This document shows positions 1-64,000 of a stretch of DNA of 64,000 bases, piece by piece. The notes under the pieces were generated by a model. The model saw only the letters and a program-made list of their open reading frames with translations. It did not search any database and was not told where the DNA came from. This DNA comes from an uncultured Paenibacillaceae bacterium. Lineage in GTDB: Bacteria > Bacillota > Bacilli > Paenibacillales > K13. The position numbers were made by a program, and so were the translations under genes. Within the stretch, counting starts at the first letter, position 1; the number at the start of each line of letters is the position of its first letter. Location: NCBI GenBank assembly GCA_913056365.1, contig CAJXLT010000001.1, positions 992,001-1,056,000 on the forward strand, given 5' to 3'.

Positions 1-608
1 CTACATATCAATTGAATGGGGAAGTTGTTATGAATGCGCTGCTCATCTTCGATGTCGATCCTTCTGACCCGCAATCGATCCAGACTGCTATGCAGAAGGC
101 GAGGAAGGAAGCGCCGTATGTACTGGAATTTCTTCGCGAGCACATTCCGGGATATAGCACAGCAGAATTGAACGGATTTCCCGAATACTTGTATATTCGA
201 GAGTTCAATCGCTTCGAGACCGATTATGTGATGCGCTACGATGACGTGATGAACGGCAAGATGCATTGGGATAACGTAAGTATCGGCGGATATCCGGTAG
301 ACCTGCAAGGGACGAAGGCGAGTCCGTATGGCATTACGCTAGGTAAGCCAGATCGGTACGGTATTCCGCTGCGTTCCTTCCTCTTGAAGGGATACGATAA
401 TGTTCTTGTAGCAGGCAAGAACGTCGGAGCTTCAGCTAAGGCATATGGCAGTGTTCGTATTATGCCGAACACCGCATTAGCCGGAGAGACGATCGGCATT
501 ATTCTCGGAAGGGAACGGAAGAAGAGGCTCCGATCTTTGACTGCTTCGGACTTCGAGCGAATTCACCAGTACTTGAGCCAACGATATCAGATCAATATTC
601 GAGAATAA
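1..608 (+). CDS. FAD-dependent oxidoreductase, C-terminal part (cut by window edge)
   Basis: The reading frame is open from the first bases (codons begin at base 3) and no convincing start or ribosome site is visible, so the gene begins upstream of the window. About 200 residues remain. The segment LLKGYDNVLVAGKNVGASAKAYGSVRIMPNTALAGETIG resembles, in its Gly-rich and AGE-type pattern, the C-terminal FAD-contacting part of PF12831-type oxidoreductases, where a loop after the V-AGK strand closes over the flavin. The substrate cannot be told. The stop is at 606-608 and the next gene lies behind a riboswitch, so this is probably the last gene of its transcript. Confidence 0.7.
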   Translation, partial: TYQLNGEVVMNALLIFDVDPSDPQSIQTAMQKARKEAPYVLEFLREHIPGYSTAELNGFPEYLYIREFNRFETDYVMRYDDVMNGKMHWDNVSIGGYPVDLQGTKASPYGITLGKPDRYGIPLRSFLLKGYDNVLVAGKNVGASAKAYGSVRIMPNTALAGETIGIILGRERKKRLRSLTASDFERIHQYLSQRYQINIRE

Positions 609-678
609 AATATAAATTTGGATTGCTAATTATCTGAACATTTGCTATGCTTCTATTAAATAGAGCAAGTTCATCGAT

Positions 679-771
679 ACGGCAAACTTGTCGAAAGACA
701 AGGACGCAAAGCTACAGGGCCTTCCTTACTATCGTAGATTACGAGAATAAGATGGCAGCCAGCTGCCGAAG
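679..771 (+). ncRNA. c-di-GMP-I (GEMM-I) riboswitch upstream of the sortase
   Basis: The conserved GEMM-I blocks occur in order: GGCAAAC (681-687), a P2 hairpin capped by a GAAA tetraloop (ACTTGTC-GAAA-GACAAG), GGACGCAAAGC (702-712), then ATGGCAGCC on the second arm and a closing TGCCG that pairs with CGGCA at the start. This aptamer class binds cyclic di-GMP. Shortly after the closing strand comes a U-rich run (778-791), which suggests control by transcription termination before the sortase start at 816. Whether ligand turns expression on or off is not readable from sequence alone. Confidence 0.9.
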
Positions 772-815
772 TGTACTGCTTTTTCTTTTTTTGTGTAACT
801 TACGAGGCGGTGCAT

Positions 816-1469
816 ATGAAGATCAAGATTACATCCGGATTGTTGATTGCCGCAGGTATTTTGTTACTACTCTATCCTCGCGCAACTGCTTGGTATTATG
901 ACAATCAGCAGCAGAAGTTAGTTGAAGAGTGGCAGGAGGCTTTTGCTACTGTACAAGTTTCTTATGAGCAAGCTGATGATGCTGCAGCTGCCGTTCAACC
1001 AGAGTCATTACAGACAGAGATTTCTATGGAAGAAGAACCTGAGCCGAATCGCGATGCTGTACAGCTGGATCTGAACATGGAAGGCATGCTCTACATTGAC
1101 AAGATTGAGTTGAAGCTTCCGATTCTGACTGGTGCTACAGAAGAGAACTTGAACACGTCTGCTGCTAGTATTGCAGATACAGGAATGCCGGGCGAGGCAG
1201 GCAATTATGCCATCGCCGGTCACCGCAATCGTGATTTCGGTCGGAACTTTAACCGCTTGGATGAGCTGGTGGAAGGCGACTTCATCGATGTCGATACTGG
1301 CGAACAGCTGTACCGCTATACGGTTACGGACAAGCTGTATGTCGAACCGCACGAAGTATGGGTGCTCGATGCAGAAGGGTCAGAGAAGGAGATCACGCTA
1401 GTCACGTGCCATCCGATTGATACCGGAACACATCGATTGATCGTGAAGGGCAAGCTCATAGATACGTAG
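816..1469 (+). CDS. Class D-like sortase
   Basis: This is a membrane-anchored transpeptidase that cleaves a C-terminal sorting motif and joins the protein to the cell wall or to a pilin. The chosen start ATG 816 has GAGGCGG five bases upstream; an upstream in-frame ATG at 771 lies at the riboswitch end and is unlikely. The 217-residue protein has an N-terminal membrane segment (about residues 5-22), an acidic linker, then the sortase barrel with catalytic His136 (AGHRN), Cys198 (TLVTCHP) and Arg207 (THRLIV). TLVTC is typical of sortases. The likely client is the LPKTG protein at 2651. Expression is probably governed by the c-di-GMP riboswitch directly upstream. Confidence 0.92.
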   Translation: MKIKITSGLLIAAGILLLLYPRATAWYYDNQQQKLVEEWQEAFATVQVSYEQADDAAAAVQPESLQTEISMEEEPEPNRDAVQLDLNMEGMLYIDKIELKLPILTGATEENLNTSAASIADTGMPGEAGNYAIAGHRNRDFGRNFNRLDELVEGDFIDVDTGEQLYRYTVTDKLYVEPHEVWVLDAEGSEKEITLVTCHPIDTGTHRLIVKGKLIDT

Positions 1470-1508
1470 TGTTCAAGTGATAATTGCATAGAAGATTTCT
1501 CAACCGAT

Positions 1509-1592
1509 AAAGGCAAATCTAATGAAAATTAGAGACGCAAAGCTATAGGGCCTTCCTTACCTAGTAAGATGGCAGCCAGTTTCCGAAAGGAG
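1509..1592 (+). ncRNA. c-di-GMP-I (GEMM-I) riboswitch upstream of the transglutaminase-like gene
   Basis: A second GEMM-I aptamer shows GGCAAA (1512-1517), a short P2 hairpin with a GAAA loop (CTAAT-GAAA-ATTAG), GAGACGCAAAGC, GGGCCTTCCTTAC and ATGGCAGCC in the expected order. It closely resembles the copy at 679-771 but has a shorter P3. The AAAGGAG ribosome site of the next gene starts directly after the closing strand and no U-run follows, so control at translation initiation is more likely here than termination. Confidence 0.88.
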
Positions 1593-1600
1593 AATTCGTC

Positions 1601-2401
1601 ATGAGACAATGGAATAAGCTGTTAGTCAGTATGATGCTCTGTATTTGGCTAGTCCCCGCTGCTGTATTTGCTGAACAAGCGCAGCCTACAATCGACTATG
1701 ATGAGCAGGCGGAGGGTATCGTTACGATCCATCTGCCAACCGAAACTGTGGACAAGTATAAGATTCGGATTAGCAAGGATGAGGAGCATTATACGTATGA
1801 CGCTGCATCCTACAATGTATTTCCGTTGCAGATGGGCGATGGCGACTATATCATCCTAATGCTGGAACAAGTAGCAGGCAATAAGTATAAATTAATCGAA
1901 CAAGCGAAGATTTCATATACCGCACAATCAGCTGAAGACATCTACTTGCAGTCTGTGCAGAATGTGCAATGGAACGAAACGATGGAACTTGCTAACAAGG
2001 CAGCAGCGCTTACGAAGGACGCACAGTCTGAGGAGGCGAAGATTGCGGCGATCTATCAGTTCGTTGTCAGCCAAGTGACATACGATAATGAGAAGGCAAG
2101 CCGTATCCAGAGTGGTTATATCCCGTCAGCAAAGCTTACGTATGAGTCGAAGTCTGGCATATGCTATGATTACGCTTCCTTATTCGCTGCAATGCTGCGG
2201 AGCGTGGACATTCCTGCTAAGCTGGCAATGGGACATACGACGACGGTTGACGAGTACCACGCTTGGAACGAAGTGTATATGAAGGAGAAGGACGAGTGGG
2301 TTATCATTGACACGACATATGATGCCGCTTTTGTCAATCAGGATGGGAAGCCATCGATGATGAAGGATTCCGATGATTATGTGAAGAATCGAGTCTATTA
2401 A
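1601..2401 (+). CDS. Secreted transglutaminase-like (papain-fold) protein
   Basis: A signal peptide (about residues 1-25, ending AVFA) exports this 266-residue protein. The C-terminal half is a transglutaminase-like core with the catalytic triad visible: Cys188 in KSGICYDYASL, His220 in DEYHAWNEVY and Asp237 in WVIIDTTYD. Members of this superfamily act as amide-crosslinking enzymes, proteases or deamidases; which one cannot be told. Its place between a sortase and a giant adhesin, and its own c-di-GMP riboswitch, suggest it processes or crosslinks surface proteins. Start ATG 1601 follows AAAGGAG with normal spacing. A terminator follows at 2448. Confidence 0.88.
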   Translation: MRQWNKLLVSMMLCIWLVPAAVFAEQAQPTIDYDEQAEGIVTIHLPTETVDKYKIRISKDEEHYTYDAASYNVFPLQMGDGDYIILMLEQVAGNKYKLIEQAKISYTAQSAEDIYLQSVQNVQWNETMELANKAAALTKDAQSEEAKIAAIYQFVVSQVTYDNEKASRIQSGYIPSAKLTYESKSGICYDYASLFAAMLRSVDIPAKLAMGHTTTVDEYHAWNEVYMKEKDEWVIIDTTYDAAFVNQDGKPSMMKDSDDYVKNRVY

Positions 2402-2447
2402 ATATCGAGTTTATTCTAATCCTAACAAGGAATTGGGTTGGAATTGA

Positions 2448-2471
2448 GGCACGCCAATGGGCGTGCCTTTT
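2448..2471 (+). terminator. Rho-independent terminator after the transglutaminase-like gene
   Basis: A perfect 8-bp stem (GGCACGCC, loop AATG, GGCGTGCC) is followed directly by TTTTGTT. It separates the riboswitch-controlled pair from the adhesin, which therefore probably has its own promoter in 2472-2650, although no clear -35/-10 pair stood out there. Confidence 0.85.
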
Positions 2472-2650
2472 GTTCGTGTGGGAGTGCTATTGACTTGTAT
2501 AGAAATTGTCGAGATCGAACCTGCACACTTAAGGGTATCCGCCAATATTGGGTGGATTCGGAAGGGAGACATTGAATTGTAAGAAAAGGAGGGAAAGACA
2601 TGCGAGGCAATGCTCCTTAAATAGTAGGCGCTGGACGATAGTCACAGATC

Positions 2651-5600
2651 ATGGAACGGAGGGAACACAACAAATTGCAATGGTGGAAAAAGTCGTGTGT
2701 ACTATTCCTTGTCTTCGTATGGATCTCGCATACTTGGACAGGCATCGGCATGAACGCCGTACACGCAGCGGGAACAGAAATTTCCGAGAATATATTGACG
2801 AATTTGCAGGTCACGATGACAGATCACAATCAATCGGTGACCTATGCTGTGTATGACAATCCAGATGATGCCGAGATCGATGTAAATTGGGAACAGGATG
2901 CGACGGTGAAGCTGGAGTATGATTGGGCGTTGCCGAATGATCACGGATATACCGACGGTGATACGTTCACATTCGAATTGCCTGAACAGTTCGAATTGTT
3001 CTCTGGCAGCCTGCAGTTCTCATTGGATGCAGCAGAAGGTGCAGTCGGCACATTCGAAGTCGATCATGTGACGAATGAAGCCGTCATGACATTCAATGAG
3101 CAGATTGAAGAATTGGAGAACATTCAAGGATCGTTATGGTTCGAAGCAGGGCTAGATAAGGATACGTTCCTGAATGAAGTGACGCAAGAGATTGTGTTCG
3201 AGGTGAAGGGCGAGCAATTCTTAGCTTTCACCGTCCACTTCAAGCCTGATATCGATAGTCCAATTACGAAGACAGGCGCTGCGCAGCCTGGCGCATTCAA
3301 TGCGAAGAGCATTAACTGGACAGTAGACGTCAATAAAGTAACAGATGCAGTATATGGTGCGCTATTGACAGATGAGCTGCCGGACGGATTGGAGCTCGTT
3401 CCAGGCTCAATTGAAGTGTATGAGCTTGATGTAAAGCTGGATGGCACGGTCGTGCCTAAGCTGCCTGCTGTAGACCCTTCCGCTTATACGATGACACCGA
3501 CAGCATCCGGTTTCACTGTCTCCTTAGGTACGATTGAGCATGCTTATCGGATTCAATATGCCACTACTATTATTGACCTAGAGGAGCTTTCTTTCGAGAA
3601 TACAGCGACCTTCACTCACGATGGCGACCCAACTGGCGTTGTTGCTGTTGCAGGTGTTGCTGTTGAACGGGGCAGTCACTTGAGCAAGCGTTCAAGCAGC
3701 TACAGCCGAGCGTCACAAACAATTAGTTGGGAAATTGCATACAATTATGACGAGGAAGATGTCGCTGCACCGGAGCTGCTCGACCTGTTCGATGTGGAGC
3801 AAGAGCTTGTTGCTGGATCTCTGCAAGTACTTCCTGTTGATCTAGATTCAAATGGCCATGCATCGACTGGTCCGGCACTCACAGCAGGAGTTGATTACAC
3901 CTTGACTACTGTTGCTCCTGGATCTCCTGAGGCTGGTGCTGATCAACATGGATTCAAGCTGACATTCAGTAATCCGATCAATACCGCATATAACATTGTG
4001 TATCAGACGAAAGCAGTGAATCCGGTACAGATTCCCGGTACGATTACGAACACTGTATCCGAGACGGTGTATGGTGGAGCTGAAGGGATTGGTACAAGGT
4101 ATATTCAACCGTTAGTGTTGGAGAAGTCTTGCGGACCTATCGATTATGAGAAGCAAACGATCGATTGGACACTACAGCTGCATGGTCAATCGAACAACTT
4201 ACCTGCAGGTGTAGTACTGGAGGATCAGCCGGGTGATAATCTAGCTTTCATCTATGATTCATTGGAAATCCGTGATGAAACGAACAACTTGGTGAATCCA
4301 TCCGTGTACGATGTCGTGTATACGACGAATTACGCCGATCCGTTCACGATTACTTTCACGAATCCAGTGACTGAGCATTATACGGTTACTTATGCAACTT
4401 ATTATACGGACCTGACCGGCGGTATCGACAGATTTACGAATCAGGTAAGTGTGGACTGGCCAGGAGATGATACGTTCGCAAATAGCTATCAATCTGTCAC
4501 CCGCAATTGTACGCCAGTTACGCACGTACAGAACAATGGCTTCAAGGATGGAAGCTATTCAGTTCTTGATCGCGAAATTACTTGGGAAGCAGGATTGAAT
4601 TACAACAGCATGGACATTACAGATGCTGTGATTGTAGATGACCTGCTGTACGGGCAAACGTTAGTCCCAGGTTCGATCGAGCTTGCGCCAATGACGATTC
4701 TGCCGGATGGTACGTACACAATTGGCGCCACGCTGCCAGAATCAGAATACGTTAATGACAGCACAGATGAACAAGTACGAATAGAGCTTGGTTTCATCAA
4801 TACACCCTATTATCTAACTTTCAAGACTACCTATGAGGGGGCACTCATTAATGAGGCACAGATCGATAATACAATGATGTTGCTTTCCGATACGGATCAA
4901 GTCGGCAAGGAACTGACCGCTTCGGTCACGATCCCTCATGGCGGAGAATATGTATCCAAGTCTGGTGTACAGGATGGTCCTAACATGGATTGGACTGTAT
5001 ATATCAATCGCGGACTGTCCTATGTGGAAGAAGCACGTATAGTCGATTACCCGAGCAACAACCAACTGCTGCTGCCGGAGACATTCAAGCTGTACAGTAC
5101 AGATATTCTTGGCAATGGCACTGTAATCAAAGATACAGAATTGTCCGAAGATGCATATTCGTTGGACATTACGAGTGATGAAGTTACAGGTACGCAAAGC
5201 TTCGAACTGACATTTGTCGATCCGATCGATACCGCTTATATACTCGAGTATGAGACGCTGATTGATGCGGATCACGGTGAGACGGTCACCAATGAAGTGC
5301 AATTCGATGGCGAGAATATTGATGAAGTGACGAAGCTGGTTGAAGATGAAGTAATTGTCTCCTTTTCATCAGGCGGCGGAACAGGCAGTGGAATTAATCG
5401 TAAGTTAACCGTCCACAAAGTCGATGAAGACAACCAAGCACTCTCATTGGAAGGTGCGACCTTCAAGCTAGAACGCTTCAAGAACAGCACATGGGAAGAG
5501 AGAGCTACAGGAACGACAGATGAAAATGGGGAAGTCATGTTCGAGAATCTGTTGTCTGGCACATACAGACTGACAGAGTTGTCAGCACCAGCAGGCTATG

Positions 5601-6592
5601 AATTGTTAGCTGAGCCAGAGGAATTCATCGTCTTGTTAACGGATGACGATGACATGTCTATGCAGGTGGAGAACGTGAAGATCGAGGATCCGACAGACCC
5701 AGAAGATCCAACAGACCCAGAAGATCCAACAGACCCAGAAGATCCGACAGACCCAGAAGATCCAACAGACCCAGAAGATCCGACAGACCCAGAAGATCCA
5801 ACAGACCCAGAAGATCCAACGGACCCTGAGGATCCGACAGACCCAGAAGATCCAACAGACCCTGAGGATCCGACGGACCCAGAAGATCCAACAGACCCTG
5901 AGGATCCGACGGACCCAGAAGATCCAACAGATCCAGAAGATCCAACAGACCCTGAAGATCCATCAGACCCTGAGGATCCGACGGACCCTGAAGATCCATC
6001 AGACCCTGAAGATCCGACGGACCCAGAAGAACCAACAGATCCAGAGGATCCAACAGACCCAGAGGATCCAACAGATCCAGAAGATCCATCAGACCCTGAG
6101 GATCCAACGGACTCAGAAGAACCAGTAGATACTGGTGATGATACCGAATCACCTGAATCAGATGAGGATGACACTGAGCGTAACGAACAAGTAAGGCACG
6201 ACTCGACTACGGAAGATACGCCAATTGAAGGAATCATTGAGGTGCCTGAAGGCGGCACCGTGCATATATGCCAAGAGCCGTCCAATGGAGAAGTATCTGT
6301 ACAAGATGACGGACATTGGTCCTATACTCCTGATTCCGGATTCGTAGGTGAGGATCACTTCTGCATTAGTGTGTCTGATGACACGAACGGGGAAGAGGAA
6401 TATTACTTCGAGATTGATGTGGAAGAAGTGCCTCTTGGCTCACCAGATGTTACGAACGATGGCGAACAATCAGGCACCATGCTGCCTAAGACTGGTGAAT
6501 CGAGTCATCTCATCTATTATGCTATCGGCTTCCTGTTGATTGCAGCAGGGCTAACACTTGGTTGGTCACGTAGAAGCAATCGTATGCAGTAG
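2651..6592 (+). CDS. LPXTG cell-wall adhesin with SpaA-type domain and (DPTDPE)24 stalk
   Basis: This 1313-residue surface protein has an N-terminal signal peptide (about residues 10-38, ending VHAA). It is followed by collagen-adhesin-like and repeated beta-sandwich modules of about 130 residues, each with a (T/S)I-W-(T/E) strand (ITWEAGLNYN, TISWEIAYNY, TIDWTLQLHG). A Cna-B/SpaA domain (about 914-1000, GATFKLERF to YRLTELSAPAGYEL) comes next, then 24 six-residue DPTDPE-like repeats (1013-1156) and a VCBS/cadherin-like module (about 1190-1260, YTPDSGFVGEDHF). It ends in a sorting signal: LPKTG at 1278-1282, a membrane segment and an RRSNR tail. SpaA-type domains usually form internal isopeptide bonds. 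ATG 2651 has a poor ribosome site; TTG 2675 behind GGAGGG is a good alternative that keeps the signal peptide. Confidence 0.92.
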   Translation: MERREHNKLQWWKKSCVLFLVFVWISHTWTGIGMNAVHAAGTEISENILTNLQVTMTDHNQSVTYAVYDNPDDAEIDVNWEQDATVKLEYDWALPNDHGYTDGDTFTFELPEQFELFSGSLQFSLDAAEGAVGTFEVDHVTNEAVMTFNEQIEELENIQGSLWFEAGLDKDTFLNEVTQEIVFEVKGEQFLAFTVHFKPDIDSPITKTGAAQPGAFNAKSINWTVDVNKVTDAVYGALLTDELPDGLELVPGSIEVYELDVKLDGTVVPKLPAVDPSAYTMTPTASGFTVSLGTIEHAYRIQYATTIIDLEELSFENTATFTHDGDPTGVVAVAGVAVERGSHLSKRSSSYSRASQTISWEIAYNYDEEDVAAPELLDLFDVEQELVAGSLQVLPVDLDSNGHASTGPALTAGVDYTLTTVAPGSPEAGADQHGFKLTFSNPINTAYNIVYQTKAVNPVQIPGTITNTVSETVYGGAEGIGTRYIQPLVLEKSCGPIDYEKQTIDWTLQLHGQSNNLPAGVVLEDQPGDNLAFIYDSLEIRDETNNLVNPSVYDVVYTTNYADPFTITFTNPVTEHYTVTYATYYTDLTGGIDRFTNQVSVDWPGDDTFANSYQSVTRNCTPVTHVQNNGFKDGSYSVLDREITWEAGLNYNSMDITDAVIVDDLLYGQTLVPGSIELAPMTILPDGTYTIGATLPESEYVNDSTDEQVRIELGFINTPYYLTFKTTYEGALINEAQIDNTMMLLSDTDQVGKELTASVTIPHGGEYVSKSGVQDGPNMDWTVYINRGLSYVEEARIVDYPSNNQLLLPETFKLYSTDILGNGTVIKDTELSEDAYSLDITSDEVTGTQSFELTFVDPIDTAYILEYETLIDADHGETVTNEVQFDGENIDEVTKLVEDEVIVSFSSGGGTGSGINRKLTVHKVDEDNQALSLEGATFKLERFKNSTWEERATGTTDENGEVMFENLLSGTYRLTELSAPAGYELLAEPEEFIVLLTDDDDMSMQVENVKIEDPTDPEDPTDPEDPTDPEDPTDPEDPTDPEDPTDPEDPTDPEDPTDPEDPTDPEDPTDPEDPTDPEDPTDPEDPTDPEDPTDPEDPTDPEDPSDPEDPTDPEDPSDPEDPTDPEEPTDPEDPTDPEDPTDPEDPSDPEDPTDSEEPVDTGDDTESPESDEDDTERNEQVRHDSTTEDTPIEGIIEVPEGGTVHICQEPSNGEVSVQDDGHWSYTPDSGFVGEDHFCISVSDDTNGEEEYYFEIDVEEVPLGSPDVTNDGEQSGTMLPKTGESSHLIYYAIGFLLIAAGLTLGWSRRSNRMQ
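5687..6118 (+). repeat. 24 tandem copies of an 18-bp coding repeat
   Basis: Exactly 432 bp hold 24 in-frame copies of an 18-bp unit of the form GATCCRACRGACCCWGAA, encoding DPTDPE with a few Ser-for-Thr, Glu-for-Asp and final Ser-for-Pro changes near the end. Synonymous differences (CCA/CCG, ACA/ACG, GAA/GAG) form blocks, and copies become less regular downstream. This suggests recent expansion in the upstream part. Pro/acid-rich stalks of this type span the cell wall. Unit number can change by slippage without shifting the frame. Confidence 0.97.
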
Positions 6593-6608
6593 CACATAGT
6601 CTGCACGC

Positions 6609-6649
6609 AACCCTCCAGCAGTTTGATAGGCTGGGGGGTTGTATTTTTT
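6609..6649 (+). terminator. Terminator after the adhesin gene
   Basis: AACCCTCCAGC (6609-6619) pairs with GCTGGGGGGTT (6630-6640) with one wobble, then GTATTTTTT follows. The hairpin lies 17 bp after the adhesin stop codon. Confidence 0.85.
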
Positions 6650-6772
6650 ACATAAGAATTTCTCGGGTGTCTAGCTGTATATTCGTGTGCAGGGACTGTT
6701 ATAATTTACAACAGGTGGTTGTTCACGACAGAATATTTTCTACAGCATAGCGAAAAGGTGGTTGCAAACAAA

Positions 6773-7717
6773 ATGGAATACGTCAAGCTAGGCAATACGG
6801 ATTTAGAAGTATCGCGGATCACATTCGGTGCGATGGAGCTAGGCGGAGGCAATGCCTTCGCAGGCGGCGCGCATCATTGGGAAGTGAAGTCAGACGAGGA
6901 GAATATGAAGCTGCTCCGGACTGCATTCGAGAAGGGGATTAATTCGTTCGATACGGCGGAAATATATGGCGCAGGACATTCGGAATGGGTTGTAGGCAAA
7001 TCCTTGCAGGACATCCGCAAGGATTGCATCATCGCTACGAAGGTAAGTCCGCATCATCTACGTCCGAAAGATATTCGTATGGCTCTAGCGCAAAGCATGT
7101 TCCGACTAAAGACCGACTATATCGATCTCTATTACATTCACGCACCTAGCAAGGAAATTCCGATTGCAGATTCGATGTCGGAGCTCAACAAGCTGAAGCA
7201 GGAAGGAATTATCCGCGCGATCGGTGTCTCGAACTTCTCATTGGAGCAGTTGAAGGAAGCGATGAACTATGGACAAATCGACGCGATTCAGCCGGAATAC
7301 AACTTGCTGCAGCGGAAGATTGAACAAGATCCACTCGGTTATTGCCAAGACAATCACATTAGCATCATGAGCTATAATTCAATTGCTAAGGGCATTCTGA
7401 CAGGTGTATTCCATCACGGGAAGCAAGTAAGCGACTTCCGCAAAGAACGTCCGCTCTTCCAGCCGGAGAGCCTGAACGTAACTCGCGAATTGATCGATGC
7501 TATGCAGGACATTGCAGAAGCGAAGGGTGCAACACTGGCTCAGGTAGCGATTCATTGGCTGTTCCATCAGCCAGGCTTCACCTCCGCGATTATCGGCACA
7601 CAGAATGAGAAGCACTTCCTCGATAATGTGAAAGCAGTCGACATTCAGCTGTCGAATGATGAGGTTGCTCACCTCGATACGGTAAGCCGGAAGGTGCTCG
7701 CGGAGCTTGGACAATAG
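6773..7717 (+). CDS. Aldo/keto reductase
   Basis: This is a 314-residue NADPH-dependent aldo/keto reductase that reduces carbonyl compounds in the cytosol. The catalytic tetrad is visible: Asp60 and Tyr65 (FDTAEIYG), Lys90 (IATKVSP) and His123 (YYIHAP). The later IRAIGVSNFSLEQL and C-terminal IIGTQNEKH segments match the family's barrel and nucleotide-binding region. ATG 6773 begins the conserved MEYVKLGNTDLEVSRI; an upstream in-frame TTG (6719) would add 18 unconserved residues and has no usable ribosome site. It stands alone between two terminators. The natural substrate is not evident. Confidence 0.93.
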   Translation: MEYVKLGNTDLEVSRITFGAMELGGGNAFAGGAHHWEVKSDEENMKLLRTAFEKGINSFDTAEIYGAGHSEWVVGKSLQDIRKDCIIATKVSPHHLRPKDIRMALAQSMFRLKTDYIDLYYIHAPSKEIPIADSMSELNKLKQEGIIRAIGVSNFSLEQLKEAMNYGQIDAIQPEYNLLQRKIEQDPLGYCQDNHISIMSYNSIAKGILTGVFHHGKQVSDFRKERPLFQPESLNVTRELIDAMQDIAEAKGATLAQVAIHWLFHQPGFTSAIIGTQNEKHFLDNVKAVDIQLSNDEVAHLDTVSRKVLAELGQ

Positions 7718-7736
7718 GTTTGCTGTATATGAACGA

Positions 7737-7777
7737 GTCCATGGTTGCCGTACTTGCGTACGCGATCATGGGCTTTT
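7737..7777 (+). terminator. Terminator after the aldo/keto reductase
   Basis: GTCCATGGTTGCCGTAC pairs with GTACGCGATCATGGGC using three wobble pairs and one bulged C. The stem is followed by TTTTA. Confidence 0.6.
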
Positions 7778-7893
7778 ACACTTGAGCTATCAGAAAGAGG
7801 ACGATCTTCGGCGAATATGTGTATGCGGGCATACTTGAGCAGGCGTTAGGATACTAAGAGGCGGTATGGGGACAAAAGGGGGCAAGTATACGA

Positions 7894-8802
7894 ATGTCAT
7901 ACAAAGCGGCAAGACGCAAGCAGCTGATTGCCTTATTAGGTGATCTGCCGGCAAAGGATAACGCAATTTCTGCATCACAACGCTCGATAGCAGAACATGA
8001 CACATATATCGTAGAGCATTGGGAGCTTCACTTGAACGGTATTGAGCCGGTACCTGCCGTAGTAGCTCGTCCGAAGGATGCGGAAGGTCCGCTCCCAGCT
8101 GTTCTGTACAACCACTCGCATGGCGGATTTTATGAGCTGGGCAAGCAAGAGTTAATCCAGAGCAACGTATACTTGCAGCAGCCCTCCTATGCGAAGGAAC
8201 TGACCAACCTCGGCTTCCTTGTCCTGTCTATTGATATGTGGGGATTCGGAGAGCGCAGCGGCAGAACAGAGAGCGCCATCTTCAAGCAGATGCTCTGGCA
8301 AGGGCAAGTCATGTGGGGAATGATGGTCTATGATAATTTGCAGGCTTTCCGTTATTTATTAACCCGCCCGGATGTCGATGCCAGCCGCATCGGAACGATC
8401 GGCATGTCGATGGGGAGTACGATGGCTTGGTGGACAGCAGCTCTCGAACCGCGCGTTCGGGCATGTGTCGATCTCTGCTGCCTGACAGATTTCCAAGCAC
8501 TCATAGATTCGGATAGAGTCGATAGTCACGGTGTATACTACTACGTGCCGAACTTGTTGAATTCCTTCACTACGGCAGACATCAATGCATTGATTGCACC
8601 ACGACCACACTTATCCCTGGCCGGTGTACACGATCCCTTAACGCCTGCGGTCGGACTGGATCGCATTGATGCCAAGCTACGTGACGTCTATGCAGCAGAA
8701 GGCGCAGCTGATGCATGGCAGTTGCTTCGATATGAAGTTGGACATGAAGAATCGCCGGAAATGCGGACCATGGCGCTTGCCTTCTTGAAGAAACATTGCT
8801 GA
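7894..8802 (+). CDS. Alpha/beta hydrolase, dienelactone hydrolase/acetyl-esterase-like
   Basis: This is a 302-residue cytosolic alpha/beta hydrolase. The nucleophile elbow GMSMG holds Ser172, Asp247 lies in GVHDPLTP and His284 in GHEES, giving a complete triad. The oxyanion-side motif LYNHSHGG precedes the core by about 130 residues. The pattern ([24 protein letters not shown]) is that of the dienelactone hydrolase-like or acetyl-xylan-esterase-like group that deacylates sugar or xenobiotic esters. Whether it truly acts on sugars is unknown. ATG 7894 has a G-rich site (GGGGGC) upstream. The neighbours do not form an obvious pathway with it. Confidence 0.85.
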
Positions 8803-8945
8803 GGGGGATACAATGCTATTCTTCAATCTATATGAAGGGCAGTTTGAAACTTCACGTCTATGACGTAGGGGAAGCCAAAGTTGCTATCCACTCTCTCCTA
8901 TTCTACACTTGTCAGTAAGATCTCAGTCAGCCAAAGGGGAGAACA

Positions 8946-9920
8946 GTGATTCTTACTTTTTTATATGCAATTGGTATCATCGCAGTCGGGCTTGCGTTGG
9001 GGAAACTATTGCGATTGCGGTGCAAGGATGAGCAGGCCATTGCAACGATGCAGAAATACTTGAGTTTTACGACGAAATTCGTCATAATCGGTCTGAGTCC
9101 GATCATCATTATCGGTGCGTTCTGGAACGTGCAATTGGAAGAGGTTCGTCTCATTCTGCTGCCGATACTAGGGGTTACAGCACTTGTGCTAGGCGGTATT
9201 CTTGGCATTGTCTTCGCTAAGCTGCGCAAGCTGGACCGCCCGCAGACAGGTGCTATGTTCGTATCTGGCTCCTTCACGAACGTCGGCAGCTTCGGCACGT
9301 TGTTCTGCTATGTATTTCTCGGGGAAGCCAGCATCGTCTTCGCAGCCATGTATCGGTTGTTCGAGGAGTTCGTCTATTATTTGATCGGTTTCCCTATTGC
9401 TAAGTTATACGGCCAACAAGTTCGCAGTAACGGGAGCCGCAAGGACATGTTTCGAAAGTTAGTGACGGATCCGTTCATTATGGCTTCGTTCTGCGCAATC
9501 TTATTCGGCGGACTGTTGAATGCAGCTCCCATAGACAGACCGGCGTTCTATAGCTCGATCATTGACATATTGGTACCGCTCACAACCTTGCTGCTGGTAG
9601 TGCCGATCGGCTTCAATATGAAGGTGAAGGCTGTGCGAGGATACTTGAAGGAGTGCTTGGCCGTATCATCGATCAAGTTCATTCTTGTGCCAGTGATCAT
9701 TACTTCACTCGCCCTATTGCTCGGTATGGGTCAAGTGTATGACGGGCTAGTCTTGAAGGTAATCATAATCATGTCAGCAATGCCGCCGGCATTTATTTCG
9801 CTAATACCGCCACAGTTATATAAGCTGGATCAAGATTTGGCGAACTCAAGCTGGCTGTTAAACACCGCACTATTGCTTATTGTTTTGCCTGTGTTGTACT
9901 TAATTGTAGGAAATTTATGA
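8946..9920 (+). CDS. AEC (auxin efflux carrier) family transporter
   Basis: This 324-residue membrane protein has about ten hydrophobic helices in two halves, with the family's discontinuous-helix region around GSFTNVGSFGTLFCYVFLG. In bacteria this family exports or exchanges small organic acids such as malate; the substrate here is unknown. Start GTG 8946 is chosen because AAAGGGGAG lies a few bases upstream and the first helix begins at once. The next gene is 101 bp away on the same strand. No terminator was seen between them. Confidence 0.85.
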   Translation: MILTFLYAIGIIAVGLALGKLLRLRCKDEQAIATMQKYLSFTTKFVIIGLSPIIIIGAFWNVQLEEVRLILLPILGVTALVLGGILGIVFAKLRKLDRPQTGAMFVSGSFTNVGSFGTLFCYVFLGEASIVFAAMYRLFEEFVYYLIGFPIAKLYGQQVRSNGSRKDMFRKLVTDPFIMASFCAILFGGLLNAAPIDRPAFYSSIIDILVPLTTLLLVVPIGFNMKVKAVRGYLKECLAVSSIKFILVPVIITSLALLLGMGQVYDGLVLKVIIIMSAMPPAFISLIPPQLYKLDQDLANSSWLLNTALLLIVLPVLYLIVGNL

Positions 9921-10021
9921 GGGAAATGATACACTTGCTCCCGTCCCAAGCATCTAAAAAACTTGTACAAGCTCTGCAAAGCGATTATGATTAGAGCAGA
10001 AAAACAACATGGAGGTACGAA

Positions 10022-10765
10022 ATGGAACTGTCGTTACTATTGGAATATGGCTGGATATTACTAATCCTTATTTTGCTAGAGGGGTTGCTGTCCGCAGATA
10101 ATGCGCTTGTGCTGGCTGTGATGGCGAAGCACTTGCCAGAGCATCAGCAGAAGAAAGCGATTAATCTCGGTTTGATGATGGCGTTCGTGTTCCGCATCGG
10201 GGCTATCTTCATCATTTCGTTTCTCTTCCACGTGTGGCAGGTACAAGCGCTTGGCGCCGCATACTTGATGTTCATCGCACTCAAGCATCTGTTTAGCAAA
10301 CACGAGGAGAAACAAGAGAAGAAAGGCAAGAGCTATCGGATGACAGTCGTACAGATCGCCTTCGCCGATATTGCCTTTGCGATTGATTCGATTTTGGCTG
10401 CAGTCGCGCTCGTCCTTGCCTTGCCAGATACACCGATAGGCGCTATCGGCGGAATGGATGGAGCGAAGTTCATCGTCATTGTCATTGGTGCTATTGCTGG
10501 CTTGATTGTCATCAAATTCGCTGCAGGCTTCTTCGTTAAACTGCTGACGCAGCGGCCAAGTCTCGAAACAGCAGCCATGCTTCTCGTCGGCTGGGTAGGT
10601 GTGAAGCTGCTTATGCATACTTTGGCGCATCCAGCTGTACATATTATCTCCCACGATTTCGTGGAAGGAGCAGTCTGGCAGACAATTTTCTGGTCTGGTA
10701 TGCTGATCATCGCACTTGGCGGCTGGTTCTTATCCAAGGACAAGCAGCAGGAGAGAGCTCATTAA
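10022..10765 (+). CDS. TerC family integral membrane protein (YkoY/YceF-like)
   Basis: This 247-residue membrane protein has the TerC signature ELSADNALVLAVM in the variant LEGLLSADNALVLAVMAKHLP at the N-terminus, and a second half with FADIAFAIDSILAAVA. The acidic residues within these membrane segments are the expected metal-coordinating positions. Bacillus relatives (YceF, YkoY) have been implicated in manganese export during metalation of secreted enzymes; that role is inferred. No yybP-ykoY manganese riboswitch was found in the 101 bp upstream. ATG 10022 follows GGAGG with good spacing. Confidence 0.88.
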   Translation: MELSLLLEYGWILLILILLEGLLSADNALVLAVMAKHLPEHQQKKAINLGLMMAFVFRIGAIFIISFLFHVWQVQALGAAYLMFIALKHLFSKHEEKQEKKGKSYRMTVVQIAFADIAFAIDSILAAVALVLALPDTPIGAIGGMDGAKFIVIVIGAIAGLIVIKFAAGFFVKLLTQRPSLETAAMLLVGWVGVKLLMHTLAHPAVHIISHDFVEGAVWQTIFWSGMLIIALGGWFLSKDKQQERAH

Positions 10766-10796
10766 TTGTTGATCTAGCGATTTTATATATTTTTTT

Positions 10797-10887
10797 ACAA
10801 ACCGTTCGCAGTCCGCTGTGTAACGGTTTGTTGCATGATGAACAACAATCGTTCGCAGCCTCGGCTGTGTAACGGTTTGTTGCATGA
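10797..10887 (+). repeat. Two tandem copies of a 37-bp hairpin-forming repeat
   Basis: The block CGTTCGCAGTCCGCTGTGTAACGGTTTGTTGCATGA (10803-10838) recurs almost unchanged at 10850-10887. In the first copy ACAAACCGTT (10797-10806) and AACGGTTTGT (10822-10831) form perfect 10-bp arms; the left arm of the second copy is imperfect. A T-run precedes rather than follows the first hairpin, so it is not a classic terminator for the TerC gene. It sits between the TerC gene and the GMC oxidoreductase gene. Confidence 0.85.
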
Positions 10888-11038
10888 CTGTGAAAAATGC
10901 CGTCATAAATCCATAAGAATTTCCATTGTTGCAGCGATCGTTCGTTGTTATGCTGGAGTCAATACAGCAATACTTGCCCTCTTCATCATGCTCACATCGA
11001 TGGTGAAACAAAAAACGTGGATTAAGGAGAGGAAGGGA

Positions 11039-13162
11039 ATGACACAAACGAAAGATTGGAATGAACATGTAGCAATTTTGAAAGCGGTTGCCGACCGCAT
11101 GATCCCTGGTGACGAATGGCCGTCTGCTACAGACGAGGGTGTCCTAGCCTATTTGGAACGCCGCGCTCTCGCGGATATGGATGCATGGACGGAATTGCTT
11201 GCTCCGGGACTACGCGCCTTGGATCAGGAAGCGACGGCACGTCATAAGCGTCAATATGCTGATTTGACTGCTCGCGAGCAGGATGAGCTGCTGCAAGATA
11301 TAGAGCAAGATCGTATGAAGGATTGGCCAGTCTCGGCTCGCCAGTTCTTCGACACATTCTTGAGCTTAGTAACAGAAGGTTATTACGGCAGCCCCGAATC
11401 TGGTGAGAAGCAGTCACGAAAATCTTGGGAGATGATCGGATACCGTCCTGGCACCGCAGATGGAACTGTACACCCAGTGAAGGAACGTGAATTACAGCAG
11501 CGAACGCTTGACGAGCTGCAAGACCAATATGATGCGGTCATTGTAGGCGCTGGTGCAGGCGGCTCCGTTGCGGCGGCAGTGTTAGCTGAGTCTGGAATGC
11601 GTGTGCTCGTAGTCGAACGGGGAAGCTGGCTGCGTTACAATGAGATTCCTAATGACCACTTGCGCAATCACCGTCTGAGCAAATACGGGCATAATACGGG
11701 ACCAGAGCTGGAAGGACACCCTCGTACCATTGTGCAAGGTGACGCTGATGAGCGTATCACTTCACCATTCGAAGGCGACTACCACAACAATGCGATGACG
11801 GTTGGCGGAGGAACCCGCGTATACGGCGCGCAAGCATGGCGCTTCCTACCCGATGACTTCCGCATGGCATCACGGTACGGCATACCGGAGGGCAGCTCGC
11901 TGAGTGATTGGCCGATTCACTATGATGATCTGGAGCCTTATTATGAACGCGCAGAGTGGGAAGTCGGTGTATCCGGCGATAGCGAAGCCCATCCGAATCT
12001 AGGCAAGCGCAATCGTCCTTATCCGATGCCCGCATTATCACGTACATTGGAGGCGGAGCGTCTGGCACAAGGGGCAGCGAAGCTCGGTTGGGACGTCGGG
12101 CCCGTGCCGCTCTTAATCAATTCTGTTGATCGCGACGGTCGTGCGGCATGTGTGCGCTGCGGTGAATGCGTCGGGTTCGCTTGCCCGACGGACAGCAAGA
12201 ACGGCGGGCACAATACGATGCTGGTCCGTGCGATGGCGACCGGCAATTGCGACTTGATCTGCGATACGATGGTAGAGCGCATCGATACCGAGGGCGGCAA
12301 GCGAGCTACTGGCGTAAGGCTTGTGCAGGAAGCAGGCGGTACACTCCAGCGCAGAAGCATCCGAGCGGGACATGTCGTAGTTGCAGCCGGTGCGATTGAG
12401 AGCGCGCGACTGTTCTTGAATTCGGCCAGCGATGCTGAGCCGGAAGGGATCGGCAATCGGTCCGGTCAGGTAGGTCGAAACTTGCAAGGCCACGTCTATT
12501 CCGGCGCTTATGGCTTGTTCGATGATCCTGTTCAGGATGGATTGGGACCAGGCGTGAGTATTGCGACATTCCGATTCAGTCATGGGAACGGCAATGGGAT
12601 TATTGGCGGTGGATTTCTTGCCAATGAATTCACACGTATCCCGCTCGTCCATTGGTACCGTGCATTAGCGCCGGGCACGAAGCGTTGGGGATTAGCCGGG
12701 AAGGAAGCGATGCGCGATACATTCTTGCGGACGAGCCAAATTCAAGGTCCGATCCAGGAGATTCCGACAGGTGAATCGAGGGTACAGCTATCGCCGACTG
12801 TCAAGGATCGCTTCGGACTTCCTGTTGTTCAGCTGTCCGGCAAGGTGCATCCAGAGTCTGTACGCGCAGCCGGATTGTTAGGTGAGCAAGCGGAGGAGTG
12901 GCTGTGGGCATCTGGAGCCAAGCAAGTGTGGCGGACGACCCCGAACAGCGGGCTAAGCGGCGGACAGCATCAGGCAGGCACACTGCGAATGGGCGACGAT
13001 CCGGCGACTTCTGTCACTGATTCTGCGGGTAAGGTGCACGGCTATGACAACCTGTGGGTGTGCGACGGTTCCGTGCATGTAACGAACGGCGGCGTCAATC
13101 CGGTGTTGACTATTCTAGCCTTGGCTTTCCGTACAGCGGAAAATGTTGTGAAGCAGGCATAG
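11039..13162 (+). CDS. GMC oxidoreductase with fused N-terminal gluconate-dehydrogenase-subunit-3-like domain
   Basis: This is a 707-residue flavoenzyme oxidising an alcohol or sugar. Residues about 1-140 resemble the gluconate 2-dehydrogenase subunit 3 family (VADRMIPGDEWPSATD start), normally a separate small subunit. The FAD-binding GAGAGGSVAA motif is near residue 170, and the GMC catalytic pair is visible as His644 (GGQHQAGTLRMG) and Asn687 (GGVNPVL). Cys371, 374, 377 and 382 (CVRCGECVGFAC) sit where related glucose/gluconate dehydrogenases carry Fe-S cluster cysteines. ATG 11039 follows AAGGAGAGG; a longer frame from 10835 runs through the repeat block and is rejected. There is no Tat signal, so it is probably cytosolic. 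Confidence 0.88.
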   Translation: MTQTKDWNEHVAILKAVADRMIPGDEWPSATDEGVLAYLERRALADMDAWTELLAPGLRALDQEATARHKRQYADLTAREQDELLQDIEQDRMKDWPVSARQFFDTFLSLVTEGYYGSPESGEKQSRKSWEMIGYRPGTADGTVHPVKERELQQRTLDELQDQYDAVIVGAGAGGSVAAAVLAESGMRVLVVERGSWLRYNEIPNDHLRNHRLSKYGHNTGPELEGHPRTIVQGDADERITSPFEGDYHNNAMTVGGGTRVYGAQAWRFLPDDFRMASRYGIPEGSSLSDWPIHYDDLEPYYERAEWEVGVSGDSEAHPNLGKRNRPYPMPALSRTLEAERLAQGAAKLGWDVGPVPLLINSVDRDGRAACVRCGECVGFACPTDSKNGGHNTMLVRAMATGNCDLICDTMVERIDTEGGKRATGVRLVQEAGGTLQRRSIRAGHVVVAAGAIESARLFLNSASDAEPEGIGNRSGQVGRNLQGHVYSGAYGLFDDPVQDGLGPGVSIATFRFSHGNGNGIIGGGFLANEFTRIPLVHWYRALAPGTKRWGLAGKEAMRDTFLRTSQIQGPIQEIPTGESRVQLSPTVKDRFGLPVVQLSGKVHPESVRAAGLLGEQAEEWLWASGAKQVWRTTPNSGLSGGQHQAGTLRMGDDPATSVTDSAGKVHGYDNLWVCDGSVHVTNGGVNPVLTILALAFRTAENVVKQA

Positions 13163-13252
13163 AAAAAGGCGGTTCGGGTATTCTGATGAAGGACAGGAAC
13201 AAGAACAAGTCATACTTTTGTTGATGCACGCCATACGTATATGATGGTTACT

Positions 13253-13296
13253 TGAACAAGCAGGTCTCGCAAGTTAACGCGGGGTCTGCTTGTTAT
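13253..13296 (+). terminator. Possible terminator after the GMC oxidoreductase gene
   Basis: AACAAGCAG (13255-13263) and CTGCTTGTT (13286-13294) form perfect 9-bp arms around a 22-base loop. The following sequence is only moderately T-rich, so this is a weak call. Confidence 0.4.
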
Positions 13297-13315
13297 ATTG
13301 TTGCTGTGTTAATAA

Positions 13316-13341
13316 GTGAAAAAGCACTCGTCTTGAGTGCC
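13316..13341 (-). terminator. Terminator of the FixH-like/PepSY transcript
   Basis: Read on the minus strand, GCACTC-aagac-GAGTGC is followed by TTTTTC, just past the end of the FixH-like gene. Confidence 0.75.
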
Positions 13342-13356
13342 TTCTTACGTTTCAAA

Positions 13357-13845
13357 TTAATGATGATGACTATCGGCGGTCGTAATCTCGGATTGGGCTT
13401 GTTCTTGCAAGAGCAACTGATGGACGGCTGCTTCGCCGATGGCAAATTGCTTGGTTGGCATGACATGATACTGTTCTGAGATGACATGGCATCGAATCGT
13501 ATACACCCCTTCCTCCGCAAGGGAGGTGCTCACTGTATAAGTGCCAGATGCGGTAGGGTTACCTGGAAGTCTTACGCTGTCCTGACGCTGATCCACAGGC
13601 CAAATTTCGAATTCCACACGATCAGCACCTTCATAGGGATCGCCGTTCTCATGAACGAGGATCGTAAACAATGCACTTTGATTGACTTCAATCTGTTCGG
13701 GCAGTTGCAGATCAACAGTGAGATGTGGAGACAGGCCATTCTCATCCGTGGAGCTGACATTCGCCGTACACCCGGTTAAGAGGCTGCCAGCCAATAGCAG
13801 CAAGCATAGACGGATTCCATATAGCTTCCTTCTGTTTGCAATCAT
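13357..13845 (-). CDS. FixH/YtkA-like lipoprotein
   Basis: This 162-residue exported lipoprotein has a lipobox LLTGC near residue 26. The mature part is a single immunoglobulin-like beta domain with YtkA/FixH-like features (LTVDLQLPEQIEVNQSALFTI, VEFEIWP, GVYTIRCHV). The protein ends in a histidine cluster (DSHHH) that could bind metal. YtkA/FixH domains are often found near copper and cytochrome oxidase functions; here it is 15 bp after a PepSY membrane protein on the same strand, so the two are probably cotranscribed and work at the outer membrane face. The exact role is unknown. Confidence 0.75.
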   Translation of the reverse strand: MIANRRKLYGIRLCLLLLAGSLLTGCTANVSSTDENGLSPHLTVDLQLPEQIEVNQSALFTILVHENGDPYEGADRVEFEIWPVDQRQDSVRLPGNPTASGTYTVSTSLAEEGVYTIRCHVISEQYHVMPTKQFAIGEAAVHQLLLQEQAQSEITTADSHHH

Positions 13846-13860
13846 TCGTATATATGCCTC

Positions 13861-15282
13861 CTATGCTGAGAACCAGCTTTGTAGTCGTCGTATTCTTCGA
13901 ATCACCAGCAGATCCAGGATTAAGATCACCACAATGGACAATCCGACCAACGGCATGAGGGCTCCGAACAAGAGCATGATGAGCAGTACCCCGACTTGTA
14001 TTTTGCGAGGAATAGATTTGCCTGGGACACCCAGCTTTCCTTGCGGTTTTCTCTTCCGCCACATGAAGTAGGAACTAACCGCAATAACAATCAAGCCCAT
14101 GCAGGTCAGAAGCCCTAGAATCTGATTGGCCATGCCGAACAAGCGGCCTTCATGCAGTGCGATTCCCATCGTGATCGCTTTGGCCATTATGCCATAGTCT
14201 GCAAAACGGACATCTGTCAGAACAGCTCCGCTATATTGATCTATGTGTAGGGTAGCATCGCGGCCTGGTTGTTCATGCGCCGTAGAGATCGTATATACAC
14301 CGGTCTGGCCTTGCGGCATGGTGATGGTATACGGCTTAAGCACCTCGTTACGATCAGCGATCGGTATAATGTCCTGAATAGGTAGTCTGACATATCCGCC
14401 ACTCATTGATTGCGGGACAGGGATATTCTCGGCAGCCCAAGGCACGTTCTCCGCCACGTTCTTAGTCAATGTCACGGATTCCGGCTTCCCCAAGAAGCTA
14501 AGAGCATAAGGCGGATAGTTCGTATGCGTGGCATTGGCTATTCGATCAATCTGTCCGCCCAACACACCGGACCACGGCAGCCCGGTCGCAATAAGCACCA
14601 GGATACAGAGCGATAACCAGAATGCCGGTACAGCGTGCAGATCTCGCCAGAACGTGCGGCTGCCGGGCTTGCTCAGCCTGGGCAGTATCGTCCCCATAAT
14701 CGAAGCTTTATTGCGCGGCCACCACAGGTAAAGACCGGTCACGACCAGAATGACTGCCCAGCAGGCTGCAAGCTCCACCAACCGATTCGCCCATGTACCG
14801 CCAATGACGAGCTGGCTGTGCAATTTCTTGAAGAAGGCGGAGAAGGTCTCATCGCTGTTCATGATCCCCTTGATAGTACCGGTATACGGATCGGCATGCA
14901 TGGTCGTGGCTGCGTGATCCCGAACGGCTGACAATGTGACAGTCGATTTCGGATCATCCGATAATGTAATGGCGGTTATGGATGTACCAGGATAGGCACG
15001 CTCTGTCTTCGCTATTAGTTCATCCGCAGACATTGGCTGAGAGCCAACTGACGAAACGGTTAGCATGTCCTTGTACAGCATGCCTTCAATTTGCGGCTTG
15101 AACAAATAGACAGAACCGCTGAAGGCGAGGATAATTAGAAAAGGGGCGAAGATAAGTCCGGCATAGAAATGCCATCTCCATACGGATTGGTACAATGTCG
15201 GGAGGATGCGGTTCGCGGGAGGTTTTTTCGTTTCAGATAAAGTAGCATTGTGCTTTGCCTGTTCAGTAGGTGCATGCTGCAT
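13861..15282 (-). CDS. PepSY-associated transmembrane protein
   Basis: This 473-residue membrane protein has four or more transmembrane segments: one near residues 35-60, a pair in the middle (VILVVTGLYLWWPR, LSLCILVLIATGLPWSG) and a C-terminal pair. PepSY-type extracytoplasmic domains lie between them (DELIAKTERAYPG; RDATLHIDQYSGAVL). The LYLWWPR and SGSVYLFKP motifs are typical of the PepSY_TM family that includes the iron-uptake-associated PiuB-type proteins. It is first in a two-gene unit with the FixH-like lipoprotein and divergent from a two-component system that may control it. Metal or haem handling is inferred, not shown. Confidence 0.8.
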   Translation of the reverse strand: MQHAPTEQAKHNATLSETKKPPANRILPTLYQSVWRWHFYAGLIFAPFLIILAFSGSVYLFKPQIEGMLYKDMLTVSSVGSQPMSADELIAKTERAYPGTSITAITLSDDPKSTVTLSAVRDHAATTMHADPYTGTIKGIMNSDETFSAFFKKLHSQLVIGGTWANRLVELAACWAVILVVTGLYLWWPRNKASIMGTILPRLSKPGSRTFWRDLHAVPAFWLSLCILVLIATGLPWSGVLGGQIDRIANATHTNYPPYALSFLGKPESVTLTKNVAENVPWAAENIPVPQSMSGGYVRLPIQDIIPIADRNEVLKPYTITMPQGQTGVYTISTAHEQPGRDATLHIDQYSGAVLTDVRFADYGIMAKAITMGIALHEGRLFGMANQILGLLTCMGLIVIAVSSYFMWRKRKPQGKLGVPGKSIPRKIQVGVLLIMLLFGALMPLVGLSIVVILILDLLVIRRIRRLQSWFSA

Positions 15283-15483
15283 CGTCTAGTCTCAACTCCT
15301 ATTCTCATTACGATTACGCTTGCTTATTATACGTATACAGGACGTTCAGATCATATAGCCCAAAATAGTCAATTTCAACGGAAGTATGTCAAGATTGTGA
15401 GTTTTGTCGCGAGAAAGCAACCTCATGATACAATAAACTGGGCAGACAAGGTCATAGAGGAGAAGATGCCAAGGAGGTTGAAT

Positions 15484-16320
15484 ATGTCCTATAGACAAAT
15501 GAAATGGCTCATACTTATCATTCCTACGCTGACGATCGGAATCTGGGAGTACGTCCGGCATGAATTTCTGCTGCCGTATATCTCTATGGAATTGGGGAAT
15601 TGGCTCGCTCCGCTTATTGTGTTCCTCGTTACCGTCTTATTCCTGACACAGCTGTTCCGGCTTATCGAGCACAATCAAGCGGCATTGAATGAAGCGAAGG
15701 CTGTACAAGCAGCGATGCTGGAGCGTGAGCGTATCGCAAGAGAGCTGCACGACGGAATTGCGCAATCGTTGTTTCTATTGAATGCACAGGTTGATCGCAC
15801 CAGCCGACTGCATGCATCGGCACAACCAGTGGACGATTCGTTGCAGCAATTGAAAGAAAGTGTGCACCGCACGAACACCTATGTCCGGCAAGCGATTGCC
15901 AACTTGCGTTATCCCGCAGATGTCATGTCGATCCCATGGATGCAGAGCTTGACTAGTCTGATCGAGGAGCTGCAACGTGAATCCGAGCTTGCCATCACGA
16001 TCGATTGGCATATTCCAGAGGACGACTTGTCGGCGAAGGAGAAGGTGGAGCTGCTTGCCTCGATCCGTGAGGCGTTGATGAACATTCATAAGCATGCGGA
16101 AGCTCGTCATGTCCGTATCTATGCTTGCGAGCTAGAAGAGGGGTCATGGGAGGTCAAGATTACGGATGACGGCAAAGGCTTCGACATGCGATCCGGTGTG
16201 AGCCAGAACCAATATGGCATTCGGATGATGGAGGATCGAGCAGTGATGATGGGGTGGACTTTCCGTATCGAGCGCATTCATCACGAAACAGCGGTATGCA
16301 TAAGAAAAGGAGGAGCATAG
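15484..16320 (+). CDS. Sensor histidine kinase, NarL/DegS (HisKA_3) type
   Basis: This 278-residue kinase has two N-terminal membrane helices (about residues 7-23 and 38-58) enclosing only a short extracytoplasmic loop. A HisKA_3 domain follows with phospho-acceptor His89 in ARELHDGIAQSLF, then an HATPase domain with the N-box (REALMNIHKHAEA) and G-box (DDGKGFD). The small loop suggests sensing within the membrane or through partner proteins. ATG 15484 follows AAGGAGG; a longer frame from 15250 has no ribosome site. The stop is immediately followed by the response regulator ATG. It is divergent from the PepSY gene. Confidence 0.93.
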   Translation: MSYRQMKWLILIIPTLTIGIWEYVRHEFLLPYISMELGNWLAPLIVFLVTVLFLTQLFRLIEHNQAALNEAKAVQAAMLERERIARELHDGIAQSLFLLNAQVDRTSRLHASAQPVDDSLQQLKESVHRTNTYVRQAIANLRYPADVMSIPWMQSLTSLIEELQRESELAITIDWHIPEDDLSAKEKVELLASIREALMNIHKHAEARHVRIYACELEEGSWEVKITDDGKGFDMRSGVSQNQYGIRMMEDRAVMMGWTFRIERIHHETAVCIRKGGA

Positions 16321-16971
16321 ATGAGCGAACAGCATTATCGTGTACTCGTCATTGACGATAGCGAACAAGCAAGAGAAGCGATCCGTATGATTCTGAGCAG
16401 CAGCTCAACCTTCGAGGTAGTGGCAGAAGGTGCATCAGGCGAGGAAGCGCTTGTCCTCACCGAGCAGTGGATGCCTGATGTTATCTTAATGGACATCCAG
16501 ATGCCGGGCATGGGAGGACTGGAAGCGACGAAGCAGGTGAAGGACCGCTATCCGTACGTCAAGATCGTCATGGTGACGGTATCCGATGATATCGCGCACC
16601 TGTTCGATGCACTGAAGAGAGGAGCGCAAGGCTATCTGTTGAAGAACCTGCAGCCGGATTCCTGGCATGAATATTTGAAGGCGATCTGCGATGATGAAGC
16701 GCCGATGTCGAGGGAGCTGGCGTTCCGCATTCTGAAGGAATTCACTTCTGTTGACAAGAACAGCGATTCGATCACAAGTCCATTGACGGCGAGAGAACAA
16801 GAGATTCTTAACCATGTGGCGAAGGGCCTATCCAATCGAGAAATATCGACCGCATTGCAAATTTCCGAGAATACGGTGAAGAATCATCTGAAGAATATCT
16901 TGCACAAGCTCCATCTGGACAACCGCGTTCAGCTCGCCCGCTATGCGTATGAACATGGGTGGATGGGCTAA
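16321..16971 (+). CDS. LuxR/NarL-type response regulator
   Basis: This 216-residue protein has a receiver domain (about 1-125) with the phosphorylated Asp58 in VILMDIQMPG, the conserved Thr/Ser and Lys positions (VTVSDD, LLKN), and a C-terminal LuxR helix-turn-helix (about 150-212, LTAREQEILNHVAKGLSNREIS). It starts at the base after the kinase stop codon, with AAAGGAGGAG inside the kinase end, so the two are translationally coupled partners. The target genes are not shown; the divergent PepSY/FixH-like pair is the nearest candidate. Confidence 0.95.
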   Translation: MSEQHYRVLVIDDSEQAREAIRMILSSSSTFEVVAEGASGEEALVLTEQWMPDVILMDIQMPGMGGLEATKQVKDRYPYVKIVMVTVSDDIAHLFDALKRGAQGYLLKNLQPDSWHEYLKAICDDEAPMSRELAFRILKEFTSVDKNSDSITSPLTAREQEILNHVAKGLSNREISTALQISENTVKNHLKNILHKLHLDNRVQLARYAYEHGWMG

Positions 16972-16981
16972 GCTGCTGTGC

Positions 16982-17929
16982 TCACACTCTCATCGGCGCA
17001 TGATTCAGCTCGGACTTCTCAACCTGAATCGTCGTATGCTTGATCTTGTACCGTTCCTCTATAATATGAATAGCCTCTTGCAGAATCACCTGACTGTCCT
17101 TGTCATCCTCGATGAGTAGGTGACAGCTTAATGAATCCAGTCCGGAAGTAATCGTCCATACGTGAAGGTCGTGCACATCGCGAACTCCTACAATCTGCAT
17201 CAAAGACCGTTCGACTTCATCTGCATCAATCGTCGCAGGTGTTCCTTCCATCAGAATATGAACCGCTTGCTTCATAACACTCCACGCACTTCTTAGGATT
17301 AGCAAGGCCACGATCACACTTATGATCGGGTCTGCCGTATACCATCCCCATATATACATAATGGCTCCAGCTACAATCGCCCCAACCGATCCGAGCGCAT
17401 CACCGATAACATGCAAGTAGGCGCTGCGGACGTTGACATTCCCCTTCACATCACTCGTTCTCATAAGTGCCCAGACGCTGGCGATGTTCGCCAATAAGCC
17501 AATGCCGGCAATGAGCATCATCGAGCCGCTCGCTACAGTAGGCGGCGAAAGTAGTCGCTCATAAGCTTCATACACGATGAAACCGGCGATGAGGAACAAG
17601 GTTGCCCCATTGAATAATGCCGCTAAGATTTCGAATCGATAGAAGCCGTACGTCTTATTAGGGGAAGCAGGCTTCATGGCGAACCACATCGCTACCAAAC
17701 TTAATGCCAGCGATCCCGCATCGCTAAGCATATGACCAGAATCGGCAAGCAATGCCAAGCTATTCGTGATTAATCCGCCTACGAATTCAAGCACCATGAT
17801 GCCCGACGTAATAATGAGTGCTATGGCAAGTCCTTTTTTATTATTGGGGCCATGCGCGTGCGCGTGGCCATGATGATGACCGTGATGGTGATGATCGTCT
17901 CCGTGGTCATGATGGGTATGTGAATGCAT
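16982..17929 (-). CDS. Cation diffusion facilitator, CzcD-like
   Basis: This 315-residue metal/proton antiporter of the cytoplasmic membrane has a His-rich N-terminus (HSHTHHDHGDDHHHHGHHHG), six helices and a cytosolic C-terminal domain. The zinc-type transport sites are visible as ALLADSGHMLSDAG in TM2 and HVIGDALGSVGA in TM5 (HxxxD). It is expected to export Zn2+, Co2+ or Cd2+. ATG 17929 is preferred over the GTG five codons upstream because GAGGAG sits 8 bp before it. A palindrome resembling ArsR/SmtB-family operators lies 22 bp upstream of the start. Confidence 0.93.
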   Translation of the reverse strand: MHSHTHHDHGDDHHHHGHHHGHAHAHGPNNKKGLAIALIITSGIMVLEFVGGLITNSLALLADSGHMLSDAGSLALSLVAMWFAMKPASPNKTYGFYRFEILAALFNGATLFLIAGFIVYEAYERLLSPPTVASGSMMLIAGIGLLANIASVWALMRTSDVKGNVNVRSAYLHVIGDALGSVGAIVAGAIMYIWGWYTADPIISVIVALLILRSAWSVMKQAVHILMEGTPATIDADEVERSLMQIVGVRDVHDLHVWTITSGLDSLSCHLLIEDDKDSQVILQEAIHIIEERYKIKHTTIQVEKSELNHAPMRV

Positions 17930-17951
17930 CGAATCACTCCTCACTCTCTAT

Positions 17952-17971
17952 ATATGAGCATTTATTCATAT
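17952..17971 (-). promoter_or_regulatory. Candidate ArsR/SmtB (CzrA-type) operator upstream of czcD-like gene
   Basis: ATATGAGCA-TT-TATTCATAT is an imperfect 9-2-9 inverted repeat that closely fits the 12-2-12 operator style of zinc- and cadmium-sensing ArsR-family repressors (TGAACA..TGTTCA). It lies just upstream of the CDF gene start. The cognate regulator is not certain. Confidence 0.5.
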
Positions 17972-18134
17972 ATTATATTCCTTTTCCGTTCATGTCAAAT
18001 ATAGAGTTGGATCGGATGATGTGCATTAGCACTCACCATTCAATCAATCTAGACAATGGTGTCGATACTTTCATGTTTTCAGGGCATTCGATTCATACTA
18101 AGAACAGCCTTGACGACGGAAAGGGGATTCATGC

Positions 18135-19454
18135 ATGACGAACCTCGGCATCACGAGAACGACACGACCGATGAAGATCTTACTCTTCGGCGTACTGCTG
18201 GCTCACTTGGGTACATATATGATCATTCCGCTCATGCCTATATTCTTGAAGCTGGACAAAGGAATGAGTGTCGCCCAGATCGGACTTATTCTTGCGGTAT
18301 CTCCATTCACCTTCCAGGCAGGTAGCTTGTTGGGTGGATGGTTGGCTGATCGCTTCGGACGCCGTGCGATTATCGCGATAGGTGCATGGTTGAATGCCAT
18401 AGCCATTAGCGGATTTGCCTATTTCGATACATTATGGCTCTTCCTATGCATGGGGCTCTTAAGCGGTGTCGGCGTAGGACTGAATGCACCATCAACGAAA
18501 GCAGCAATTGCCACATTAGCTGCTACAGAAGGAACAACTACGACTGCATTCTCGCTGCGTGGGATTGCGGCCAATGTAGGAATTGCTACCGCCGGGTTGT
18601 TGACCTATTACGTGCTTGGCGGTCCATCACCGCTTATCTTCTACGTGTCAGCAATTATGTATGTGCTGTTGGGCGTGATTAGCTGGCTGCTGCTGCCGAA
18701 GGGTTGCGGCGATGCGCCATGCAAGTCAGAACAGTTACGATCGTACACAAGCATCTTCCGCAATAGAGCGTTCATGGTGTTTTCGCTAGTTGCCATTCTT
18801 ATGTGGGCGCTCTACACGCAACTAGTCATTAGCTTGCCGCTGCGTGCCGAAGATGTTCTCACGAATCCAGGGATGGTCAGTCTCATCTGGACGGTGAACA
18901 GTATTCTAGTTATTTCGTTACAATCGTTCATCACACGATGGATTATTGATAAATTCCATCCGATGACAGTCTTGTCGGCAGGATCTCTGTTTCTCGGTGC
19001 AGGATTAGGCTCGCTGTATTGGGCTGGCAGCTTCGTCGGCTTGCTCGTCAGCGGATTGATCTTCGTCATAGGCGAAATGCTCATTGTGCCAACCTCAGAT
19101 GCGACTGTGTCACGACTGGGGAATGCGGCGATGCTCGGAGCGTTCTTCGGCATTACGAACTTCGTATATGGTGTAGGAGAAGGCGCAGGCAAATATGCTG
19201 GCGGTCAATTACTTGCAATGGGCACTTCGTCTGCAACGCCTTGGCTTACCTATGCCGTTCTCGCGGTCATACTGTGCGGCGCGCTCATCGTCTTGCGCGT
19301 ATGGAAGCCTATGCAGGCAGCATTAGCACGTTCGAGCGAAGCATACGAAGGGGACGAGCCTGTTCATGAGCGTGAGCAAGCAGGTCCTCTCGAAGAAGGG
19401 CATGCCACATCCTTGCTCGATCGCGTATTCAGAAGGAAGAACCGCGCGAAGTAA
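18135..19454 (+). CDS. MFS transporter
   Basis: This is a 439-residue, twelve-helix major facilitator superfamily carrier. The motif between TM2 and TM3 is visible as GWLADRFGRRAIIA, and helix 4 carries SGVGVGLNAPSTKA. The pattern resembles drug/proton antiporters of the DHA1 group, but no substrate can be assigned. ATG 18135 follows AAAGGGG. The C-terminus has a charged tail of about 50 residues. It stands alone between the divergent CDF gene and the CmtR-cadA unit. Confidence 0.88.
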   Translation: MTNLGITRTTRPMKILLFGVLLAHLGTYMIIPLMPIFLKLDKGMSVAQIGLILAVSPFTFQAGSLLGGWLADRFGRRAIIAIGAWLNAIAISGFAYFDTLWLFLCMGLLSGVGVGLNAPSTKAAIATLAATEGTTTTAFSLRGIAANVGIATAGLLTYYVLGGPSPLIFYVSAIMYVLLGVISWLLLPKGCGDAPCKSEQLRSYTSIFRNRAFMVFSLVAILMWALYTQLVISLPLRAEDVLTNPGMVSLIWTVNSILVISLQSFITRWIIDKFHPMTVLSAGSLFLGAGLGSLYWAGSFVGLLVSGLIFVIGEMLIVPTSDATVSRLGNAAMLGAFFGITNFVYGVGEGAGKYAGGQLLAMGTSSATPWLTYAVLAVILCGALIVLRVWKPMQAALARSSEAYEGDEPVHEREQAGPLEEGHATSLLDRVFRRKNRAK

Positions 19455-19560
19455 TTCGCTACTTACCGTAGTGGATGAATGTGTGAATGTTCGTCTTGTC
19501 CAAGACGAGCTGATTGATCGATCTACATAGCAGATGTCAAGCGCACAGGTTGACTAACAC

Positions 19561-19610
19561 ATTAGTACATGCTAATATGTTCACAATCCAATACATTAGT
19601 CAATACTAAT
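19561..19610 (+). promoter_or_regulatory. Twin ATTAGT-N4-ACTAAT operators upstream of cmtR-like gene
   Basis: Two inverted repeats of the same type lie in the 76 bp before the regulator start: ATTAGT-acat-GCTAAT (19561-19576, one mismatch) and ATTAGT-caat-ACTAAT (19595-19610, perfect). The 34-bp distance puts them on nearly the same helix face. They are the obvious binding sites for the ArsR-family repressor encoded next. Confidence 0.7.
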
Positions 19611-19636
19611 ATATGTAGAAGAAGGAGTGAGGAGCT

Positions 19637-19960
19637 ATGCAAGCTGTTGCGATTGACGTGAAGACAAAGTTTATCCGCGGCTTCTCAGACAAGACGAGAT
19701 TGCAAATATTAGAGTCGATTCGAGAAGGAGAGAAATCTGTGTCTCAAATCGTCGAGGCTGTACAAGGGAATCAATCCAATGTATCCCAGCACCTAGCGTG
19801 TCTGAAGGGCTGCGGTATCATTGTCGGCAGGCAACAAGGCAAGTACATGTACTATTCGCTTCGTAATGAGCAAATAAGAGAGTTGTTGCTTCTGTTCGAT
19901 ACCGTACTCGAACAAATTCATGATGAAACAGTAGCATGCGACAACCATATCGTGGGGTGA
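19637..19960 (+). CDS. ArsR/SmtB-family repressor, CmtR-like cadmium/lead sensor
   Basis: This 107-residue winged-helix dimer represses metal-export genes until metal binds. The recognition helix region is QSNVSQHLACLKGCGII. Cys55 and Cys59 (CLKGC) within that helix plus Cys101 near the C-terminus reproduce the spacing of the CmtR metal site (Cys57, Cys61, Cys102). This is unlike CadC or SmtB, which use other positions. It is followed after 6 bp by a P-type ATPase gene with a Cd/Zn-type CPC motif, and preceded by twin operators. ATG 19637 follows AAGGAG. Cd2+/Pb2+ sensing is inferred from the cysteine pattern. Confidence 0.9.
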   Translation: MQAVAIDVKTKFIRGFSDKTRLQILESIREGEKSVSQIVEAVQGNQSNVSQHLACLKGCGIIVGRQQGKYMYYSLRNEQIRELLLLFDTVLEQIHDETVACDNHIVG

Positions 19961-19966
19961 AGGCAT

Positions 19967-22276
19967 ATGAGTGAAGACAACAAGTCTAGCAACTGCTGTC
20001 AGGACGATACGTGTCAGCATACACCTAACGAGAAGCGGACTTTCCGAACGAAGATCGATCTGCTGCCAGTGACACCTGCAAGCGAAGAAGCGAGCGCATG
20101 TCAGGACGATTGCTGTGAAGCGAATGAACAGATGCGTTCTGAGCGGTCTGCTCCTCAAACGCAGACACAAGCAGTACGAACCTACGACATTGCAGGCATG
20201 GATTGCGGGGCATGCGCGGTGACGATTGAGAATCAATTCAGAGACAATCCCGCTGTCAGCAGTGTAAGCGTGAACTTCTCGACTGGCAAGATGAAGATTG
20301 CGCATGACAATGCTGTAGATGATATTATGCAGACCGTCTCACGGGCAGGATATAGCGCTACATTAGTATCAGGGAGAGCCGGAAGCACAGCAGCGCAACC
20401 GAAGCCTGCAGCCAATCATTCTCTTCTGTTGTCCGGACTGCTGTTGGCACTAGGATTCATTGGTTTCTTATCTGATTTCACACCTGTCATCATCGATTCC
20501 TTCTATGCGCTGTCTATACTCCTAGGCGGATACAAGCCTGCTCGAAGCGCGTACTATGCGATCAAGAGTCGTTCCTTGGATATGAATGTATTGATGACTG
20601 CAGCAGTCATTGGAGCAGCGCTGATCGGGGAATGGTTGGAAGGCGCAACGGTAGTATGGCTGTTCGCGCTTGGCAATACGCTGCAGACAAGATCGATCGA
20701 GCGGACACGCCGTTCGATACGGCATTTGCTAGACCTTGCTCCTCCAGAAGCATCGGTGCGACGGGGCCAGCAGCTCATACAAGTGCCTGTAGAGGAAGTC
20801 GGACTAGGCAGTGTGATCGTCGTGAAGCCGGGTGATCGCATTCCCATGGACGGCAAGGTCCTGCAAGGGGAATCAACGGTGAATCAGGCACCCATAACGG
20901 GAGAATCGATTCCCGTAGATAAGGCGGCAGGCGATGACGTGTATGCTGGAACGATTAATGAGCATGGAACATTAGACATCACAGTGACGAAGCTATCTGA
21001 GAATACAACCTTATCCAAGATCATTCACTTGGTTGAGGAAGCACAGGAGAAGAAAGCGCCGACGCAAGCATTCGTGGATCGTTTCGCCCGCATTTATACA
21101 CCGATCGTCTTCGTGCTGGCATTGGCTGCGATGGTCGTACCGCCACTTGTCGGATTCGGGACTTGGGGCGAATGGTTCTATAGAGGGCTGGAACTGTTAG
21201 TAGTAGCATGCCCTTGTGCACTCGTGATATCGACTCCGGTTGCTATCGTCTCGGCTATCGGCAATGCAGCGAAGAATGGCGTTCTCATTAAGGGCGGGGC
21301 ATTCCTCGAGACAGCAGGAAGCATTAGCGCGATCGCTTTCGACAAGACAGGGACATTGACAGAAGGGCGCCCGACAGTCTCCCGCGTCGTTCCGATTCAT
21401 ACAAGCGAAGACGAATTGCTGTCGATCGCACATACCATCGAACAGTATTCCACGCACCCGATTGCCAAGGCAGTTACAGCCTATGCTAGTAGCCGAGGGA
21501 GAAGTCCACTGGACGGGGAAGCTTACAAGAACATTGTAGGTCGAGGGGTGCAAGCCAATGTGCAAGGAACCATCTATTATGCCGGGAATCCTAAGTTGTT
21601 CCAGGAGATGAATACGCCTGTACCTGTGCAGCATGAAGACTTGGTCCGTGAGCTTCAGCGAGAAGGCAACAGCTTGGTGCTAGTCGGAACGAAGGAGCAG
21701 CTGCTAGGCATCATTGCGGTGTCAGATACGATTCGCGATGTGACTGTTGACGCTATACAGGGTTTGAAGCGAGCAGGTGTACAAGAAGTGGTTATGCTGA
21801 CAGGTGATAACGAAGGGACAGCTGAGCGAATCGCAGCTGCTGCAGGAGTGGACCGGTATGTTGCCGAACTGTTGCCAGAGCACAAGGTGTCTGCTATCGA
21901 ACAGTTGAAGAACGAAGGCCACACCGTCGCAATGGTCGGCGATGGCATTAACGACGCGCCAGCGTTAGCTACCGCAAATTTGGGTATCGCCATGGGCGGG
22001 GCAGGTACAGACACTGCTATGGAGACGGCAGACATTGTGCTTATGGCGGACAACTTGAAGAAGTTGCCGCACACGATTCAACTGAGCCGCCGAGCGTTGC
22101 TTATTATTAAGCAGAACATCTGGTTTTCTCTGATTATTAAATTCGTGGCGCTCGTGTTAATCTTCCCGGACATTCTGACATTATGGCTTGCGGTGCTCAG
22201 CGACACAGGTGCTGCCTTGCTCGTCATTCTGAACAGCATGAGATTATTAAGGATGCATAAAGGAGATACAATATGA
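19967..22276 (+). CDS. cadA: Heavy-metal P1B-type ATPase, CadA-like
   Basis: This 769-residue ATP-driven exporter of divalent metals sits in the cytoplasmic membrane. A Cys-rich N-terminal stretch (NCCQDDTC, CQDDCC) precedes one HMA domain with Cys80xxCys83 (GMDCGACA). The transport motif Cys415-Pro-Cys417 lies in the membrane, the phosphorylated Asp459 in DKTGTLTEG, and MVGDGINDAPAL follows. The CPC plus the C-terminal membrane Lys/Asp pattern fit Cd2+/Zn2+/Pb2+ exporters rather than copper pumps. The gene is 6 bp after the CmtR-like repressor and shares its stop codon with the next start. Confidence 0.95.
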   Translation: MSEDNKSSNCCQDDTCQHTPNEKRTFRTKIDLLPVTPASEEASACQDDCCEANEQMRSERSAPQTQTQAVRTYDIAGMDCGACAVTIENQFRDNPAVSSVSVNFSTGKMKIAHDNAVDDIMQTVSRAGYSATLVSGRAGSTAAQPKPAANHSLLLSGLLLALGFIGFLSDFTPVIIDSFYALSILLGGYKPARSAYYAIKSRSLDMNVLMTAAVIGAALIGEWLEGATVVWLFALGNTLQTRSIERTRRSIRHLLDLAPPEASVRRGQQLIQVPVEEVGLGSVIVVKPGDRIPMDGKVLQGESTVNQAPITGESIPVDKAAGDDVYAGTINEHGTLDITVTKLSENTTLSKIIHLVEEAQEKKAPTQAFVDRFARIYTPIVFVLALAAMVVPPLVGFGTWGEWFYRGLELLVVACPCALVISTPVAIVSAIGNAAKNGVLIKGGAFLETAGSISAIAFDKTGTLTEGRPTVSRVVPIHTSEDELLSIAHTIEQYSTHPIAKAVTAYASSRGRSPLDGEAYKNIVGRGVQANVQGTIYYAGNPKLFQEMNTPVPVQHEDLVRELQREGNSLVLVGTKEQLLGIIAVSDTIRDVTVDAIQGLKRAGVQEVVMLTGDNEGTAERIAAAAGVDRYVAELLPEHKVSAIEQLKNEGHTVAMVGDGINDAPALATANLGIAMGGAGTDTAMETADIVLMADNLKKLPHTIQLSRRALLIIKQNIWFSLIIKFVALVLIFPDILTLWLAVLSDTGAALLVILNSMRLLRMHKGDTI

Positions 22277-23061
22277 TTCAGGCTCAGCTGTATGGGAAGG
22301 CAGCTTCCGAATTAACCTGGAGCGAAGATGTCTTAACGTCCAATATATTCGGGTTATTGAAGTATGTAAGTACACCTGAAGTGATACTGTCGATTCTACA
22401 GGGCAGTTATAACTTAGATGGTGAATCATTGCAGTTCGAGCGTGACGTAGAACGCATCAGCTACAGGTTCTGGCCGCGCTTGAACAGAAGTGAACCGGAC
22501 CTCGTTATACTTGTCCATACAAGCAACGGCGATCATATCATAGGCGTCGAAGCCAAGTATATCTCAGGCAAATCTAACGTAGAAGACTTGACGAAAGATA
22601 GTGACAGCAAGCAACGCGATCAACTAGCCAGGGAAATCGAGGATTTATATGATACTACGAACTATCCCATCATAGGCGTAGATGAAGCATCTGTGCTATC
22701 GATCCGTCTCATATACCTGACGTTAGAATCGTATATGCCAGTTGAGGAGCTGCATGCGTCGCTGGAATCGGTACAGCTTCATGCTTTATGTCCTGCTTTT
22801 GCACCTCAAGATCTGTATTGGCTATCATGGAAATCCATGTACGACAACTTGCGATGCGAATCCCCAAGTGCTACAGATACGCTCATTCTCCACGATCTTA
22901 GAAGCTACTTGGACAGGAAAAACATGCGGTCCTTCGCAGGCTATACCATCAATCCAGTCAACTACCTAACATGGCACTACGCCAAGCAAGTATCAAAGTC
23001 GTTAACCGCAGTGGCACCCATTACATGGAACTATAAGGAGCTCGAGTATGGAACTGAATGA
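22273..23061 (+). CDS. PD-(D/E)XK nuclease-like protein of unknown function
   Basis: I do not recognise this 262-residue protein as a named family. A central segment has the PD-(D/E)XK pattern: Asp76 in RSEPDLVILV and Glu93-Ala-Lys95 in IIGVEAKYISGK, separated by a beta hairpin. This is as in restriction-endonuclease-fold proteins. The rest is mixed alpha/beta with many aromatic residues. It overlaps the cadA stop by ATGA, so it is translated with the ATPase, and it overlaps the next (broken) gene by 14 bp. A nuclease role is inferred from the motif only; the physiological link to metal export is unclear. Confidence 0.65.
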   Translation: MIQAQLYGKAASELTWSEDVLTSNIFGLLKYVSTPEVILSILQGSYNLDGESLQFERDVERISYRFWPRLNRSEPDLVILVHTSNGDHIIGVEAKYISGKSNVEDLTKDSDSKQRDQLAREIEDLYDTTNYPIIGVDEASVLSIRLIYLTLESYMPVEELHASLESVQLHALCPAFAPQDLYWLSWKSMYDNLRCESPSATDTLILHDLRSYLDRKNMRSFAGYTINPVNYLTWHYAKQVSKSLTAVAPITWNYKELEYGTE

Positions 23062-23591
23062 GATGATGCGCATATCTATTGAAAATGTCAGGACTTTGAC
23101 GAGCAACAGCATCCAACTGCTTCGGGATACGGACTTACTGCTTGCCAAATCGGGCTACAATCCGCTTCACGGCAATACGATCGGTAGCGAAACTAGTAAA
23201 AACATCAATCAGTCAGCCAGTTCAAGGCGGAACTTTCTTCCCGCAATACATGTCCAGATATTATGTGAACAGACAAGAAGATGCAGCACACACCGTTTTA
23301 TGTGTGAACATTCAGTTGTACCATTTCAATCGAGAGGCTATGGACCCTTGTCTCATTTCTGGCATATGCAAATTAAAGGACCAAAGTCTGTATGTGCAGC
23401 ATTATTGGCTCAAATACTATGCGTTCGAAGCTCGACACGACTTTGTCGCGGACGGAACGATATTTCATGATGAAGATGAAGAAGCCGTAATGGACTATTG
23501 GGGCGAGCCATTAAGCATCTTCCACAGCAATCAAGTGCTCCAGGACAAAGTAGTTAATCGATTATTGGCTATGGCGAAAGCGAATGAATGA
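23048..23591 (+). pseudogene. Frameshifted hypothetical gene paired with the PD-(D/E)XK gene
   Basis: The first frame starts at ATG 23048 (MELNEMMRISIENVRTL), overlapping the upstream gene by 14 bp, and looks coherent to about residue 55. The coherent sequence then continues in the next frame (VQGGTFFPQYMSRYYVNRQEDAAHTV to the stop at 23591). The whole span is 544 bp, one more than a multiple of three, which fits a single-base insertion. The AAAAA run near 23204-23210 is a likely site. Joined, it would give about 180 residues. Sequencing error, true decay or programmed frameshifting cannot be separated here. Function unknown. Confidence 0.65.
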
Positions 23592-23843
23592 CGCTTTGTG
23601 TGTGGATTAATCTACAGCTTTTGCACAAACATACTTACGGTTATAATATATAAGGAGGGGATAGAGCTTGTCATGTAACAATCCATCCCTCATTCTTGAC
23701 CCTCTCCAACTTTCTTAGCAGCGCGAAAGTGTATTGACGTCCGCAAACAGTTATTGGAAGGCGCAACACTGTTTCTCTAGACCCACTCCACTACGGCTAG
23801 TTATAATAACACGGTACAATCTAATCCGTTAGGAGATCTGTCC

Positions 23844-24707
23844 GTGGAGTTGCGTAAGAAGAAGTCGAATGTAGAAGTAGGAGCATGGCTCAGTATAGGC
23901 GTTTACGTCGTGTTATCTTGTATCAAGTTAGTCATTGGCTATTATACCGATTCAAGGGCTTTGTTCGCGGATGGTTTGAATAATGCTACCGATATTCTCG
24001 CTTCGATCGCTATATTGGTCGGATTCAAAATTTCGAAGCGTCCAGCTGATGAAGATCACAAGTATGGTCATTCACGAGCAGAGACTGTCGCTTCTATGAT
24101 CGCAAGCTTCATTATGGTGCTTGTCGGTGTGGAAGTGTTGATTTCCTCAGCTGAACAATTCATCACAGGGGACACGCCAACGCCAGACATGATCGCTGCC
24201 TGGACGGCATTACTGTGTGCGGGGGTCATGTTCGCTGTATATATCTTCAATATGAAGCTGTCCCGATCAACAGGAAGCTTGGCGTTGAAGGCTGTTGCTG
24301 TCGACAACCGTTCCGATGCGTTGGTGAGCATTGGATCATTCGTCGGCATTATCGGAAGTGTAGTCGGCTTGATCTGGCTCGATGTGGTGACTGCTTTCAT
24401 CGTTGGGCTTATCATATGCATAACGGGCTGGAACATATTCAAGGAATCCACTCATCGGTTGACAGATGGATTCGATCAGGATGAACTAGATAAGTACCAT
24501 GCAGTGATCGACACCATTACTGGGGTAGAGACAGTCAAGGAAATCAAGGGTCGCATGCATGGCGATCATGTGTTCCTTGATCTCGTGATTGAGGTTGATC
24601 CGCAGCTTAGCGTGTATGAAAGCCATGAAATTACGGAAGAAATCGAGAACGAATTGAAGCGGCAATTCAACATCGAGCACGTGCATGTCCATATAGAACC
24701 GAGCTGA
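23844..24707 (+). CDS. Cation diffusion facilitator, MneP/YdfM-like
   Basis: This 287-residue membrane metal exporter has six helices and a cytosolic ferredoxin-like C-terminal domain (VIDTITGVETVKEIKGR to HVHIEP). The TM2 site reads ADGLNNATD and the following loop DHKYGHSRAE; the Asn in place of His is usual in the manganese-exporting MneP/MneS group, whereas the CzcD-like protein at 16982 has the zinc-type HxxxD. Start GTG 23844 follows TAGGAGA. Manganese specificity is inferred. It is monocistronic; the CstR-like promoter follows. Confidence 0.88.
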   Translation: MELRKKKSNVEVGAWLSIGVYVVLSCIKLVIGYYTDSRALFADGLNNATDILASIAILVGFKISKRPADEDHKYGHSRAETVASMIASFIMVLVGVEVLISSAEQFITGDTPTPDMIAAWTALLCAGVMFAVYIFNMKLSRSTGSLALKAVAVDNRSDALVSIGSFVGIIGSVVGLIWLDVVTAFIVGLIICITGWNIFKESTHRLTDGFDQDELDKYHAVIDTITGVETVKEIKGRMHGDHVFLDLVIEVDPQLSVYESHEITEEIENELKRQFNIEHVHVHIEPS

Positions 24708-24728
24708 AGCAGCTGGATATCATAGGCT

Positions 24729-24757
24729 TTGTCAATCTGCTTAAGGCACGCTATAAT
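24729..24757 (+). promoter_or_regulatory. SigA-type promoter of the CstR-like gene
   Basis: TTGTCA (24729-24734), a 17-bp spacer and a perfect TATAAT (24752-24757) lie 35 bp before the repressor start. An operator palindrome directly follows the -10. Confidence 0.85.
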
Positions 24758-24774
24758 ATACCTATACAGGTATA
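24757..24774 (+). promoter_or_regulatory. CstR/CsoR-type operator 1
   Basis: TATACCT-atac-AGGTATA is an inverted repeat with the same outer TATACC/GGTATA halves and four-base spacer as the three downstream copies. It covers the transcription start of the repressor gene and so suggests autoregulation. Confidence 0.75.
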
Positions 24775-24792
24775 TGAATAGGAGGGATCGTC

Positions 24793-25059
24793 ATGAACGC
24801 TCAATATGATGAAGATGTGAAGCGCAGACTTCGGCGTGTAGAAGGACAAGTGCGCGGTGTGCTCAAGATGATGGAAGAGGACAAGAACTGCAAGGACGTA
24901 GTCAGTCAACTATCAGCGGTTCGCAGTGCGGTGGACAAGGCTATAGCATATGTGGTCGCGGTAAATTTGGAGAAGTGCATTCTGGAAGAGCAAGAGTCCG
25001 GCAACGATACGGGCAAGATGGTTCAAGAAGCTGTAGAGCTATTGATTAAGAGCAGGTAG
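24793..25059 (+). CDS. CsoR-family repressor, CstR-like persulfide sensor (YrkD-like)
   Basis: This 88-residue all-helical DNA-binding protein has Cys33 (KNCKDV) and Cys62 (NLEKC) at the two conserved thiol positions. The His that copper-sensing CsoR proteins carry four residues before the second Cys is Asn58 here. That is the pattern of CstR, which is derepressed when persulfide or tetrasulfide links the two cysteines. The genes that follow are all sulfur-transfer or persulfide-oxidation proteins, which supports sulfide/persulfide sensing over copper. Start ATG 24793 follows AGGAGGG. Confidence 0.93.
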   Translation: MNAQYDEDVKRRLRRVEGQVRGVLKMMEEDKNCKDVVSQLSAVRSAVDKAIAYVVAVNLEKCILEEQESGNDTGKMVQEAVELLIKSR

Positions 25060-25069
25060 ATGACCACAG

Positions 25070-25098
25070 TTGACATTATACCCTAAGGGGTATATAAT
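25070..25098 (+). promoter_or_regulatory. Consensus promoter with CstR-type operator 2 inside the spacer
   Basis: A perfect TTGACA (25070-25075) and TATAAT (25093-25098) are 17 bp apart. The palindrome TATACCC-taag-GGGTATA (25077-25094) fills the spacer and runs into the -10, so bound repressor would exclude RNA polymerase. This is the main promoter for the sulfur genes. Confidence 0.9.
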
Positions 25099-25166
25099 CA
25101 TACACGTAGCAAACATCATATCACTTATGAAATGGACTCCGATCCATTTTTTATTTTACTCCCTTC

Positions 25167-25184
25167 AATACCCATAGGGGTATT
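25167..25184 (+). promoter_or_regulatory. CstR-type operator 3
   Basis: AATACCC-atag-GGGTATT is a perfect palindromic half-site pair lying about 33 bp before the DsrE gene start, about 70 bp after the main promoter. It could act as a roadblock or cooperate with operator 2. Confidence 0.75.
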
Positions 25185-25216
25185 GGTATAAAACTTAGAA
25201 CTAGGAGGTTCCAACA

Positions 25217-25696
25217 ATGACGGAACAGAAGAAAACAACGATTGTCCTCTTCAGTGGGGATTATGACAAAACAATGGCTGCGTACATTATTGCGAATGGG
25301 GCGGCAGCTTACGATCATGAAGTTACGATCTTCCATACTTTCTGGGGATTGAATGCCCTGCGTAAGGATGAGCCCATCACTGTGAAGAAGAATTTCATGG
25401 AGAAGATGTTCGGCAAGATGATGCCGCGCGGTGCTGACAAGATGGGACTATCTAAGATGAACTTCGCAGGTATGGGTCCTAAGATGATCAAAGACATTAT
25501 GAAGAAGCACAATGCCATACCATTGCCGCAATTAATCGAGATGGCACAGGAACAGGATGTGAAGCTTGTCGCATGCACGATGACGATGGACTTGCTCGGT
25601 CTTCATAAGGAGGAACTATTAGACGACATTGATTATGCCGGTGTGGCTGCCTATCTGGGTGATGCGCAGGAAGGTCATGTCAACTTATTCATCTAG
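25217..25696 (+). CDS. yrkE: DsrE/DsrF-like (DsrE2) sulfur carrier protein
   Basis: This 159-residue cytosolic protein has the DsrE2-type fold: an N-terminal beta-alpha start (TTIVLFSGDYDKTMAAYIIANGAAAY) and the conserved thiol in VKLVACTMTMDLLG, about residue 120, which carries persulfide sulfur. The middle holds a Met/Lys-rich segment (KMFGKMMPRGADKMGLSKMNF) usual in this subgroup. The position after a CstR-like repressor and before TusA and rhodanese genes matches B. subtilis yrkE. It probably accepts or relays sulfane sulfur. ATG 25217 follows AGGAGG. Confidence 0.9.
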   Translation: MTEQKKTTIVLFSGDYDKTMAAYIIANGAAAYDHEVTIFHTFWGLNALRKDEPITVKKNFMEKMFGKMMPRGADKMGLSKMNFAGMGPKMIKDIMKKHNAIPLPQLIEMAQEQDVKLVACTMTMDLLGLHKEELLDDIDYAGVAAYLGDAQEGHVNLFI

Positions 25697-25737
25697 GTTT
25701 CACGATTAAACACTTGGAGAGAGGAGAAATGAAGAAC

Positions 25738-26034
25738 ATGAGAACGATAACTGCCCAAGAAGTAAAACAATTGTTAGCAGATAAGCAGCAACTCCATCTC
25801 ATTGATGTGCGAGAAGCAGATGAAGTTGCTACCGGCATCATTCCCGGCGCTCAGAACATTCCATTATCCTTATTGGAGTTCCGCATGCATGAATTAGATA
25901 AATCTCAAGAATTCATTATCGTATGCAGATCAGGTGCGAGAAGCGGTCGTGCCGCTGAATTTCTTGACTATCAAGGCTTTCATGTGAGCAATATGACAGG
26001 CGGTATGTTGGCATGGGAAGGCGAAGTCGAGTAA
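25738..26034 (+). CDS. Single-domain rhodanese sulfurtransferase
   Basis: This 98-residue rhodanese domain has the active-site cysteine in IIVCRSGARSGRA, a six-residue loop typical of rhodaneses acting on thiosulfate or persulfide, and the N-terminal HLIDVREADE strand. Start choice: ATG 25738 has AGGAG 11 bp upstream, while ATG 25729 is only 2 bp from it, so 25738 is favoured though the spacing is long. It lies in the sulfur operon between yrkE and yrkF homologues and probably moves sulfane sulfur between carriers. Confidence 0.88.
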   Translation: MRTITAQEVKQLLADKQQLHLIDVREADEVATGIIPGAQNIPLSLLEFRMHELDKSQEFIIVCRSGARSGRAAEFLDYQGFHVSNMTGGMLAWEGEVE

Positions 26035-26051
26035 ATTTTTTTGCATAATTT

Positions 26052-26069
26052 AATACCCATAGGGGTATA
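26052..26069 (+). promoter_or_regulatory. CstR-type operator 4 inside the operon
   Basis: AATACCC-atag-GGGTATA lies 28 bp before the TusA-rhodanese gene. Its core is identical to operator 3. It suggests a second, internal regulated transcript or a repressor roadblock. Confidence 0.72.
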
Positions 26070-26096
26070 GAACCTATTAAGGAGGCTACAATTCGA

Positions 26097-26663
26097 ATGC
26101 ATACACTGAAGTCAGATATTGTACTGGATGCCCAAGGGCTAGCTTGCCCGATGCCGATTGTACGGACGAAGAAGCAATTGAATGCGATGCAAGCCGGTCA
26201 GATTCTAGAGGTACAGGCTACAGATAAAGGATCGACAGCGGATCTCAAAGCATGGGCCGAATCAACAGGCCATCACTATCTCGGCACGTTGGAGGAAGGC
26301 GATGTACTCAAGCATTATATACGCAAAGCGAACGATGAAGGTTCATCAGATCGGAAGCATCCTGATGTTGTGAACAATAACGTCCTGGAGAGCAAGCTGT
26401 CTGAAGACGGTGTTGCCGTTATTGATGTAAGAGAAGAGGCTGAATTTGCCTTCCAGCACATTCCAGGAGCGGTGTCCATACCACTTGGAGAGCTAGAGGG
26501 TCGCATCGATCAGCTGAATAAGGAAGCGGATATTTATGTGATATGCCGCACAGGAAGCCGCAGTGATCTGGCCGCTCAGAAGTTAAGCAAGCTTGGATTC
26601 TCTAACGTGTACAACGTTGTACCTGGTATGAGCGAGTGGAAGGGACAGACTGAAGGGCTGTAA
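26097..26663 (+). CDS. yrkF: TusA-rhodanese fusion sulfurtransferase
   Basis: This 188-residue protein has two sulfur-transfer modules. An N-terminal TusA domain (about 5-78) has the active Cys in GLACPMPIVRTKK, and a C-terminal rhodanese (about 95-185) has IYVICRTGSRSDLA. The same pairing occurs in B. subtilis YrkF and, with an added DsrE domain, in CstA of Staphylococcus aureus. It probably hands sulfane sulfur from rhodanese to TusA thiols. ATG 26097 follows AAGGAGG, and the operator 26052-26069 is just upstream. Confidence 0.93.
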   Translation: MHTLKSDIVLDAQGLACPMPIVRTKKQLNAMQAGQILEVQATDKGSTADLKAWAESTGHHYLGTLEEGDVLKHYIRKANDEGSSDRKHPDVVNNNVLESKLSEDGVAVIDVREEAEFAFQHIPGAVSIPLGELEGRIDQLNKEADIYVICRTGSRSDLAAQKLSKLGFSNVYNVVPGMSEWKGQTEGL

Positions 26664-26699
26664 GCCCGATTGACATTATTAACATGGAGGCGAACGACG

Positions 26700-27833
26700 A
26701 TGACTGTCAACAAGATTACGGCCAAGCAAATGGCGCGCAAGATCATCGACAAGGAGTCCTTATTCTTACTCGATGTGCGCAATTCCTCAAATTATGACGA
26801 TTGGAAGATTGAAGGACACCACTTTCACTATTTGAACGTTCCTTACTTTGACTTACTCGATGGGGTTGAAGAGATCTTACCGAAGCTTCCGCGGGATCAA
26901 GACATTGTCGTGGTCTGTGCTAAGGAAGGGTCTTCGATTATGGTTGCCGAGATGCTTGTAGAAGCAGGATTGACCCATGTATTTTCATTTGAAGGTGGCA
27001 TGAAGGCATGGAGTGAGCATCTGGAGCCGGTGAAAATTGGAGATTTGTCGGACGGCGGGGAACTGATTCAATTCGTCCGGATGGGGAAGGGATGCTTGTC
27101 CTACATGGTGATATCGCAAGGTGAAGCTGCGATTATCGATCCTACACGGATGACGGACGTGTATATCGATTATGCGAACGAATCCGGTGTCACGATTAAG
27201 CATGTGTTGGATACCCACCTTCATGCGGATCACATCTCAGGAGGGAGACAGATTGCTGAGAAGACAGGCGCGGCCTACTGGCTTCCGCCCAAGGACGCTG
27301 AAGAAGTGACGTACGACTATTACCAGCTAGAAGAAGGGCAACCAATCACGGTCGGTACATCTGCCATCGATATGCATGCGCTCTACACACCCGGCCACAC
27401 GATCGGATCAACTTCTTTCATCGTAGATGAGAAGTTCTTGATGACGGGAGACATCCTGTTCATCGATTCAATCGGAAGATCGGACCTTGCTGGCAAGGCA
27501 GAGGATTGGGTTGCTGACCTGAGACAGAGCTTGTATTCCCGATATAGAGCGCTGTCTGATGATCTCCTTGTGTTACCTGCTCACTTCATGATCATTGATG
27601 AATTGAATGAAGATGGCAGTGTGTCGGAACGCTTAGGCACCTTATTCCGTCACAATCACGGACTAAATATTCACGACGAACAACAATTTAGAGCACTGGT
27701 GACGGATAATTTGCCGCCGCAGCCTAATGCTTATCAAGAGATTCGACTCACGAACATGGGAAAGCAGCAGCCCGATGCGGATGAACAGCGTGAGATGGAG
27801 ATCGGTCCGAATCGGTGTGCCGTTCGGTCCTAG
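26700..27833 (+). CDS. yrkH: Rhodanese-persulfide dioxygenase fusion (YrkH/CstB-like)
   Basis: This 377-residue protein joins an N-terminal rhodanese domain (about 1-110, active Cys in [11 protein letters not shown]) to an ETHE1-like metallo-beta-lactamase domain with [11 protein letters not shown], the acidic TGDILF and other metal ligands. Such dioxygenases oxidise glutathione, coenzyme A or bacillithiol persulfide to sulfite using Fe2+ and O2. S. aureus CstB has the dioxygenase first and a rhodanese at its C-terminus, so domain order here is reversed and matches B. subtilis YrkH. ATG 26700 follows GGAGG at normal spacing. Product sulfite may be exported by the TauE protein downstream. Confidence 0.93.
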
Positions 27834-27877
27834 TTCGTCACTGACAATTACCTACAATTTCGAAGGGGGAAATAACG

Positions 27878-28105
27878 ATGCAAGCTGTACAAGTATTAGA
27901 TGCGAAAGGGTTGGCTTGTCCAATGCCAATCGTCAAGACGAAGAAAGCAATGAAGGAGCTCGCTTCAGGCGAAGTATTGGAAGTCCATACAACAGATCAA
28001 GGGGCTAAGGCTGATTTATCGGCATGGGCCAAATCTGGCGGGCATGAGCTTATGAAGGTTGAGGAAGAGAACGGGGTTCTCAAATTTTGGTTGAAGAAAG
28101 CGTAA
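27878..28105 (+). CDS. yrkI: TusA-type sulfur carrier protein
   Basis: This 75-residue single TusA domain has the active cysteine in GLACPMPIVKTKKAM and the following beta-alpha-beta core (LEVHTTDQGAKADLSAWAK). It closely resembles the N-terminal half of the YrkF-like protein in the same operon, so the operon carries a free and a fused copy. It probably shuttles sulfane sulfur. ATG 27878 follows AAGGGGG. Confidence 0.93.
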   Translation: MQAVQVLDAKGLACPMPIVKTKKAMKELASGEVLEVHTTDQGAKADLSAWAKSGGHELMKVEEENGVLKFWLKKA

Positions 28106-28162
28106 TTTCATAGAGAGGGAGACGGTCCACTTGGTTTCCCTCTAACAGAGGAGGGGACTCTA

Positions 28163-28942
28163 GTGGACATCGATTTTATTGTTGTTATTTTTGTAATCGG
28201 ATTTGTAGGATCATTCTTATCAGGAATGCTTGGAATCGGCGGATCCATCATCAAGTATCCAATGCTCCTCTATATACCGCCACTCTTCGGATTAGCTGCA
28301 TTCACAGCGCATGAAGTATCCGGCATTAGTGCCGTTCAAGTGTTCTTCGCAACGATTGGCGGCGTATGGGCTTACCGGAAGGGCGGTTATCTGAATAAGA
28401 GGCTAATCATGTACATGGGTGTCAGCATTCTGATTGGCAGCTTCATAGGCGGATATGGTTCCAAGTTGTTGCCTGAAGCCGGGATCAATATGGTCTACGG
28501 CATTCTCGCACTATCCGCTGCGGGAATGATGCTGCTTCCTAAGAACCAAGTGGATGATACTCCTCTAGATCAAGTGAAATTTCATCCCTGGATCGCAGCC
28601 ATATCGGCACTGATTGTTGGAGTAGGGGCAGGCATTGTCGGCGCTGCTGGTGCATTCCTGCTAGTACCTATCATGCTAGTCGTCTTGAAAATCCCTACAC
28701 GAATGACGATCGCTTCTTCCCTTGCGATCACGTTCATTTCGTCCATCGGGGCAACAGTTGGGAAGATCACGACAGGGCAAGTTGAGTACTACCCTGCCCT
28801 TATTATGGTCGTAGCCAGCTTATTAGCATCGCCGCTTGGTGTAATGACTGGGAAAAAAGTCAATACGAAGGTCCTACAAGTCATATTGGCTGTTCTGATC
28901 AGCGTTACAGCGATTCAAATATGGATAAATATACTACTTTAA
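28163..28942 (+). CDS. yrkJ: TauE/SafE-family sulfite/organosulfonate exporter
   Basis: This 259-residue membrane protein has about eight helices and the family's repeated Gly-rich motifs (GMLGIGGSIIKYPMLLYIPP; GVGAGIVGAAGAFLLVPIMLV). Family members are thought to export sulfite or organosulfonates. Its place at the end of the persulfide operon fits removal of sulfite formed by the persulfide dioxygenase, but this is inference. GTG 28163 is the start, behind AGGAGGGG. A terminator follows at 28949. Confidence 0.9.
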   Translation: MDIDFIVVIFVIGFVGSFLSGMLGIGGSIIKYPMLLYIPPLFGLAAFTAHEVSGISAVQVFFATIGGVWAYRKGGYLNKRLIMYMGVSILIGSFIGGYGSKLLPEAGINMVYGILALSAAGMMLLPKNQVDDTPLDQVKFHPWIAAISALIVGVGAGIVGAAGAFLLVPIMLVVLKIPTRMTIASSLAITFISSIGATVGKITTGQVEYYPALIMVVASLLASPLGVMTGKKVNTKVLQVILAVLISVTAIQIWINILL

Positions 28943-28948
28943 CTTGAT

Positions 28949-28978
28949 AGGACACCCTTGCGGTGTTCTCTTTATTTT
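28949..28978 (+). terminator. Terminator of the sulfur operon
   Basis: AGGACACC (28949-28956) pairs with GGTGTTCT (28962-28969), one wobble, followed by CTTTATTTT. It lies just after the exporter stop codon. Confidence 0.85.
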
Positions 28979-28981
28979 GCA

Positions 28982-29884
28982 TTAAATCTTAACTAATCTT
29001 GCCGCTCCCCGTTCGAATGCTGCCAGATGATTGCTAGAAGCATCTCTCAATCTTGTGAAAACTGTTCGCATATCTGCTGGTAATGAATACGTCAGGAATC
29101 TGTCGTACATCGCAATATTGTCGATTTCTCCCTGAACACCGGCTGCATAAGCGGCTTTGAGTGACTCGGGCGTCGTAACGAAGGAATCTGCATTGTTGGG
29201 CGGAATTGGCACATTATATCTTTGGAAAAGTACAAGAAGGGCAGCAATATGTCTCCGCTCTGCTTCTTTAATCTGAACAAATGTTCGAACATCGCCGAAA
29301 GCCGACAGCACTGCGTCATATCTCGATTGAGCCAAATATTCGTCCTGTAATGCGTAGGTAAGCATTGTTGGTATAGTTAGTGTTGTGGCTTGTAATGCTC
29401 CTTGTGCACCGTAATCCGAAGGGACCGGTTGTCTGCTGTGATCCGCATGATTCAATGCTGTGATCAAGTAAAGAAACCATACAGCATGATTTTGCTCATC
29501 AGCCGCTGCGCGACGAAACACTGTTTGAATATAAGGATGGGCAGCCTTCTCAGCTATATCCAAGTAAGCATCAGTTGTTACTTGCTCATCCTTGAATGAA
29601 GCATGAAGACCATCCGCATACGACTGTGGGCAAGGTTCACTCATCTGCGCGGTATACGGACTCCCGGTGAGTGCCTTATAGATTCCAGAGAATAATTGAT
29701 AATGACGTACTTCATCTTGTCGGATTTCAAGAATTTGTTTGCCAGCTTCCTCGTCTGGCGCAATCTTGGCCAACTGTTCATAACAAATGATTGCACTATA
29801 TTCACCGTTAATGGCAGTTGCGATGTCTTGAATAAGCTGCATATCGTTCGATCTGGCATACATGTATGGGGTAGTCGTAAACAT
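28982..29884 (-). CDS. Double ferritin-like (DUF2202-type) protein
   Basis: This 300-residue protein has two consecutive ferritin-like four-helix segments. The first has AINGEYSAIICYEQLA, RQDEVRHYQLF and a second ExxH pair (AAADEQNHAVWF). The second, DUF2202-like, has LQDEYLAQSRYDAVL, KEAERRHIAALL and VQGEIDNIAMYDRFL. The Glu/His ligands for a di-metal site are present in both halves. Metal storage or peroxide handling is typical of ferritin-likes, but no substrate is known for this group. The ATG follows GGGAG, and the gene is convergent with the sulfur operon. Confidence 0.8.
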   Translation of the reverse strand: MFTTTPYMYARSNDMQLIQDIATAINGEYSAIICYEQLAKIAPDEEAGKQILEIRQDEVRHYQLFSGIYKALTGSPYTAQMSEPCPQSYADGLHASFKDEQVTTDAYLDIAEKAAHPYIQTVFRRAAADEQNHAVWFLYLITALNHADHSRQPVPSDYGAQGALQATTLTIPTMLTYALQDEYLAQSRYDAVLSAFGDVRTFVQIKEAERRHIAALLVLFQRYNVPIPPNNADSFVTTPESLKAAYAAGVQGEIDNIAMYDRFLTYSLPADMRTVFTRLRDASSNHLAAFERGAARLVKI

Positions 29885-29961
29885 TCAAAATCTCCCTTTC
29901 ACTGAGCAAGTATCCCTATACAATATGGAAAATAATCGATCGTTGTGCATGATCTACATCA

Positions 29962-31029
29962 TTACAGCCTATCGATCGCCTGCGACATCGTGCGGTCCGT
30001 CAATTGCGCATAGATCTGTGTCGTCTCTGTACTCGAATGGCCTAATTGCCGCTGTGTTTTGTAAATATCATTCTTCATGTAGTAGCTCGTTGCGAAGGAA
30101 TGGCGCAGCTTATGGATCGTAAGGTAGGGCTTACCGAATGCAGTCGCATACTTCGTTACCATCTGCTGCATGGCGCGCTTGGACATCCGCTTGCCATACG
30201 ACTGTCCTCTTGGTAAGGCTAGGAAGAGTGCTTTCTCCTTATAAGGATGGTAATGCGATTGATAGATATTCATATAGTCGCTTAACGGTTGTTTGGCTTT
30301 CTCTGCGAAATATATGCTTTGCCGAACATACTGATCCTGCACACCCTTTCGATATACAGTAACGATACGCTTGGTCAGATCGATATCCTCGACATTCAGA
30401 TTGACGACTTCAGACACACGCAATCCAGAAGCCAGAATGAGCTGTACAATGGCTAGGTCACGCACTCGGTTAAGGCGATAATAGTGCATCGCTTGCTTGT
30501 TGTCGGCGATGTCGTGCATGTATCCTTGACCCACATAGTCTAAGAATCGCTCAATCTCTATGTCATCATCAAGAATTTTCCCGTGCAATCTGGATACGAT
30601 AAGTGCAGGATTCAAGCTTCGATGCGTGCGCAGCTTCGCCATCACGTTACGCTTCAAGAGAGGATAATGGTCTTCATCCTCGGCAATTTGACTTAAGTAA
30701 TGAAAGAGCGACTTCAAGGATGCCAGCTTGCGTTCACGTGCAGACAATCCATTGAGCAGCTGCAGCTGAAGGAATAGCTTATAAGCGTCAATCTGTTCAG
30801 GCGATAATCGTTCTAATTCCTTCAAGGTTAGCTGAGAAGGGGAGGGAGCAGCTGACAACCCTTCAGACAGCATCCAGTTCATGAATGTCTCGTAATCGCG
30901 TACATATTCAAGCAAGGTAGAAGGGGACAGGTCAGGCAGCTTATGCTCTATGAATCGTTGCATGTACCAGGGGAGAGAAGGGAGCTTCAGGTGCAATCGC
31001 TTTAGATCAGCGGATTTAATTACATTCAT
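29962..31029 (-). CDS. xerS: Tyrosine recombinase XerS-like
   Basis: This 355-residue tyrosine recombinase has an N-terminal SAM-like core-binding domain (TLLEYVRDYETFMNWML) and a catalytic domain with Arg (ASGLRVSEVVNL), Lys (VYRKG), His-x-x-Arg (HKLRHSFATS), His (LGHSSTETT) and Tyr (QIYAQL). Length and N-terminal style fit XerS, the single-protein dimer-resolution recombinase of Firmicutes, rather than phage integrases. No phage genes adjoin it and no att sites were seen. ATG 31029 has GAAAGGA upstream, and a perfect 27-bp palindrome lies 17 bp before the start. Confidence 0.88.
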   Translation of the reverse strand: MNVIKSADLKRLHLKLPSLPWYMQRFIEHKLPDLSPSTLLEYVRDYETFMNWMLSEGLSAAPSPSQLTLKELERLSPEQIDAYKLFLQLQLLNGLSARERKLASLKSLFHYLSQIAEDEDHYPLLKRNVMAKLRTHRSLNPALIVSRLHGKILDDDIEIERFLDYVGQGYMHDIADNKQAMHYYRLNRVRDLAIVQLILASGLRVSEVVNLNVEDIDLTKRIVTVYRKGVQDQYVRQSIYFAEKAKQPLSDYMNIYQSHYHPYKEKALFLALPRGQSYGKRMSKRAMQQMVTKYATAFGKPYLTIHKLRHSFATSYYMKNDIYKTQRQLGHSSTETTQIYAQLTDRTMSQAIDRL

Positions 31030-31045
31030 GATGCATGTTCCTTTC

Positions 31046-31072
31046 TTAATATTTAATGTAATTAAATATTAA
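31046..31072. promoter_or_regulatory. Perfect AT-rich palindrome upstream of xerS
   Basis: TTAATATTTAAT (31046-31057) and ATTAAATATTAA (31061-31072) are exact 12-bp arms around GTA, ending 17 bp before the xerS start. Entirely A/T arms fit an operator or a structure-prone site better than a terminator. Nothing else in the window has this motif. Confidence 0.65.
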
Positions 31073-31610
31073 CGCAAACAAATGTTCTTGTAAACAAATA
31101 AATTGGGGGAAAGTCAGCAAATCACGGGGGAGGTTTTTTCTTCTTTTATTCGGTAGCCCCTTCGCTCAGCATAGCTGATCCGTGTGACCGTACTTGGTTG
31201 ATCATTATTGTACGCTACCACACAAAACACGTATTTTGTGCATAAGTTGATCAGACTGATTATCGTAACAAAAAACGCTTGGAACTCGAAGACCGCAAAA
31301 AAACAATTAAACTCAATGATTCAGATTCTTGATAGCGGATTAAATTGCAAATGCCTCACTTGGTCGGAATGTAAGGAGAAGATAGAGAACGATGGCACCT
31401 GTTAGAGGAGAGAGGAGACTGTGTGAGTATGCGCTAACTGTTGAGTGATTCAAAAATGCTAGATCAGGTATCTTTTAAATTCGAGTGAATGGAATTGCTG
31501 CCATAGTGCAGGCAAACATTCGAAATTGATATCAGATTGGGCTAATAACTGCGATCATACATGCTTTTTACGTCAAGAGGCTATATATTGTGATTTCAGG
31601 ATTACAAAGA

Positions 31611-31680
31611 TGCAGATTCGCAGGAACTTCGTGATTTTTGATTCATTAGCAATTTATGCCTGCATAATCGCAGGAATTTT
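31611..31680. repeat. Two copies of a 20-bp motif 50 bp apart
   Basis: TGCAGATTCGCAGGAACTTC (31611-31630) and TGCATAATCGCAGGAATTTT (31661-31680) agree at most positions. The 50-bp spacing resembles the 52-bp array at 50935-51229 but the unit sequence differs. Confidence 0.55.
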
Positions 31681-31782
31681 ACCATTTGACTGTGATTGAC
31701 TTTTGACTCTGAGCAATTAGTTTACATAATATATATTATCGGACGTTATTTAATTTTCAATTCACACCAATCCACAACAAAT

Positions 31783-31810
31783 CAAAGCTTGAGCAGCTGC
31801 CCAAGCTTTG
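31783..31810 (-). terminator. Hairpin at the end of the coiled-coil gene
   Basis: CAAAGCTTG (31783-31791) and CAAGCTTTG (31802-31810) form a perfect 9-bp stem 14 bp past the gene's stop on the minus strand. The following minus-strand sequence (ATTTGTT) is only partly T-rich. Confidence 0.6.
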
Positions 31811-31824
31811 TATGTACCAATCAT

Positions 31825-32106
31825 TCAGTTCGATGGTGTTTTCTCTAGTTTCTCGACTCGCACATTTAATTGATCAAAGTCTACTTGCAGGAATTTCATG
31901 CTGCGCTCTAGACGATTGAAATTACTATTTGTCTCATTTTTAAATGACTGTAACTCTCTCTTGATGGAATGTATCTCATTCTTCATGGAATGTATCTCTC
32001 TCGTGTTGGCTTGCATATCATCTCGTGCAGCTTTCGATTCAGCACTCAAGTACTCAACATTTTTTAATATCGCATGCAACAATTCCCGTTCTGTCATTTC
32101 ACTCAT
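31825..32106 (-). CDS. Small coiled-coil protein, unknown function
   Basis: This is a 93-residue protein. After an N-terminal segment (MTERELLHAILKNVEYL) it is a single heptad-patterned helix with repeated short blocks: EIHSMKNEIHSIKRELQSFKNE, then RLERSMKFLQVDFDQLNVRVEKLEK. The 'I/M-H-S-x-K' triplet is repeated twice. Similar short helical proteins occur scattered in Bacilli, but no role is assigned. ATG 32106 has AAGGAG with good spacing; the open frame continues 17 codons upstream without a better start. Its composition is close to the AT-rich stretch beside it. Confidence 0.6.
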   Translation of the reverse strand: MSEMTERELLHAILKNVEYLSAESKAARDDMQANTREIHSMKNEIHSIKRELQSFKNETNSNFNRLERSMKFLQVDFDQLNVRVEKLEKTPSN

Positions 32107-32225
32107 GCAATCAACTCCTTGTCTATGATTATAAGCGTTCACAGTTGTGTAAGTCACGTATAATTTTTGAAGCTTGTTCGTGTACAGACGTCGTTCAATC
32201 CTACTACGGATTCATCCCTCAGCAC

Positions 32226-33140
32226 TCACATGAAGTCGAAGAAATAGCGAATCATATGGAAGAATACCGGTGAAGTGTACGTGAGGCTGTCCACACGGCT
32301 CAAGTAGCTCTCCTCTACTCGATCCGACTTGTGATCATCTCCAAGCAGCAGGTCGCGCTTCAACACGGAGATTGTCAGGCTGCCGAATAAGCCGCTAAGG
32401 CTGATTAACACGCCTGAGAAGATACCGAAGACGAAGTTCAGCGGTGTTAAGTAAGAACAGATGAGCACGGATACTGCGGTTGTAGTTACGAGCGCTCCCA
32501 ATACACCCTCCCAGGTTAAGTTCGGATTGGCAGTCGGAATGATCTTATGCTTGCCGACATATATCGAGGTCACGTAATGGATCACATCATTGAGTTGTGT
32601 CAGTACGACGAGATACAGTACAAGCCCTGCCCCATATTCCGGTGACGCGATCTGATAATACCCAAGATGACTTAGACCGAATACCATGAGCATAAGCCCC
32701 CACTGCGTCGAGCTGACCGAACGCAAGAAGCCGACTGTCCCCTTGTTCAATATCCGCGGCAACGGCAAGAACAAAAACACATATATCGGTATGAATACGA
32801 TAAACATGCCGTACCAACCGATATAAATCCAGTAAAATTGCAAGGGGATCGCCAAGTATGCCCAGAGGAAAATTCTGCGATCTGCCTTTCTCGTCTTAAT
32901 CATCGAGAAGTATTCCTTCAGGGAGAAGAATGACAGGATCATCAAAGAAACCAATGAGACGATCGGGTTGAACAATGTGGCCAAGCTGAATACGACGTAC
33001 ATCCCCCACCATGTCTTCATCCGCATGCCGAGAGCGGTGAAGTCATGATTGTGTTGGAATTTTCCCAAAATATAATAAACGAAAGTTGCCACACTCAATC
33101 CGATAAAAATAATCAATAATAGCCAATTTGTACTGTCCAT
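32226..33140 (-). CDS. CdsA-like phosphatidate cytidylyltransferase family protein
   Basis: This 304-residue membrane protein has seven or eight helices. The C-terminal part ISVLKRDLLLGDDHK...DRVDS-like (KSDRVEESYLSRVDSLTY) is related to the CdsA signature (S-x-x-K-R-x4-K-D ... D-R-x-D), and NLTWEGVLGAL resembles the conserved 'K-T-x-E-G' block. It is closer to the YnbB-type variants than to canonical CdsA. The role would be CDP-diacylglycerol synthesis from phosphatidic acid and CTP, or use of a related lipid. It is divergent from a YiiX-like protein, as in YnbB-type neighbourhoods, which may be a lipid-processing pair. Confidence 0.75.
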   Translation of the reverse strand: MDSTNWLLLIIFIGLSVATFVYYILGKFQHNHDFTALGMRMKTWWGMYVVFSLATLFNPIVSLVSLMILSFFSLKEYFSMIKTRKADRRIFLWAYLAIPLQFYWIYIGWYGMFIVFIPIYVFLFLPLPRILNKGTVGFLRSVSSTQWGLMLMVFGLSHLGYYQIASPEYGAGLVLYLVVLTQLNDVIHYVTSIYVGKHKIIPTANPNLTWEGVLGALVTTTAVSVLICSYLTPLNFVFGIFSGVLISLSGLFGSLTISVLKRDLLLGDDHKSDRVEESYLSRVDSLTYTSPVFFHMIRYFFDFM

Positions 33141-33236
33141 ATAGAGAAGCTCCTTATAATAAAATGTTAATTCCCTAGAAATGTATGCCTCAATCAGTCA
33201 TAATGTAAGATAAGTGATTATAAAGGATGTTGTCAA

Positions 33237-33779
33237 ATGAGCGCGAAGCCATGTGTGTATATATTGTTGACCAATACCGGTACGCTGTTTACGAAATCGA
33301 TTCAATCTTATACGAAAGCGCCTTACAATCACGCCTCTATATCATTTAACCGCGAATTGACGGAAATGTATAGCTTCGGACGGAAGAATCCGAACAATCC
33401 GTTGAACGGCGGATTCGTGAAAGAGGATATATGGACAGGCACATACAGCAAATATCCAGACACAACTTGTGTCATCTATGAGCTTCAGGTTACGCCTCGC
33501 CAGATCGAACGTATGAAGCGTGTGCTGCAATTCTTCATTAAGAACGAGAAGAAATATATGTACAATCTGTTAGGCATTCTTGGCATCACCCTCCATGAAC
33601 CGATTGAATTCAGCAATTCCTACTTTTGCTCACAGTTTGTCGCTGAAGTGCTGAACAGAAGCGGCATTCCATTATGGGATAAGCTTCCTGCCCTAATCAC
33701 TCCGGATGATTTCCGCCAGCACGAGCAGCTTCGACTTCTATACGAAGGTAGATTATTCGACTATGAGGCTATCCCTTAA
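33237..33779 (+). CDS. YiiX/YebB-like permuted papain-fold hydrolase
   Basis: This 180-residue protein of the permuted NlpC/P60-like group has His in PYNHASISF near residue 37 and Cys in SNSYFCSQFVAEVL near residue 127, the usual order for this permuted family, where the His precedes the Cys. No signal peptide is visible, so it may act at the inner membrane face or in the cytosol. Family members act on amide or ester bonds in peptidoglycan or lipids. Start ATG 33237 has no strong ribosome site but the second residue onward is conserved in style. It is divergent from the CdsA-like gene. Confidence 0.75.
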   Translation: MSAKPCVYILLTNTGTLFTKSIQSYTKAPYNHASISFNRELTEMYSFGRKNPNNPLNGGFVKEDIWTGTYSKYPDTTCVIYELQVTPRQIERMKRVLQFFIKNEKKYMYNLLGILGITLHEPIEFSNSYFCSQFVAEVLNRSGIPLWDKLPALITPDDFRQHEQLRLLYEGRLFDYEAIP

Positions 33780-33853
33780 GCTGAATATGAATAGGGACAG
33801 CCCCTGTCTATATCCTATCTTCATTCAGATGCGAAGCCACCGTGATCGGTCTA

Positions 33854-34768
33854 TTAGCTTCGCATGACGTGCGCATAGGTCTCCCGAAGACCTTGTAGCA
33901 AACTGTATTGAGGCTGCCATTGGAGAAGCTTAGCGGCTTTTTGGCGATCTAGCAAGCTGTCTCTAATCTCGCCTTGTCGCGCCGGTTTATACGCTCGCTT
34001 CAAGCTTGTTCCGTGAATGTTCTCTAGCTGTTCGATCAGATGATGAACCGAGGTTTTGACTGATGAACCTAATTGGATAATGTGTCCATCCCCTCGATCT
34101 CTCGCTGCTACTAGAGCGGATACGACGTCCTTCACATAGATGAAATCTCGCGTCTGTTCCCCATCTCCATACAGCACGAGTGGCTGTCCTTGTTGGATGC
34201 GATACAGGAATGAAGGTATCACTCCCCCTTCTCCCCTGCTGGATTGACCTGGTCCATATACATTGGCGAATCGAAAGATGGTGTAGGGTAAGCTGTATAT
34301 CTGACCATAGGATTGAATATAGCGTTCTGCAGTAAGCTTAGAAATGCCGTAGAATGAAATTGGATTTGTTGCATCGCGCTCTTGCAGGATCTCTTGTTCT
34401 GACATTCCGTACACCGCACAGGAAGAGGCGAATACCAACTTGTTCACACCTGCAAGCCGGCAGCCTTCCAGCACATGAATCGTCCCGATGATGTTGACAA
34501 GTCCATCTAATCCGGGATCTTCCATCGACCGTTGAACATTGACCTGAGCAGCAAGATGAAATACGAGATCTGGTCGCAGCATCTCAATTCGTTGAACAGT
34601 TTGTGGCTCGCCGATATCCATAACATGCAGGTGTACATTAGGATGAATACTTGCTGTAGAACAATGGGATAAATTATCGATAATGTGCACTTCTGCGCCT
34701 TGCTTCACAAGCGCCGAAACAAGATGAGAGCCGACAAATCCCCTACCTCCCGTTACAAGCGCCTTCAA
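33854..34768 (-). CDS. NAD-dependent nucleotide-sugar epimerase/dehydratase
   Basis: This 304-residue extended short-chain dehydrogenase has an N-terminal GGRGFVGSHL Rossmann motif and the catalytic Ser (FASSCAVYG) with Tyr and Lys in SFYGISKLTAERY. The FRFANVYGPGQSS segment is typical of UDP-glucose 4-epimerase-like proteins. TTG is the start, behind GGGAGGGAC. Together with the neighbouring glycosyltransferase and the ATP-grasp spore-type gene it suggests a polysaccharide of the cell or spore surface. Exact sugar not known. Confidence 0.88.
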   Translation of the reverse strand: MKALVTGGRGFVGSHLVSALVKQGAEVHIIDNLSHCSTASIHPNVHLHVMDIGEPQTVQRIEMLRPDLVFHLAAQVNVQRSMEDPGLDGLVNIIGTIHVLEGCRLAGVNKLVFASSCAVYGMSEQEILQERDATNPISFYGISKLTAERYIQSYGQIYSLPYTIFRFANVYGPGQSSRGEGGVIPSFLYRIQQGQPLVLYGDGEQTRDFIYVKDVVSALVAARDRGDGHIIQLGSSVKTSVHHLIEQLENIHGTSLKRAYKPARQGEIRDSLLDRQKAAKLLQWQPQYSLLQGLRETYAHVMRS

Positions 34769-34911
34769 TTCCTGTCCCTCCCTTCTGGTACTTTCCTTCA
34801 GGTATATCGAAAATGAAGCAAGTACAAATTATCCAAGCTGTAGGCTGGCAACCAAGCATACCGTGCCTTGCACTCATACGATGGAAGAGTCGGATGACGG
34901 AACTTGGCTAA

Positions 34912-36051
34912 TCAGCGTTTCCATGACTTGTAATGCTTCTTCAATATTCGTACCGTATTGTTCCAGCCGAGCTTGTGCTTAGCCGTCGCAAGCCCTCCTG
35001 CTTTCAGCTTATTGGCCAACGAGGGTGAAGCCTTCAACCTGCCTATCATCTGGGCAAATGCATTCGGGCTTCGATAAGCGGACACAAGAAGTCCATTCTT
35101 GTTATGCTTGATGACTTCTTGAATCCCCCCTCGCTTCGAAGCGATAACGGGAATGCCCGAGGCCATCGCTTCCGAATTGACTGTACAGAAGCCTTCCTGG
35201 TACTGTGTTGGACATACGAATACATCTCCCAATTGGTACATGTCCTGCACACGGGAAGGAGGAATGTACCTTGTGAATCGAATCGGTACGCCTAGACGTC
35301 GGGACAGCAATCGCACCTTACGCATATAAGCAGTCTCTTGCTTATGGCCAGGCCAAGAAGCGCCAACAGCGATCAATCGCGTTTTGCCCTCTCTTTTCTT
35401 CACCTTGGCAACAGCTTTAAGTAGGATGTGCAGCCCTTTCTTCGGAACGATCCGTCCTACGAACAGCACATTGTAAGTGCCATTGACCTTCCATTTTTTG
35501 CGTAGTTTTCGTTGGAAGGCTGCGGATCTGGTGTGGAATTTCTCGGTATCTACGCCGAGAATAGCCGATTTGAACTTGTGTGCGTGGCGTGGGTATCGGC
35601 GTTTCATCGTTTGAGAGAGAAAGGATACGACCGTTGTGACACCATCCACTTGCCGGAGGATGGCGTTGGCACGCTTGCGGGAGAGCCTCGACATGAAGGT
35701 CAGCGAATGCAAGGAAAGGACTATCGTACTGTTGGGGAAGGCCTTGCGTACGTGTGGAATGAATGTAGGTCGATTCTCAACTTGAATGAGGTCAAACCGC
35801 TCACCTTTCACTTTGCTTAATGCAGCTCGAATGTATGAACTTCGCTTGTTCGCATAAGGCACTCGGACGATGCGATAGCGTCCGCCTGCAAGCTTGCTTG
35901 TTACGGGCAGCTTCGGATGCGTGCAGCAAATTAACGTAATGTCGTCTGTTCGTGCCATCCTGCGGAAGATGTTATGCGTGCAGGATTCGACAGAGCCTCC
36001 TTCCACTGGGGGAATTGGCAATTGCTCAGGAACAATGACAAGCACCTTCAA
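34912..36051 (-). CDS. GT4-family glycosyltransferase (CotSA-like)
   Basis: This 379-residue GT-B glycosyltransferase has an acceptor half from MKVLVIVPEQLPIPPVEGGSVE and a nucleotide-sugar half with LFVGRIVPKKGLHILLKA and the GT4 motif EGFCTVNSEAMASGIPVIASKRGGIQEV (EX7E). It resembles CotSA-type spore coat glycosyltransferases. The preferred start is TTG 36051, nine bases after AAAGGAG; TTG 36060 would be directly on the ribosome site. It is divergent from an ATP-grasp YheC/D gene, supporting a spore-surface role, which is inference. Confidence 0.87.
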   Translation of the reverse strand: MKVLVIVPEQLPIPPVEGGSVESCTHNIFRRMARTDDITLICCTHPKLPVTSKLAGGRYRIVRVPYANKRSSYIRAALSKVKGERFDLIQVENRPTFIPHVRKAFPNSTIVLSLHSLTFMSRLSRKRANAILRQVDGVTTVVSFLSQTMKRRYPRHAHKFKSAILGVDTEKFHTRSAAFQRKLRKKWKVNGTYNVLFVGRIVPKKGLHILLKAVAKVKKREGKTRLIAVGASWPGHKQETAYMRKVRLLSRRLGVPIRFTRYIPPSRVQDMYQLGDVFVCPTQYQEGFCTVNSEAMASGIPVIASKRGGIQEVIKHNKNGLLVSAYRSPNAFAQMIGRLKASPSLANKLKAGGLATAKHKLGWNNTVRILKKHYKSWKR

Positions 36052-36170
36052 GTGTGACAACTCCTTTGTGTAAACCTTGGAACCAGTAATAGTCTATTCA
36101 GACAGTTGTCATGCTTCGACGTACAGCGGCCCATATTTGCCATACTAAACAAAGGGAAAGGAGAATGCTG

Positions 36171-37226
36171 GTGACACCATGTATAGGCGTATTGATTAAT
36201 GACCGAACCTTTAAGAAAATCAGAACGAAGCGGTCAAGTGAGGAAAATCTGCAGTTCTATGTGAAAGCAGCCCGCAAGCATGGAATGACAGTCTTCTTCA
36301 CAACGTTAAGCCGATTGGATCTGAAGAACAATACAGCAAGCGGTTATATGTATCAGAACAATTCGTACAAATTAGTGTCGAGAACTATCCCTCGCGTTAT
36401 CCATAATCGAACGATGTCCAGGTCATCACGTTTGCGCAAAAATCTAGCCAAGCTTGCACGTAATCATCATGTGTTCAATCGCAAAACAAGGTATTCGAAA
36501 TATACCATTCACCGTATATTGTGGAAAAATAGCAAATTGAGACCGCACCTCCCGCCTACTCGAACCTTATCGAAAACCTCCCTGTCTAGCATGATGCAAC
36601 GCCACTCGGTTCTTTACGTGAAGCCTGCTAGCGGCAGCATTGGTCAAGGAATAGTCAAGCTAGCTCGCCGCAATAAAGCTTGGGTCATGCAGACATCAGC
36701 GGGAAAACAACGCGTGCAAGCTGATGCAACATACGCCAAATTGCAGAAACTATCGAGAGGGAAAACCTATATCGTACAACAAGGAATCGATCTTGCCCGA
36801 TACAAGGGCAGACCGTTCGATCTAAGAGTAACCGTTCAGAAGAACAGGAGCGCCAAGTGGCAAGTTACCGGTATATTTGGCAAGCTTGCAGGCAGAGGCA
36901 AGCATGTGACGAATGTTGCTCGGGGGGGTACAGCGATGCGCTATCCGGTCTTGCTTCGAAGCTGCGGGTGGAATGCAAGCAAGGTAAATCGGTCTGTGAA
37001 TCGCGTATCCTTGCATATCGCTGCACATCTGGATCGCAAGCTGGAGCACTTGGCTGATCTCGGTCTGGACGTTGGGTTGACTCGTGGAGGAAAGCCCTAT
37101 TTCATCGAAATGAACGGAAAGGATCTGCGGTACGGTTTCAAAAAAGCGCGCATGTATCGCACATGGTTCAAGTCATATGAAAATCCAATCGGCTATGGGA
37201 AGTATCTATACAGAAAGGGAAAATAG
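36171..37226 (+). CDS. YheC/YheD-like ATP-grasp protein
   Basis: This protein of about 351 residues opens with PCIGVLINDRTFKKI, typical of YheC/YheD endospore coat-associated proteins. The C-terminal two thirds is an ATP-grasp fold with VLYVKPASGSIGQGIVKL, IVQQGIDLARYKGRPFDLRVTVQKN and the metal-binding LGLDVGLTRGGKPYFIEMNGKD. ATP-grasp enzymes ligate carboxylates to amines; the YheC/D substrate is unknown. GTG 36171 is favoured because GGAG lies 8 bp upstream; ATG 36165 is too close to it. A strong shared terminator follows. Confidence 0.85.
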   Translation: MTPCIGVLINDRTFKKIRTKRSSEENLQFYVKAARKHGMTVFFTTLSRLDLKNNTASGYMYQNNSYKLVSRTIPRVIHNRTMSRSSRLRKNLAKLARNHHVFNRKTRYSKYTIHRILWKNSKLRPHLPPTRTLSKTSLSSMMQRHSVLYVKPASGSIGQGIVKLARRNKAWVMQTSAGKQRVQADATYAKLQKLSRGKTYIVQQGIDLARYKGRPFDLRVTVQKNRSAKWQVTGIFGKLAGRGKHVTNVARGGTAMRYPVLLRSCGWNASKVNRSVNRVSLHIAAHLDRKLEHLADLGLDVGLTRGGKPYFIEMNGKDLRYGFKKARMYRTWFKSYENPIGYGKYLYRKGK

Positions 37227-37247
37227 TTGGCCTTGTATAAATCGCCA

Positions 37248-37297
37248 CGCCAGAAAGCAGGCAGATCCAATACTATAGATCTGCCTGCTTTCTGGCG
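37248..37297. terminator. Very long bidirectional hairpin between YheC/D-like and DUF3231 genes
   Basis: Two exact 20-bp arms (37248-37267 and 37278-37297) flank a 10-base loop. The two genes converge here. The plus side is followed by TTCCTT, the minus side is A/T-poor. It is the strongest hairpin seen in the window. Confidence 0.85.
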
Positions 37298-37314
37298 TTC
37301 CTTATGCTCATTCC

Positions 37315-38340
37315 TTACGTCCTATTCGCAAGTTGATCCCGATCCGCTGATTGCGGCTCTTGTTCCAGCCAGCCATTCTTAATCATGAGCTTGGCTCCAT
37401 CCTCAGCGAATGCAAGCACCTCTGAGGTCAGTCTCGTGAACATCATTCCCAGATCATGTCTAGTGATCGTTCCCAGACTTCGACCATAATGACTGATCCC
37501 GGCAGATATTAAGGCTGACACATGGAACAGCATCAGCTTATCGGAGAAGGGAGCTGTCGTAGAGTCAGTCGGTACATTATCCCACGTACTGGCTGACGGA
37601 AGATGCTCATTGCCTAGTATGGAACCGAATATCTCGACATGCTTATCCGCTATATCCCTCCCCCTGATGAAGAAGTCGCGCACTTCCTTAGACTGGGCTA
37701 CCTGACTGAATCCGATTAGTAACGTTCTGCCCAATTGATTCTGAATTAAGTTGAAGTATACATTCGATATTTCAATCGCATTGATTGGTCGGCGATCCCC
37801 GAACAATCCTGCTAGATAATGCTGGCGTTGCACATATTCAACCTTCTGTGGCAAGGGAATATAGGGCGCTCTTATAAAAACACCTTTGTTCAGCATCGTT
37901 TCTGTTGTTTTGTTAAGCAGTTTGGATGATTCATTCAAGCATTCTGTGAAATATTCGCACACGTCCAGCCGGCTGGCAGTGCTTAAGGCGAACGTGTACC
38001 CTTCCAATCCAATCTTCCCAATATTTTGTATGTAGAACAAATAGAAGTCGTCCGTGAACAGACGCGGTGCTTCCGTATTTCGATCCGCTTGTTCGGAGAA
38101 TCCATCCGGGACGGGAAGCTGTTCCTCTGTAAATAGATCTTGCAATTTTTGTATATGCGCTTTGGCTAAAGTTAGTGCGAAGGTAAGGATAGACTGGATT
38201 TGTTCGTCTTCTACTTGTGACAGAAAGTGACCGATTGTACATATGGACATCGAATCGTTCATATATATCGTCCACAGATGCCCGATTTCTGCCGATGTCA
38301 ATTTCACGCTGTGCTCCGTTTTAAGCTTCGTCGTCTCCAT
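37315..38340 (-). CDS. DUF3231 family protein
   Basis: This 341-residue, mainly helical protein has two similar halves, each with an aromatic/His-rich helix pair (LTSAEIGHLWTIYMNDSM, FYLFYIQNIGKIGLEGYTF; INAIEISNVYFNLIQNQLGR, LMLFHVSALISAGISHYG). This is the duplicated ferritin-like arrangement of DUF3231 proteins of spore-forming Bacilli. Function unknown. ATG 38340 has GGAGGG upstream; an earlier frame to 38487 has no ribosome site. Confidence 0.85.
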   Translation of the reverse strand: METTKLKTEHSVKLTSAEIGHLWTIYMNDSMSICTIGHFLSQVEDEQIQSILTFALTLAKAHIQKLQDLFTEEQLPVPDGFSEQADRNTEAPRLFTDDFYLFYIQNIGKIGLEGYTFALSTASRLDVCEYFTECLNESSKLLNKTTETMLNKGVFIRAPYIPLPQKVEYVQRQHYLAGLFGDRRPINAIEISNVYFNLIQNQLGRTLLIGFSQVAQSKEVRDFFIRGRDIADKHVEIFGSILGNEHLPSASTWDNVPTDSTTAPFSDKLMLFHVSALISAGISHYGRSLGTITRHDLGMMFTRLTSEVLAFAEDGAKLMIKNGWLEQEPQSADRDQLANRT

Positions 38341-38443
38341 GCTGCTATTCCCTCCAAAGGTGTTAATTGACAACCTCTGGTTATAAGATGCCCCAGGTAA
38401 ACGCGGGATATTCGTGCAACGGCATAGAGAACAGAACACATAT

Positions 38444-39154
38444 CTAATATCCCATGAAGACGTCCTTCTTAATATTCGCTTTGGCAATCTGCTTCTGCTG
38501 CAAGTATGTCGTGATATCCCCTGTCATGGCACTCGATCCGGCAACCAAATATTTCCCATTGTTCGCATGCGCGGAGGTGAAGACATCTATCTCTCGCTGC
38601 AAGTCCGCCCTTACATCCACGTATGTGACAAGAATTGATGCTTGATTGGCTAGCTCGTCAAGCTCATCTTGGAACACATACGATTGATTGCTGTCTATAT
38701 ACAGAAGATGCACGGGATGCGCAACCTTGGTCCCATCTTCAGCAAGCTGCTTGACGATGGACCGGAACGGTGTGATGCCAATGCCGCCTGCGATGAGCAA
38801 TGTAGGACTGTGATCGGTGAGGTAGAACGGGCCTACTGGTCCTCGCAGCGTCACACTCATCCCTGGCTTCAGTTCCAGCAGCGCTTGCTTGTATGCGCTT
38901 GGATTATCGCGAATTATCGTCGTCATTCGAACGATTCCCTCAGAAGGGATTGAAGACACACTAAATGGCTTGGTCGCTTGCTTGACACGCTTGTGCGTAA
39001 TCGTGAACAGTCCGTACTGACCTGGTTTCCAGGTTAACTCACTCGGCTTCTCGAATACGAAGCTGTATACATCCTCAGATTGTTGCATACTCTCGCGAAA
39101 TACTAATGATCTCTTCTTGAAAAAAGGTATCAGATTATCTTGTAAAAATCCCAT
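38444..39154 (-). CDS. FAD/NAD(P)-dependent ferredoxin-reductase-like oxidoreductase
   Basis: This 236-residue protein has a flavin domain with the FAD motif TKPFSVSSIPSEG (RxYS-like: 'KPFSVSS') and a nucleotide-binding domain starting LLIAGGIGITPFRSIV. The fold is the ferredoxin-NADP+ reductase/phthalate dioxygenase reductase type without a [2Fe-2S] domain. It transfers electrons between NAD(P)H and an unseen partner. ATG 39154 follows GGGAGC at normal spacing; the longer frame lacks a site. Confidence 0.87.
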   Translation of the reverse strand: MGFLQDNLIPFFKKRSLVFRESMQQSEDVYSFVFEKPSELTWKPGQYGLFTITHKRVKQATKPFSVSSIPSEGIVRMTTIIRDNPSAYKQALLELKPGMSVTLRGPVGPFYLTDHSPTLLIAGGIGITPFRSIVKQLAEDGTKVAHPVHLLYIDSNQSYVFQDELDELANQASILVTYVDVRADLQREIDVFTSAHANNGKYLVAGSSAMTGDITTYLQQKQIAKANIKKDVFMGY

Positions 39155-39207
39155 TTGCCTAGCTCCCTTCGCTTCGGTTCTCCCTGCCATAGTGCTCAAT
39201 TCATCGA

Positions 39208-41460
39208 TTAGGACAAGTACTTCCCTGTAATCGACTGCTCTGCATCGATAATCTGCGCAGGAGTACCTTCGAACACGACCTGACCGCCCTTGCTTCCACC
39301 GTCCGGTCCCATATCGATGATCCAGTCTGCCTGGCTAATGACAGCAAGGTTGTGCTCGATGACGATCACGGTATTGCCGGTATCTACTAGTCGGTTCATG
39401 ATCCCCATAAGCTGTCCGATATCGGACATGTGCAAGCCTGTTGTCGGCTCGTCCATAACGTAGACGCTGCCCTTCTTGTGCAGCTCGCTGGCCAGCTTAA
39501 TTCGCTGACATTCTCCGCCCGACAGTGTGCTAAGCGGCTGCCCAAGCGTAATGTAGCTCAAGCCGACATCATGCAGCGATTGAAGCTTGCGTACGATCTC
39601 CTTCTGTTGGAAGAAGGCGAGGGCCTGCTCTACAGTCATCTCCAGCACTTCTGCAATGGACTTGTCGTTCAGCATGTAGGCGAGCACCTCTTCCTTGAAC
39701 CGTCTGCCCCCGCACACGTCGCACGGCAGCTTCACACTGTCGAGGAACGCCAGGTCTGTATAGACGACGCCAAGCCCTTGGCAGTTGTCGCAAGCCCCCT
39801 TCGAGTTGAAGCTGAACAAGCTTGGGCTCACCTTGTTCGCAGACGCGAACGCCTTGCGCACATCGTCCATAATGCCAGTGTAGGTTGCGGGATTCGAGCG
39901 TGTAGACACGCCTACAGCGGCTTGATCGATGACGATCGCGTCTGGATGTTGACGGAGGAATACTTCGTTGATTAATGTGCTCTTGCCCGATCCGGCTACT
40001 CCTGTTATAACAGTGAGCACCTCGGTAGGAATATCGACACTCACGTTCTGCAAGTTGTGCAAGCTTGCATGCTTGATCGACAGCTTGCCTGACGGTTTCC
40101 TGCATGCTTCCTTGAGCTGCAGCGGCCGCTTCATATGGTTGCCTGTCAGCGTATCGGCTTCTAATAATCCAGCGAAGCTTCCTTCATAGACGATGTTGCC
40201 GCCGCGGCTTCCGGCATGAGGTCCGACATCTACGATATGGTCCGCTACCTTGATAACATCGGGATCATGCTCGACTACGATGACGGTATTCCCCTTATTC
40301 CGCAGCTTCTGAAGCAGCTCGTTCAAGCGATGTACATCACGGGGATGCAAGCCGACGCTAGGCTCGTCGAAGATGTAAGTGACATCGACCAGACTGCCGC
40401 TCAGATGCTTCACCATCTTGACACGCTGCGATTCGCCGCCGGATAATGTGTCTGTCTCACGGTCCAGTGTCAAGTAGTCCAGTCCGATATCGACCAGATG
40501 CTGCAGCCGATCTGACAACGCCTTAACGATCGGCGCAGCAATTTCGTCATCGACTTCACGGATGACACGAATAAGCTGTCCGACCTCCATCGCAGACATG
40601 TCCGCTATATTCCACCCTCGGATTTTGCAAGCTAGCGCAGCTTGGCTGAGTCTCGCACCGTGGCAGCTCGTACAAGGTCCTTCCGTAAGGAACGGCGCAA
40701 CTGCTTTCTGCGTGCGCTCAGACTTCGTCTTCACGTCTTGCTTGATGTATTTGTTCGTAAATTTCTCAATGACGCCTTCCACTGTAATGTTCGTCGCCTT
40801 GCCGGCGAAGTCCATCTTCACCTTCCTCGCCTTCGCATACAGCAGATACTCCAGTTGCTCATCTGAATAATCACATAGCTTCATATCGGGGTCGAAGTCG
40901 CCTGATTGTACGACCATATTCCATTCCCAGCCGCCGACTTTATAGTCGGTCAGCAATATCGCCCCGTCCTGCAACGACTTGGACATGTCCAGCGCCCTGC
41001 TCATATCGACACCTAGCTTGCGGCCGATGCCGTTGCATGCTGGGCACATCCCCTGCGGGTCATTGAAGGAGAACCTATGCGCTTGTCCGACGTAAGGTTG
41101 ACCTACACGCGAGAAGAGCAGTCGCAGAATCGGTGAAATGTCGGTAATCGTCCCCATCGTGGAATGCGATCCGCCGCCCAGTCGCTTCTGATCGACGATG
41201 ACAGCCATGCTCAGATTCTCAATCGCGTCCGTATCCGGCTGTGGGACGCGTGGCAGGAAATTGCGCACGAACATGCTAAAGTTCTCATTCAGTAATCGTG
41301 TGGACTCAGCGGCGATCGTATCGAAGACGATCGATGACTTGCCCGAGCCGGATACACCTGTGAAGATCGTAATCTTCTTCTTCGGAATTCGTAGGGTAAC
41401 ATTATTGAGATTGTTCTCCCTCGCGCCCGAGATCACAATATAATCTTGACTCTGACTCAA
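39208..41460 (-). CDS. UvrA-like ABC-class ATPase, short (class III/drug-resistance type)
   Basis: This 750-residue protein has two UvrA-type ATPase modules with inserted zinc-binding Cys pairs. The first has GVSGSGKSS, LSGGESQRVKM and FDEPSVGLH; the second GVAGSGKST, LSGGECQRIKL and MDEPTTGLH. Cys motifs include CPACNGIG, CTSCHGARL, CDNCQGLG and CDVCGGRRF. It is about 190 residues shorter than the excision-repair UvrA (about 940), lacking the UvrB-binding part. UvrA-like proteins of this size serve in drug tolerance. TTG 41460 overlaps the ArsR gene's stop (TTGA) and has AGGAGG upstream, so it is translationally coupled. Confidence 0.88.
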   Translation of the reverse strand: MSQSQDYIVISGARENNLNNVTLRIPKKKITIFTGVSGSGKSSIVFDTIAAESTRLLNENFSMFVRNFLPRVPQPDTDAIENLSMAVIVDQKRLGGGSHSTMGTITDISPILRLLFSRVGQPYVGQAHRFSFNDPQGMCPACNGIGRKLGVDMSRALDMSKSLQDGAILLTDYKVGGWEWNMVVQSGDFDPDMKLCDYSDEQLEYLLYAKARKVKMDFAGKATNITVEGVIEKFTNKYIKQDVKTKSERTQKAVAPFLTEGPCTSCHGARLSQAALACKIRGWNIADMSAMEVGQLIRVIREVDDEIAAPIVKALSDRLQHLVDIGLDYLTLDRETDTLSGGESQRVKMVKHLSGSLVDVTYIFDEPSVGLHPRDVHRLNELLQKLRNKGNTVIVVEHDPDVIKVADHIVDVGPHAGSRGGNIVYEGSFAGLLEADTLTGNHMKRPLQLKEACRKPSGKLSIKHASLHNLQNVSVDIPTEVLTVITGVAGSGKSTLINEVFLRQHPDAIVIDQAAVGVSTRSNPATYTGIMDDVRKAFASANKVSPSLFSFNSKGACDNCQGLGVVYTDLAFLDSVKLPCDVCGGRRFKEEVLAYMLNDKSIAEVLEMTVEQALAFFQQKEIVRKLQSLHDVGLSYITLGQPLSTLSGGECQRIKLASELHKKGSVYVMDEPTTGLHMSDIGQLMGIMNRLVDTGNTVIVIEHNLAVISQADWIIDMGPDGGSKGGQVVFEGTPAQIIDAEQSITGKYLS

Positions 41461-41786
41461 TCTTCTTCCTCCTCTAGCAATTGGGATAAGCGCAGCATAT
41501 TCGCATGCCAATACTTGCTATATTCAGACACCCAGTCTTGTACTTCTCTTAGTGGTGAGGCATTGAGCTTATATCGTGTCTCTCTGCCGACCTTCCGGTC
41601 ATGGACTAGCCCTGCTTCCTTCAGGACGGTCAGATGCTTCGATACAGCTGTGCGTCCCATAGGAAACTGTACTGTCAATTCATGCAGTGGCTTATCCTCT
41701 GCTTCTGCCAACAGATGGATCAGCTGCCGCCTCGTTGGATCTGCAATCGCATCGAACACATCCCGCGTTGGACTGTTCACACTCAC
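41457..41786 (-). CDS. ArsR-family winged-helix repressor
   Basis: This 109-residue repressor has an ArsR-type winged helix (DPTRRQLIHLLAE, GRTAVSKHLTVLKEAGLV, ETRYKLN). No cysteine is present, so it does not sense metals by the usual thiol sites; such ArsR-like proteins are often bound to small-molecule efflux or modification genes. It is coupled to the UvrA-like ATPase. GTG 41786 follows AGGAGGGG. Two palindromes in its promoter are probable operators. Confidence 0.92.
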   Translation of the reverse strand: MSVNSPTRDVFDAIADPTRRQLIHLLAEAEDKPLHELTVQFPMGRTAVSKHLTVLKEAGLVHDRKVGRETRYKLNASPLREVQDWVSEYSKYWHANMLRLSQLLEEEED

Positions 41787-41806
41787 AACAACCCCTCCTA
41801 ATATGA

Positions 41807-41818
41807 CACCATATGGTG
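41807..41818 (-). promoter_or_regulatory. Operator-like palindrome CACCATATGGTG
   Basis: A perfect 12-bp palindrome lies between the -10 and the ArsR start codon. It is a candidate second binding site for the ArsR-family repressor. Confidence 0.6.
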
Positions 41819-41827
41819 ACTGGTTTA

Positions 41828-41857
41828 ATTATAGGACACCTTGTGATGTCCTGTCAA
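41828..41857 (-). promoter_or_regulatory. Consensus promoter of the ArsR-UvrA pair with operator filling the spacer
   Basis: On the minus strand TTGACA (41857-41852) and TATAAT (41833-41828) are separated by 18 bp. That 18-bp spacer (41834-41851) is exactly the inverted repeat GGACATC-acaa-GGTGTCC (one mismatch). Repressor bound there would occupy the promoter core. Confidence 0.85.
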
Positions 41858-41895
41858 AGTAATTTTGTATTCCTCCCTATCGGTGTATGTTCAAA

Positions 41896-42741
41896 TTATC
41901 CTGCAACTTCTTGTGTTAACTTCCATACCCAATCCACAGGCACTGCCAGACCAACCTTACGATTCTGATCGTCCTGTTGCATCGTGCTCGTTGCGAATAT
42001 GATGCCGATCACCTCACCGTCGTGAGTCAGGACGGGGCTTCCGCTGTTCCCTCGATAGATCGGCGCATCCAGCACCATCCATGATACTTGTCCATCCGGA
42101 ATGAGCCCTAACGTCTCCCCTTCGTTCGCCACATTCGTGAAGAACAGCGGATTACCGATCACATAGACGGGCTTACCTGCTTCTCCATCATAATGACGGG
42201 CGAGTGTCAGGGCAGGTATTCCTTTTGCTTCAATATCAATGAGTGCCAAATCCACATCTTCTGCAATCGCGACAATCGTCGCCCTGTAGGATTCCCCATT
42301 GGACAGATGAACAGTAGGACGTGATGCGTCATCGATCACATGTCTGTTCGTCACGACGAGCCCTTCTTCCGAAATAATAAATCCGGTCCCCTTCGCCTCA
42401 TTCGTCCGTATAACCACTATGGATTCCTTATACTGTTGAATTGACTCCATCTGCGATAAACTTGCAGAAGTGGCTAAGAACTCGATAGCAGCAAATGAGT
42501 AAATTCTTGGCAACAAGGCAAGACCTTGTGCACACAGCGCGAATACCATAATGCCGACAAGAATGGTGCGAAATCTTGGCGATTGCCAGATTGGCGGCTC
42601 GGATTCCTCCTCTTCCTCAGCTGCTTGGAACAATAGCTCCAGCTCTTCCTCTGTAAATTCTCTGCCATTCTCCTCATCTATATAATCATCGCCCAAGACA
42701 GAATCGGTCCTATCGTCTTCCGCGCGCTTCTGATCAGACAT
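41896..42741 (-). CDS. Membrane-anchored HtrA-like serine protease without PDZ domain
   Basis: This 281-residue protein has an acidic cytosolic N-terminus (EEELELL, EEEEES), one membrane segment (about 59-77) and an extracytoplasmic trypsin-like domain with His134 (TNRHVID), Asp164 (DVDLALID) and Ser233 (RGNSGSP). It ends soon after the protease domain, so no PDZ domain follows, unlike typical HtrA. It probably clips misfolded or specific envelope proteins. ATG 42741 has AAGGAG upstream; a further 13 codons upstream are possible but lack a site. Confidence 0.88.
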   Translation of the reverse strand: MSDQKRAEDDRTDSVLGDDYIDEENGREFTEEELELLFQAAEEEEESEPPIWQSPRFRTILVGIMVFALCAQGLALLPRIYSFAAIEFLATSASLSQMESIQQYKESIVVIRTNEAKGTGFIISEEGLVVTNRHVIDDASRPTVHLSNGESYRATIVAIAEDVDLALIDIEAKGIPALTLARHYDGEAGKPVYVIGNPLFFTNVANEGETLGLIPDGQVSWMVLDAPIYRGNSGSPVLTHDGEVIGIIFATSTMQQDDQNRKVGLAVPVDWVWKLTQEVAG

Positions 42742-42883
42742 GCCAGACTCCTTCCTCTTCGCATCTATTGTATCTAGCATCTACTATACCTGTTCTTGAC
42801 AGGTTTCTCAAAAAGAGCACGCGATACACCTACGAGTAGGCTGCTGCATACGATATGGCAGATCATAACATCTGGAGAGGAGA

Positions 42884-43456
42884 ATGTACGTGTACTACCC
42901 GTATTCACACTATCCTTATGTGTATCCAAGGCCGTTCTTCTGGTATCCTTATCCCGCCTATCCTTATTGGAATCCGTATTGGCCTGTCGGCTACCGAAGC
43001 AATGAAGAGCATGATATGCATGGGAATGATTCACATGGAGGCAAGGATTACGGTCCCTATCCGTTCGTCATCAATATTGAGGAAGCGACGAACAACAATC
43101 AGACGTTCCGCACAGCACTTTGGACAGGAGAGCACCTGCAAGTAACCTTAATGAGCATCAACCCTGGTGAAGATATCGGATTGGAGAATCACCCTGACCT
43201 CGACCAGTTTCTCCGCATCGAGTCTGGTCAAGGCTTCGTACAGATGGGCAAGGAGAAGAATAAGCTCGATTTCCAACGGCATGTGGCAGATGACGACGCG
43301 ATCCTCATTCCGGCGAACACCTGGCACAACGTAACGAACACGGGCAAGATGCCATTGAAGCTGTACTCCATCTATGCGCCGCCGCAGCATCCATTCGGCA
43401 CTGTTCATGTGACCAAGGCTGATGCTGTCGCTGCCGAGGCAGCGGAAGCGCGATAA
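42884..43456 (+). CDS. Cupin protein with Tyr/Pro-rich N-terminus
   Basis: This 190-residue protein has a first stretch of about 37 residues that is almost only Tyr, Pro and Trp (YPYSHYPYVYPRPFFWYPYP). It is followed by a short polar linker and a cupin domain (about 55-175) with motif GEDIGLENHPDLDQFLRIESG and the second motif ILIPANTWHNVTNTG. The metal ligands would be the His/Glu/His of these motifs. Tyr/Pro-rich tails occur in spore-coat proteins that crosslink; a coat role is plausible but inferred. ATG 42884 is behind GGAGAGGAG. Confidence 0.85.
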   Translation: MYVYYPYSHYPYVYPRPFFWYPYPAYPYWNPYWPVGYRSNEEHDMHGNDSHGGKDYGPYPFVINIEEATNNNQTFRTALWTGEHLQVTLMSINPGEDIGLENHPDLDQFLRIESGQGFVQMGKEKNKLDFQRHVADDDAILIPANTWHNVTNTGKMPLKLYSIYAPPQHPFGTVHVTKADAVAAEAAEAR

Positions 43457-43465
43457 TACAAACCG

Positions 43466-43496
43466 ACAGGCGTACGAATTGTGCGCCTGTGGCTTT
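43466..43496. terminator. Convergent terminator between cupin and ger operon 1
   Basis: ACAGGCG (43466-43472) and CGCCTGT (43484-43490) form a 7-bp stem between two converging genes. The plus-strand side is followed by GGCTTTATT, the minus-strand side by CGGTTTGTATT. Confidence 0.7.
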
Positions 43497-44613
43497 ATTG
43501 AAATTTACCGAAATCTTTGATCTTGGCCTGCACATCACAGCGAATGTCCATCTCAGCATACGCCTTGCGCCAGTCCAGCTCCTTCCACTCCTTGTAGCTC
43601 ATATGGTTGCGGATGCTCTTGCCGATACCTATGCTGTCTACTTGGTGCTCTTGCATCAGCGCAAACATGTGCTTCGCTTCCTTCTCAAGATGCTCGGATA
43701 TTCGATCCTCCAATATTTTCTGATCATGCGGTTTGCTAGGCTTTAACTTCCCGATATACTCCAATACGGATCCACTGGCCTTCACGGACACTTGTACGGC
43801 ATATGGTGGCTTCGCATTAAGCACACGGACATATCGCTTGCTATTCAAAGAGCTGAAGAGAACGAATTCCGGACTCCTTTCGTCTTTATCCAGCTCAATA
43901 CTCGTCTCCCCTTGCTTGAATGCGTCTCGCAGCAAAGAGAAAATCAACGCTTTTTTCGGTGATATTTTCGCCACATAGCGATCATCCTGAAATAAGCCGA
44001 TTCCGTCAATAGCCACATGCTTCTCATGGGCCTTAATGACCGGTGCAACCGGATCAATGCCGTCATCGAGGTAATCGCGGACGAAGTGATATAAGTTAAT
44101 ATCAGGGACCGTCTGGAGCTTGGCTTCCTTCTCTAATAACTGACCGATATAGATACCTGTAATCGGGTGCTCCGGATAGTCCTTCGCCATCAGGTCATGA
44201 GCGGAACCATTCACTACCGTAATCTTCGTTCGCTGACCAATGGCCGGATCACGGATTAATGTATCGATATGATCCCAAATACCCGACTTGGCAAGTTCCA
44301 ACCCGTACAAGGTATTTCGCAGTTGACCGCTTACCAACGTCCGATTCGTCATCTGAGACAGCTTAGTTCTCGCCTCCTTGCTCGTTCTTCCTATCGCGGT
44401 CAGTACCTCCCTATTATTGGCTGCATCCGGATCTGCCTTCGGAATTGTAATCGAGATCTTCAACAGCTCGCCTTCTCCTGTCGTTTCCTCATCACGCAAT
44501 AAGTCATAACTGGTAGTATGTGTGAACCCCAGCTCCTCCAGAATACGTTGGTCACTTGTACTGCAACCAGTAAGCAACACAATGCCAAGTACGCACACTA
44601 TACAATTACGCAT
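43495..44613 (-). CDS. Ger(x)C-type germinant receptor lipoprotein, operon 1
   Basis: This 372-residue lipoprotein has lipobox LLTGC in its first 17 residues. Its body shows the GerAC-like pattern of a spore-membrane lipoprotein (KISITIPKADPD, LELAKSGIW-type segments, FGK at the end). The C subunits are needed for germinant recognition. ATG 44613 sits behind AAAGGGGG at 7 bp and overlaps the upstream permease stop by 8 bp. The order in the operon is A-B-C. Confidence 0.85.
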   Translation of the reverse strand: MRNCIVCVLGIVLLTGCSTSDQRILEELGFTHTTSYDLLRDEETTGEGELLKISITIPKADPDAANNREVLTAIGRTSKEARTKLSQMTNRTLVSGQLRNTLYGLELAKSGIWDHIDTLIRDPAIGQRTKITVVNGSAHDLMAKDYPEHPITGIYIGQLLEKEAKLQTVPDINLYHFVRDYLDDGIDPVAPVIKAHEKHVAIDGIGLFQDDRYVAKISPKKALIFSLLRDAFKQGETSIELDKDERSPEFVLFSSLNSKRYVRVLNAKPPYAVQVSVKASGSVLEYIGKLKPSKPHDQKILEDRISEHLEKEAKHMFALMQEHQVDSIGIGKSIRNHMSYKEWKELDWRKAYAEMDIRCDVQAKIKDFGKFQ

Positions 44614-45700
44614 GAACATCCCCCTTTCGCAAGCGTCGTATGAGCAGCAAACCAATTAGCAAAGTTGGCGCTATGAACACGAACAGTAATTCTGCATAGG
44701 CGAGCCACCGCAACAATACTTCGACCTGTCTAATCAAGCCCGGTATGTAGGAAGCGACGAAGCTAACGAACACGACGATAACACTAATCCATTTCCGATT
44801 CATTCGCGGCAAGAGATGGTTGATGATTTCCTGTGCCATCCAGAAGTACATGACCGAGGTAATCAGGATCGATAGCAAGAAGAAAGTGAATAAGAAGTTC
44901 TCCATCCTCTCAATGAACGGAAGCTCAATGTAGGCAAGTAAGTCGAGCAACGGATAGATCGTCTCAAGCAGCTGTCCGTAGCTGAAAAAACCGAAAGACA
45001 CGATCAGAATGCTCAAATATGTGAATGTAGTGATCAAGTTCCCGTAATGGACAGCCTTGAACATAGTGCGTACATTTTCCACATAGGGCACGAGGAACAG
45101 GCATATGTGAAAACCGAGAAAGGCGGTGAAGATTTCCACGCTGCCATGTGCGAATGCTGTCTCCCCCCGGAACAAGAACGGTGTGAAGCGGCTCCACTCG
45201 AATTCACTCAGATAGAACAAGAGCAAGAAGAGCATCCAGACCGTAAGGAAGTAAAAAATCGTAGCCGCCTTCGATATGTTATAGATGCCTTTGAACAGCA
45301 ACAGCAAGGCCAACACATCGAACACAAACTTGAACACCATCGAATTCGTAGTAGGAAATGCGATCATCTGAAAGATCAAAATATATTCCTTGCCCACCAT
45401 ACAGCCTGTGAAGGCAAGCAACCCCGCGAACGCGAGATAAATAGGAATTAACAACGGCTTCCATACGACGTCCTCGGCGATAGCGAAGATCGATTGTCTC
45501 TTCCCCAAGCGGAAGACGGCAGATATGAGGAAGATACTACCTATCGCTACACTAGAGAGAATGATAATCGACAGCCAGCCGTTCCGTCCGAAATTCTCAG
45601 CCGTAATACGAGGCAGTACGAAGATCATCACACCGACTTGAACCATATGGGTAAGAATGGCAATGTGAAGCGGGTGAAGCTTTTCTCGGACTTGGACCAT
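44606..45700 (-). CDS. GerAB/GerKB-type germination permease, operon 1
   Basis: This 364-residue membrane protein has ten helices of the amino-acid-permease type found in endospore germinant receptors (LHPLHIAILTHMVQVGVMIFVLPR at the N-terminus). The B subunit is thought to bind the germinant in its membrane pocket; the ligand is not readable. ATG 45700 follows AGGAG. The stop overlaps the start of the C subunit. Confidence 0.92.
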   Translation of the reverse strand: MVQVREKLHPLHIAILTHMVQVGVMIFVLPRITAENFGRNGWLSIIILSSVAIGSIFLISAVFRLGKRQSIFAIAEDVVWKPLLIPIYLAFAGLLAFTGCMVGKEYILIFQMIAFPTTNSMVFKFVFDVLALLLLFKGIYNISKAATIFYFLTVWMLFLLLFYLSEFEWSRFTPFLFRGETAFAHGSVEIFTAFLGFHICLFLVPYVENVRTMFKAVHYGNLITTFTYLSILIVSFGFFSYGQLLETIYPLLDLLAYIELPFIERMENFLFTFFLLSILITSVMYFWMAQEIINHLLPRMNRKWISVIVVFVSFVASYIPGLIRQVEVLLRWLAYAELLFVFIAPTLLIGLLLIRRLRKGDVHA

Positions 45701-45711
45701 AAGCGTTCTCC

Positions 45712-47196
45712 TTATTTCTTCATACGATTTCGCACCGGGTTCGGCGAGCGCAAGCTCGTTGCCCGTTTATGCGACATCCAGTACGGTGCGCGGATGAATA
45801 CATCCTTCCAGTCCGCTACGTTCATCGGTGCCAATGGGCTTAAATATGACACACCTAAATTGCTCAAGCCACACAGATGGATGACGATATAAGCTACCCC
45901 GAACATCAAGCCTAGGTTCCCCCACATCCCTGCCAGAATAATCAGTCCGAAGCGAATAAGCCTGATTGATGCGCTCATGACGTAGCTCGGAATGACGAAG
46001 GAAGCGATCGCCGACGAAGCGACAGCAATGATGAGAATATTGCTCGTCAATCCAGCCTGAACCGCTGCCTGTCCGATGACAATACCGCCGACAATACCGA
46101 TTGTCTGACCGATCTTCGTCGGCAGTCTGGCACCGGCTTCACGCAGCAGCTCAATCGTAACCTCCATCAATAAAGCTTCATAAATTGGTGGAAACGGCAC
46201 CCGATATCGGGATTCGGCCAAATTCGTCAACAGCGCAGCCGGAATCATCTCATAATGGTACGTCGTCACAGATACATAGAAGGCGGTGAAGGACACCGTG
46301 ATCAGGAATGCCAGGAATCGTAAGAACCGCAACGCCGTACCGAGTAACCAGCGCTGATAATAATCGTCGGGTGAAGAGAAGAATTCGAAAAAACTCGTAG
46401 GCGCACTTAACGCGGAAGGGCTTCCGTCCATGATCGCTACGACTCTTCCTGATATGAGCTTCGTCACGACCGTATCAGGCCGTTCCGTCGTCATAAACTG
46501 CGGGAAGATAGAATTCGGATGCTCATCAATGTACTGGATTAACATATTCGTATCTGTCAGACCGTCTATTTCGATCGCTTCGATTCGCTCACGAAGCTTC
46601 TGAATATGGTCTTGGTTCACGATATCTTGAATATATAGAATGTACACTCTAGTCTTCGTAATTTCACCGACTTCACAGGGTAGCACCTTCAAGTGCGAAC
46701 TCTTGACTCGGCTGCGAATGAGTGACAGGTTCGCTTGAATACTCTCGACTAATGCATCATGCGGACCTGTAATGACCGTTTCTGTCTCCGACTGCTGTAC
46801 CGAGCGCATGACGGGCTTGAACGTATCAGCCAAATATGCACCATCATCCCAGAACAGCGCCGTCTTGCCGCCCAAGATTCCCTTGATAAGCTCCTTAGCG
46901 TCCTCTACAGGCTTGAATATGGAGCGTTGAAGATAGTCGGATATGTCGGACTCAGACAAATTCCTTAATGGCTGGAGAATCTCACGGCCGACATCCTCAC
47001 TGCTAACCATATGATCGATATACAGAATATCTGCATGCAGGGTAGGGAACGAACGATGGGTCAAGTCCCCGCACTGCTCGAACTCACGCATCGCGTGCTC
47101 CAATGACGGTTTCGGTTGTTTGCCAGAACGTGTCCCTGTATCCTGCTGTCGCTCGCGATGTTGCCACAGCTTCTTCATGATGCGGAATAGTACCAT
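45712..47196 (-). CDS. GerAA/GerKA-type germinant receptor subunit A, operon 1
   Basis: This 494-residue protein is the A subunit of a nutrient germinant receptor in the inner spore membrane. A cytosolic N-terminal domain (about 1-270; LNEIEIDGLTDTNMLIQYIDEHPNSIFPQ) leads into five to six helices with the conserved PFPPIYEALLMEVTIELLREAGARLPTKIGQTIGIVGG and LGLMFG. The A subunit forms the gating oligomer. It starts the operon; the next gene follows by 11 bp. Confidence 0.93.
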   Translation of the reverse strand: MVLFRIMKKLWQHRERQQDTGTRSGKQPKPSLEHAMREFEQCGDLTHRSFPTLHADILYIDHMVSSEDVGREILQPLRNLSESDISDYLQRSIFKPVEDAKELIKGILGGKTALFWDDGAYLADTFKPVMRSVQQSETETVITGPHDALVESIQANLSLIRSRVKSSHLKVLPCEVGEITKTRVYILYIQDIVNQDHIQKLRERIEAIEIDGLTDTNMLIQYIDEHPNSIFPQFMTTERPDTVVTKLISGRVVAIMDGSPSALSAPTSFFEFFSSPDDYYQRWLLGTALRFLRFLAFLITVSFTAFYVSVTTYHYEMIPAALLTNLAESRYRVPFPPIYEALLMEVTIELLREAGARLPTKIGQTIGIVGGIVIGQAAVQAGLTSNILIIAVASSAIASFVIPSYVMSASIRLIRFGLIILAGMWGNLGLMFGVAYIVIHLCGLSNLGVSYLSPLAPMNVADWKDVFIRAPYWMSHKRATSLRSPNPVRNRMKK

Positions 47197-47364
47197 CTGT
47201 GATCATCCTGTTCATCCTGTACTATGGCATAGATTGTGTAATTCGGATCGGACTCATACATGGACGACACAATTTATTTCGAGACATTGTGAGGAAAGCT
47301 ACCTCCTCTTCGTTCTTGTCCGCTATAATAGGGGAAATGCATTCGTTCGGGAGGGTATCTATAC

Positions 47365-48060
47365 ATGGCACAGCTATCAACCATCGAATTTCTGAAGCAA
47401 TTAACGCTATTTCAAGACTTGAACAGCCAGGAGCTGGCTCGGGTCGAGGAGATTATGATCGCGCGCTTTGTACCGAGGAAGACGACAATCTTCACAGAGG
47501 GCAGCGAGAAGGAAGCGGTGTACTTCATCCGCGAAGGGATTGTCAAGACGTATAAGACCGATGCGGACGGACATGAACAGATCGTCTCCATCTTGAAGAA
47601 CAACGACATGTTCCCGCATACTGGTCTGTTCAACCAAAGGCCATATCCGGCGACTGCGGAAGCGATTGTCGATACTCGGCTGCTTGCAATCCCAGTGCAC
47701 ATGTTCGAACCGCTCATGCTGAGCACGCCTTCCATCGCGCTCAAGATGATGCGCGTCATGGGAGACATTATCCGCGAGCTGCAGGAGAAGCTGCAGATGC
47801 TGACGGGTCAGGATGCCAAGCATCGTGTGCTCTCCTTCCTGCTGAAGCTTGCAGAACAGCACGGCAAGCAAGAGGGCGGACGGATCACGATCGAACTGCC
47901 TATGACCCATCAAGAATTCGCTAGTACAGTCGGCACGACGAGAGAAACAATCAATCGTCTATTGAATCAGCTAGTGAAGGCAGACATTCTGCAGGTCGAT
48001 CGGAGCCGGATCGTAATCGTGGACCCGCAAGCGCTGCGGGAACGGATGGATCAGAAGTAG
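47365..48060 (+). CDS. Crp/Fnr-family regulator without Fe-S cysteines
   Basis: This 231-residue regulator has a cyclic-nucleotide-binding-like beta-roll (about 10-125) and a C-terminal winged helix with recognition helix TTRETINRLLNQL. The RExxxR pattern matches regulators that read TGTGA half-sites. There is no cysteine anywhere in the protein, so an oxygen-sensing Fe-S cluster like that of Fnr is excluded; ligand sensing is unknown. It is next to molybdate and ric genes, and its sort of site (TGTGA-N6-TCACA) lies before ric. ATG 47365 has GGGAGG upstream. Confidence 0.92.
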   Translation: MAQLSTIEFLKQLTLFQDLNSQELARVEEIMIARFVPRKTTIFTEGSEKEAVYFIREGIVKTYKTDADGHEQIVSILKNNDMFPHTGLFNQRPYPATAEAIVDTRLLAIPVHMFEPLMLSTPSIALKMMRVMGDIIRELQEKLQMLTGQDAKHRVLSFLLKLAEQHGKQEGGRITIELPMTHQEFASTVGTTRETINRLLNQLVKADILQVDRSRIVIVDPQALRERMDQK

Positions 48061-48084
48061 CATCTGGGCAACAGCTCGACATAT

Positions 48085-49032
48085 TCATGTTTCCAGCAAG
48101 ATCTGACCGGTCATCGACAAATCATAGCCTGGAATAGTGTTCAGCTCAGTCCGGAACGCAGGAGATTTCAATATACGCATGACCGACTGTATCCACTGGC
48201 GATTTTCCGGCTTTTTCATCAGAACAAGGTCATATCGTTCTTGAATTAAAGGGATGAAATCTATATTGCCCACGATGGAAGCGGCTTTCTCAATGCCGAT
48301 TCCTACATCCGCTTCGCCAGATGCCACCTTCGAGGCTACACCAATATGGTTCGATTCTTCTATCTCATATCCTTGGACTTGTGTTGCTTGCATACCGTGC
48401 AGACGAAGCTGTTCATCCAAGAGTACACGTGCGCCCGAACCTTTCTCACGGTTCACAAACCGCAAGCCGGGTTGATTCAGATCTGTCCATTGATGGACCT
48501 TGCGAGGATTGCCTTGCTGTACATACAGCCCTGCTCGGCGCAACAGCAGGTTCACAACCAAATAAGAGGAACCGACAAGAATTTTACGAATGTAAGGAAG
48601 ATTATATTCACCGGACTTTCCATCCAACAGATGCGTACTTACTATATCTGATTCACCCCGATACATGGCAATCAAGCTGTCTAAACTGCCGACATATGCA
48701 CGAAGCGGCCTTACTTCAGGAACATGCTTCTCCATATGCTTAGCCAGTATATCCAAGCTAATGTCCTGGCCGGTAATAACCAGTGGACGAATACCTCTTG
48801 CGACTGGCGTTATAGCAGCCGTTACAGCCATATCTACGCTTGGCTTCTCCCCAGACATGATGCCTTTCGCCCGCTGCTTATAGGCTTCTAGATCAGCGGC
48901 ATCAATGCGCATTTGCTTCCCTACACGATAAGACTGCAGCTCACCTTTTTTAATTAAATCATATACGGTTAGCTTAGATATCTTCAACAACTTGGCAATT
49001 TCTTCAGTTGTATAAGAGATGTCACTGGACAT
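48085..49032 (-). CDS. Excisionase-type HTH plus periplasmic-binding-like molybdate regulator (YvgK-like)
   Basis: This 315-residue protein has an N-terminal MerR/excisionase-type HTH (YTTEEIAKLLKISKLTVYDLIKKGELQSYRVGKQMRID) joined to a PBP-like substrate-binding domain (about 85-305; RFVNREKGSGARVLLDEQL, ASGEADVGIGIEKAA). This architecture is found in molybdate-responsive regulators of the ModE/YvgK type. It is divergent from modA, so it probably controls modAB in response to molybdate or tungstate. ATG follows AAGGAG. Confidence 0.88.
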   Translation of the reverse strand: MSSDISYTTEEIAKLLKISKLTVYDLIKKGELQSYRVGKQMRIDAADLEAYKQRAKGIMSGEKPSVDMAVTAAITPVARGIRPLVITGQDISLDILAKHMEKHVPEVRPLRAYVGSLDSLIAMYRGESDIVSTHLLDGKSGEYNLPYIRKILVGSSYLVVNLLLRRAGLYVQQGNPRKVHQWTDLNQPGLRFVNREKGSGARVLLDEQLRLHGMQATQVQGYEIEESNHIGVASKVASGEADVGIGIEKAASIVGNIDFIPLIQERYDLVLMKKPENRQWIQSVMRILKSPAFRTELNTIPGYDLSMTGQILLET

Positions 49033-49189
49033 ATGTCATTCTCCTTATTAATAAATAGCGTGGATGATGAGTCAATATTGTACGGGTAACTTCTACAGAT
49101 TCGATCACTAGATAGTGCATGATGAAGCGAACTCTGACCGTTTCTAATATATTGTAGCACAAATAAATAGATTAAGATGGAAAGTCCTA

Positions 49190-49218
49190 TTTACTCCTAA
49201 GACTACACTATATATAAT
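49190..49218 (+). promoter_or_regulatory. modAB promoter
   Basis: TTTACT (49190-49195), a 17-bp spacer and a perfect TATAAT (49213-49218) lie in the divergent 238-bp region. Directly downstream ATTTA-gata-TAAAT (49221-49234) is a palindrome at the transcription start, a possible site for the YvgK-like regulator. Confidence 0.7.
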
Positions 49219-49270
49219 GATATTTAGATATAAATAGATATAACCAAATACAATTAAGGAGTTGGAGGAA

Positions 49271-50086
49271 TTGAGGATAAGCTGGAAACATGGAATTATG
49301 ATTATGATGATCTGCGCATGCATGGCAGTAGTTGTCGGATGTAGTCAGGAGGCATTAGACAATGCAGGAACTGCTGACTCATCCTCCCCTGCGGGACAAC
49401 TGACGATCTCAGCAGCGGCGAGTCTGACCGATGCCCTTACAGAAATTCAGCAAAGTTATGAGGAGCAAAACGAAAATATCACCATATACTTGAATTTCGG
49501 TGGTTCAGGCACCCTGCAGCGACAAATTGAGCAAGGAGCTCCAGCCGACTTGTTCCTGTCCGCATCACCCCGCAATATGCAGGCACTTGTCGACCAGCAG
49601 CTCATTGATACGGAGCGTGAAAGGACATTATTGACGAATGAATTAGTCGTAATCGTTCCGCAAGATGATGAGTCTGCATGGGAGAACATCGATGCACTCA
49701 TGCGTGAGGAAATTAGACATGTGGCGATCGGTATTCCAGAAAGTGTGCCTGCCGGCCATTACGCCAAAGAAGCACTTGTTCATGCCGACCTGTGGGATGA
49801 CTTGAGTGCCAAGATGGTACAAGCCCAAGACGTCCGACAAGTATTGCAATACGTGGAGACCGGGAATGCAGATGCCGGGTTTGTGTACAGAACGGACGCA
49901 CGAACCTCGCAGCAAGTTAAGGTCGCATTCACTGTCGATGCGAATACCTATACGCCGGTTGAATATCCCGTTGGTATTTTGAAGTCTGCGGCGAATCGTC
50001 AAGAAGCGGAAGACTTCTATAGCTATTTGCAAACCGAGCAAGCCCTGGACGTATTCGAAAAGTATGGGTTTGCGATACCGAAATGA
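49271..50086 (+). CDS. modA: Molybdate ABC transporter substrate-binding lipoprotein
   Basis: This 271-residue lipoprotein has a signal peptide and lipobox VVVGC near residue 23. The mature protein begins with LTISAAASLTDALTEI, the molybdate-binding loop of ModA, then ITIYLNFGGSGTLQRQI and GAPADLFLSASPRNM. It captures molybdate or tungstate outside the membrane and delivers it to ModB. TTG 49271 is chosen over TTG 49262 because AAGGAG then lies 9 bp upstream. Its stop overlaps the modB start (ATGATGA). Confidence 0.93.
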   Translation: MRISWKHGIMIMMICACMAVVVGCSQEALDNAGTADSSSPAGQLTISAAASLTDALTEIQQSYEEQNENITIYLNFGGSGTLQRQIEQGAPADLFLSASPRNMQALVDQQLIDTERERTLLTNELVVIVPQDDESAWENIDALMREEIRHVAIGIPESVPAGHYAKEALVHADLWDDLSAKMVQAQDVRQVLQYVETGNADAGFVYRTDARTSQQVKVAFTVDANTYTPVEYPVGILKSAANRQEAEDFYSYLQTEQALDVFEKYGFAIPK

Positions 50087-50760
50087 TGAGCGCAACGATG
50101 CATTGGATTGAATTATGGCCGCCGATCCGTCTGTCGCTGCAGGTTGCGCTGTTATCGAGCGCGCTTGTGCTCGTGCTCGGAGGAATGGCAGCATGGTGGA
50201 TGTCGCACACAAGACCGTTCAGAGGGAAATCACTCATCGAGACCGTCTTCATGCTGCCGCTAGTCCTCCCTCCTTCCGTCGTTGGCTTCCTGCTGCTCGT
50301 CATGCTTGGACGCAATAGCTGGATCGGACAATTGATCGACGCTTTGTTCGCCGCACCGATCGTGTTCTCCTGGTGGGCGGCTGTAGTGGCGTCGATCGTC
50401 GTAGCCTATCCACTCGTCTATCAGACGATGAAGACAGGATTCGGCTCCGTCGATCGCACATTAGAGGACGCAGGCCGTTCGATAGGCGCAAGTGAATGGC
50501 AGGTATTCCGCTACATTACCTTTCCATTGACCTTCCCTTCGCTGCTTACTGCCTATATACTAGGCTTCGCGCGCAGTCTGGGTGAATTCGGGGCAACGCT
50601 TATGATCGCCGGGAATATTCCGGGCAAGACGCAGACGATCCCAACCGCGATCTATGTGGCAGTCGATTCCGGCAACCTGCACATGGCATGGGCGTGGACA
50701 GGCGCCATCATCGTCATCTCCTTCCTCATGCTGCTGTTCACCGGACGCCGAAGGACATGA
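50083..50760 (+). CDS. modB: Molybdate ABC transporter permease
   Basis: This 225-residue permease has about five membrane helices and the EAA loop (GRSIGASEWQVFRYITFPL) that contacts the ATPase. LPLVLPPSVVGFLLLVMLGRN and SLGEFGATLMIAG are typical of ModB. No modC ATPase gene follows; the next 576 bp hold repeats and the strand then changes. B. subtilis yvgL-yvgM is also without an adjacent ATPase, so ModC may be encoded elsewhere. Confidence 0.93.
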   Translation: MMSATMHWIELWPPIRLSLQVALLSSALVLVLGGMAAWWMSHTRPFRGKSLIETVFMLPLVLPPSVVGFLLLVMLGRNSWIGQLIDALFAAPIVFSWWAAVVASIVVAYPLVYQTMKTGFGSVDRTLEDAGRSIGASEWQVFRYITFPLTFPSLLTAYILGFARSLGEFGATLMIAGNIPGKTQTIPTAIYVAVDSGNLHMAWAWTGAIIVISFLMLLFTGRRRT

Positions 50761-50812
50761 GTCACTGTTCTCTCTTCCCTGATGGCGGACGAAAGCATAG
50801 GGACCTAATTGA

Positions 50813-50871
50813 CTTCCACTTCACAGCGGTTCGCGTGCTCCTTCATTGCGGTGGAAGGACATGAACCGCTG
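50813..50871 (+). other. Interleaved inverted repeats, possible RNA pseudoknot downstream of modB
   Basis: CTTCCAC (50813-50819) is complementary to GTGGAAG (50851-50857), and CAGCGGTTC (50824-50832) to GAACCGCTG (50863-50871). Both matches are exact and the pairs interleave as A-B-A'-B', the order of an H-type pseudoknot. It starts 52 bp after the modB stop. It could be an RNA element on the modAB transcript or chance. Confidence 0.45.
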
Positions 50872-50934
50872 GTCACTCTTCCTGGACGGCGGTCCATCAC
50901 TTCATCGTAGTCCATCGCTTCATATAGAGTACAG

Positions 50935-51229
50935 CTACCTGCACTTTATACATTTAGTTATCCAGAATTTATGTGATTTAAGCAAACTACCTGCATTTCG
51001 TACAGGTAAAAAAGCTATTTTCAACACTTCAGCGGAAATATGTCTAATCTAGCTGCACAAAGTGCACGTAGTTCATCCTTATTCCGTGTCTATGAGGAAA
51101 CTAGCTGCACAAAGTGCAGGTAGTTCATTCCTATTCCGTATCTATGCGGAAACTGGCTGCACAAAAAGTGGAGGTAGTTCATCCTTACTCGGTGTCTATG
51201 CGGAAGCTACCTGCACGAAATGCAGGTAG
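50935..51229. repeat. Array of six hairpin units with about 52-bp period
   Basis: Units start at 50935, 50987, 51049, 51101, 51153 and 51207 (steps 52, 62, 52, 52, 54). The last four begin with a palindrome of the form CTASCTGCAC-N-TGCAGGTAG, followed by a common TTCATYCYTATTCCG and a TATGMGGAA block; the first two are more degenerate. The 52-bp periodicity covers whole units, not just a repeat with unique spacers. It fills the gap between modB and ric with no gene. I see no other content except the two 32-bp copies beside ric. Confidence 0.88.
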
Positions 51230-51308
51230 TCGCTCGAACAAGCTGATTGCGCACTTGTCATATACGGATGCACGAATGCCTCCCGCACTCCCTTTGTACT
51301 CATACCTA

Positions 51309-51380
51309 CAATCGCGGGAACAGCACATCGTTCTCCTTATTTCCGTGCCAATCGCGGGAACAGCACATTATTCTCCTTAT
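51309..51380 (-). repeat. 40-bp offset tandem duplication at the 3' end of ric
   Basis: The 32 bases at 51309-51340 recur at 51349-51380 with two mismatches, 40 bp apart. The second copy encodes the C-terminal KENNVLFPRL of Ric; the first lies across and beyond the stop codon. Because 40 is not a multiple of three, the duplication changed the end of the reading frame, adding Ala-Arg-Lys before a new stop. Confidence 0.8.
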
Positions 51381-52044
51381 GCACATGCTCGAATATATCC
51401 GCTTCCATCTCCTCAAACATCTGGTACGTCAGCGCGTAGGTGCGGCAAGCGTCAGCTGGCAGGGTATAATCCGCCGTCAACTCCCGGATTTCTCTCAGCA
51501 ATCCCCCTACCGCACTGTGATCAGCCTCAAGCTCATCGATCGTCGCTGCCGCTTTCGCTATATCTTCACCCGAACCGGTCTGCTCCGCCTTGCGAATGAG
51601 CGGGAACACCATTACTTCTTCTGTAATGAGATGCTGCTCCAGCTCCATCTTCAACCGATGGAACAGCGTGTGCAGCTTAGCAAGCTCTGGGTGAGCTTGA
51701 CGATGCACACGAAGAAGCTTCGTCACGAATTCACTCAGCAGCGGCAGCTCATTGAGCAGGTAAGCATGATGGGTATCCACGATATGATCGATCAGTTCAC
51801 TGGAAGCAGCTGGACGCCAGTCTGCGTACTGTCCAGCGCTTGCGCTTGCTTCCTCACGTATCTGGTTGAGCTGCAGCAGAAAATCCCACTGATCTATACG
51901 GTGATCGTGCAAGACTGCCGACAATGGACGATTGCCGCCGCAACAGTAGTCGATCTTGTATGCCTTCATTAACTTGCTGGCACGAGGCAAGCTTGCGACA
52001 ATTCCGCCGATCGTCTCGGTGCCAGTGAATGCAACAGATTTCAT
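51337..52044 (-). CDS. ric: Iron-sulfur cluster repair di-iron protein Ric (YtfE/ScdA)
   Basis: This 235-residue protein has an N-terminal DUF542 (ScdA_N) segment with the conserved DYCCGG (KIDYCCGGNRPL) and a hemerythrin-like domain with His/Glu metal ligands (VDTHHAYLLNELP, LEQHLITEEVMVFP, LEADHSAVGGLL, IFEHVHKENNVLFP). It repairs Fe-S clusters damaged by nitric oxide or peroxide. ATG 52044 follows AAGGAGG. An Fnr/Crp-type box at a class II position suggests induction by a regulator reading TGTGA. Confidence 0.95.
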   Translation of the reverse strand: MKSVAFTGTETIGGIVASLPRASKLMKAYKIDYCCGGNRPLSAVLHDHRIDQWDFLLQLNQIREEASASAGQYADWRPAASSELIDHIVDTHHAYLLNELPLLSEFVTKLLRVHRQAHPELAKLHTLFHRLKMELEQHLITEEVMVFPLIRKAEQTGSGEDIAKAAATIDELEADHSAVGGLLREIRELTADYTLPADACRTYALTYQMFEEMEADIFEHVHKENNVLFPRLARK

Positions 52045-52092
52045 CGCGATAACCTCCTTGTACGGTTCTATCCTTACTCTGAACTTGTATCA

Positions 52093-52135
52093 AGTGTATC
52101 GCGGTTCTGAGCTCCGCATTGTGATCTTGATCACA
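52093..52135 (-). promoter_or_regulatory. Class II Crp/Fnr-type promoter of ric
   Basis: TGTGATC-tt-GATCACA (52120-52135) is a near-perfect TGTGA-N6-TCACA box. On the minus strand its centre lies about 41.5 bp before the expected start and TACACT (52098-52093) stands at the -10 place, with no good -35. This is the arrangement of activator-dependent Fnr/Crp promoters. The Crp/Fnr protein at 47365 carries a matching recognition helix. Confidence 0.8.
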
Positions 52136-52140
52136 GCTGA

Positions 52141-53034
52141 CTACCTACCCGCAATTTCCTCTAAGGCAGCTTCCAATGTAGCATATCGGAATTGATAACC
52201 GGCCTGAAGCAAGCGCTCCGGCAGCACCCAGCGGCTCTTCAGGACAAGTTCTGTTTCCGTACGGATTAGAACGGCCCCACACTCAAGCAGCCATCTAGGC
52301 GCAGGCATGCCGAAGCGCCTTCCTAGCGACTGGCGCAGCATGCGCATCTGCTCATGATTGGGCACCGGATTCGGGGCAGAGCAGTTAATCGCTCCTTCCA
52401 GCTCTGGATGCGCCATTGCGAATTGAATAATGCGATATACGTCCTCAATGTGAATCCAGCTGAACATCTGTGTGCCCTTGCCCTGCACACCGCCAAGCCC
52501 GAGCTTCACGAGCCGTTGATACGGTTCGTTAACGCCACCATCACGCCCCAATACGATCGCGATCCGCAACGCAATCTGCCGCGTATGCGGTAACGTGAAG
52601 GCGAACAGCTGCTGCTCCCAGGCTTGGGCCACTTCGACCGAGAAGCCAGAACCGATCTCACCGGATTGCTCAGTCATCGGTCGGTCTTCCGCATGCCTGT
52701 AGATTGTAGCCGTGCTGGAATTGATCCACAGCTTCGGCGGCTGCACGCAAGCAGACACCGCTTCCCCCAAGCGTCTCGTCGTATCCGTTCGGGATGACAT
52801 GATCGCTTCCTTGTTCCGCTTATGATAGCGGCAATTCACCGACTTGCCTGCTAGATTGATGAGCAGTTCTGCCCCTTCCAACGCCTCTACAATTGCAGCA
52901 TGATCTGTCCAATCCACATGTGGAGATTGACGTGAGATCATCACGACCTCATATCCGTCCTGTCGAAAGCGCTTCTGCAAATGAGTCCCGATGAATCCCG
53001 TTCCGCCAGCAATGACAACCTTGAGCGCCATCAT
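52141..53034 (-). CDS. TIGR01777-family NAD-dependent epimerase-like protein
   Basis: This 297-residue extended short-chain dehydrogenase of the SDR39U1/YfhF group has an N-terminal VVIAGGTGFIGTHL and the distinctive INLAGKSVNCRYHKRNKEAIMSSR block, then the WINSSTATIYRH and SWIHIEDVYRIIQFA segments of TIGR01777. The reaction is unknown in this family. ATG 53034 lies behind GGAGGG. It precedes ric on the same strand, which has its own promoter. Confidence 0.92.
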   Translation of the reverse strand: MMALKVVIAGGTGFIGTHLQKRFRQDGYEVVMISRQSPHVDWTDHAAIVEALEGAELLINLAGKSVNCRYHKRNKEAIMSSRTDTTRRLGEAVSACVQPPKLWINSSTATIYRHAEDRPMTEQSGEIGSGFSVEVAQAWEQQLFAFTLPHTRQIALRIAIVLGRDGGVNEPYQRLVKLGLGGVQGKGTQMFSWIHIEDVYRIIQFAMAHPELEGAINCSAPNPVPNHEQMRMLRQSLGRRFGMPAPRWLLECGAVLIRTETELVLKSRWVLPERLLQAGYQFRYATLEAALEEIAGR

Positions 53035-53147
53035 GCATCCCTCCTATTTCGTCCTGTTATACGTGCTTCGGTAACTTCGGCAAGCTTGTCCTCATTGTAT
53101 AGCAATCCGTCCAGTTACACTAGCCGCATCCATGACGAAATAGAGAA

Positions 53148-53181
53148 AGCCTTCCGAGGATGTGGTCTCCCCGTGAAGGCT
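53148..53181 (-). terminator. Terminator after the 98-residue gene
   Basis: On the minus strand AGCCTTC and GAAGGCT (53181-53148) form a perfect 7-bp stem followed by TTCTC, 14 bp after the stop. Confidence 0.65.
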
Positions 53182-53194
53182 GTTGACCCTGCCT

Positions 53195-53491
53195 TTATTC
53201 CCCTTGCTTCTCAATCTTGACCCGATTCTTCTCGGCAACCTTCTGCAAGTACGCTGCTGTCTGCTCGAATGACTTTAACTTATCGCTTGTAATCGTGTAA
53301 GGCTCCGGCACCCCGCGAATATGAACCTCCACCAACTTGACAGTGCTAGTGCGGAACAGCTTCTTGACGGCGGTCTGACCGAATCTGAGACGGTCGATCT
53401 TGCTATACTTCACATCTTGCGTCTTCGCGCCGCTGTCCATGGTCAACCGCATGGTATCCACATCCAAATTCACATCCACAATCGCCGGCAT
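53195..53491 (-). CDS. 98-residue beta-rich hypothetical protein
   Basis: I do not recognise a named family. The protein (PAIVDVNLDVDTMRLTMDSGAKTQDVKYSKIDRLRFGQ, FRTSTVKLVEVHIRG) alternates short strands and ends in one helix (FEQTAAYLQKVAEKNRVKIEK), as in PH-like or membrane-recruitment domains. There is no signal peptide or membrane segment. ATG 53491 follows AGGAGGAG; a start 10 codons earlier is less well supported. It sits between ger operon 2 and the TIGR01777 gene on the same strand. Confidence 0.7.
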   Translation of the reverse strand: MPAIVDVNLDVDTMRLTMDSGAKTQDVKYSKIDRLRFGQTAVKKLFRTSTVKLVEVHIRGVPEPYTITSDKLKSFEQTAAYLQKVAEKNRVKIEKQGE

Positions 53492-53582
53492 GCTTCTCCT
53501 CCTCATGAAGTTTCCTTTCACCCTTTACCTTTATGCCATTTATGCCCGAATTAGACCCTGCACACAGTACGTAGAGTATGTA

Positions 53583-54653
53583 TTACGCCTGTCTAGTTCT
53601 GAATAGCGAGAGGAGAAGGAGCAATAGCGGAAGAACAAGGAAAGCGAACAGCCCGTAGCTGAACCACACCTTCGGAATGAACACCAAATAGGCTGTGACG
53701 TTCGCATAGACTTCCTTGGCAAAAACAACGACGAGCAGTCCAATAGGCAATGTAATCGGCTTCCACGACTTCATGCCAAGCATCTGTGACATGCCGTAGG
53801 CAGTCGAATAGAAGGAAACAGTGGTCTTGATGAATACAGCAAGGAACCAGACAAGTGTCAACAGCACTTCAATCCGTTCGAAAAAATCGGCGATACTGAT
53901 CTTCTTAGCCAGCACATACGACGGGAACAAGTTTCGCGCTGTATAATCGTTCCCCAGTACCAAGATACATAATGCGGTCAGCCCTATCAATAGTACACTG
54001 CCGATCACTGTACCCGTCAGTATCGATTGCGGAATACGTTTCGGCTGCTGGATGAAGGCAAGCAGCATAAGCAGGCACATATGCTCCTGTAATGTGGAAA
54101 TTTGTATACCCGCGCTTACGAGCGGCAATATGTCACTTTCCAGCATCGGCTCTATCCGGTCCAGCTTAATTTCCGGCAGGAGTAAGAGCATCGTAATCGC
54201 AAGGAATACGACAATGAACGGGAAGAACAGCTCCGCAGCGCGTGCGAAGGTTTCTACCCCTAGCCGTACAGCCACTATGACGACCAGGGTGAAGCTCACA
54301 TAGATGACATCGGTCGGTGTTTCCGGCAGAATCGTAGCACTGACGAAGCTGCCGATATAACGGATGAAGTATACGGTCAGGGAGAAGAAGAGGAAGATGT
54401 AGGACAGGGAAATCACCTTGCCAAGCCACTTGCCCACGATCGAATCAATCATCTGAATCAACGATTGCCGCGGATTGCGCTTCAGCAAGCCAATGTAGAT
54501 CATAATATACAGCAGGTTGAACGCAATACCGACAATGGCAGCAATCCATGCATCTTGCCCGACTACCTGTGCAAGCGGTGAAGGAATGACCAAGATTGAG
54601 GTGGCGAAGGTGAATATCGTTGTCAAAATCGTAAACTGTCGAATACTAATCAT
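53583..54653 (-). CDS. GerAB-type germination permease, operon 2
   Basis: This 356-residue, ten-helix permease of the spore germination B-subunit family begins ISIRQFTILTTIFTFATSILVIPSPLAQ. It is the last gene of the operon A-C-D-B. ATG 54653 is behind GGAGGGGG; the longer frame (to 54914) belongs to the D-gene region and is discarded. The germinant cannot be read from sequence. Confidence 0.92.
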   Translation of the reverse strand: MISIRQFTILTTIFTFATSILVIPSPLAQVVGQDAWIAAIVGIAFNLLYIMIYIGLLKRNPRQSLIQMIDSIVGKWLGKVISLSYIFLFFSLTVYFIRYIGSFVSATILPETPTDVIYVSFTLVVIVAVRLGVETFARAAELFFPFIVVFLAITMLLLLPEIKLDRIEPMLESDILPLVSAGIQISTLQEHMCLLMLLAFIQQPKRIPQSILTGTVIGSVLLIGLTALCILVLGNDYTARNLFPSYVLAKKISIADFFERIEVLLTLVWFLAVFIKTTVSFYSTAYGMSQMLGMKSWKPITLPIGLLVVVFAKEVYANVTAYLVFIPKVWFSYGLFAFLVLPLLLLLLSLFRTRQA

Positions 54654-54682
54654 GGCTTCCCCCTCCTGCACTGCATACGGTA

Positions 54683-54916
54683 TTATTCCATCAGTGACAG
54701 CAGTGCATCGCTGATAGGCTTGAAGCAAGTCGTAATGATCGATGTCGGTGTAGGAAATCGGATTCCCCATGCCTGCAGCAATCCTGTCGTGATGCCGAGC
54801 AGCAATAGCAGAATGAACACGGTCAGCTCCTTCCGTCTGCGGGCTCGCCATAGCCCAGGAGCTTCCAGAATTGCTATACAAATTCCCGTCGTAAGAATAA
54901 GCAGTGAACCCCACAT
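54683..54916 (-). CDS. Small two-helix germinant-receptor D-type subunit
   Basis: This 77-residue protein has two predicted membrane helices (about residues 3-20 and 32-52) around a short basic loop (WRARRRKE). Its length and position within a ger operon match the 'D subunit' proteins described for some Bacillus ger operons, small two-helix proteins that modulate germination. Start and stop are tightly packed between the C gene (12 bp) and the B gene (29 bp), and AGGAGG precedes the ATG. Confidence 0.8.
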   Translation of the reverse strand: MWGSLLILTTGICIAILEAPGLWRARRRKELTVFILLLLLGITTGLLQAWGIRFPTPTSIITTCFKPISDALLSLME

Positions 54917-54928
54917 TTCATTCTCCTC

Positions 54929-56125
54929 CTAATCGGGAATAGACAGCGGATTCGTAATCGAACCGATACCTCTCACACTCACCTTGACCTCTACTGCTGT
55001 TTTCATAGCAGGGAAGTGTTCTTGATGCCAGTCTGCCTTCACACGCCTCCAATATTCTGGCGAGCTGCGATGCAGCGCCATACCGAAGCCGAATATATCC
55101 GAACGGAATTGCTGTTGGGCTTTCTCCAGCAAGCTTGCGATCTCTCGTTCCAGCATGTCTTCTGCTTCGCTCTCGATACGGCGAATATCGGCTTCTTGCG
55201 TCACATCGATCTCACATTGGATTTCGCCAATATTGACGTCCAGCTCCATCTTAACTTTCCCTTCTGGACGTCCATGTCGGACGTCAGCGGTGAGCTTACT
55301 CTTATTAGTAAGCACCTCCAATGCTAGGTTCCCTTCCTTACACGGGATATTGTTGACGGTGCTCTTCACATTACCTGTTATGAAATTGAAAACTTTGCTC
55401 TCTGCCTCGTTCATCCAAGCTGTTAACTTCCCATCCTTGAATACCGCCATATCCTCCAGCTGCAAGAGGGCGTGCAGATCCAACCGTTGAACGTTCTCCT
55501 GCGTGGCGCCAATTTTCGGATTTCCTACAATGTTAATCCCGGGAAGCACCGAGCTCTTGCCCTTGGAGGAAATGTCCTGAATCAGCTGATCAAGCGTGAC
55601 CTTCTGCGTAGAAGCCCATGCCGCACTAGAGCTAAGCAACGAAGCGTACATTTTATTGACCGGAATTCTCTCTAATAATGTAATCACCTTCAATATCTTC
55701 TCAGCAGTCATATCTCGACTCACTAGCAAGTAGAAGTCCGTTCGCAACTCATGATCACGAGACAGCAAATCGACGAATGTGTGGAGACCCTCTCGTGCTG
55801 CTTCCTCGCCGACAACGATGATCCGAATATGCGATAAGTATATTTTACGCGGCGAAATGGTCGTAATTCTGCGCATCGCTTCGAAAATAGTCGCTCCGCT
55901 CAATGTATATGTTATGACAGGCGCGGTGTTCGCACTTGCATTCTGCTGTGGAGCGACTGCACCGGGATTAACCACCTGAACGGAAATCTTGTAACCCTCG
56001 TCATTCTTATCTATCCCGACACCAAGAGCAATAGCAATCTCATTCAGCTCCCTCCGATTCCAGCAGCCGGTAAGCAAGAGCGCGGCAATAATGAGACAGA
56101 GGAAGCAGCGCGTTAGCCGATTCAT
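54929..56125 (-). CDS. Ger(x)C-type germinant receptor lipoprotein, operon 2
   Basis: This 398-residue lipoprotein has lipobox LLTGC by residue 21 followed by WNRRELNEIAIALGVGIDK, a very conserved start of Ger(x)C proteins. Segments such as ISPRKIYLSHIRIIVVGEEAAREG are also typical. The C subunit lies on the outer face of the inner spore membrane. The start overlaps the A-subunit stop (ATGA). Confidence 0.95.
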   Translation of the reverse strand: MNRLTRCFLCLIIAALLLTGCWNRRELNEIAIALGVGIDKNDEGYKISVQVVNPGAVAPQQNASANTAPVITYTLSGATIFEAMRRITTISPRKIYLSHIRIIVVGEEAAREGLHTFVDLLSRDHELRTDFYLLVSRDMTAEKILKVITLLERIPVNKMYASLLSSSAAWASTQKVTLDQLIQDISSKGKSSVLPGINIVGNPKIGATQENVQRLDLHALLQLEDMAVFKDGKLTAWMNEAESKVFNFITGNVKSTVNNIPCKEGNLALEVLTNKSKLTADVRHGRPEGKVKMELDVNIGEIQCEIDVTQEADIRRIESEAEDMLEREIASLLEKAQQQFRSDIFGFGMALHRSSPEYWRRVKADWHQEHFPAMKTAVEVKVSVRGIGSITNPLSIPD

Positions 56126-57753
56126 GTGGAATCACCTTGCCCCTTCACATGCTCAGACAATGTTTGCTTGTCCTCTCGCACATGATTCCGGTTAGGGATA
56201 GATTGCGGGCGCTTGAGCATGAGCCAGCGCGGCAGTCGGAGGAACACGTCTTGCTGATCCTGTCCTTGGTACGGGGCGAGCGCACTCATGAACGGAATGC
56301 CGAATGAGCGCAAGTTGCACAGATGCAACGTGATGAGGATAATCCCGAGTGTTATGCCATATAACCCGAACGAAGCTGCAAGTCCCATCAAGGCGAAGCG
56401 CAATATCCGTGTGGAGATACCCATATTGAAGGAAGGAGCAACGAAATTCGCAATCGCTGTAGCCGACACGACGATGACCATTCCTGCTGTTACCAGCCCT
56501 GCCTCCACCGCAGCCTGTCCGATGACCAGCGTTCCTACAATCGAGATCGATGTGCCGATCGCTCGTCCCATTCTAACCCCGGCTTCTCTCAACACCTCGA
56601 ACATCGTCTCCATAATGAGTGCTTCGATAAATGCTGGCACAGGTACCCCTTCCCGCTGTGCGGCTAAGCTGATGAGCAACGGAGTTGGAATCAATTCATG
56701 ATGGAACGTTGTCACTGCGATATAGACAGAAGGACCGAGCATCGCTATGGTAAAAGCCAGGAAGCGAAGCAAGCGAATGAGCGTGGATATGTCCCACCGT
56801 TGGTAGTAATCCTCACTCGCTTGAAAAAACTGCACGAACAAAGCAGGCACAATAAGTACGAACGGAGTCCCGTCAATGAGAATGACCATCCGCCCTTCAA
56901 GTAGCGCAGCGGCAGCCGCATCAGGACGATCCGTGTTCTGAATCGTCGGGAACGGTGTGAACGTCCGGCCTTCGATCAGCTCCTCGATATACCCGCTCTC
57001 CAGGATGCCATCAATCTGAATATGATCGAGACGGCGGCTAACCTCGTCCAGCAGCTGATTATCCGCAATGCCATTCATATGCATCAGAATCACGTTCGTC
57101 TTCGTAACATCGCCAATTACCCACGCCCGTGACCATAAATTCGCATCCTTAATCTTGCGGCGAATGAGCGCCGTATTCGTACAGATCGATTCCGTGAATG
57201 AATCGCGCGGACCGCGCAGCACAGTTTGTGTGGCAGGCTCCGTCACTTCACGCTCCTTGCCGCCCCTCGTATCTGCCAGAACACCTTGTGAACAACCGTC
57301 GAACATAATGAAGGCTTGCCCGGACAGCAGCGCGATAATCGCATCCTTGATGCTCGTAACCGTGCTCGTATGGCTTGCAGTCAATGCGTTGTATTGGGCT
57401 TCATGCAGCAACGCATCGATCCCCTGATCGATTGACAGCTCCTGCTTATCCAGCAATGGTTCAATAATATGAGTAGTCAAGATTTGCTTATCAATCAGTC
57501 CATCCACATACAGCACAGCTCCTAATACGTGAGCTTCGCTAATGTGGAATCGCCGAATCTTCAAGTCCGCACTATTCCCCATCAGCTGTTGAATCGCAGT
57601 TATGGACGGCTCTAGCTCCCGAGACAAGCTAGCTTCACCTTGTCCGTCCTGAACGGAAGCAGCATTAGAGCGGGTATCTGTATGATTACTGGAGGGGGAT
57701 TGATGCTGTTGTTTCCGTGATCGCCTCATCTTCTGCCTCCATATTGCTTCCAT
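56122..57753 (-). CDS. GerAA-type germinant receptor subunit A, operon 2
   Basis: This 543-residue A subunit has a Ser/Gln-rich, charged N-terminus, the conserved cytosolic domain (ISEAHVLGAVLYVDGLIDKQ, HIQIDGILESGYIEELIEGRTFTPFPTIQNTDRPD) and a membrane half with REGVPVPAFIEALIMETMFEVLREAGVRMGRAIGTSIS. It is more distant from the operon 1 A subunit in its first 70 residues. Start ATG 57753 has AAGGAAAG upstream. First gene of operon 2. Confidence 0.93.
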   Translation of the reverse strand: MEAIWRQKMRRSRKQQHQSPSSNHTDTRSNAASVQDGQGEASLSRELEPSITAIQQLMGNSADLKIRRFHISEAHVLGAVLYVDGLIDKQILTTHIIEPLLDKQELSIDQGIDALLHEAQYNALTASHTSTVTSIKDAIIALLSGQAFIMFDGCSQGVLADTRGGKEREVTEPATQTVLRGPRDSFTESICTNTALIRRKIKDANLWSRAWVIGDVTKTNVILMHMNGIADNQLLDEVSRRLDHIQIDGILESGYIEELIEGRTFTPFPTIQNTDRPDAAAAALLEGRMVILIDGTPFVLIVPALFVQFFQASEDYYQRWDISTLIRLLRFLAFTIAMLGPSVYIAVTTFHHELIPTPLLISLAAQREGVPVPAFIEALIMETMFEVLREAGVRMGRAIGTSISIVGTLVIGQAAVEAGLVTAGMVIVVSATAIANFVAPSFNMGISTRILRFALMGLAASFGLYGITLGIILITLHLCNLRSFGIPFMSALAPYQGQDQQDVFLRLPRWLMLKRPQSIPNRNHVREDKQTLSEHVKGQGDST

Positions 57754-57901
57754 AAGTTTGTTCTTTCCTTACTTTGTGCTTGTCTTTCCAATTTTACTCA
57801 CACTGACAGCACTTATCGTGCGGTCCATACCTAAAAAAAGAAGCCGTGAGATGGGTTCATCCCAAGACTTCTCTCCCATGAATCTGATCTATACATTACT
57901 G

Positions 57902-57921
57902 CGTGCAGCAATTGCTGCACG
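57902..57921. promoter_or_regulatory. Perfect 20-bp palindrome between ger operon 2 and the biosynthetic operon
   Basis: CGTGCAGCAATTGCTGCACG is an exact palindrome in the 217-bp gap. No T-run follows, so an operator or other protein site fits better than a terminator. The gap otherwise holds only an unsupported 79-codon frame. Confidence 0.7.
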
Positions 57922-57970
57922 TCCTGAATGCGTCACACTCCCTGTACGCGTTGCCCATTGCACGGATGAC

Positions 57971-59557
57971 CTACTTCCAGAGCGTCAGACCGAATAGATG
58001 CAAATTCGGTAAGGTAGGAAGCACCAATTCCCGCACACGCTTCGGCTCATCGAACGTCAGCTTCTTCGCAAACAGCTGGACACGGTCAGAAGTTCGTCCT
58101 TTCACTGCATGCTCCAAGTTCGTATGCCAGGCTATAACATGACCGCTATGCGCCGAGCGGTTCCACCAATCTGGAAAGTCGATTAACAGCTCAGTCGAAG
58201 TACCATCTTCATAGACGAGCTTGCCGGTTTCCGTATGGTCGCCTTGCTCCCCGCTGCCGAGCAGCATGATGCCCCACACTTCGTCTGTTGGCAGCGCAAT
58301 CACCTGACCTTCGCACGAGATATTATCCGGTTCGCCGTTTGGCAAGTCTGGAAAGACGAAGGACATGTCCGCTACTCGAAGCGAGTGCTCCGGTACGTTC
58401 TGTCGCGCATAATAATAACCGAACGCATCGAAATCCGCATCGTGATAATCGTTGTTGCGTACAGCCCCGATTGCTCGATTGTTGCAGTAGCCGGCGAGAT
58501 CGACCGGAATCGTAGACGTAACATGCCTTGAACTTCCTGCGACTGCTGCTTGTGCCTCGCCTACAATCTGTTCCTTAATGGCTGTATCTGGATCAGACGC
58601 ACCGCCGTCTAAGGTAATGATGAGCTGCTCCAACAATGCAGCTTCCGCCTCTACAATCTGGCGAATGCGCTGCTGCAAGTGCGGGGTCAAGTCCGGCGCG
58701 TTCGCAAGCTGTGATGCGAAATTCATCTTCGCCAGCAAGGCGCGAACCGTTGTCCACTTGCCGGACAATTGCCTGCACTGTTCGGCGTAATGGCGGAACG
58801 GCTCAAGTGAATAGGTATCTGCTATATAATCCAATGACTTGGCGAAGTTATGCCGTGCGTAGATCAAGCTGCTGAGCTGATGATACAAGCGGCTTCCTCC
58901 GAAGTCTGCACAGCCCTTCGTCTCTTCCGCGAAATCTATGCCGGGAAGTGCTTCCACTAGCGCTCCGAATGCAGGAACGAGCTCATCAAGCTGACGCTGA
59001 AGCAGAGGCCGGAATACTGCGGCAAGCTGTTCTCTTCCGTCGATCCGAGTAGGACCGGGGCGCAGCGTCAATGCTGCCTCGAAGCCTAGCTCCAATTCCT
59101 CGCGCGGCAATAGCAGGTCCGTCTTCTCGAAGTACGGATCGATACAGTGCAAGTGTGCATTCGCTTCAACACCGACAGCGATAACCATATGTGTGAAGTA
59201 GTGCTCCTTCTGATACTTATCATCCCATGGCAGATGGTAGGCATCCACGATCATAACGACGGGAAATCCTGCCTCAACCTCATTCTGTACGATCTGCCAG
59301 CCAAGCGCAGGCGCCGCCGTACGATGAATTTTGCCCCGATAGCCATGGAATGTTTCTAGCATCTGCAACGGTTGATAGAGCAATGCCATTCGTGAAGCGA
59401 TCGTCTTGCGGTCCGGCGCCTCATCTAGAAATTCAAACAACATCGCATCCGCGTAAATCATAGCATAGTCTTGCTCATACCAATTACTAAGTGTAGCGAC
59501 CACATCATCGAAGCAATCTCCGCCGCTCTTAATCGGCTGAAGCGCCATCGCTTTCAT
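57971..59557 (-). CDS. Stand-alone BtrH-like/DUF4872 acyltransferase-type protein with beta-rich C-terminus
   Basis: This 528-residue protein has an N-terminal region (about 1-150) like BtrH_N, a C39-peptidase-like fold: Cys15 (SGGDCFDDVV), His123 (YFTHMVIAVGVE) and Asp140 (HCIDPYF) form a plausible triad. A helical DUF4872-like part follows (about 155-360, including LSGKWTTVRALLAKM). The C-terminal part (about 370-528) is beta-rich with NRSAHSGHVIAWHTNLEHAVKGR, resembling a carbohydrate- or substrate-binding sandwich. BtrH in butirosin synthesis moves an acyl group from a carrier protein to an aminoglycoside. ATG 59557 has GGGAGGG and overlaps the previous stop. Last gene of the operon. Confidence 0.78.
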   Translation of the reverse strand: MKAMALQPIKSGGDCFDDVVATLSNWYEQDYAMIYADAMLFEFLDEAPDRKTIASRMALLYQPLQMLETFHGYRGKIHRTAAPALGWQIVQNEVEAGFPVVMIVDAYHLPWDDKYQKEHYFTHMVIAVGVEANAHLHCIDPYFEKTDLLLPREELELGFEAALTLRPGPTRIDGREQLAAVFRPLLQRQLDELVPAFGALVEALPGIDFAEETKGCADFGGSRLYHQLSSLIYARHNFAKSLDYIADTYSLEPFRHYAEQCRQLSGKWTTVRALLAKMNFASQLANAPDLTPHLQQRIRQIVEAEAALLEQLIITLDGGASDPDTAIKEQIVGEAQAAVAGSSRHVTSTIPVDLAGYCNNRAIGAVRNNDYHDADFDAFGYYYARQNVPEHSLRVADMSFVFPDLPNGEPDNISCEGQVIALPTDEVWGIMLLGSGEQGDHTETGKLVYEDGTSTELLIDFPDWWNRSAHSGHVIAWHTNLEHAVKGRTSDRVQLFAKKLTFDEPKRVRELVLPTLPNLHLFGLTLWK

Positions 59558-60398
59558 TCTTGTCCCTCCCAAATGATCGGATGCAGGCTTGAATGTCCGA
59601 AATTCCTTCCCACATCTCCCCATCCTGATCGAAAATAACCGTAATCGGCGCACGATCGCTCTTGTCTGCGACGATAGACAGCAGCCGATCGAAGTCCTCC
59701 TTGTCTATCGTGCCGTCTGCCCGATACAGCGGCTTCGCATGAATGCTGTGGGCTAGCGGCGCGCCATAGGCAACCCCTGTGTCCCGTTCCTCCGGGAGCA
59801 AATTGCCGAAATCGACAATCGTAGCTACAGAAGGAGGCAGACTGTTCATCAGCCTTCTCCAGCTATCGATCGTTGCTGTTAATTCGCGGAAGTTCTCCGT
59901 GACAACCTTGACACCTTGCGCTTCACCATATTCGCGCAACAGTGCAAGCGCCTCGCTGCTCCGCTGTCTCGCATCCGCATCGTCTGCTGCCTGTTCACCG
60001 GCAATGACCCGCACAGCAGCGGCACCAGCCTTCGCAGCAATGTCCAGCCAACGACGCAGGAAGGCGATGTCTGATTGTCGGCGCTGCTCATCGGGTGACG
60101 AGATGTCGCCATAATCTACGAGCAACGTATGGAACTGCACAGAAGCATCGCTGAACGCTTGCTTCAGCTTCGCCGCATATGCATCGTCTGTCGATGGGAA
60201 GTGGAAGTGACACAGCTCCAAGTAATGAAATCCTCTCTCCTTCACAACGTGCGGCAGATCGAGCAAGTCTATCTCCTGCGGCTGCGGCTGTTCGGCAGTT
60301 GCCTGTGTACGGTTCTGCTCATCCCATATGGTCCAGCGCAGCGGTCCAAGCAAGCGGTGCAAGCTCCATGAGCTTAAGGCTAATCGATTGTCTAACAT
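59529..60398 (-). CDS. Xylose-isomerase-like TIM barrel (sugar phosphate isomerase/epimerase)
   Basis: This 289-residue TIM barrel of the AP-endonuclease/xylose-isomerase superfamily has FHYLELCHFHFPSTD, VVTENFRELTATID, VATIVDFGNLLPEE and HSIHAKPLYR as the strand-end segments with metal-binding Glu/His/Asp candidates. It probably isomerises or epimerises a sugar or sugar-like intermediate; what it makes is unknown. The frame overlaps the start of the BtrH-like gene by 29 bp and follows the radical SAM gene by 18 bp. Confidence 0.85.
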   Translation of the reverse strand: MLDNRLALSSWSLHRLLGPLRWTIWDEQNRTQATAEQPQPQEIDLLDLPHVVKERGFHYLELCHFHFPSTDDAYAAKLKQAFSDASVQFHTLLVDYGDISSPDEQRRQSDIAFLRRWLDIAAKAGAAAVRVIAGEQAADDADARQRSSEALALLREYGEAQGVKVVTENFRELTATIDSWRRLMNSLPPSVATIVDFGNLLPEERDTGVAYGAPLAHSIHAKPLYRADGTIDKEDFDRLLSIVADKSDRAPITVIFDQDGEMWEGISDIQACIRSFGRDKNESDGASAD

Positions 60399-60416
60399 TG
60401 AAGCACTCCCATTCGT

Positions 60417-61559
60417 CTAGAAAGTTTCCGCGTCTGCGAACAAGCGCGTACAGCGGTTGCACATCATCAGATTGTCGTTCTTCAAGTAGTTGCGGAACGT
60501 TGTCGCCCGTTCTCCTTCCCAGATATCATCATACTTGTCCTGATAGATGTTGCCAAGCTTATAATCAGGCAAATCTACACACGGATACACATCACCCGTC
60601 CGGCGAATGATGAGCTCATGCCAAGGGGCTACACACTTGGACCGGCCGAATACATTGTTAATGTCGGTATAATAATCATGAATGTCCACATATTCACCGT
60701 AATCGACACCTTCTGCTGCCCAGATGTCTTGCAAATCTTTTTTCAAATATTCGGTATCGATATCGATAGACTCTTCTACGAAGCCTTGCCACGCAGGAGA
60801 CACATCAACACCCAGATCGTCCTTCATCTGCTTCACATACGCATGCCCTCTCTCCAGCGTAGTGTATAGAAGCGGTGAGAAGTTGACCGCGATATCACGC
60901 TTCTTCATCCACGGATTGTTCGTATCGTGCAAAATAACCGTATAATCCTTGAATCGTTCACGCAGCGATGGGATCAGATCCTTGGCTGCCTTGTAATTCG
61001 AAGGAGACAACACCATATTGATGCTGACATAAGGGAACATCTTCTTCCGTCTCTTCTTCTCCGCCAACAATGCTTCTATATTATCACATATCGTATCGAA
61101 GCTGCCTTCCCCGCGGATTTCATCATGGAATTCCCGAGGTCCGTCAATCGAAATATTACAGACGACAACGTTCTCAATCAGGAAGTCAATCCGCTTCTTA
61201 ATCAATGAACCGTTCGTTAACAAGTAGACATTCATCTTCCTGCTCCGCAGATGCGAGACAAGCTCTTCGAAATGCTGATACAGCATAATCTCGCCGCCTG
61301 TCAAGATAACGCCAACATTGCGATTGACCGCTGCCACCTGATCGATGAATGATTTCAGCACCTCGATATCAAGCTGTTCCCGAATGACACGCTGCGGTTC
61401 CTTGAGCGCCCACCCAGTATCGCCCCATATGTGACAGAAGTGACAACGATAGTTGCAAATTTCCGAAGGAAAGATCGTCATTTGCTTCAGCTGTGGTGCT
61501 AGATCCTGCACATAATTGACCAGTGATTCGTCCCGTAAAGCTCCGGCATTCGTCCACAT
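60417..61559 (-). CDS. Radical SAM enzyme with SPASM-like C-terminus
   Basis: This 380-residue radical SAM protein has Cys35, Cys39 and Cys42 (CNYRCHFC) for the SAM-binding [4Fe-4S] cluster, the GGEIMLY SAM motif and a C-terminal extra-cluster region (KCVAPWHELIIRRTGDVYPCVDL, MMCNRCTRLF with Cys367 and Cys370). SPASM/twitch enzymes oxidise or rearrange peptides, sugars and other natural-product parts; BtrN in butirosin synthesis is a dehydrogenase of this kind. The substrate here is unknown. ATG 61559 follows CAGGGAT; the gene is within the biosynthetic operon. Confidence 0.92.
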   Translation of the reverse strand: MWTNAGALRDESLVNYVQDLAPQLKQMTIFPSEICNYRCHFCHIWGDTGWALKEPQRVIREQLDIEVLKSFIDQVAAVNRNVGVILTGGEIMLYQHFEELVSHLRSRKMNVYLLTNGSLIKKRIDFLIENVVVCNISIDGPREFHDEIRGEGSFDTICDNIEALLAEKKRRKKMFPYVSINMVLSPSNYKAAKDLIPSLRERFKDYTVILHDTNNPWMKKRDIAVNFSPLLYTTLERGHAYVKQMKDDLGVDVSPAWQGFVEESIDIDTEYLKKDLQDIWAAEGVDYGEYVDIHDYYTDINNVFGRSKCVAPWHELIIRRTGDVYPCVDLPDYKLGNIYQDKYDDIWEGERATTFRNYLKNDNLMMCNRCTRLFADAETF

Positions 61560-61586
61560 TATTCATCCCTGCTTTCTCGAAGTATT

Positions 61587-61847
61587 TTATGCGCCTTCTT
61601 CCATCTTAGATTGCGTCAAATAGCGAATGATATTGTTGATCGAGGAGAAGTGCTGGAAGTCCAACTCCTCATCGTCCCAAGAAACACCGAACTCCATCTC
61701 CATATGCAGCACTAACTTAATGAACGTCATTGAATTAATACCTAGCACCGACAGATCGTCATCCATGCCGATCGTATCCAGCATATCCGGATCATCTACG
61801 TTGTCTCGCAATATCGCCAGCACCTTTTCCTTCCATTCTGTTGACAT
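61587..61847 (-). CDS. Stand-alone acyl/peptidyl carrier protein
   Basis: This 86-residue carrier protein has the phosphopantetheine Ser39 in LGINSMTFIKLVL, an acidic helix region and the usual closing FSSINNIIRYL. The ILRDN...LGINS spacing is that of discrete carriers in polyketide and non-ribosomal clusters rather than fatty-acid AcpP. It would hold an acyl or aminoacyl intermediate for the PKS, radical SAM or BtrH-like proteins of the operon. ATG follows AGGAGG. Confidence 0.93.
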   Translation of the reverse strand: MSTEWKEKVLAILRDNVDDPDMLDTIGMDDDLSVLGINSMTFIKLVLHMEMEFGVSWDDEELDFQHFSSINNIIRYLTQSKMEEGA

Positions 61848-61859
61848 ATCGATTCCTCC

Positions 61860-64000
61860 TTAAGTTGTTTGTAAGTATGCGCGCATGACTTGATCCGCTA
61901 GCTCCCTAAATCGCTGTTCTTGCTCAGCTGCATGTTGCAGACGTTCTGCCAGCTTGCGCAGCACATCGGCGTTGTAGTCAGGCATGTACCAATAGCGGAC
62001 AACACCTTTGCGGACGGTGTCCCAGCTTGTGCGCAGCTGTTCTGCTGCCTGCACGAGCTCATGCTCGTCTCCGAGCAAGAGCTTCAGCCGGTACAAGTCT
62101 GCCTGCTTGCTGTTCATGACTTGATTCAGGAAATCTGCCCAATCCTCCACGCTAGCCTGCATTCGCGCTTCATCGGAGACAGCTGCTGTGAATGTCGAGA
62201 CGAATTGCTCAAGTGTCGCCTCACTGTCCTCTCGTTGCGGCTGATGAGCTATGAGCATCTCTGCGAACAAGCGTGCACAGTCCGTTCGGAGCTGGTCCTT
62301 CGTCGCTGCTTCTCTGCTGGCATCATTCTCACCCGTCAGTCGAATCTCATAATGTGTCGCTTCATGCTCACCTTGACGGATATATCGTGCTGAGAACGAA
62401 TGACACGCTCGCTCCATATCCGCATAGGAGACCAGTTGATGGCGGTAAGACAAGTTCTCGCGGCGCTCATGCTCGATGACGTGAAATTGTCTAGATTGAT
62501 CGTCATATCCGTAGATCAACAGCGTATGGTCCATATGCTCCTTGCCGTAAGCGTCCCTGCGGATCGACAGCTCGTAAGCGTCCACCCAGACGATTACCGG
62601 ATAACCATTGGTAATTTCGGCTCGTAGCCGTTCTACCATGTGCGCATCATTGTGCTGCGCAGTGACGGACAGGCCGAGCTGCGCGAACAATTCCTGATCG
62701 GATCGATACGGTGCGTAGATTACTTCATAGCGGCTGTCATCCTTCGAGATGAGGAACGAGTCATTCAGCAAAATAGGCAATATAGACGCGCCATAGTGAC
62801 GTACGATCGGAAAGAGCGAGTTGTAGAAGCAATTTTTGAAAAACACTTCATTGAACGGCTCCATATTCGCGATGACAACAGATGTATGTCCGCTGTTCTC
62901 TGATTCCTTCGCCATCTCATCGTGTATAGCATCTTGAACAACGTAGCTGTCAGCTTCGGTGCGAGCTTCACCATGCGTCTCCTGCGCGGATGCTGAGGAC
63001 GGATAGCCCTCCGGCAACGATGGCGAATCTGCTCCTGCCATACGCGCAGCAAGCTTCTGAATACAGCGGTCTGCCTCGATATGGTCCGCACTGATCGTAA
63101 TCCCTTGACGGGCTAGATCAACCTCAAGCTTGATCGCTTGGATCGAATTGCCCCCAATCTCGAAGAAATCATCGTAGATATCCAGCGTGTCTAAGCCGAG
63201 AAGCTCTCCCCATATTTGTCCGATCAGCTGCTCCTCCGCAGCATATTCACCGCTCGTCCTTCCTGTCAGTTTCACCGTATTCGCTGCTTGCTCTCCTGTA
63301 TGCGGACCAGCCTTATCGTCGACCCAGCAGCGCACCCGGCGGAATGGATACGTCGGCAAGCTGACCTTGCGGCATGGCGTGTCCGTATACAGCTGTCCCC
63401 AGTCTACCTCTGCACCGCGAACATAGTGCTCTGCCAGCTGCGCGGATAAGCGCAGCTGCTCCGCTGTCGACACTGTCGCTTGAAGCTGATCCAACAACGT
63501 ATCGGAGCTGAGGCTCATCGTGCGTTGTTCTGATGGCGTGATGTTGCCCTCACCTTGCATTTCCTTGGCACGAGCCGTCACCCGATGCACGCCTGCATAC
63601 AAGCCTTCGATGGATTGGCTATTGTCTGCCGCATACGCTGCCAGCTTGTCTGCCAGCTCCTGCTTGTCCTGTCCCATGATGACAAGCCGATAGGCATAGT
63701 GGCCTCTGCCCGTGCCAGCGGTGAAGCAGATGTTTGTGAGCGGCTCCTCCGCTGTGCGCAGCCGCTCGGCATACGCAGCTGACCATTCCTGTAGTGCATC
63801 TGCGCTTTTGGCGGATACAGGCAGCATATAACACGATCGTTCTTGGCTCGCGCTCGAAGGCACTGCCTCCTCAGCATGTATGGCATAAGGCGGCGCTTCT
63901 TCGAGGATGACGTGGCTATTCGTTCCGCTGAATCCGAATGAGCTGACACCGCAGCGCCGCGGCGTATCCGCTTCCTCCCAGTCTGTCAGTCGATCCTGCA
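61860..64000 (-). CDS. Polyketide synthase (KS-linker-ACP-BtrH-like), partial, extends past the right edge
   Basis: The gene starts beyond base 64000; the open frame is codon-aligned through 63998. Visible domains on the minus strand: the end of a ketosynthase with RRCGVSSFGFSG and its catalytic His in TNSHVILEEAP (63890-63965); a KS-linker without an acyltransferase GHSxG and the YPFRRVRCW post-linker; a carrier domain with Ser in GGNSIQAIKL (Ser codon 63144-63146); then a BtrH_N-like domain with Cys (NCFYNSL, 62829-62831) and His (MDHTLLIYGYD, 62526-62528); and a helical DUF4872-like end. This is a PKS whose terminal module is followed by an acyltransferase-type domain. No AT seen; it may be supplied in trans. 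Confidence 0.9.
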   Translation of the reverse strand, partial: QDRLTDWEEADTPRRCGVSSFGFSGTNSHVILEEAPPYAIHAEEAVPSSASQERSCYMLPVSAKSADALQEWSAAYAERLRTAEEPLTNICFTAGTGRGHYAYRLVIMGQDKQELADKLAAYAADNSQSIEGLYAGVHRVTARAKEMQGEGNITPSEQRTMSLSSDTLLDQLQATVSTAEQLRLSAQLAEHYVRGAEVDWGQLYTDTPCRKVSLPTYPFRRVRCWVDDKAGPHTGEQAANTVKLTGRTSGEYAAEEQLIGQIWGELLGLDTLDIYDDFFEIGGNSIQAIKLEVDLARQGITISADHIEADRCIQKLAARMAGADSPSLPEGYPSSASAQETHGEARTEADSYVVQDAIHDEMAKESENSGHTSVVIANMEPFNEVFFKNCFYNSLFPIVRHYGASILPILLNDSFLISKDDSRYEVIYAPYRSDQELFAQLGLSVTAQHNDAHMVERLRAEITNGYPVIVWVDAYELSIRRDAYGKEHMDHTLLIYGYDDQSRQFHVIEHERRENLSYRHQLVSYADMERACHSFSARYIRQGEHEATHYEIRLTGENDASREAATKDQLRTDCARLFAEMLIAHQPQREDSEATLEQFVSTFTAAVSDEARMQASVEDWADFLNQVMNSKQADLYRLKLLLGDEHELVQAAEQLRTSWDTVRKGVVRYWYMPDYNADVLRKLAERLQHAAEQEQRFRELADQVMRAYLQTT

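Follow-up and report, generated by a model that had tools for sequence, protein, structure and literature searches.

Organization of the sortase-tg-adhesin locus

The DNA analysed here is a window of 64 kb in which an Rfam scan found exactly two matches, RS1 in the leader of a sortase gene and RS2 in the leader of tg, the following gene, which codes for a secreted transglutaminase-like protein. Both aptamers are covered by the interval 679-1592, and an adhesin gene is located downstream of tg. The features of the locus are listed below.

662-676, plus strand: 5' strand of the extended P1 of RS1 (AGAGCAAGTTCATCG), pairing with 767-784
672-771, plus strand: RS1, c-di-GMP-I aptamer in the sortase leader (RF03167, 65.3 bits; RF01051, 68.8 bits; pocket ACGGCAAA / GACGCAAA)
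767-784, plus strand: 3' strand of the extended P1 of RS1 (CGAAGTGTACTGCTTTTT), leading into the U-tract
780-792, plus strand: U-tract of RS1 (TTTTTCTTTTTTT), predicted terminator tail, read directly from the sequence and found at the same place in genome G001
816-1469, plus strand: sortase, 217 aa (PF04203, 112.9 bits in Pfam)
1497-1501, plus strand: anti-Shine-Dalgarno (anti-SD) strand TTCTC of RS2, 5' part of the extended P1, complementary to GAGAA at 1590-1594
1502-1587, plus strand: RS2, c-di-GMP-I aptamer in the tg leader (RF01051, 75.3 bits, cut-off 35, E 5.7e-13)
1588-1594, plus strand: Shine-Dalgarno (SD) sequence AGGAGAA of tg, read directly from the sequence, 3' part of the extended P1 of RS2
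1601-2401, plus strand: tg, secreted transglutaminase-like protein, 266 aa (PF01841 Transglut_core, 81.6 bits; triad C188/H220/D237)
2446-2469, plus strand: terminator-like hairpin 3' of tg (two such sites in the region versus 1.2 expected by chance)
2651-6592, plus strand: adhesin, 1313 aa, with LPKTG end, five Collagen_bind stretches, SpaA and PTDPED-type repeats; no riboswitch

The sortase domain was assigned with 112.9 bits against a cut-off of 26.6; among the NCBIfam sortase classes none reached its own cut-off for this protein, and the general model TIGR01076 alone did. Family searches of the genome to which the window belongs returned the sortase as the sole PF04203 match and the adhesin as the single PF00746 (LPXTG) match. 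In the adhesin, a long run of PTDPED-type repeats (5600-6150) lies ahead of the LPKTG end. No adhesin riboswitch was found in the window at gathering score in the Rfam scan, and the hairpin at 2446-2469, situated between tg and the adhesin gene, suggests that the latter may be transcribed separately. A promoter scan reported no sites on the plus strand. In G001, a member of the same genus and the only further genome of the family included in the comparison, the order FAD oxidoreductase, RS1, sortase, RS2, tg, adhesin, aldo/keto reductase is the same as in the window.

RS1 and RS2 are c-di-GMP-I aptamers

A preliminary description of this DNA had proposed one c-di-GMP-I riboswitch for each of the two genes, with differing expression platforms, and had named the RF01051 threshold as a check. 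Both elements lie well above the cut-off of 35 bits (68.8 bits for RS1 in a genome search), and chance is not an issue here because the scores far exceed the curated cut-offs. Both have a pocket of the c-di-GMP type, made up of GGCAAA, GACGCAAA and a CCGAA end; we take the pocket bases to be G20, A47 and C92 in Vc2 numbering. Judged by sequence and structure model, RS1 and RS2 are genuine c-di-GMP-I aptamers. Single-sequence folds of the two leaders were not more stable than those of shuffled sequences (z -1.10 and -0.53). The difference in platform was borne out as well: RS1 is followed by the U-tract at 780-792, RS2 immediately by AGGAG (1588-1592), with the tg start codon at 1601.

In the Rfam scan RS1 also matched RF03167, the c-di-GMP-I-GGC model, with 65.3 bits (cut-off 59, E 3.5e-13), and the P3 type GGGCCUUCC is common to RS1 and this model. 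Despite the score, the diagnostic base rules out a true GGC variant: within GACGC(A)AA, RS1 has an A where the model has its diagnostic G. As it carries GACGCAAA there and not the GGC-type GACGCGAA, we class RS1 with the ordinary c-di-GMP-I aptamers.

The riboswitch is associated with tg across genomes

Within the order, 266 of 395 genomes contain sortase homologues. Of 60 sortase loci taken, 58 went through an Rfam scan and a phmmer comparison with tg and the adhesin. A c-di-GMP-I element was located upstream of tg in 25 of the 26 loci containing tg (the exception, L112, has tg at the edge of the locus), versus one element in the 32 loci devoid of tg (Fisher p 2.6e-15, L112 left out, the species not being independent). 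This one element (L111:1799-1885 in genome G082) is divergent, with 48.1 bits and GGCACA, and lies upstream of a sortase gene, the sole such case outside this genus in the 58 loci. Nothing comparable to RS1 was seen in sortase leaders beyond the two genomes belonging to this genus.

Relatives of tg were collected by scanning genome contigs with an alignment of 21 tg sequences, and the best 80 were kept. They come from Paenibacillus, Cohnella, Fontibacillus, Brevibacillus, Bacillus, Neobacillus, Clostridium, Tissierella, Anaerocolumna and other Clostridia. Searched with a model built from 32 aptamers, 73 of these best 80 relatives showed elements in the 600 bases preceding tg, 32 as single copies and 41 in tandem. 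Of the 80 loci, 45 have a sortase gene and 43 an LPXTG-type tail. Given the counts in sortase loci and in tg relatives, the riboswitch, as far as sequence comparison can tell, belongs with tg across the Firmicutes and not with the sortase, where its occurrence is local. Of the initial proposal that riboswitches control sortase and tg together, the presence of an element at both genes stands; as the conserved partner, the sortase has to give way to tg.

An A in place of the G preceding GCAAA, a change typical of cGAMP-sensing variants, occurs in seven of 114 tg-linked elements, namely the tg-proximal ones of L149, L156, L157, L179, L186, L197 and L210.

Over 78 shared columns, the mean identity of RS1 was 0.82 to the first copies of tg tandems, 0.80 to tg-proximal copies and 0.65 to the remaining elements of the same genome; a tree of these columns did not place RS1 convincingly. 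Its layout is that of tandem first copies, with 662-676 and 767-784 pairing up to the U-tract, also in G001. The sequence grouping is suggestive of RS1 resembling a terminator-type first copy of a tg tandem. Most simply, RS1 and RS2 would together make up a typical tg tandem with the sortase gene in between, or RS1 would have arisen by copying of a tg-type element. Other elements of this genome (G000:C12:92449-92532, C7:41440-41524, C7:42866-42949 and C23:11829-11916) precede genes for a GGDEF-EAL protein, a trypsin-like protein, a chemotaxis receptor and a PA14/fn3 protein, respectively.

The aptamer flanks form a predicted extension of P1

Expression platforms of c-di-GMP-I riboswitches vary. 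In tg-proximal elements the best duplex formed by the 5' flank had a mean energy of -10.25 kcal/mol compared to -6.38 kcal/mol for shuffled flanks, whereas 40 control elements of the same class not linked to tg gave -7.21 versus -6.92 kcal/mol. At least three SD bases are paired in 59 of the 73 tg-proximal elements. In the register -k/+(k+2), 77% of the cells hold standard pairs (shuffled: 67 ± 1%), and the score for covariation at this fixed register is 0.432 versus 0.289 ± 0.017 for shuffles, with slid registers not exceeding 0.25. Pair -5/+7, for example, is C-G in 25 elements and A-T in 24. The anti-SD pairing register of RS2 covaries over 70 tg leaders; the flank duplex of RS2 itself amounts to -7.7 kcal/mol, a value equalled by 4.8% of shuffles, and both TTCTC/GAGAA of RS2 and ACTCTC/GAGAGT of its counterpart in G001 fit the P1-extension helix.

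The first copies of the 41 tandems all possess a U-run. Their flank duplex is -8.89 kcal/mol (-6.26 kcal/mol shuffled), and covariation at a fixed register was not significant. When flanks were swapped between elements, the matched combination was modestly better in 71% of tg-proximal elements and 61% of first copies. The flank duplex of RS1 amounts to -8.0 kcal/mol, with 8% of shuffles equally good. In a transcript ending at the U-tract with P2 and P3 forced, most pairs of the outer helix had probabilities of about 0.8-0.98, and two pairs had 0.35-0.47. RS1 of G001 has a similar helix, AAGC.AGT.CAT. Taken together, tg leaders are predicted to carry a covarying P1 extension that buries the SD sequence, while in RS1 and the tandem first copies the predicted extension abuts the U-tract.

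Predicted sign of the switches

The P1 extension is compatible with the aptamer, so the ligand can only strengthen the helix, which argues for an OFF switch in RS2 and, less firmly, in RS1. From this anatomy RS2 is probably turned off at high c-di-GMP, and the same sign seems somewhat favoured for RS1. The word 'driving' in the preliminary description implies activation and does not suit this layout, in which the extension is predicted to bury the SD sequence of tg and to adjoin the RS1 U-tract. When the aptamer was forced in 51 tg leaders, mean SD exposure was 0.33 compared to 0.29 in the free RNA, with the site more occluded in ten leaders and less so in 19; in RS2 of the window, exposure rose from 0.25 to 0.45. 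Thermodynamic folding, as modelled here, leaves the sign of the switch unsettled.

Adhesin-proximal elements in relatives

Seven loci contain c-di-GMP-I elements immediately upstream of LPXTG adhesin genes in the neighbourhood of tg. Each has a terminator of -19 to -27 kcal/mol with its 5' arm inside the aptamer 3' strand.

L163:2521-2614, adhesin-proximal element
L166:1429-1518, adhesin-proximal element
L169:815-906, adhesin-proximal element
L174:2426-2519, adhesin-proximal element
L192:190-277, adhesin-proximal element
L197:749-841, adhesin-proximal element
L203:690-780, adhesin-proximal element

By this arrangement the seven elements look like ON switches, opposite to the predicted OFF-type element of tg, and their layout is that of pilM (PMC9262584) and Bc2 (PMC4933901). 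L210 likewise has an adhesin-proximal element, but a terminator of this type was not detected there. At the pocket, AGCAAA is read in the adhesin elements of L163 and L210. Rfam scans of another 26 tg loci revealed c-di-GMP elements beside tg and nowhere else.

Fold and predicted function of Tg

With 81.6 bits against a PF01841 cut-off of 23 and an intact Cys-His-Asp triad, Tg is a member of the transglutaminase-like superfamily. C188, H220 and D237 are invariant in 21 homologues. The AlphaFold (AF2) model (pLDDT 82.9) had its best structural match in TglA of S. pyogenes (Z 14.4); putative proteases were also among the close folds, as was LapG, with a Z of 11.2 and 15% identity across 128 residues. 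In the predicted structure, the LapG and TglA matches indicate the fold of Tg and not its activity. The LapG (BTLCP) family model was not matched by Tg, for which Pfam gave Transglut_core and two relatives only (E <= 0.001).

Discussion

Our working model, to which we lean by a little, is a c-di-GMP-controlled surface-adhesin module of sortase, Tg and adhesin with OFF switches, in which Tg would release the adhesin. As the conserved anatomy leads us to infer, ligand-bound aptamers would extend P1 outward. In RS2 this extension would bury the tg ribosome site, and high c-di-GMP would lower Tg; in RS1, presumably the terminator-type first copy of a tg tandem parted from RS2 by the sortase gene, it would abut the U-tract, act as a transcription terminator and lower the sortase. 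At low c-di-GMP, Tg, a predicted Cys-His-Asp hydrolase, may release or remodel the neighbouring LPXTG adhesin, by analogy with ZmpI, which is controlled via a riboswitch, and LapG, which is controlled via a protein. One point against the model is that a joint shut-off of sortase and Tg makes no obvious sense if the two act on the same adhesin, one anchoring and the other releasing it.

Alternatively, RS1 and the tandem first copies could be ON switches. The P3 strand AAAGC..CUUC of the ligand-free RNA would then pair with GAAG..GCUUU before the U-tract and cause termination, and c-di-GMP would lock P3 in the aptamer, raising sortase while RS2 lowers Tg: a tidy biology, with the anchor on and the release enzyme off. 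When the RS1 leader is folded free, from about 641 to the U-tract, the minimum-energy structure indeed uses this stem (AAAGC...GCUUU, abutting the same U-tract), but with a shorter leader, from 655, the P1 extension is preferred in the free RNA. Five first copies (L157, L170, L180, L190 and L209) have lost GCTTT, and on hand reading their 5' flank has changed along with the new 3' arm such that flank complementarity is kept with other letters. Further, in first copies anchored on AGC/GCT, inner pair 1 of the flank exceeded shuffles (0.64 versus 0.47 ± 0.08, about 2 s.d. at one pair), whereas the core pair did not; the P3 core strand, being nearly invariant, cannot show covariation. We regard an ON-type RS1 as rather unlikely and retain OFF as the favoured assignment. 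Far less probable still is that the two elements are merely part of a riboswitch-rich genome and adjacent without special meaning. This genome has eight c-di-GMP-I elements and G001 has 11, and within the order such elements occur in 250 of 298 genomes, but the full synteny in G001 and the conservation of the element in front of tg in relatives speak against such a coincidence, as does the mean identity of RS1 and RS2 to tg-linked elements (about 0.78-0.82), compared to 0.61-0.65 to the others of their genome.

For Tg, the alternative to adhesin release is that of a crosslinker (transglutaminase), as the preliminary description had supposed, or of a maturation factor working with sortase and adhesin. 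The Transglut_core domain with its triad, the top structural match to TglA and the sortase or LPXTG-type proteins near tg in many of the best 80 loci would all suit such a role. Less fitting are the opposite signs predicted for adhesin and tg in the seven loci, as an ON-type layout on the adhesin combined with an OFF-type layout on tg is better suited to an antagonist of the adhesin; moreover, many sortase-adhesin loci of the order have no tg nearby. Because of the opposite signs we favour an adhesin-releasing protease, to which we give an even chance, over the crosslinker, which is possible but appears unlikely.

Several known systems resemble parts of this model. In C. difficile, CD2831 is turned on by a c-di-GMP-II riboswitch and ZmpI off by a c-di-GMP-I riboswitch, and ZmpI releases the sortase substrate at low c-di-GMP (PMC4591827). 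The two systems share a c-di-GMP riboswitch on an enzyme gene adjoining a sortase-anchored adhesin of the collagen-binding type, and the opposite signs recur in the predictions for the seven relatives. They differ in that (i) ZmpI is a zinc metalloprotease and Tg a transglutaminase-like Cys enzyme; (ii) both riboswitches belong to class I here; and (iii) in the window the adhesin has no riboswitch and the sortase has one. In Pseudomonas, c-di-GMP governs adhesin release through a protein in the LapD-LapG-LapA system (PMC3032545). The transglutaminase-like fold and the Cys-His-Asp triad are common to LapG and Tg, and c-di-GMP-controlled adhesin release is the working idea in the present case; unlike there, control would be exerted here by RNA on expression, and Tg is a Transglut_core protein by Pfam. 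Finally, Bc2 RNA of B. thuringiensis is a c-di-GMP-I riboswitch on cap, the gene of a cell-wall-anchored collagen adhesion protein, and acts as an ON switch by antitermination (PMC4933901). It is comparable to the adhesin elements of the relatives, whereas the window has its elements on sortase and tg and none on the adhesin.

Tandem c-di-GMP-I riboswitches upstream of COG1305 genes (yebA, 'transglutaminase-like enzymes') in Bacillota were listed in 2025 (PMC12452182), and the 41 tandems among our best 80 loci are of this kind, with the same class in front of a transglutaminase-like gene; those of the window are separated by the sortase gene. The available text of that paper gives no sign, platform or adhesin link for these tandems. 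The circuit was not described in the literature consulted on transglutaminase, c-di-GMP and riboswitches, which covers subscription journals to a limited extent, and P1 extension into an SD sequence or U-tract as a platform was not met in the accessible c-di-GMP-I literature. The aptamers are ordinary RF01051 (GEMM-I) members, in agreement with that family in aptamer sequence, structure and pocket bases, to which tg leaders add the covarying 5' flank that extends P1. Relative to this literature, what is new is the gene targeted (a sortase), the splitting of the tandem and the use of a P1 extension as platform.

More broadly, and tentatively, the locus may belong to a Firmicutes-wide RNA counterpart of the LapG and ZmpI circuits. 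A c-di-GMP-I riboswitch would repress the Tg protease and in certain species also turn on the adhesin of the same locus together with the sortase that follows, the ligand-stabilised P1 serving as SD-blocker or terminator; in this genus, the split of the tandem would have drawn the sortase into the OFF branch. If this idea, which we consider possible but doubtful, were true, a single recurring module of RNA plus enzyme would place surface adhesion under the control of c-di-GMP in many Gram-positive bacteria. A large family named only 'transglutaminase-like' would gain a testable job, the release of adhesins, and the window would be an example of the module rewired to take in a sortase.

Follow-up and report, generated by a model that had tools for sequence, protein, structure and literature searches.

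The window, that is, the whole 64,000-nt stretch of DNA analysed, carries a gene for a P-type metal ATPase (cadA) followed by two genes, here called A and B. The features concerned are:

19967..22276, + strand: cadA, P-type metal ATPase; adjoins the pair, no part of it
22259..22265, + strand: AAAGGAG, likely ribosome-binding site of A, within the 3′ end of cadA
22273..22276, + strand: 4-nt ATGA overlap between the cadA stop and the A start (ATG at 22273)
22273..23061, + strand: gene A, PD-(D/E)XK nuclease-like protein, 262 aa, intact
23048..23061, + strand: 14-nt overlap of A and B (B start ATG at 23048, A end at 23061)
23048..23470, + strand: gene B, first frame, homologous to B residues 1 to ~57, then out of frame to a stop at 23470
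23142..23591, + strand: gene B, second frame, homologous to the remainder of B from ~23232 onward
23219..23231, + strand: site where the two frames of B part, by alignment with the intact B of the sister genome G001

Two overlaps described in an earlier note on this DNA, the ATGA that joins A to cadA and the 14 nt shared by A and a broken partner gene, were both confirmed by direct reading.

Alignment of A homologues showed residues E18, D19, D76 and Q117 each to be present in 68/68 sequences, and E93 and K95 in 67/68. The aspartate, the (D/E)xK motif and the flanking acidic and glutamine positions of a PD-(D/E)XK active site were all found in A and, since these residues are conserved, the assignment of A to this type made in the earlier note was upheld. 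The A part of a natural A-B fusion was predicted to adopt a restriction-endonuclease-like core fold, and a fold search with it led to restriction and CRISPR-ancillary PD-(D/E)XK enzymes (2p14, Z 7.9; Can2, Z 7.8; Nt.BspD6I, Z 7.2), McrC (6hz4) also being among the matches; Foldseek with the model of the natural fusion returned nothing under E 0.001. Every score of the window A against Pfam lay under the cut-off; the best match was REase-ARP (PF22558; E 0.014; 15.5 bits against a cut-off of 27), the best E value for this family across the A homologues being 3.1e-5. Compared with its counterpart in G001, A showed a dN/dS of 0.19, indicating purifying selection. Judging from the conserved residues and the modelled fold, A is a PD-(D/E)XK-type protein with a predicted catalytic role.

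The best 29 matches listed for the model of B were all type III secretion chaperones, YbjN-family proteins or the uncharacterised 2plg (Z 8.3 to 5.5), with SycT at Z 8.3 and YbjN at Z 6.0, and the fused A-B model agreed. B is thus predicted to have the type III secretion/YbjN-chaperone (TY-chaperone) fold, on models with pLDDT values of 77.7 and 80.1 in which a Z of ∼8 may mean a shared arrangement only. At the sequence level, none of 64 B proteins matched a Pfam chaperone family, a PDB sequence search gave no chaperone and no credible match, and comparison with Pfam, NCBIfam, PHROGs and PADLOC families gave nothing above chance (a SecB hint had E 0.093). The window-type B connects to the large B family via intermediates only (hhalign probabilities 96.5 and 97.0; 0.7 in the direct comparison). 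The idea that B is a duplicate of A was rejected, the A and B profiles being without similarity (E 0.16).

Across 87 related loci, B adjoined A or was fused to it in 80, and 10 of the 87 encoded the two as a single protein; placed on a tree, the history of fusion involved 4 changes, at least 2 of them forced by the starred branches. When A and B were separate and intact, 57 of 62 pairs overlapped by 4–35 nt (one record being counted twice), the commonest overlap being 14 nt (16 pairs). The A-B overlap exceeds chance. Homologues without a link between the two genes, which would have spoken against the coupling seen in the window, were rare, the link being near-universal; the broken gene is the partner of A, as had been proposed. 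To judge by their arrangement across genomes, the two genes form a genuine unit, although the A-B interface is not fixed by the model of the fusion because its pTM was 0.55. B was interrupted in three of the 87 loci (L013, L015 and L016), and A in three (L046, L075 and L076); in the former, as in the window, A remained open. Because either gene has been lost naturally while the other stays open, neither would appear to kill alone. Among the first nine loci, four had a broken B and none a broken A, but a meaningful recurrent loss of B was rejected, and this asymmetry would be a small-sample effect since the 87 loci show three interruptions of each gene.

A toxin-antitoxin pair, with A as the nuclease toxin and B, resembling a chaperone, as the antitoxin that silences A until B is lost, would account for two small overlapping genes with a patchy and mobile distribution, and chaperone-type folds, as predicted for B, bind partner proteins. 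However, the window, L013, L015 and L016 all combine an open A with an interrupted B (A may be inactive there by changes not seen at the active site), A is the upstream gene, and the two are fused in 10 of the 87 loci; a toxin-antitoxin role was consequently regarded as unlikely.

The pair was patchily distributed, being present in 13 of 392 genomes of the order and 14 of 398 of the phylum, with one copy found on a Niallia plasmid. No relative was found among 50,697 phage records, none was confirmed in a scan of viral contigs, and a first scan of genome contigs with one query sequence gave no match. The pair repeatedly adjoins McrBC-like and pPIWI-RE defence genes: AAA genes lay within 6 kb in 10 of the 87 loci and DUF2357-nuclease genes in 9 (L017 and L033 are one record, counted once), 6 of the 13 A-bearing genomes of the order had DUF2357 no more than 5 kb from A, and pPIWI-RE genes stood beside the pair in L015 and its relatives. 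Other PADLOC families also occurred among the neighbours, in an uncontrolled neighbour count, and many pair loci stand alone amid ordinary genes. These neighbourhoods might mean that A and B serve McrBC-like or pPIWI-RE systems as an accessory instead of being a system of their own; however, AAA/DUF2357 or pPIWI-RE genes are absent from the stretch covered in about nine-tenths of the loci, including the window and G001, and order and orientation vary among loci, which makes an accessory role improbable. The earlier note had seen here a small defence or restriction-like pair. Its first half is favoured by the homologous pairs often found amid defence genes, while the restriction-like sense (sequence-specific cleavage with a protecting methylase) was unsupported; the A-B unit itself contains no methyltransferase.

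The B gene of G001 is a single open frame of 180 aa, with which the first frame of the window B aligns over residues 1–79 and the second over residues 57–178. The dN/dS of the whole of B, both parts included, was 0.10, indicating purifying selection; because the two parts are under such selection, the break would be either recent or not real. An intact B, the frame change being a sequencing error or being bridged by programmed frameshifting, would explain this value. Nevertheless, no long homopolymer is present at the spot, the other syntenic window genes compared with G001 each match in one frame, most B homologues occupy one frame while the interrupted ones have different lesions elsewhere, and the first-frame stop lies ∼80 codons past the frame change. 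On these points programmed frameshifting was judged unlikely, and the odds of B being intact for either reason appear low.

The surroundings of the pair in the window and in G001 were compared by synteny:

13396..16967: syntenic block on the left; its last gene, for a NarL-type response regulator (16321–16971), immediately precedes A in G001
16972..22258: stretch absent at the G001 site, with a CDF-type exporter, an MFS protein, an ArsR-type regulator and cadA
23592..29970: stretch absent at the G001 site, with a CDF exporter, a CsoR-family regulator, DsrE/rhodanese/TusA-type genes, a TauE-type permease and a ferritin-like gene (names by reading)
29971..31094, − strand: right syntenic block, a tyrosine-recombinase-like gene (name by reading) that lies directly beyond B in G001

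In the window the pair is flanked by metal and sulfur genes over ∼5.3 and ∼6.4 kb, while in G001 the same response regulator and the same recombinase enclose it and cadA is missing. Homology with G001 starts at AAAGGAG (22259..22265), only this genome has the overlap of cadA with A, and no cadA relative was a neighbour in the other loci (0/100). A search for direct repeats bordering the two inserted stretches gave no shared 11-mers in the parts compared. Since G001 keeps the pair without cadA and none of the 100 other loci has it, the most likely course is that the metal genes came to the pair or that the sister genome has lost them; the opposite course, in which the pair had joined a metal-resistance operon, was not borne out, and the cadmium link of the pair is incidental. 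A present function in that operon, such as metal-triggered DNA cleavage or repair, would agree with the ATGA overlap, with the purifying selection on A and with the lack of a terminator-like site on the + strand between cadA and A, but is highly improbable given that the cadA link occurs in one genome only, that the pair occupies this site in G001 with no cadA beside it and that B is broken in the window.

On these results, the pair most likely constitutes a small and mobile nuclease module with two subunits, of a host-defence kind, degraded in this genome and with a putative defence activity, a reading given a probability of about 0.6. A would be the catalytic subunit, with its PD-(D/E)XK site, and B would bind A, most likely keeping hold of either A itself or an invader's peptide or protein; A would in this way be positioned or triggered to act on nucleic acid, and coupled translation or fusion would keep A and B at 1:1. 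We infer that the two form a complex in which triggering by B leads to nucleic-acid cleavage in cells, with an antiviral purpose. In this genome B would have been broken recently, so that the module is probably inactive here, and the overlap with cadA would have arisen once metal-resistance genes lay directly upstream of the older pair. A more specific version of the module, a stand-alone defence in which the chaperone-fold B senses a polypeptide of the invader and switches on the bound PD-(D/E)XK nuclease, from two genes or a fusion, is put forward only tentatively; if true, it would link the sensing of a protein by a chaperone fold straight to the cleavage of nucleic acid. What adjoins the cadmium pump thus seems to be an older two-gene unit that recurs in many bacteria, sometimes fused and often by antiviral genes, the metal genes being apparently later. 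Two genes that carry the label 'hypothetical protein' are thereby united as one family of pairs, and the locus shows how a spurious operon link can arise when a cassette comes to adjoin an older unit. PMC9503650 predicts proteins of chaperone fold in antiviral systems, and a minimal pair of nuclease and chaperone fold, with natural fusions and single-gene losses, is a clean object with which to test the role of that fold.

Among known systems, the best PADLOC match of the window A was PDC-M15A (residues 1–79; E 9e-9), a model with no cut-off given; its scores are low (best 55.7 bits) and its match to the window A covers the first 80–100 residues only. The A of L015 matched it over residues 7–206 on a 231-position model (E 4.5e-8). 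In 299 genomes of the phylum PDC-M15A was found in 10, of which 9 were genomes with A by our own alignment; no PADLOC model matched B. A literature search that covered few preprints and subscription papers returned no paper naming PDC-M15, none on REase-ARP and no description of this A-B pair. NERD matched 39 of 68 A homologues weakly and the A of L015 above the cut-off (28.5 versus 22.1 bits), the window A giving no match up to E 1. McrBC type IV restriction (the CoCoNuT paper, PMC11090510) is a frequent neighbour of the pair and shares with it the fold match of A to McrC, but DUF2357 does not match A, and an AAA motor is missing from the pair. Section 3.8 of PMC9503650 describes ARG-centred conflict systems, known by prediction, in which TY-Chap1-3 chaperones occur together with a REase that evolves rapidly. 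The likeness to the pair lies in REase-ARP being the best Pfam match of A (below the cut-off) and in the predicted TY-chaperone fold of B; the differences are that no ARG/phosphatase core stood out as defining the loci looked through here and that nuclease and chaperone fold make up a minimal pair or a fusion.

Two genes of the window, A (nuclease-like, beside cadA) and its partner B, were analysed with their homologues. The start of A lies in the stop of cadA (ATGA, 22273-22276), and B starts at 23048, 14 nt upstream of the end of A at 23061; both overlaps had been claimed in the earlier note and were found on reading the sequence. The gene cadA encodes a P-type ATPase and is preceded by an ArsR-type regulator gene.

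Features of the window and blocks shared, by synteny, with contig 29 of the sister genome G001
22273-23061, + strand: gene A, 262 aa
29965-31068, - strand: tyrosine-recombinase-like gene beside the pair, a single open frame
13396-16967: left block, G001 53697-50154
22259-23579: A-B block, G001 50116-48790
29971-31094: right block, G001 48725-47582

Homologues came from the order, where 13 of 392 genomes carried A, and from a search of 84,980 species genomes with A, of which the best 80 of 120 loci were kept; 87 loci were examined (L010-L016 and L030-L109; L017, the same record as L033, was left out). A B homologue accompanied A in 80 of them. Those counted as lacking B were L042, L073, L085 (at a contig end), L095, L104, L108 and L109, of which L104 and L108 hold weak B-like genes. 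Both the start and the stop could be assigned in 62 loci, a set that includes L017 as well as L033; the genes overlapped by 4-35 nt in 57 of these. In 10 of the 87 loci they were fused. Four changes of the fusion label were required on the tree built from 78 A domains, the starred branches forcing at least two. A and B are thus one unit. In L077 a 369-aa gene (4632-5738) sits between them, and a relative with 37% identity (L036:4739-5824) sits immediately upstream of A in the opposite orientation. Near-identical A genes occur in records of differently named phyla (L091/L094 and L098/L106, tree distances about 0.13-0.14), reflecting either recent transfer or misbinned contigs. A remote A homologue on a Pseudomonas luteola plasmid (L149:5923-7341; hhalign probability 97.3) is followed by a 225-aa gene that profiles do not tie to B (2.6 and 4.9); the neighbourhood holds HNH, RES/Xre and helicase genes.

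The earlier description of A as a nuclease-fold protein held: in a 68-row alignment the active-site columns E18, D19, D76 and Q117 are invariant, and E74, E93 and K95 are conserved in 67 rows. Window A stayed under the Pfam cut-offs (REase-ARP 15.5 bits, PDDEXK_13 14.7); at E up to 0.1 its homologues matched NERD (39/68) and DUF4143 (43/68), the A of L015 exceeding the NERD cut-off. The natural fusion L098 was modelled from an alignment of 10 (pLDDT 80.1, pTM 0.55). Foldseek returned nothing under E 0.001 for this model, endonucleases of the PD-(D/E)XK fold heading the list, while VIA-align matched its A part to R.BspD6I (Z 7.9, rmsd 4.0, 125 aligned), Can2 (Z 7.8) and Nt.BspD6I (Z 7.2). By its residues and predicted fold, A is a PD-(D/E)XK-type protein.

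Family libraries gave no name for B, including when 64 B proteins were compared with Pfam. A model of the intact G001 B (64 rows, including rows of a large B family untied directly to window-type B; pLDDT 77.7, pTM 0.75) matched SycT best (Z 8.3, rmsd 4.0, 106 aligned), and every one of its first 29 VIA-align rows, down to Z 5.5, belonged to the type III secretion chaperones or the YbjN family or was 2plg. In the L098 model the B part resembled proteins of the same kind (Z 5.0-6.3), its highest row (Z 6.5) being an unrelated translocon chain. Proteins of this fold that occur in conflict systems are called TY-chaperones in PMC9503650. Direct comparison of window-type B (G001, G126) with the large family gave an hhalign probability of 0.7. 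Intermediate B genes beside further A genes closed the chain (window-type to intermediates 96.5, E 7.6e-10; intermediates to large family 97.0, E 1.2e-10; none of five shuffled controls above 0.4), and by these profiles window-type B appears joined to the large family.

As the earlier note had proposed, B is frameshifted in the window: frames 23048-23470 and 23142-23591 align with residues 1-79 and 57-178 of the intact G001 B (180 aa), diverging between 23219 and 23231. No second copy of A or B was found in G000, apparently the window's own genome, and the module is probably inactive here. Between window and G001, with synonymous sites near saturation, dN/dS came to 0.19 for A and 0.10 for whole B, the two parts of B giving 0.14 and at most 0.02; the break in B must therefore be either recent or not real. 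Elsewhere, A is open and B interrupted in L013, L015 and L016, and the reverse holds in L046, L075 and L076. Cells seem to survive with either gene lacking its partner. This makes a simple toxin-antitoxin pair less likely and favours an effector complex requiring both genes. The favoured mechanism is a two-subunit nuclease module, in which A would cut nucleic acid and B would bind A and a polypeptide and position or trigger A; the pairing, fusions, active site, predicted folds and gene context are observed, and we infer the complex, its trigger, its target and an antiviral purpose.

The association with cadA fared differently. The window is collinear with G001 contig 29, where a NarL-type regulator, A, B and the tyrosine recombinase follow one another within some tens of bases. 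The window has 5.3 kb before A (exporter, MFS, ArsR type, cadA) and 6.4 kb after B; insertion in the window and loss in G001 both fit the two genomes. G001 homology starts at 22259, so the ribosome-binding site of A now lies inside the cadA 3' end. By tblastn, no cadA relative was found in 100 other loci including G126, the next relative (one record present twice, 12 with 1.5 kb on each side only); weak ArsR and MFS matches occurred in three. The cadA/A overlap is therefore a local accident, and the claim that the pair had joined a metal-resistance operon was not upheld, G001 carrying it at the same site without cadA. The G001 recombinase (about 47629-48734) is split between two frames. At 24793-28942 the window holds a CsoR-family regulator, then DsrE, rhodanese, TusA, metallo-beta-lactamase/rhodanese and TauE-type genes; ATACCCATAGGGGTAT stands there twice ahead of genes (25151-25183 and 26036-26068), and we take these copies to resemble operators of a persulfide-sensing CstR regulon.

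The pair is patchy, occurring in 13 of 392 genomes of the order (searched with A) and 14 of 398 of the phylum. It is intact on a Niallia plasmid, both genes annotated hypothetical, and was absent from the phage records searched. In L015 it is flanked by a pPIWI-RE set on one side and by AAA and DUF2357-PDDEXK_7 genes on the other; relatives of the AAA and the DUF2357 gene occur near the pair in 10 and 9 of 87 loci, respectively. On the tree the DUF2357 label (8 rows) took six changes, at least three forced, and was weakly clustered (12/500 shuffles as low). Six of the 13 genomes of the order that carry A (G178, G181, G189, with an A fragment, G225, G232 and G324) have DUF2357 no more than 5 kb from A; as a yardstick, 105 of 246 genomes of the order contain DUF2357, usually in single copy, roughly 0.001 per 10-kb stretch. 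A PADLOC scan of 117 of 267 listed neighbour proteins, an illustration rather than an enrichment, matched 176 models at E 1e-8, WYL, LeoBC, mad3, PsyrT, AriA and a type I REase among them. The gene after B in L127 (2754-3194) presumably resembles BrxF of BREX systems.

As far as the literature and family-library searches reach, B, its fusion to A and its predicted chaperone fold are undescribed. The nuclease half appears to have been flagged earlier as the PADLOC candidate PDC-M15A, a distant relative of A by sequence, and we rate the module as belonging with nuclease-centred conflict modules.
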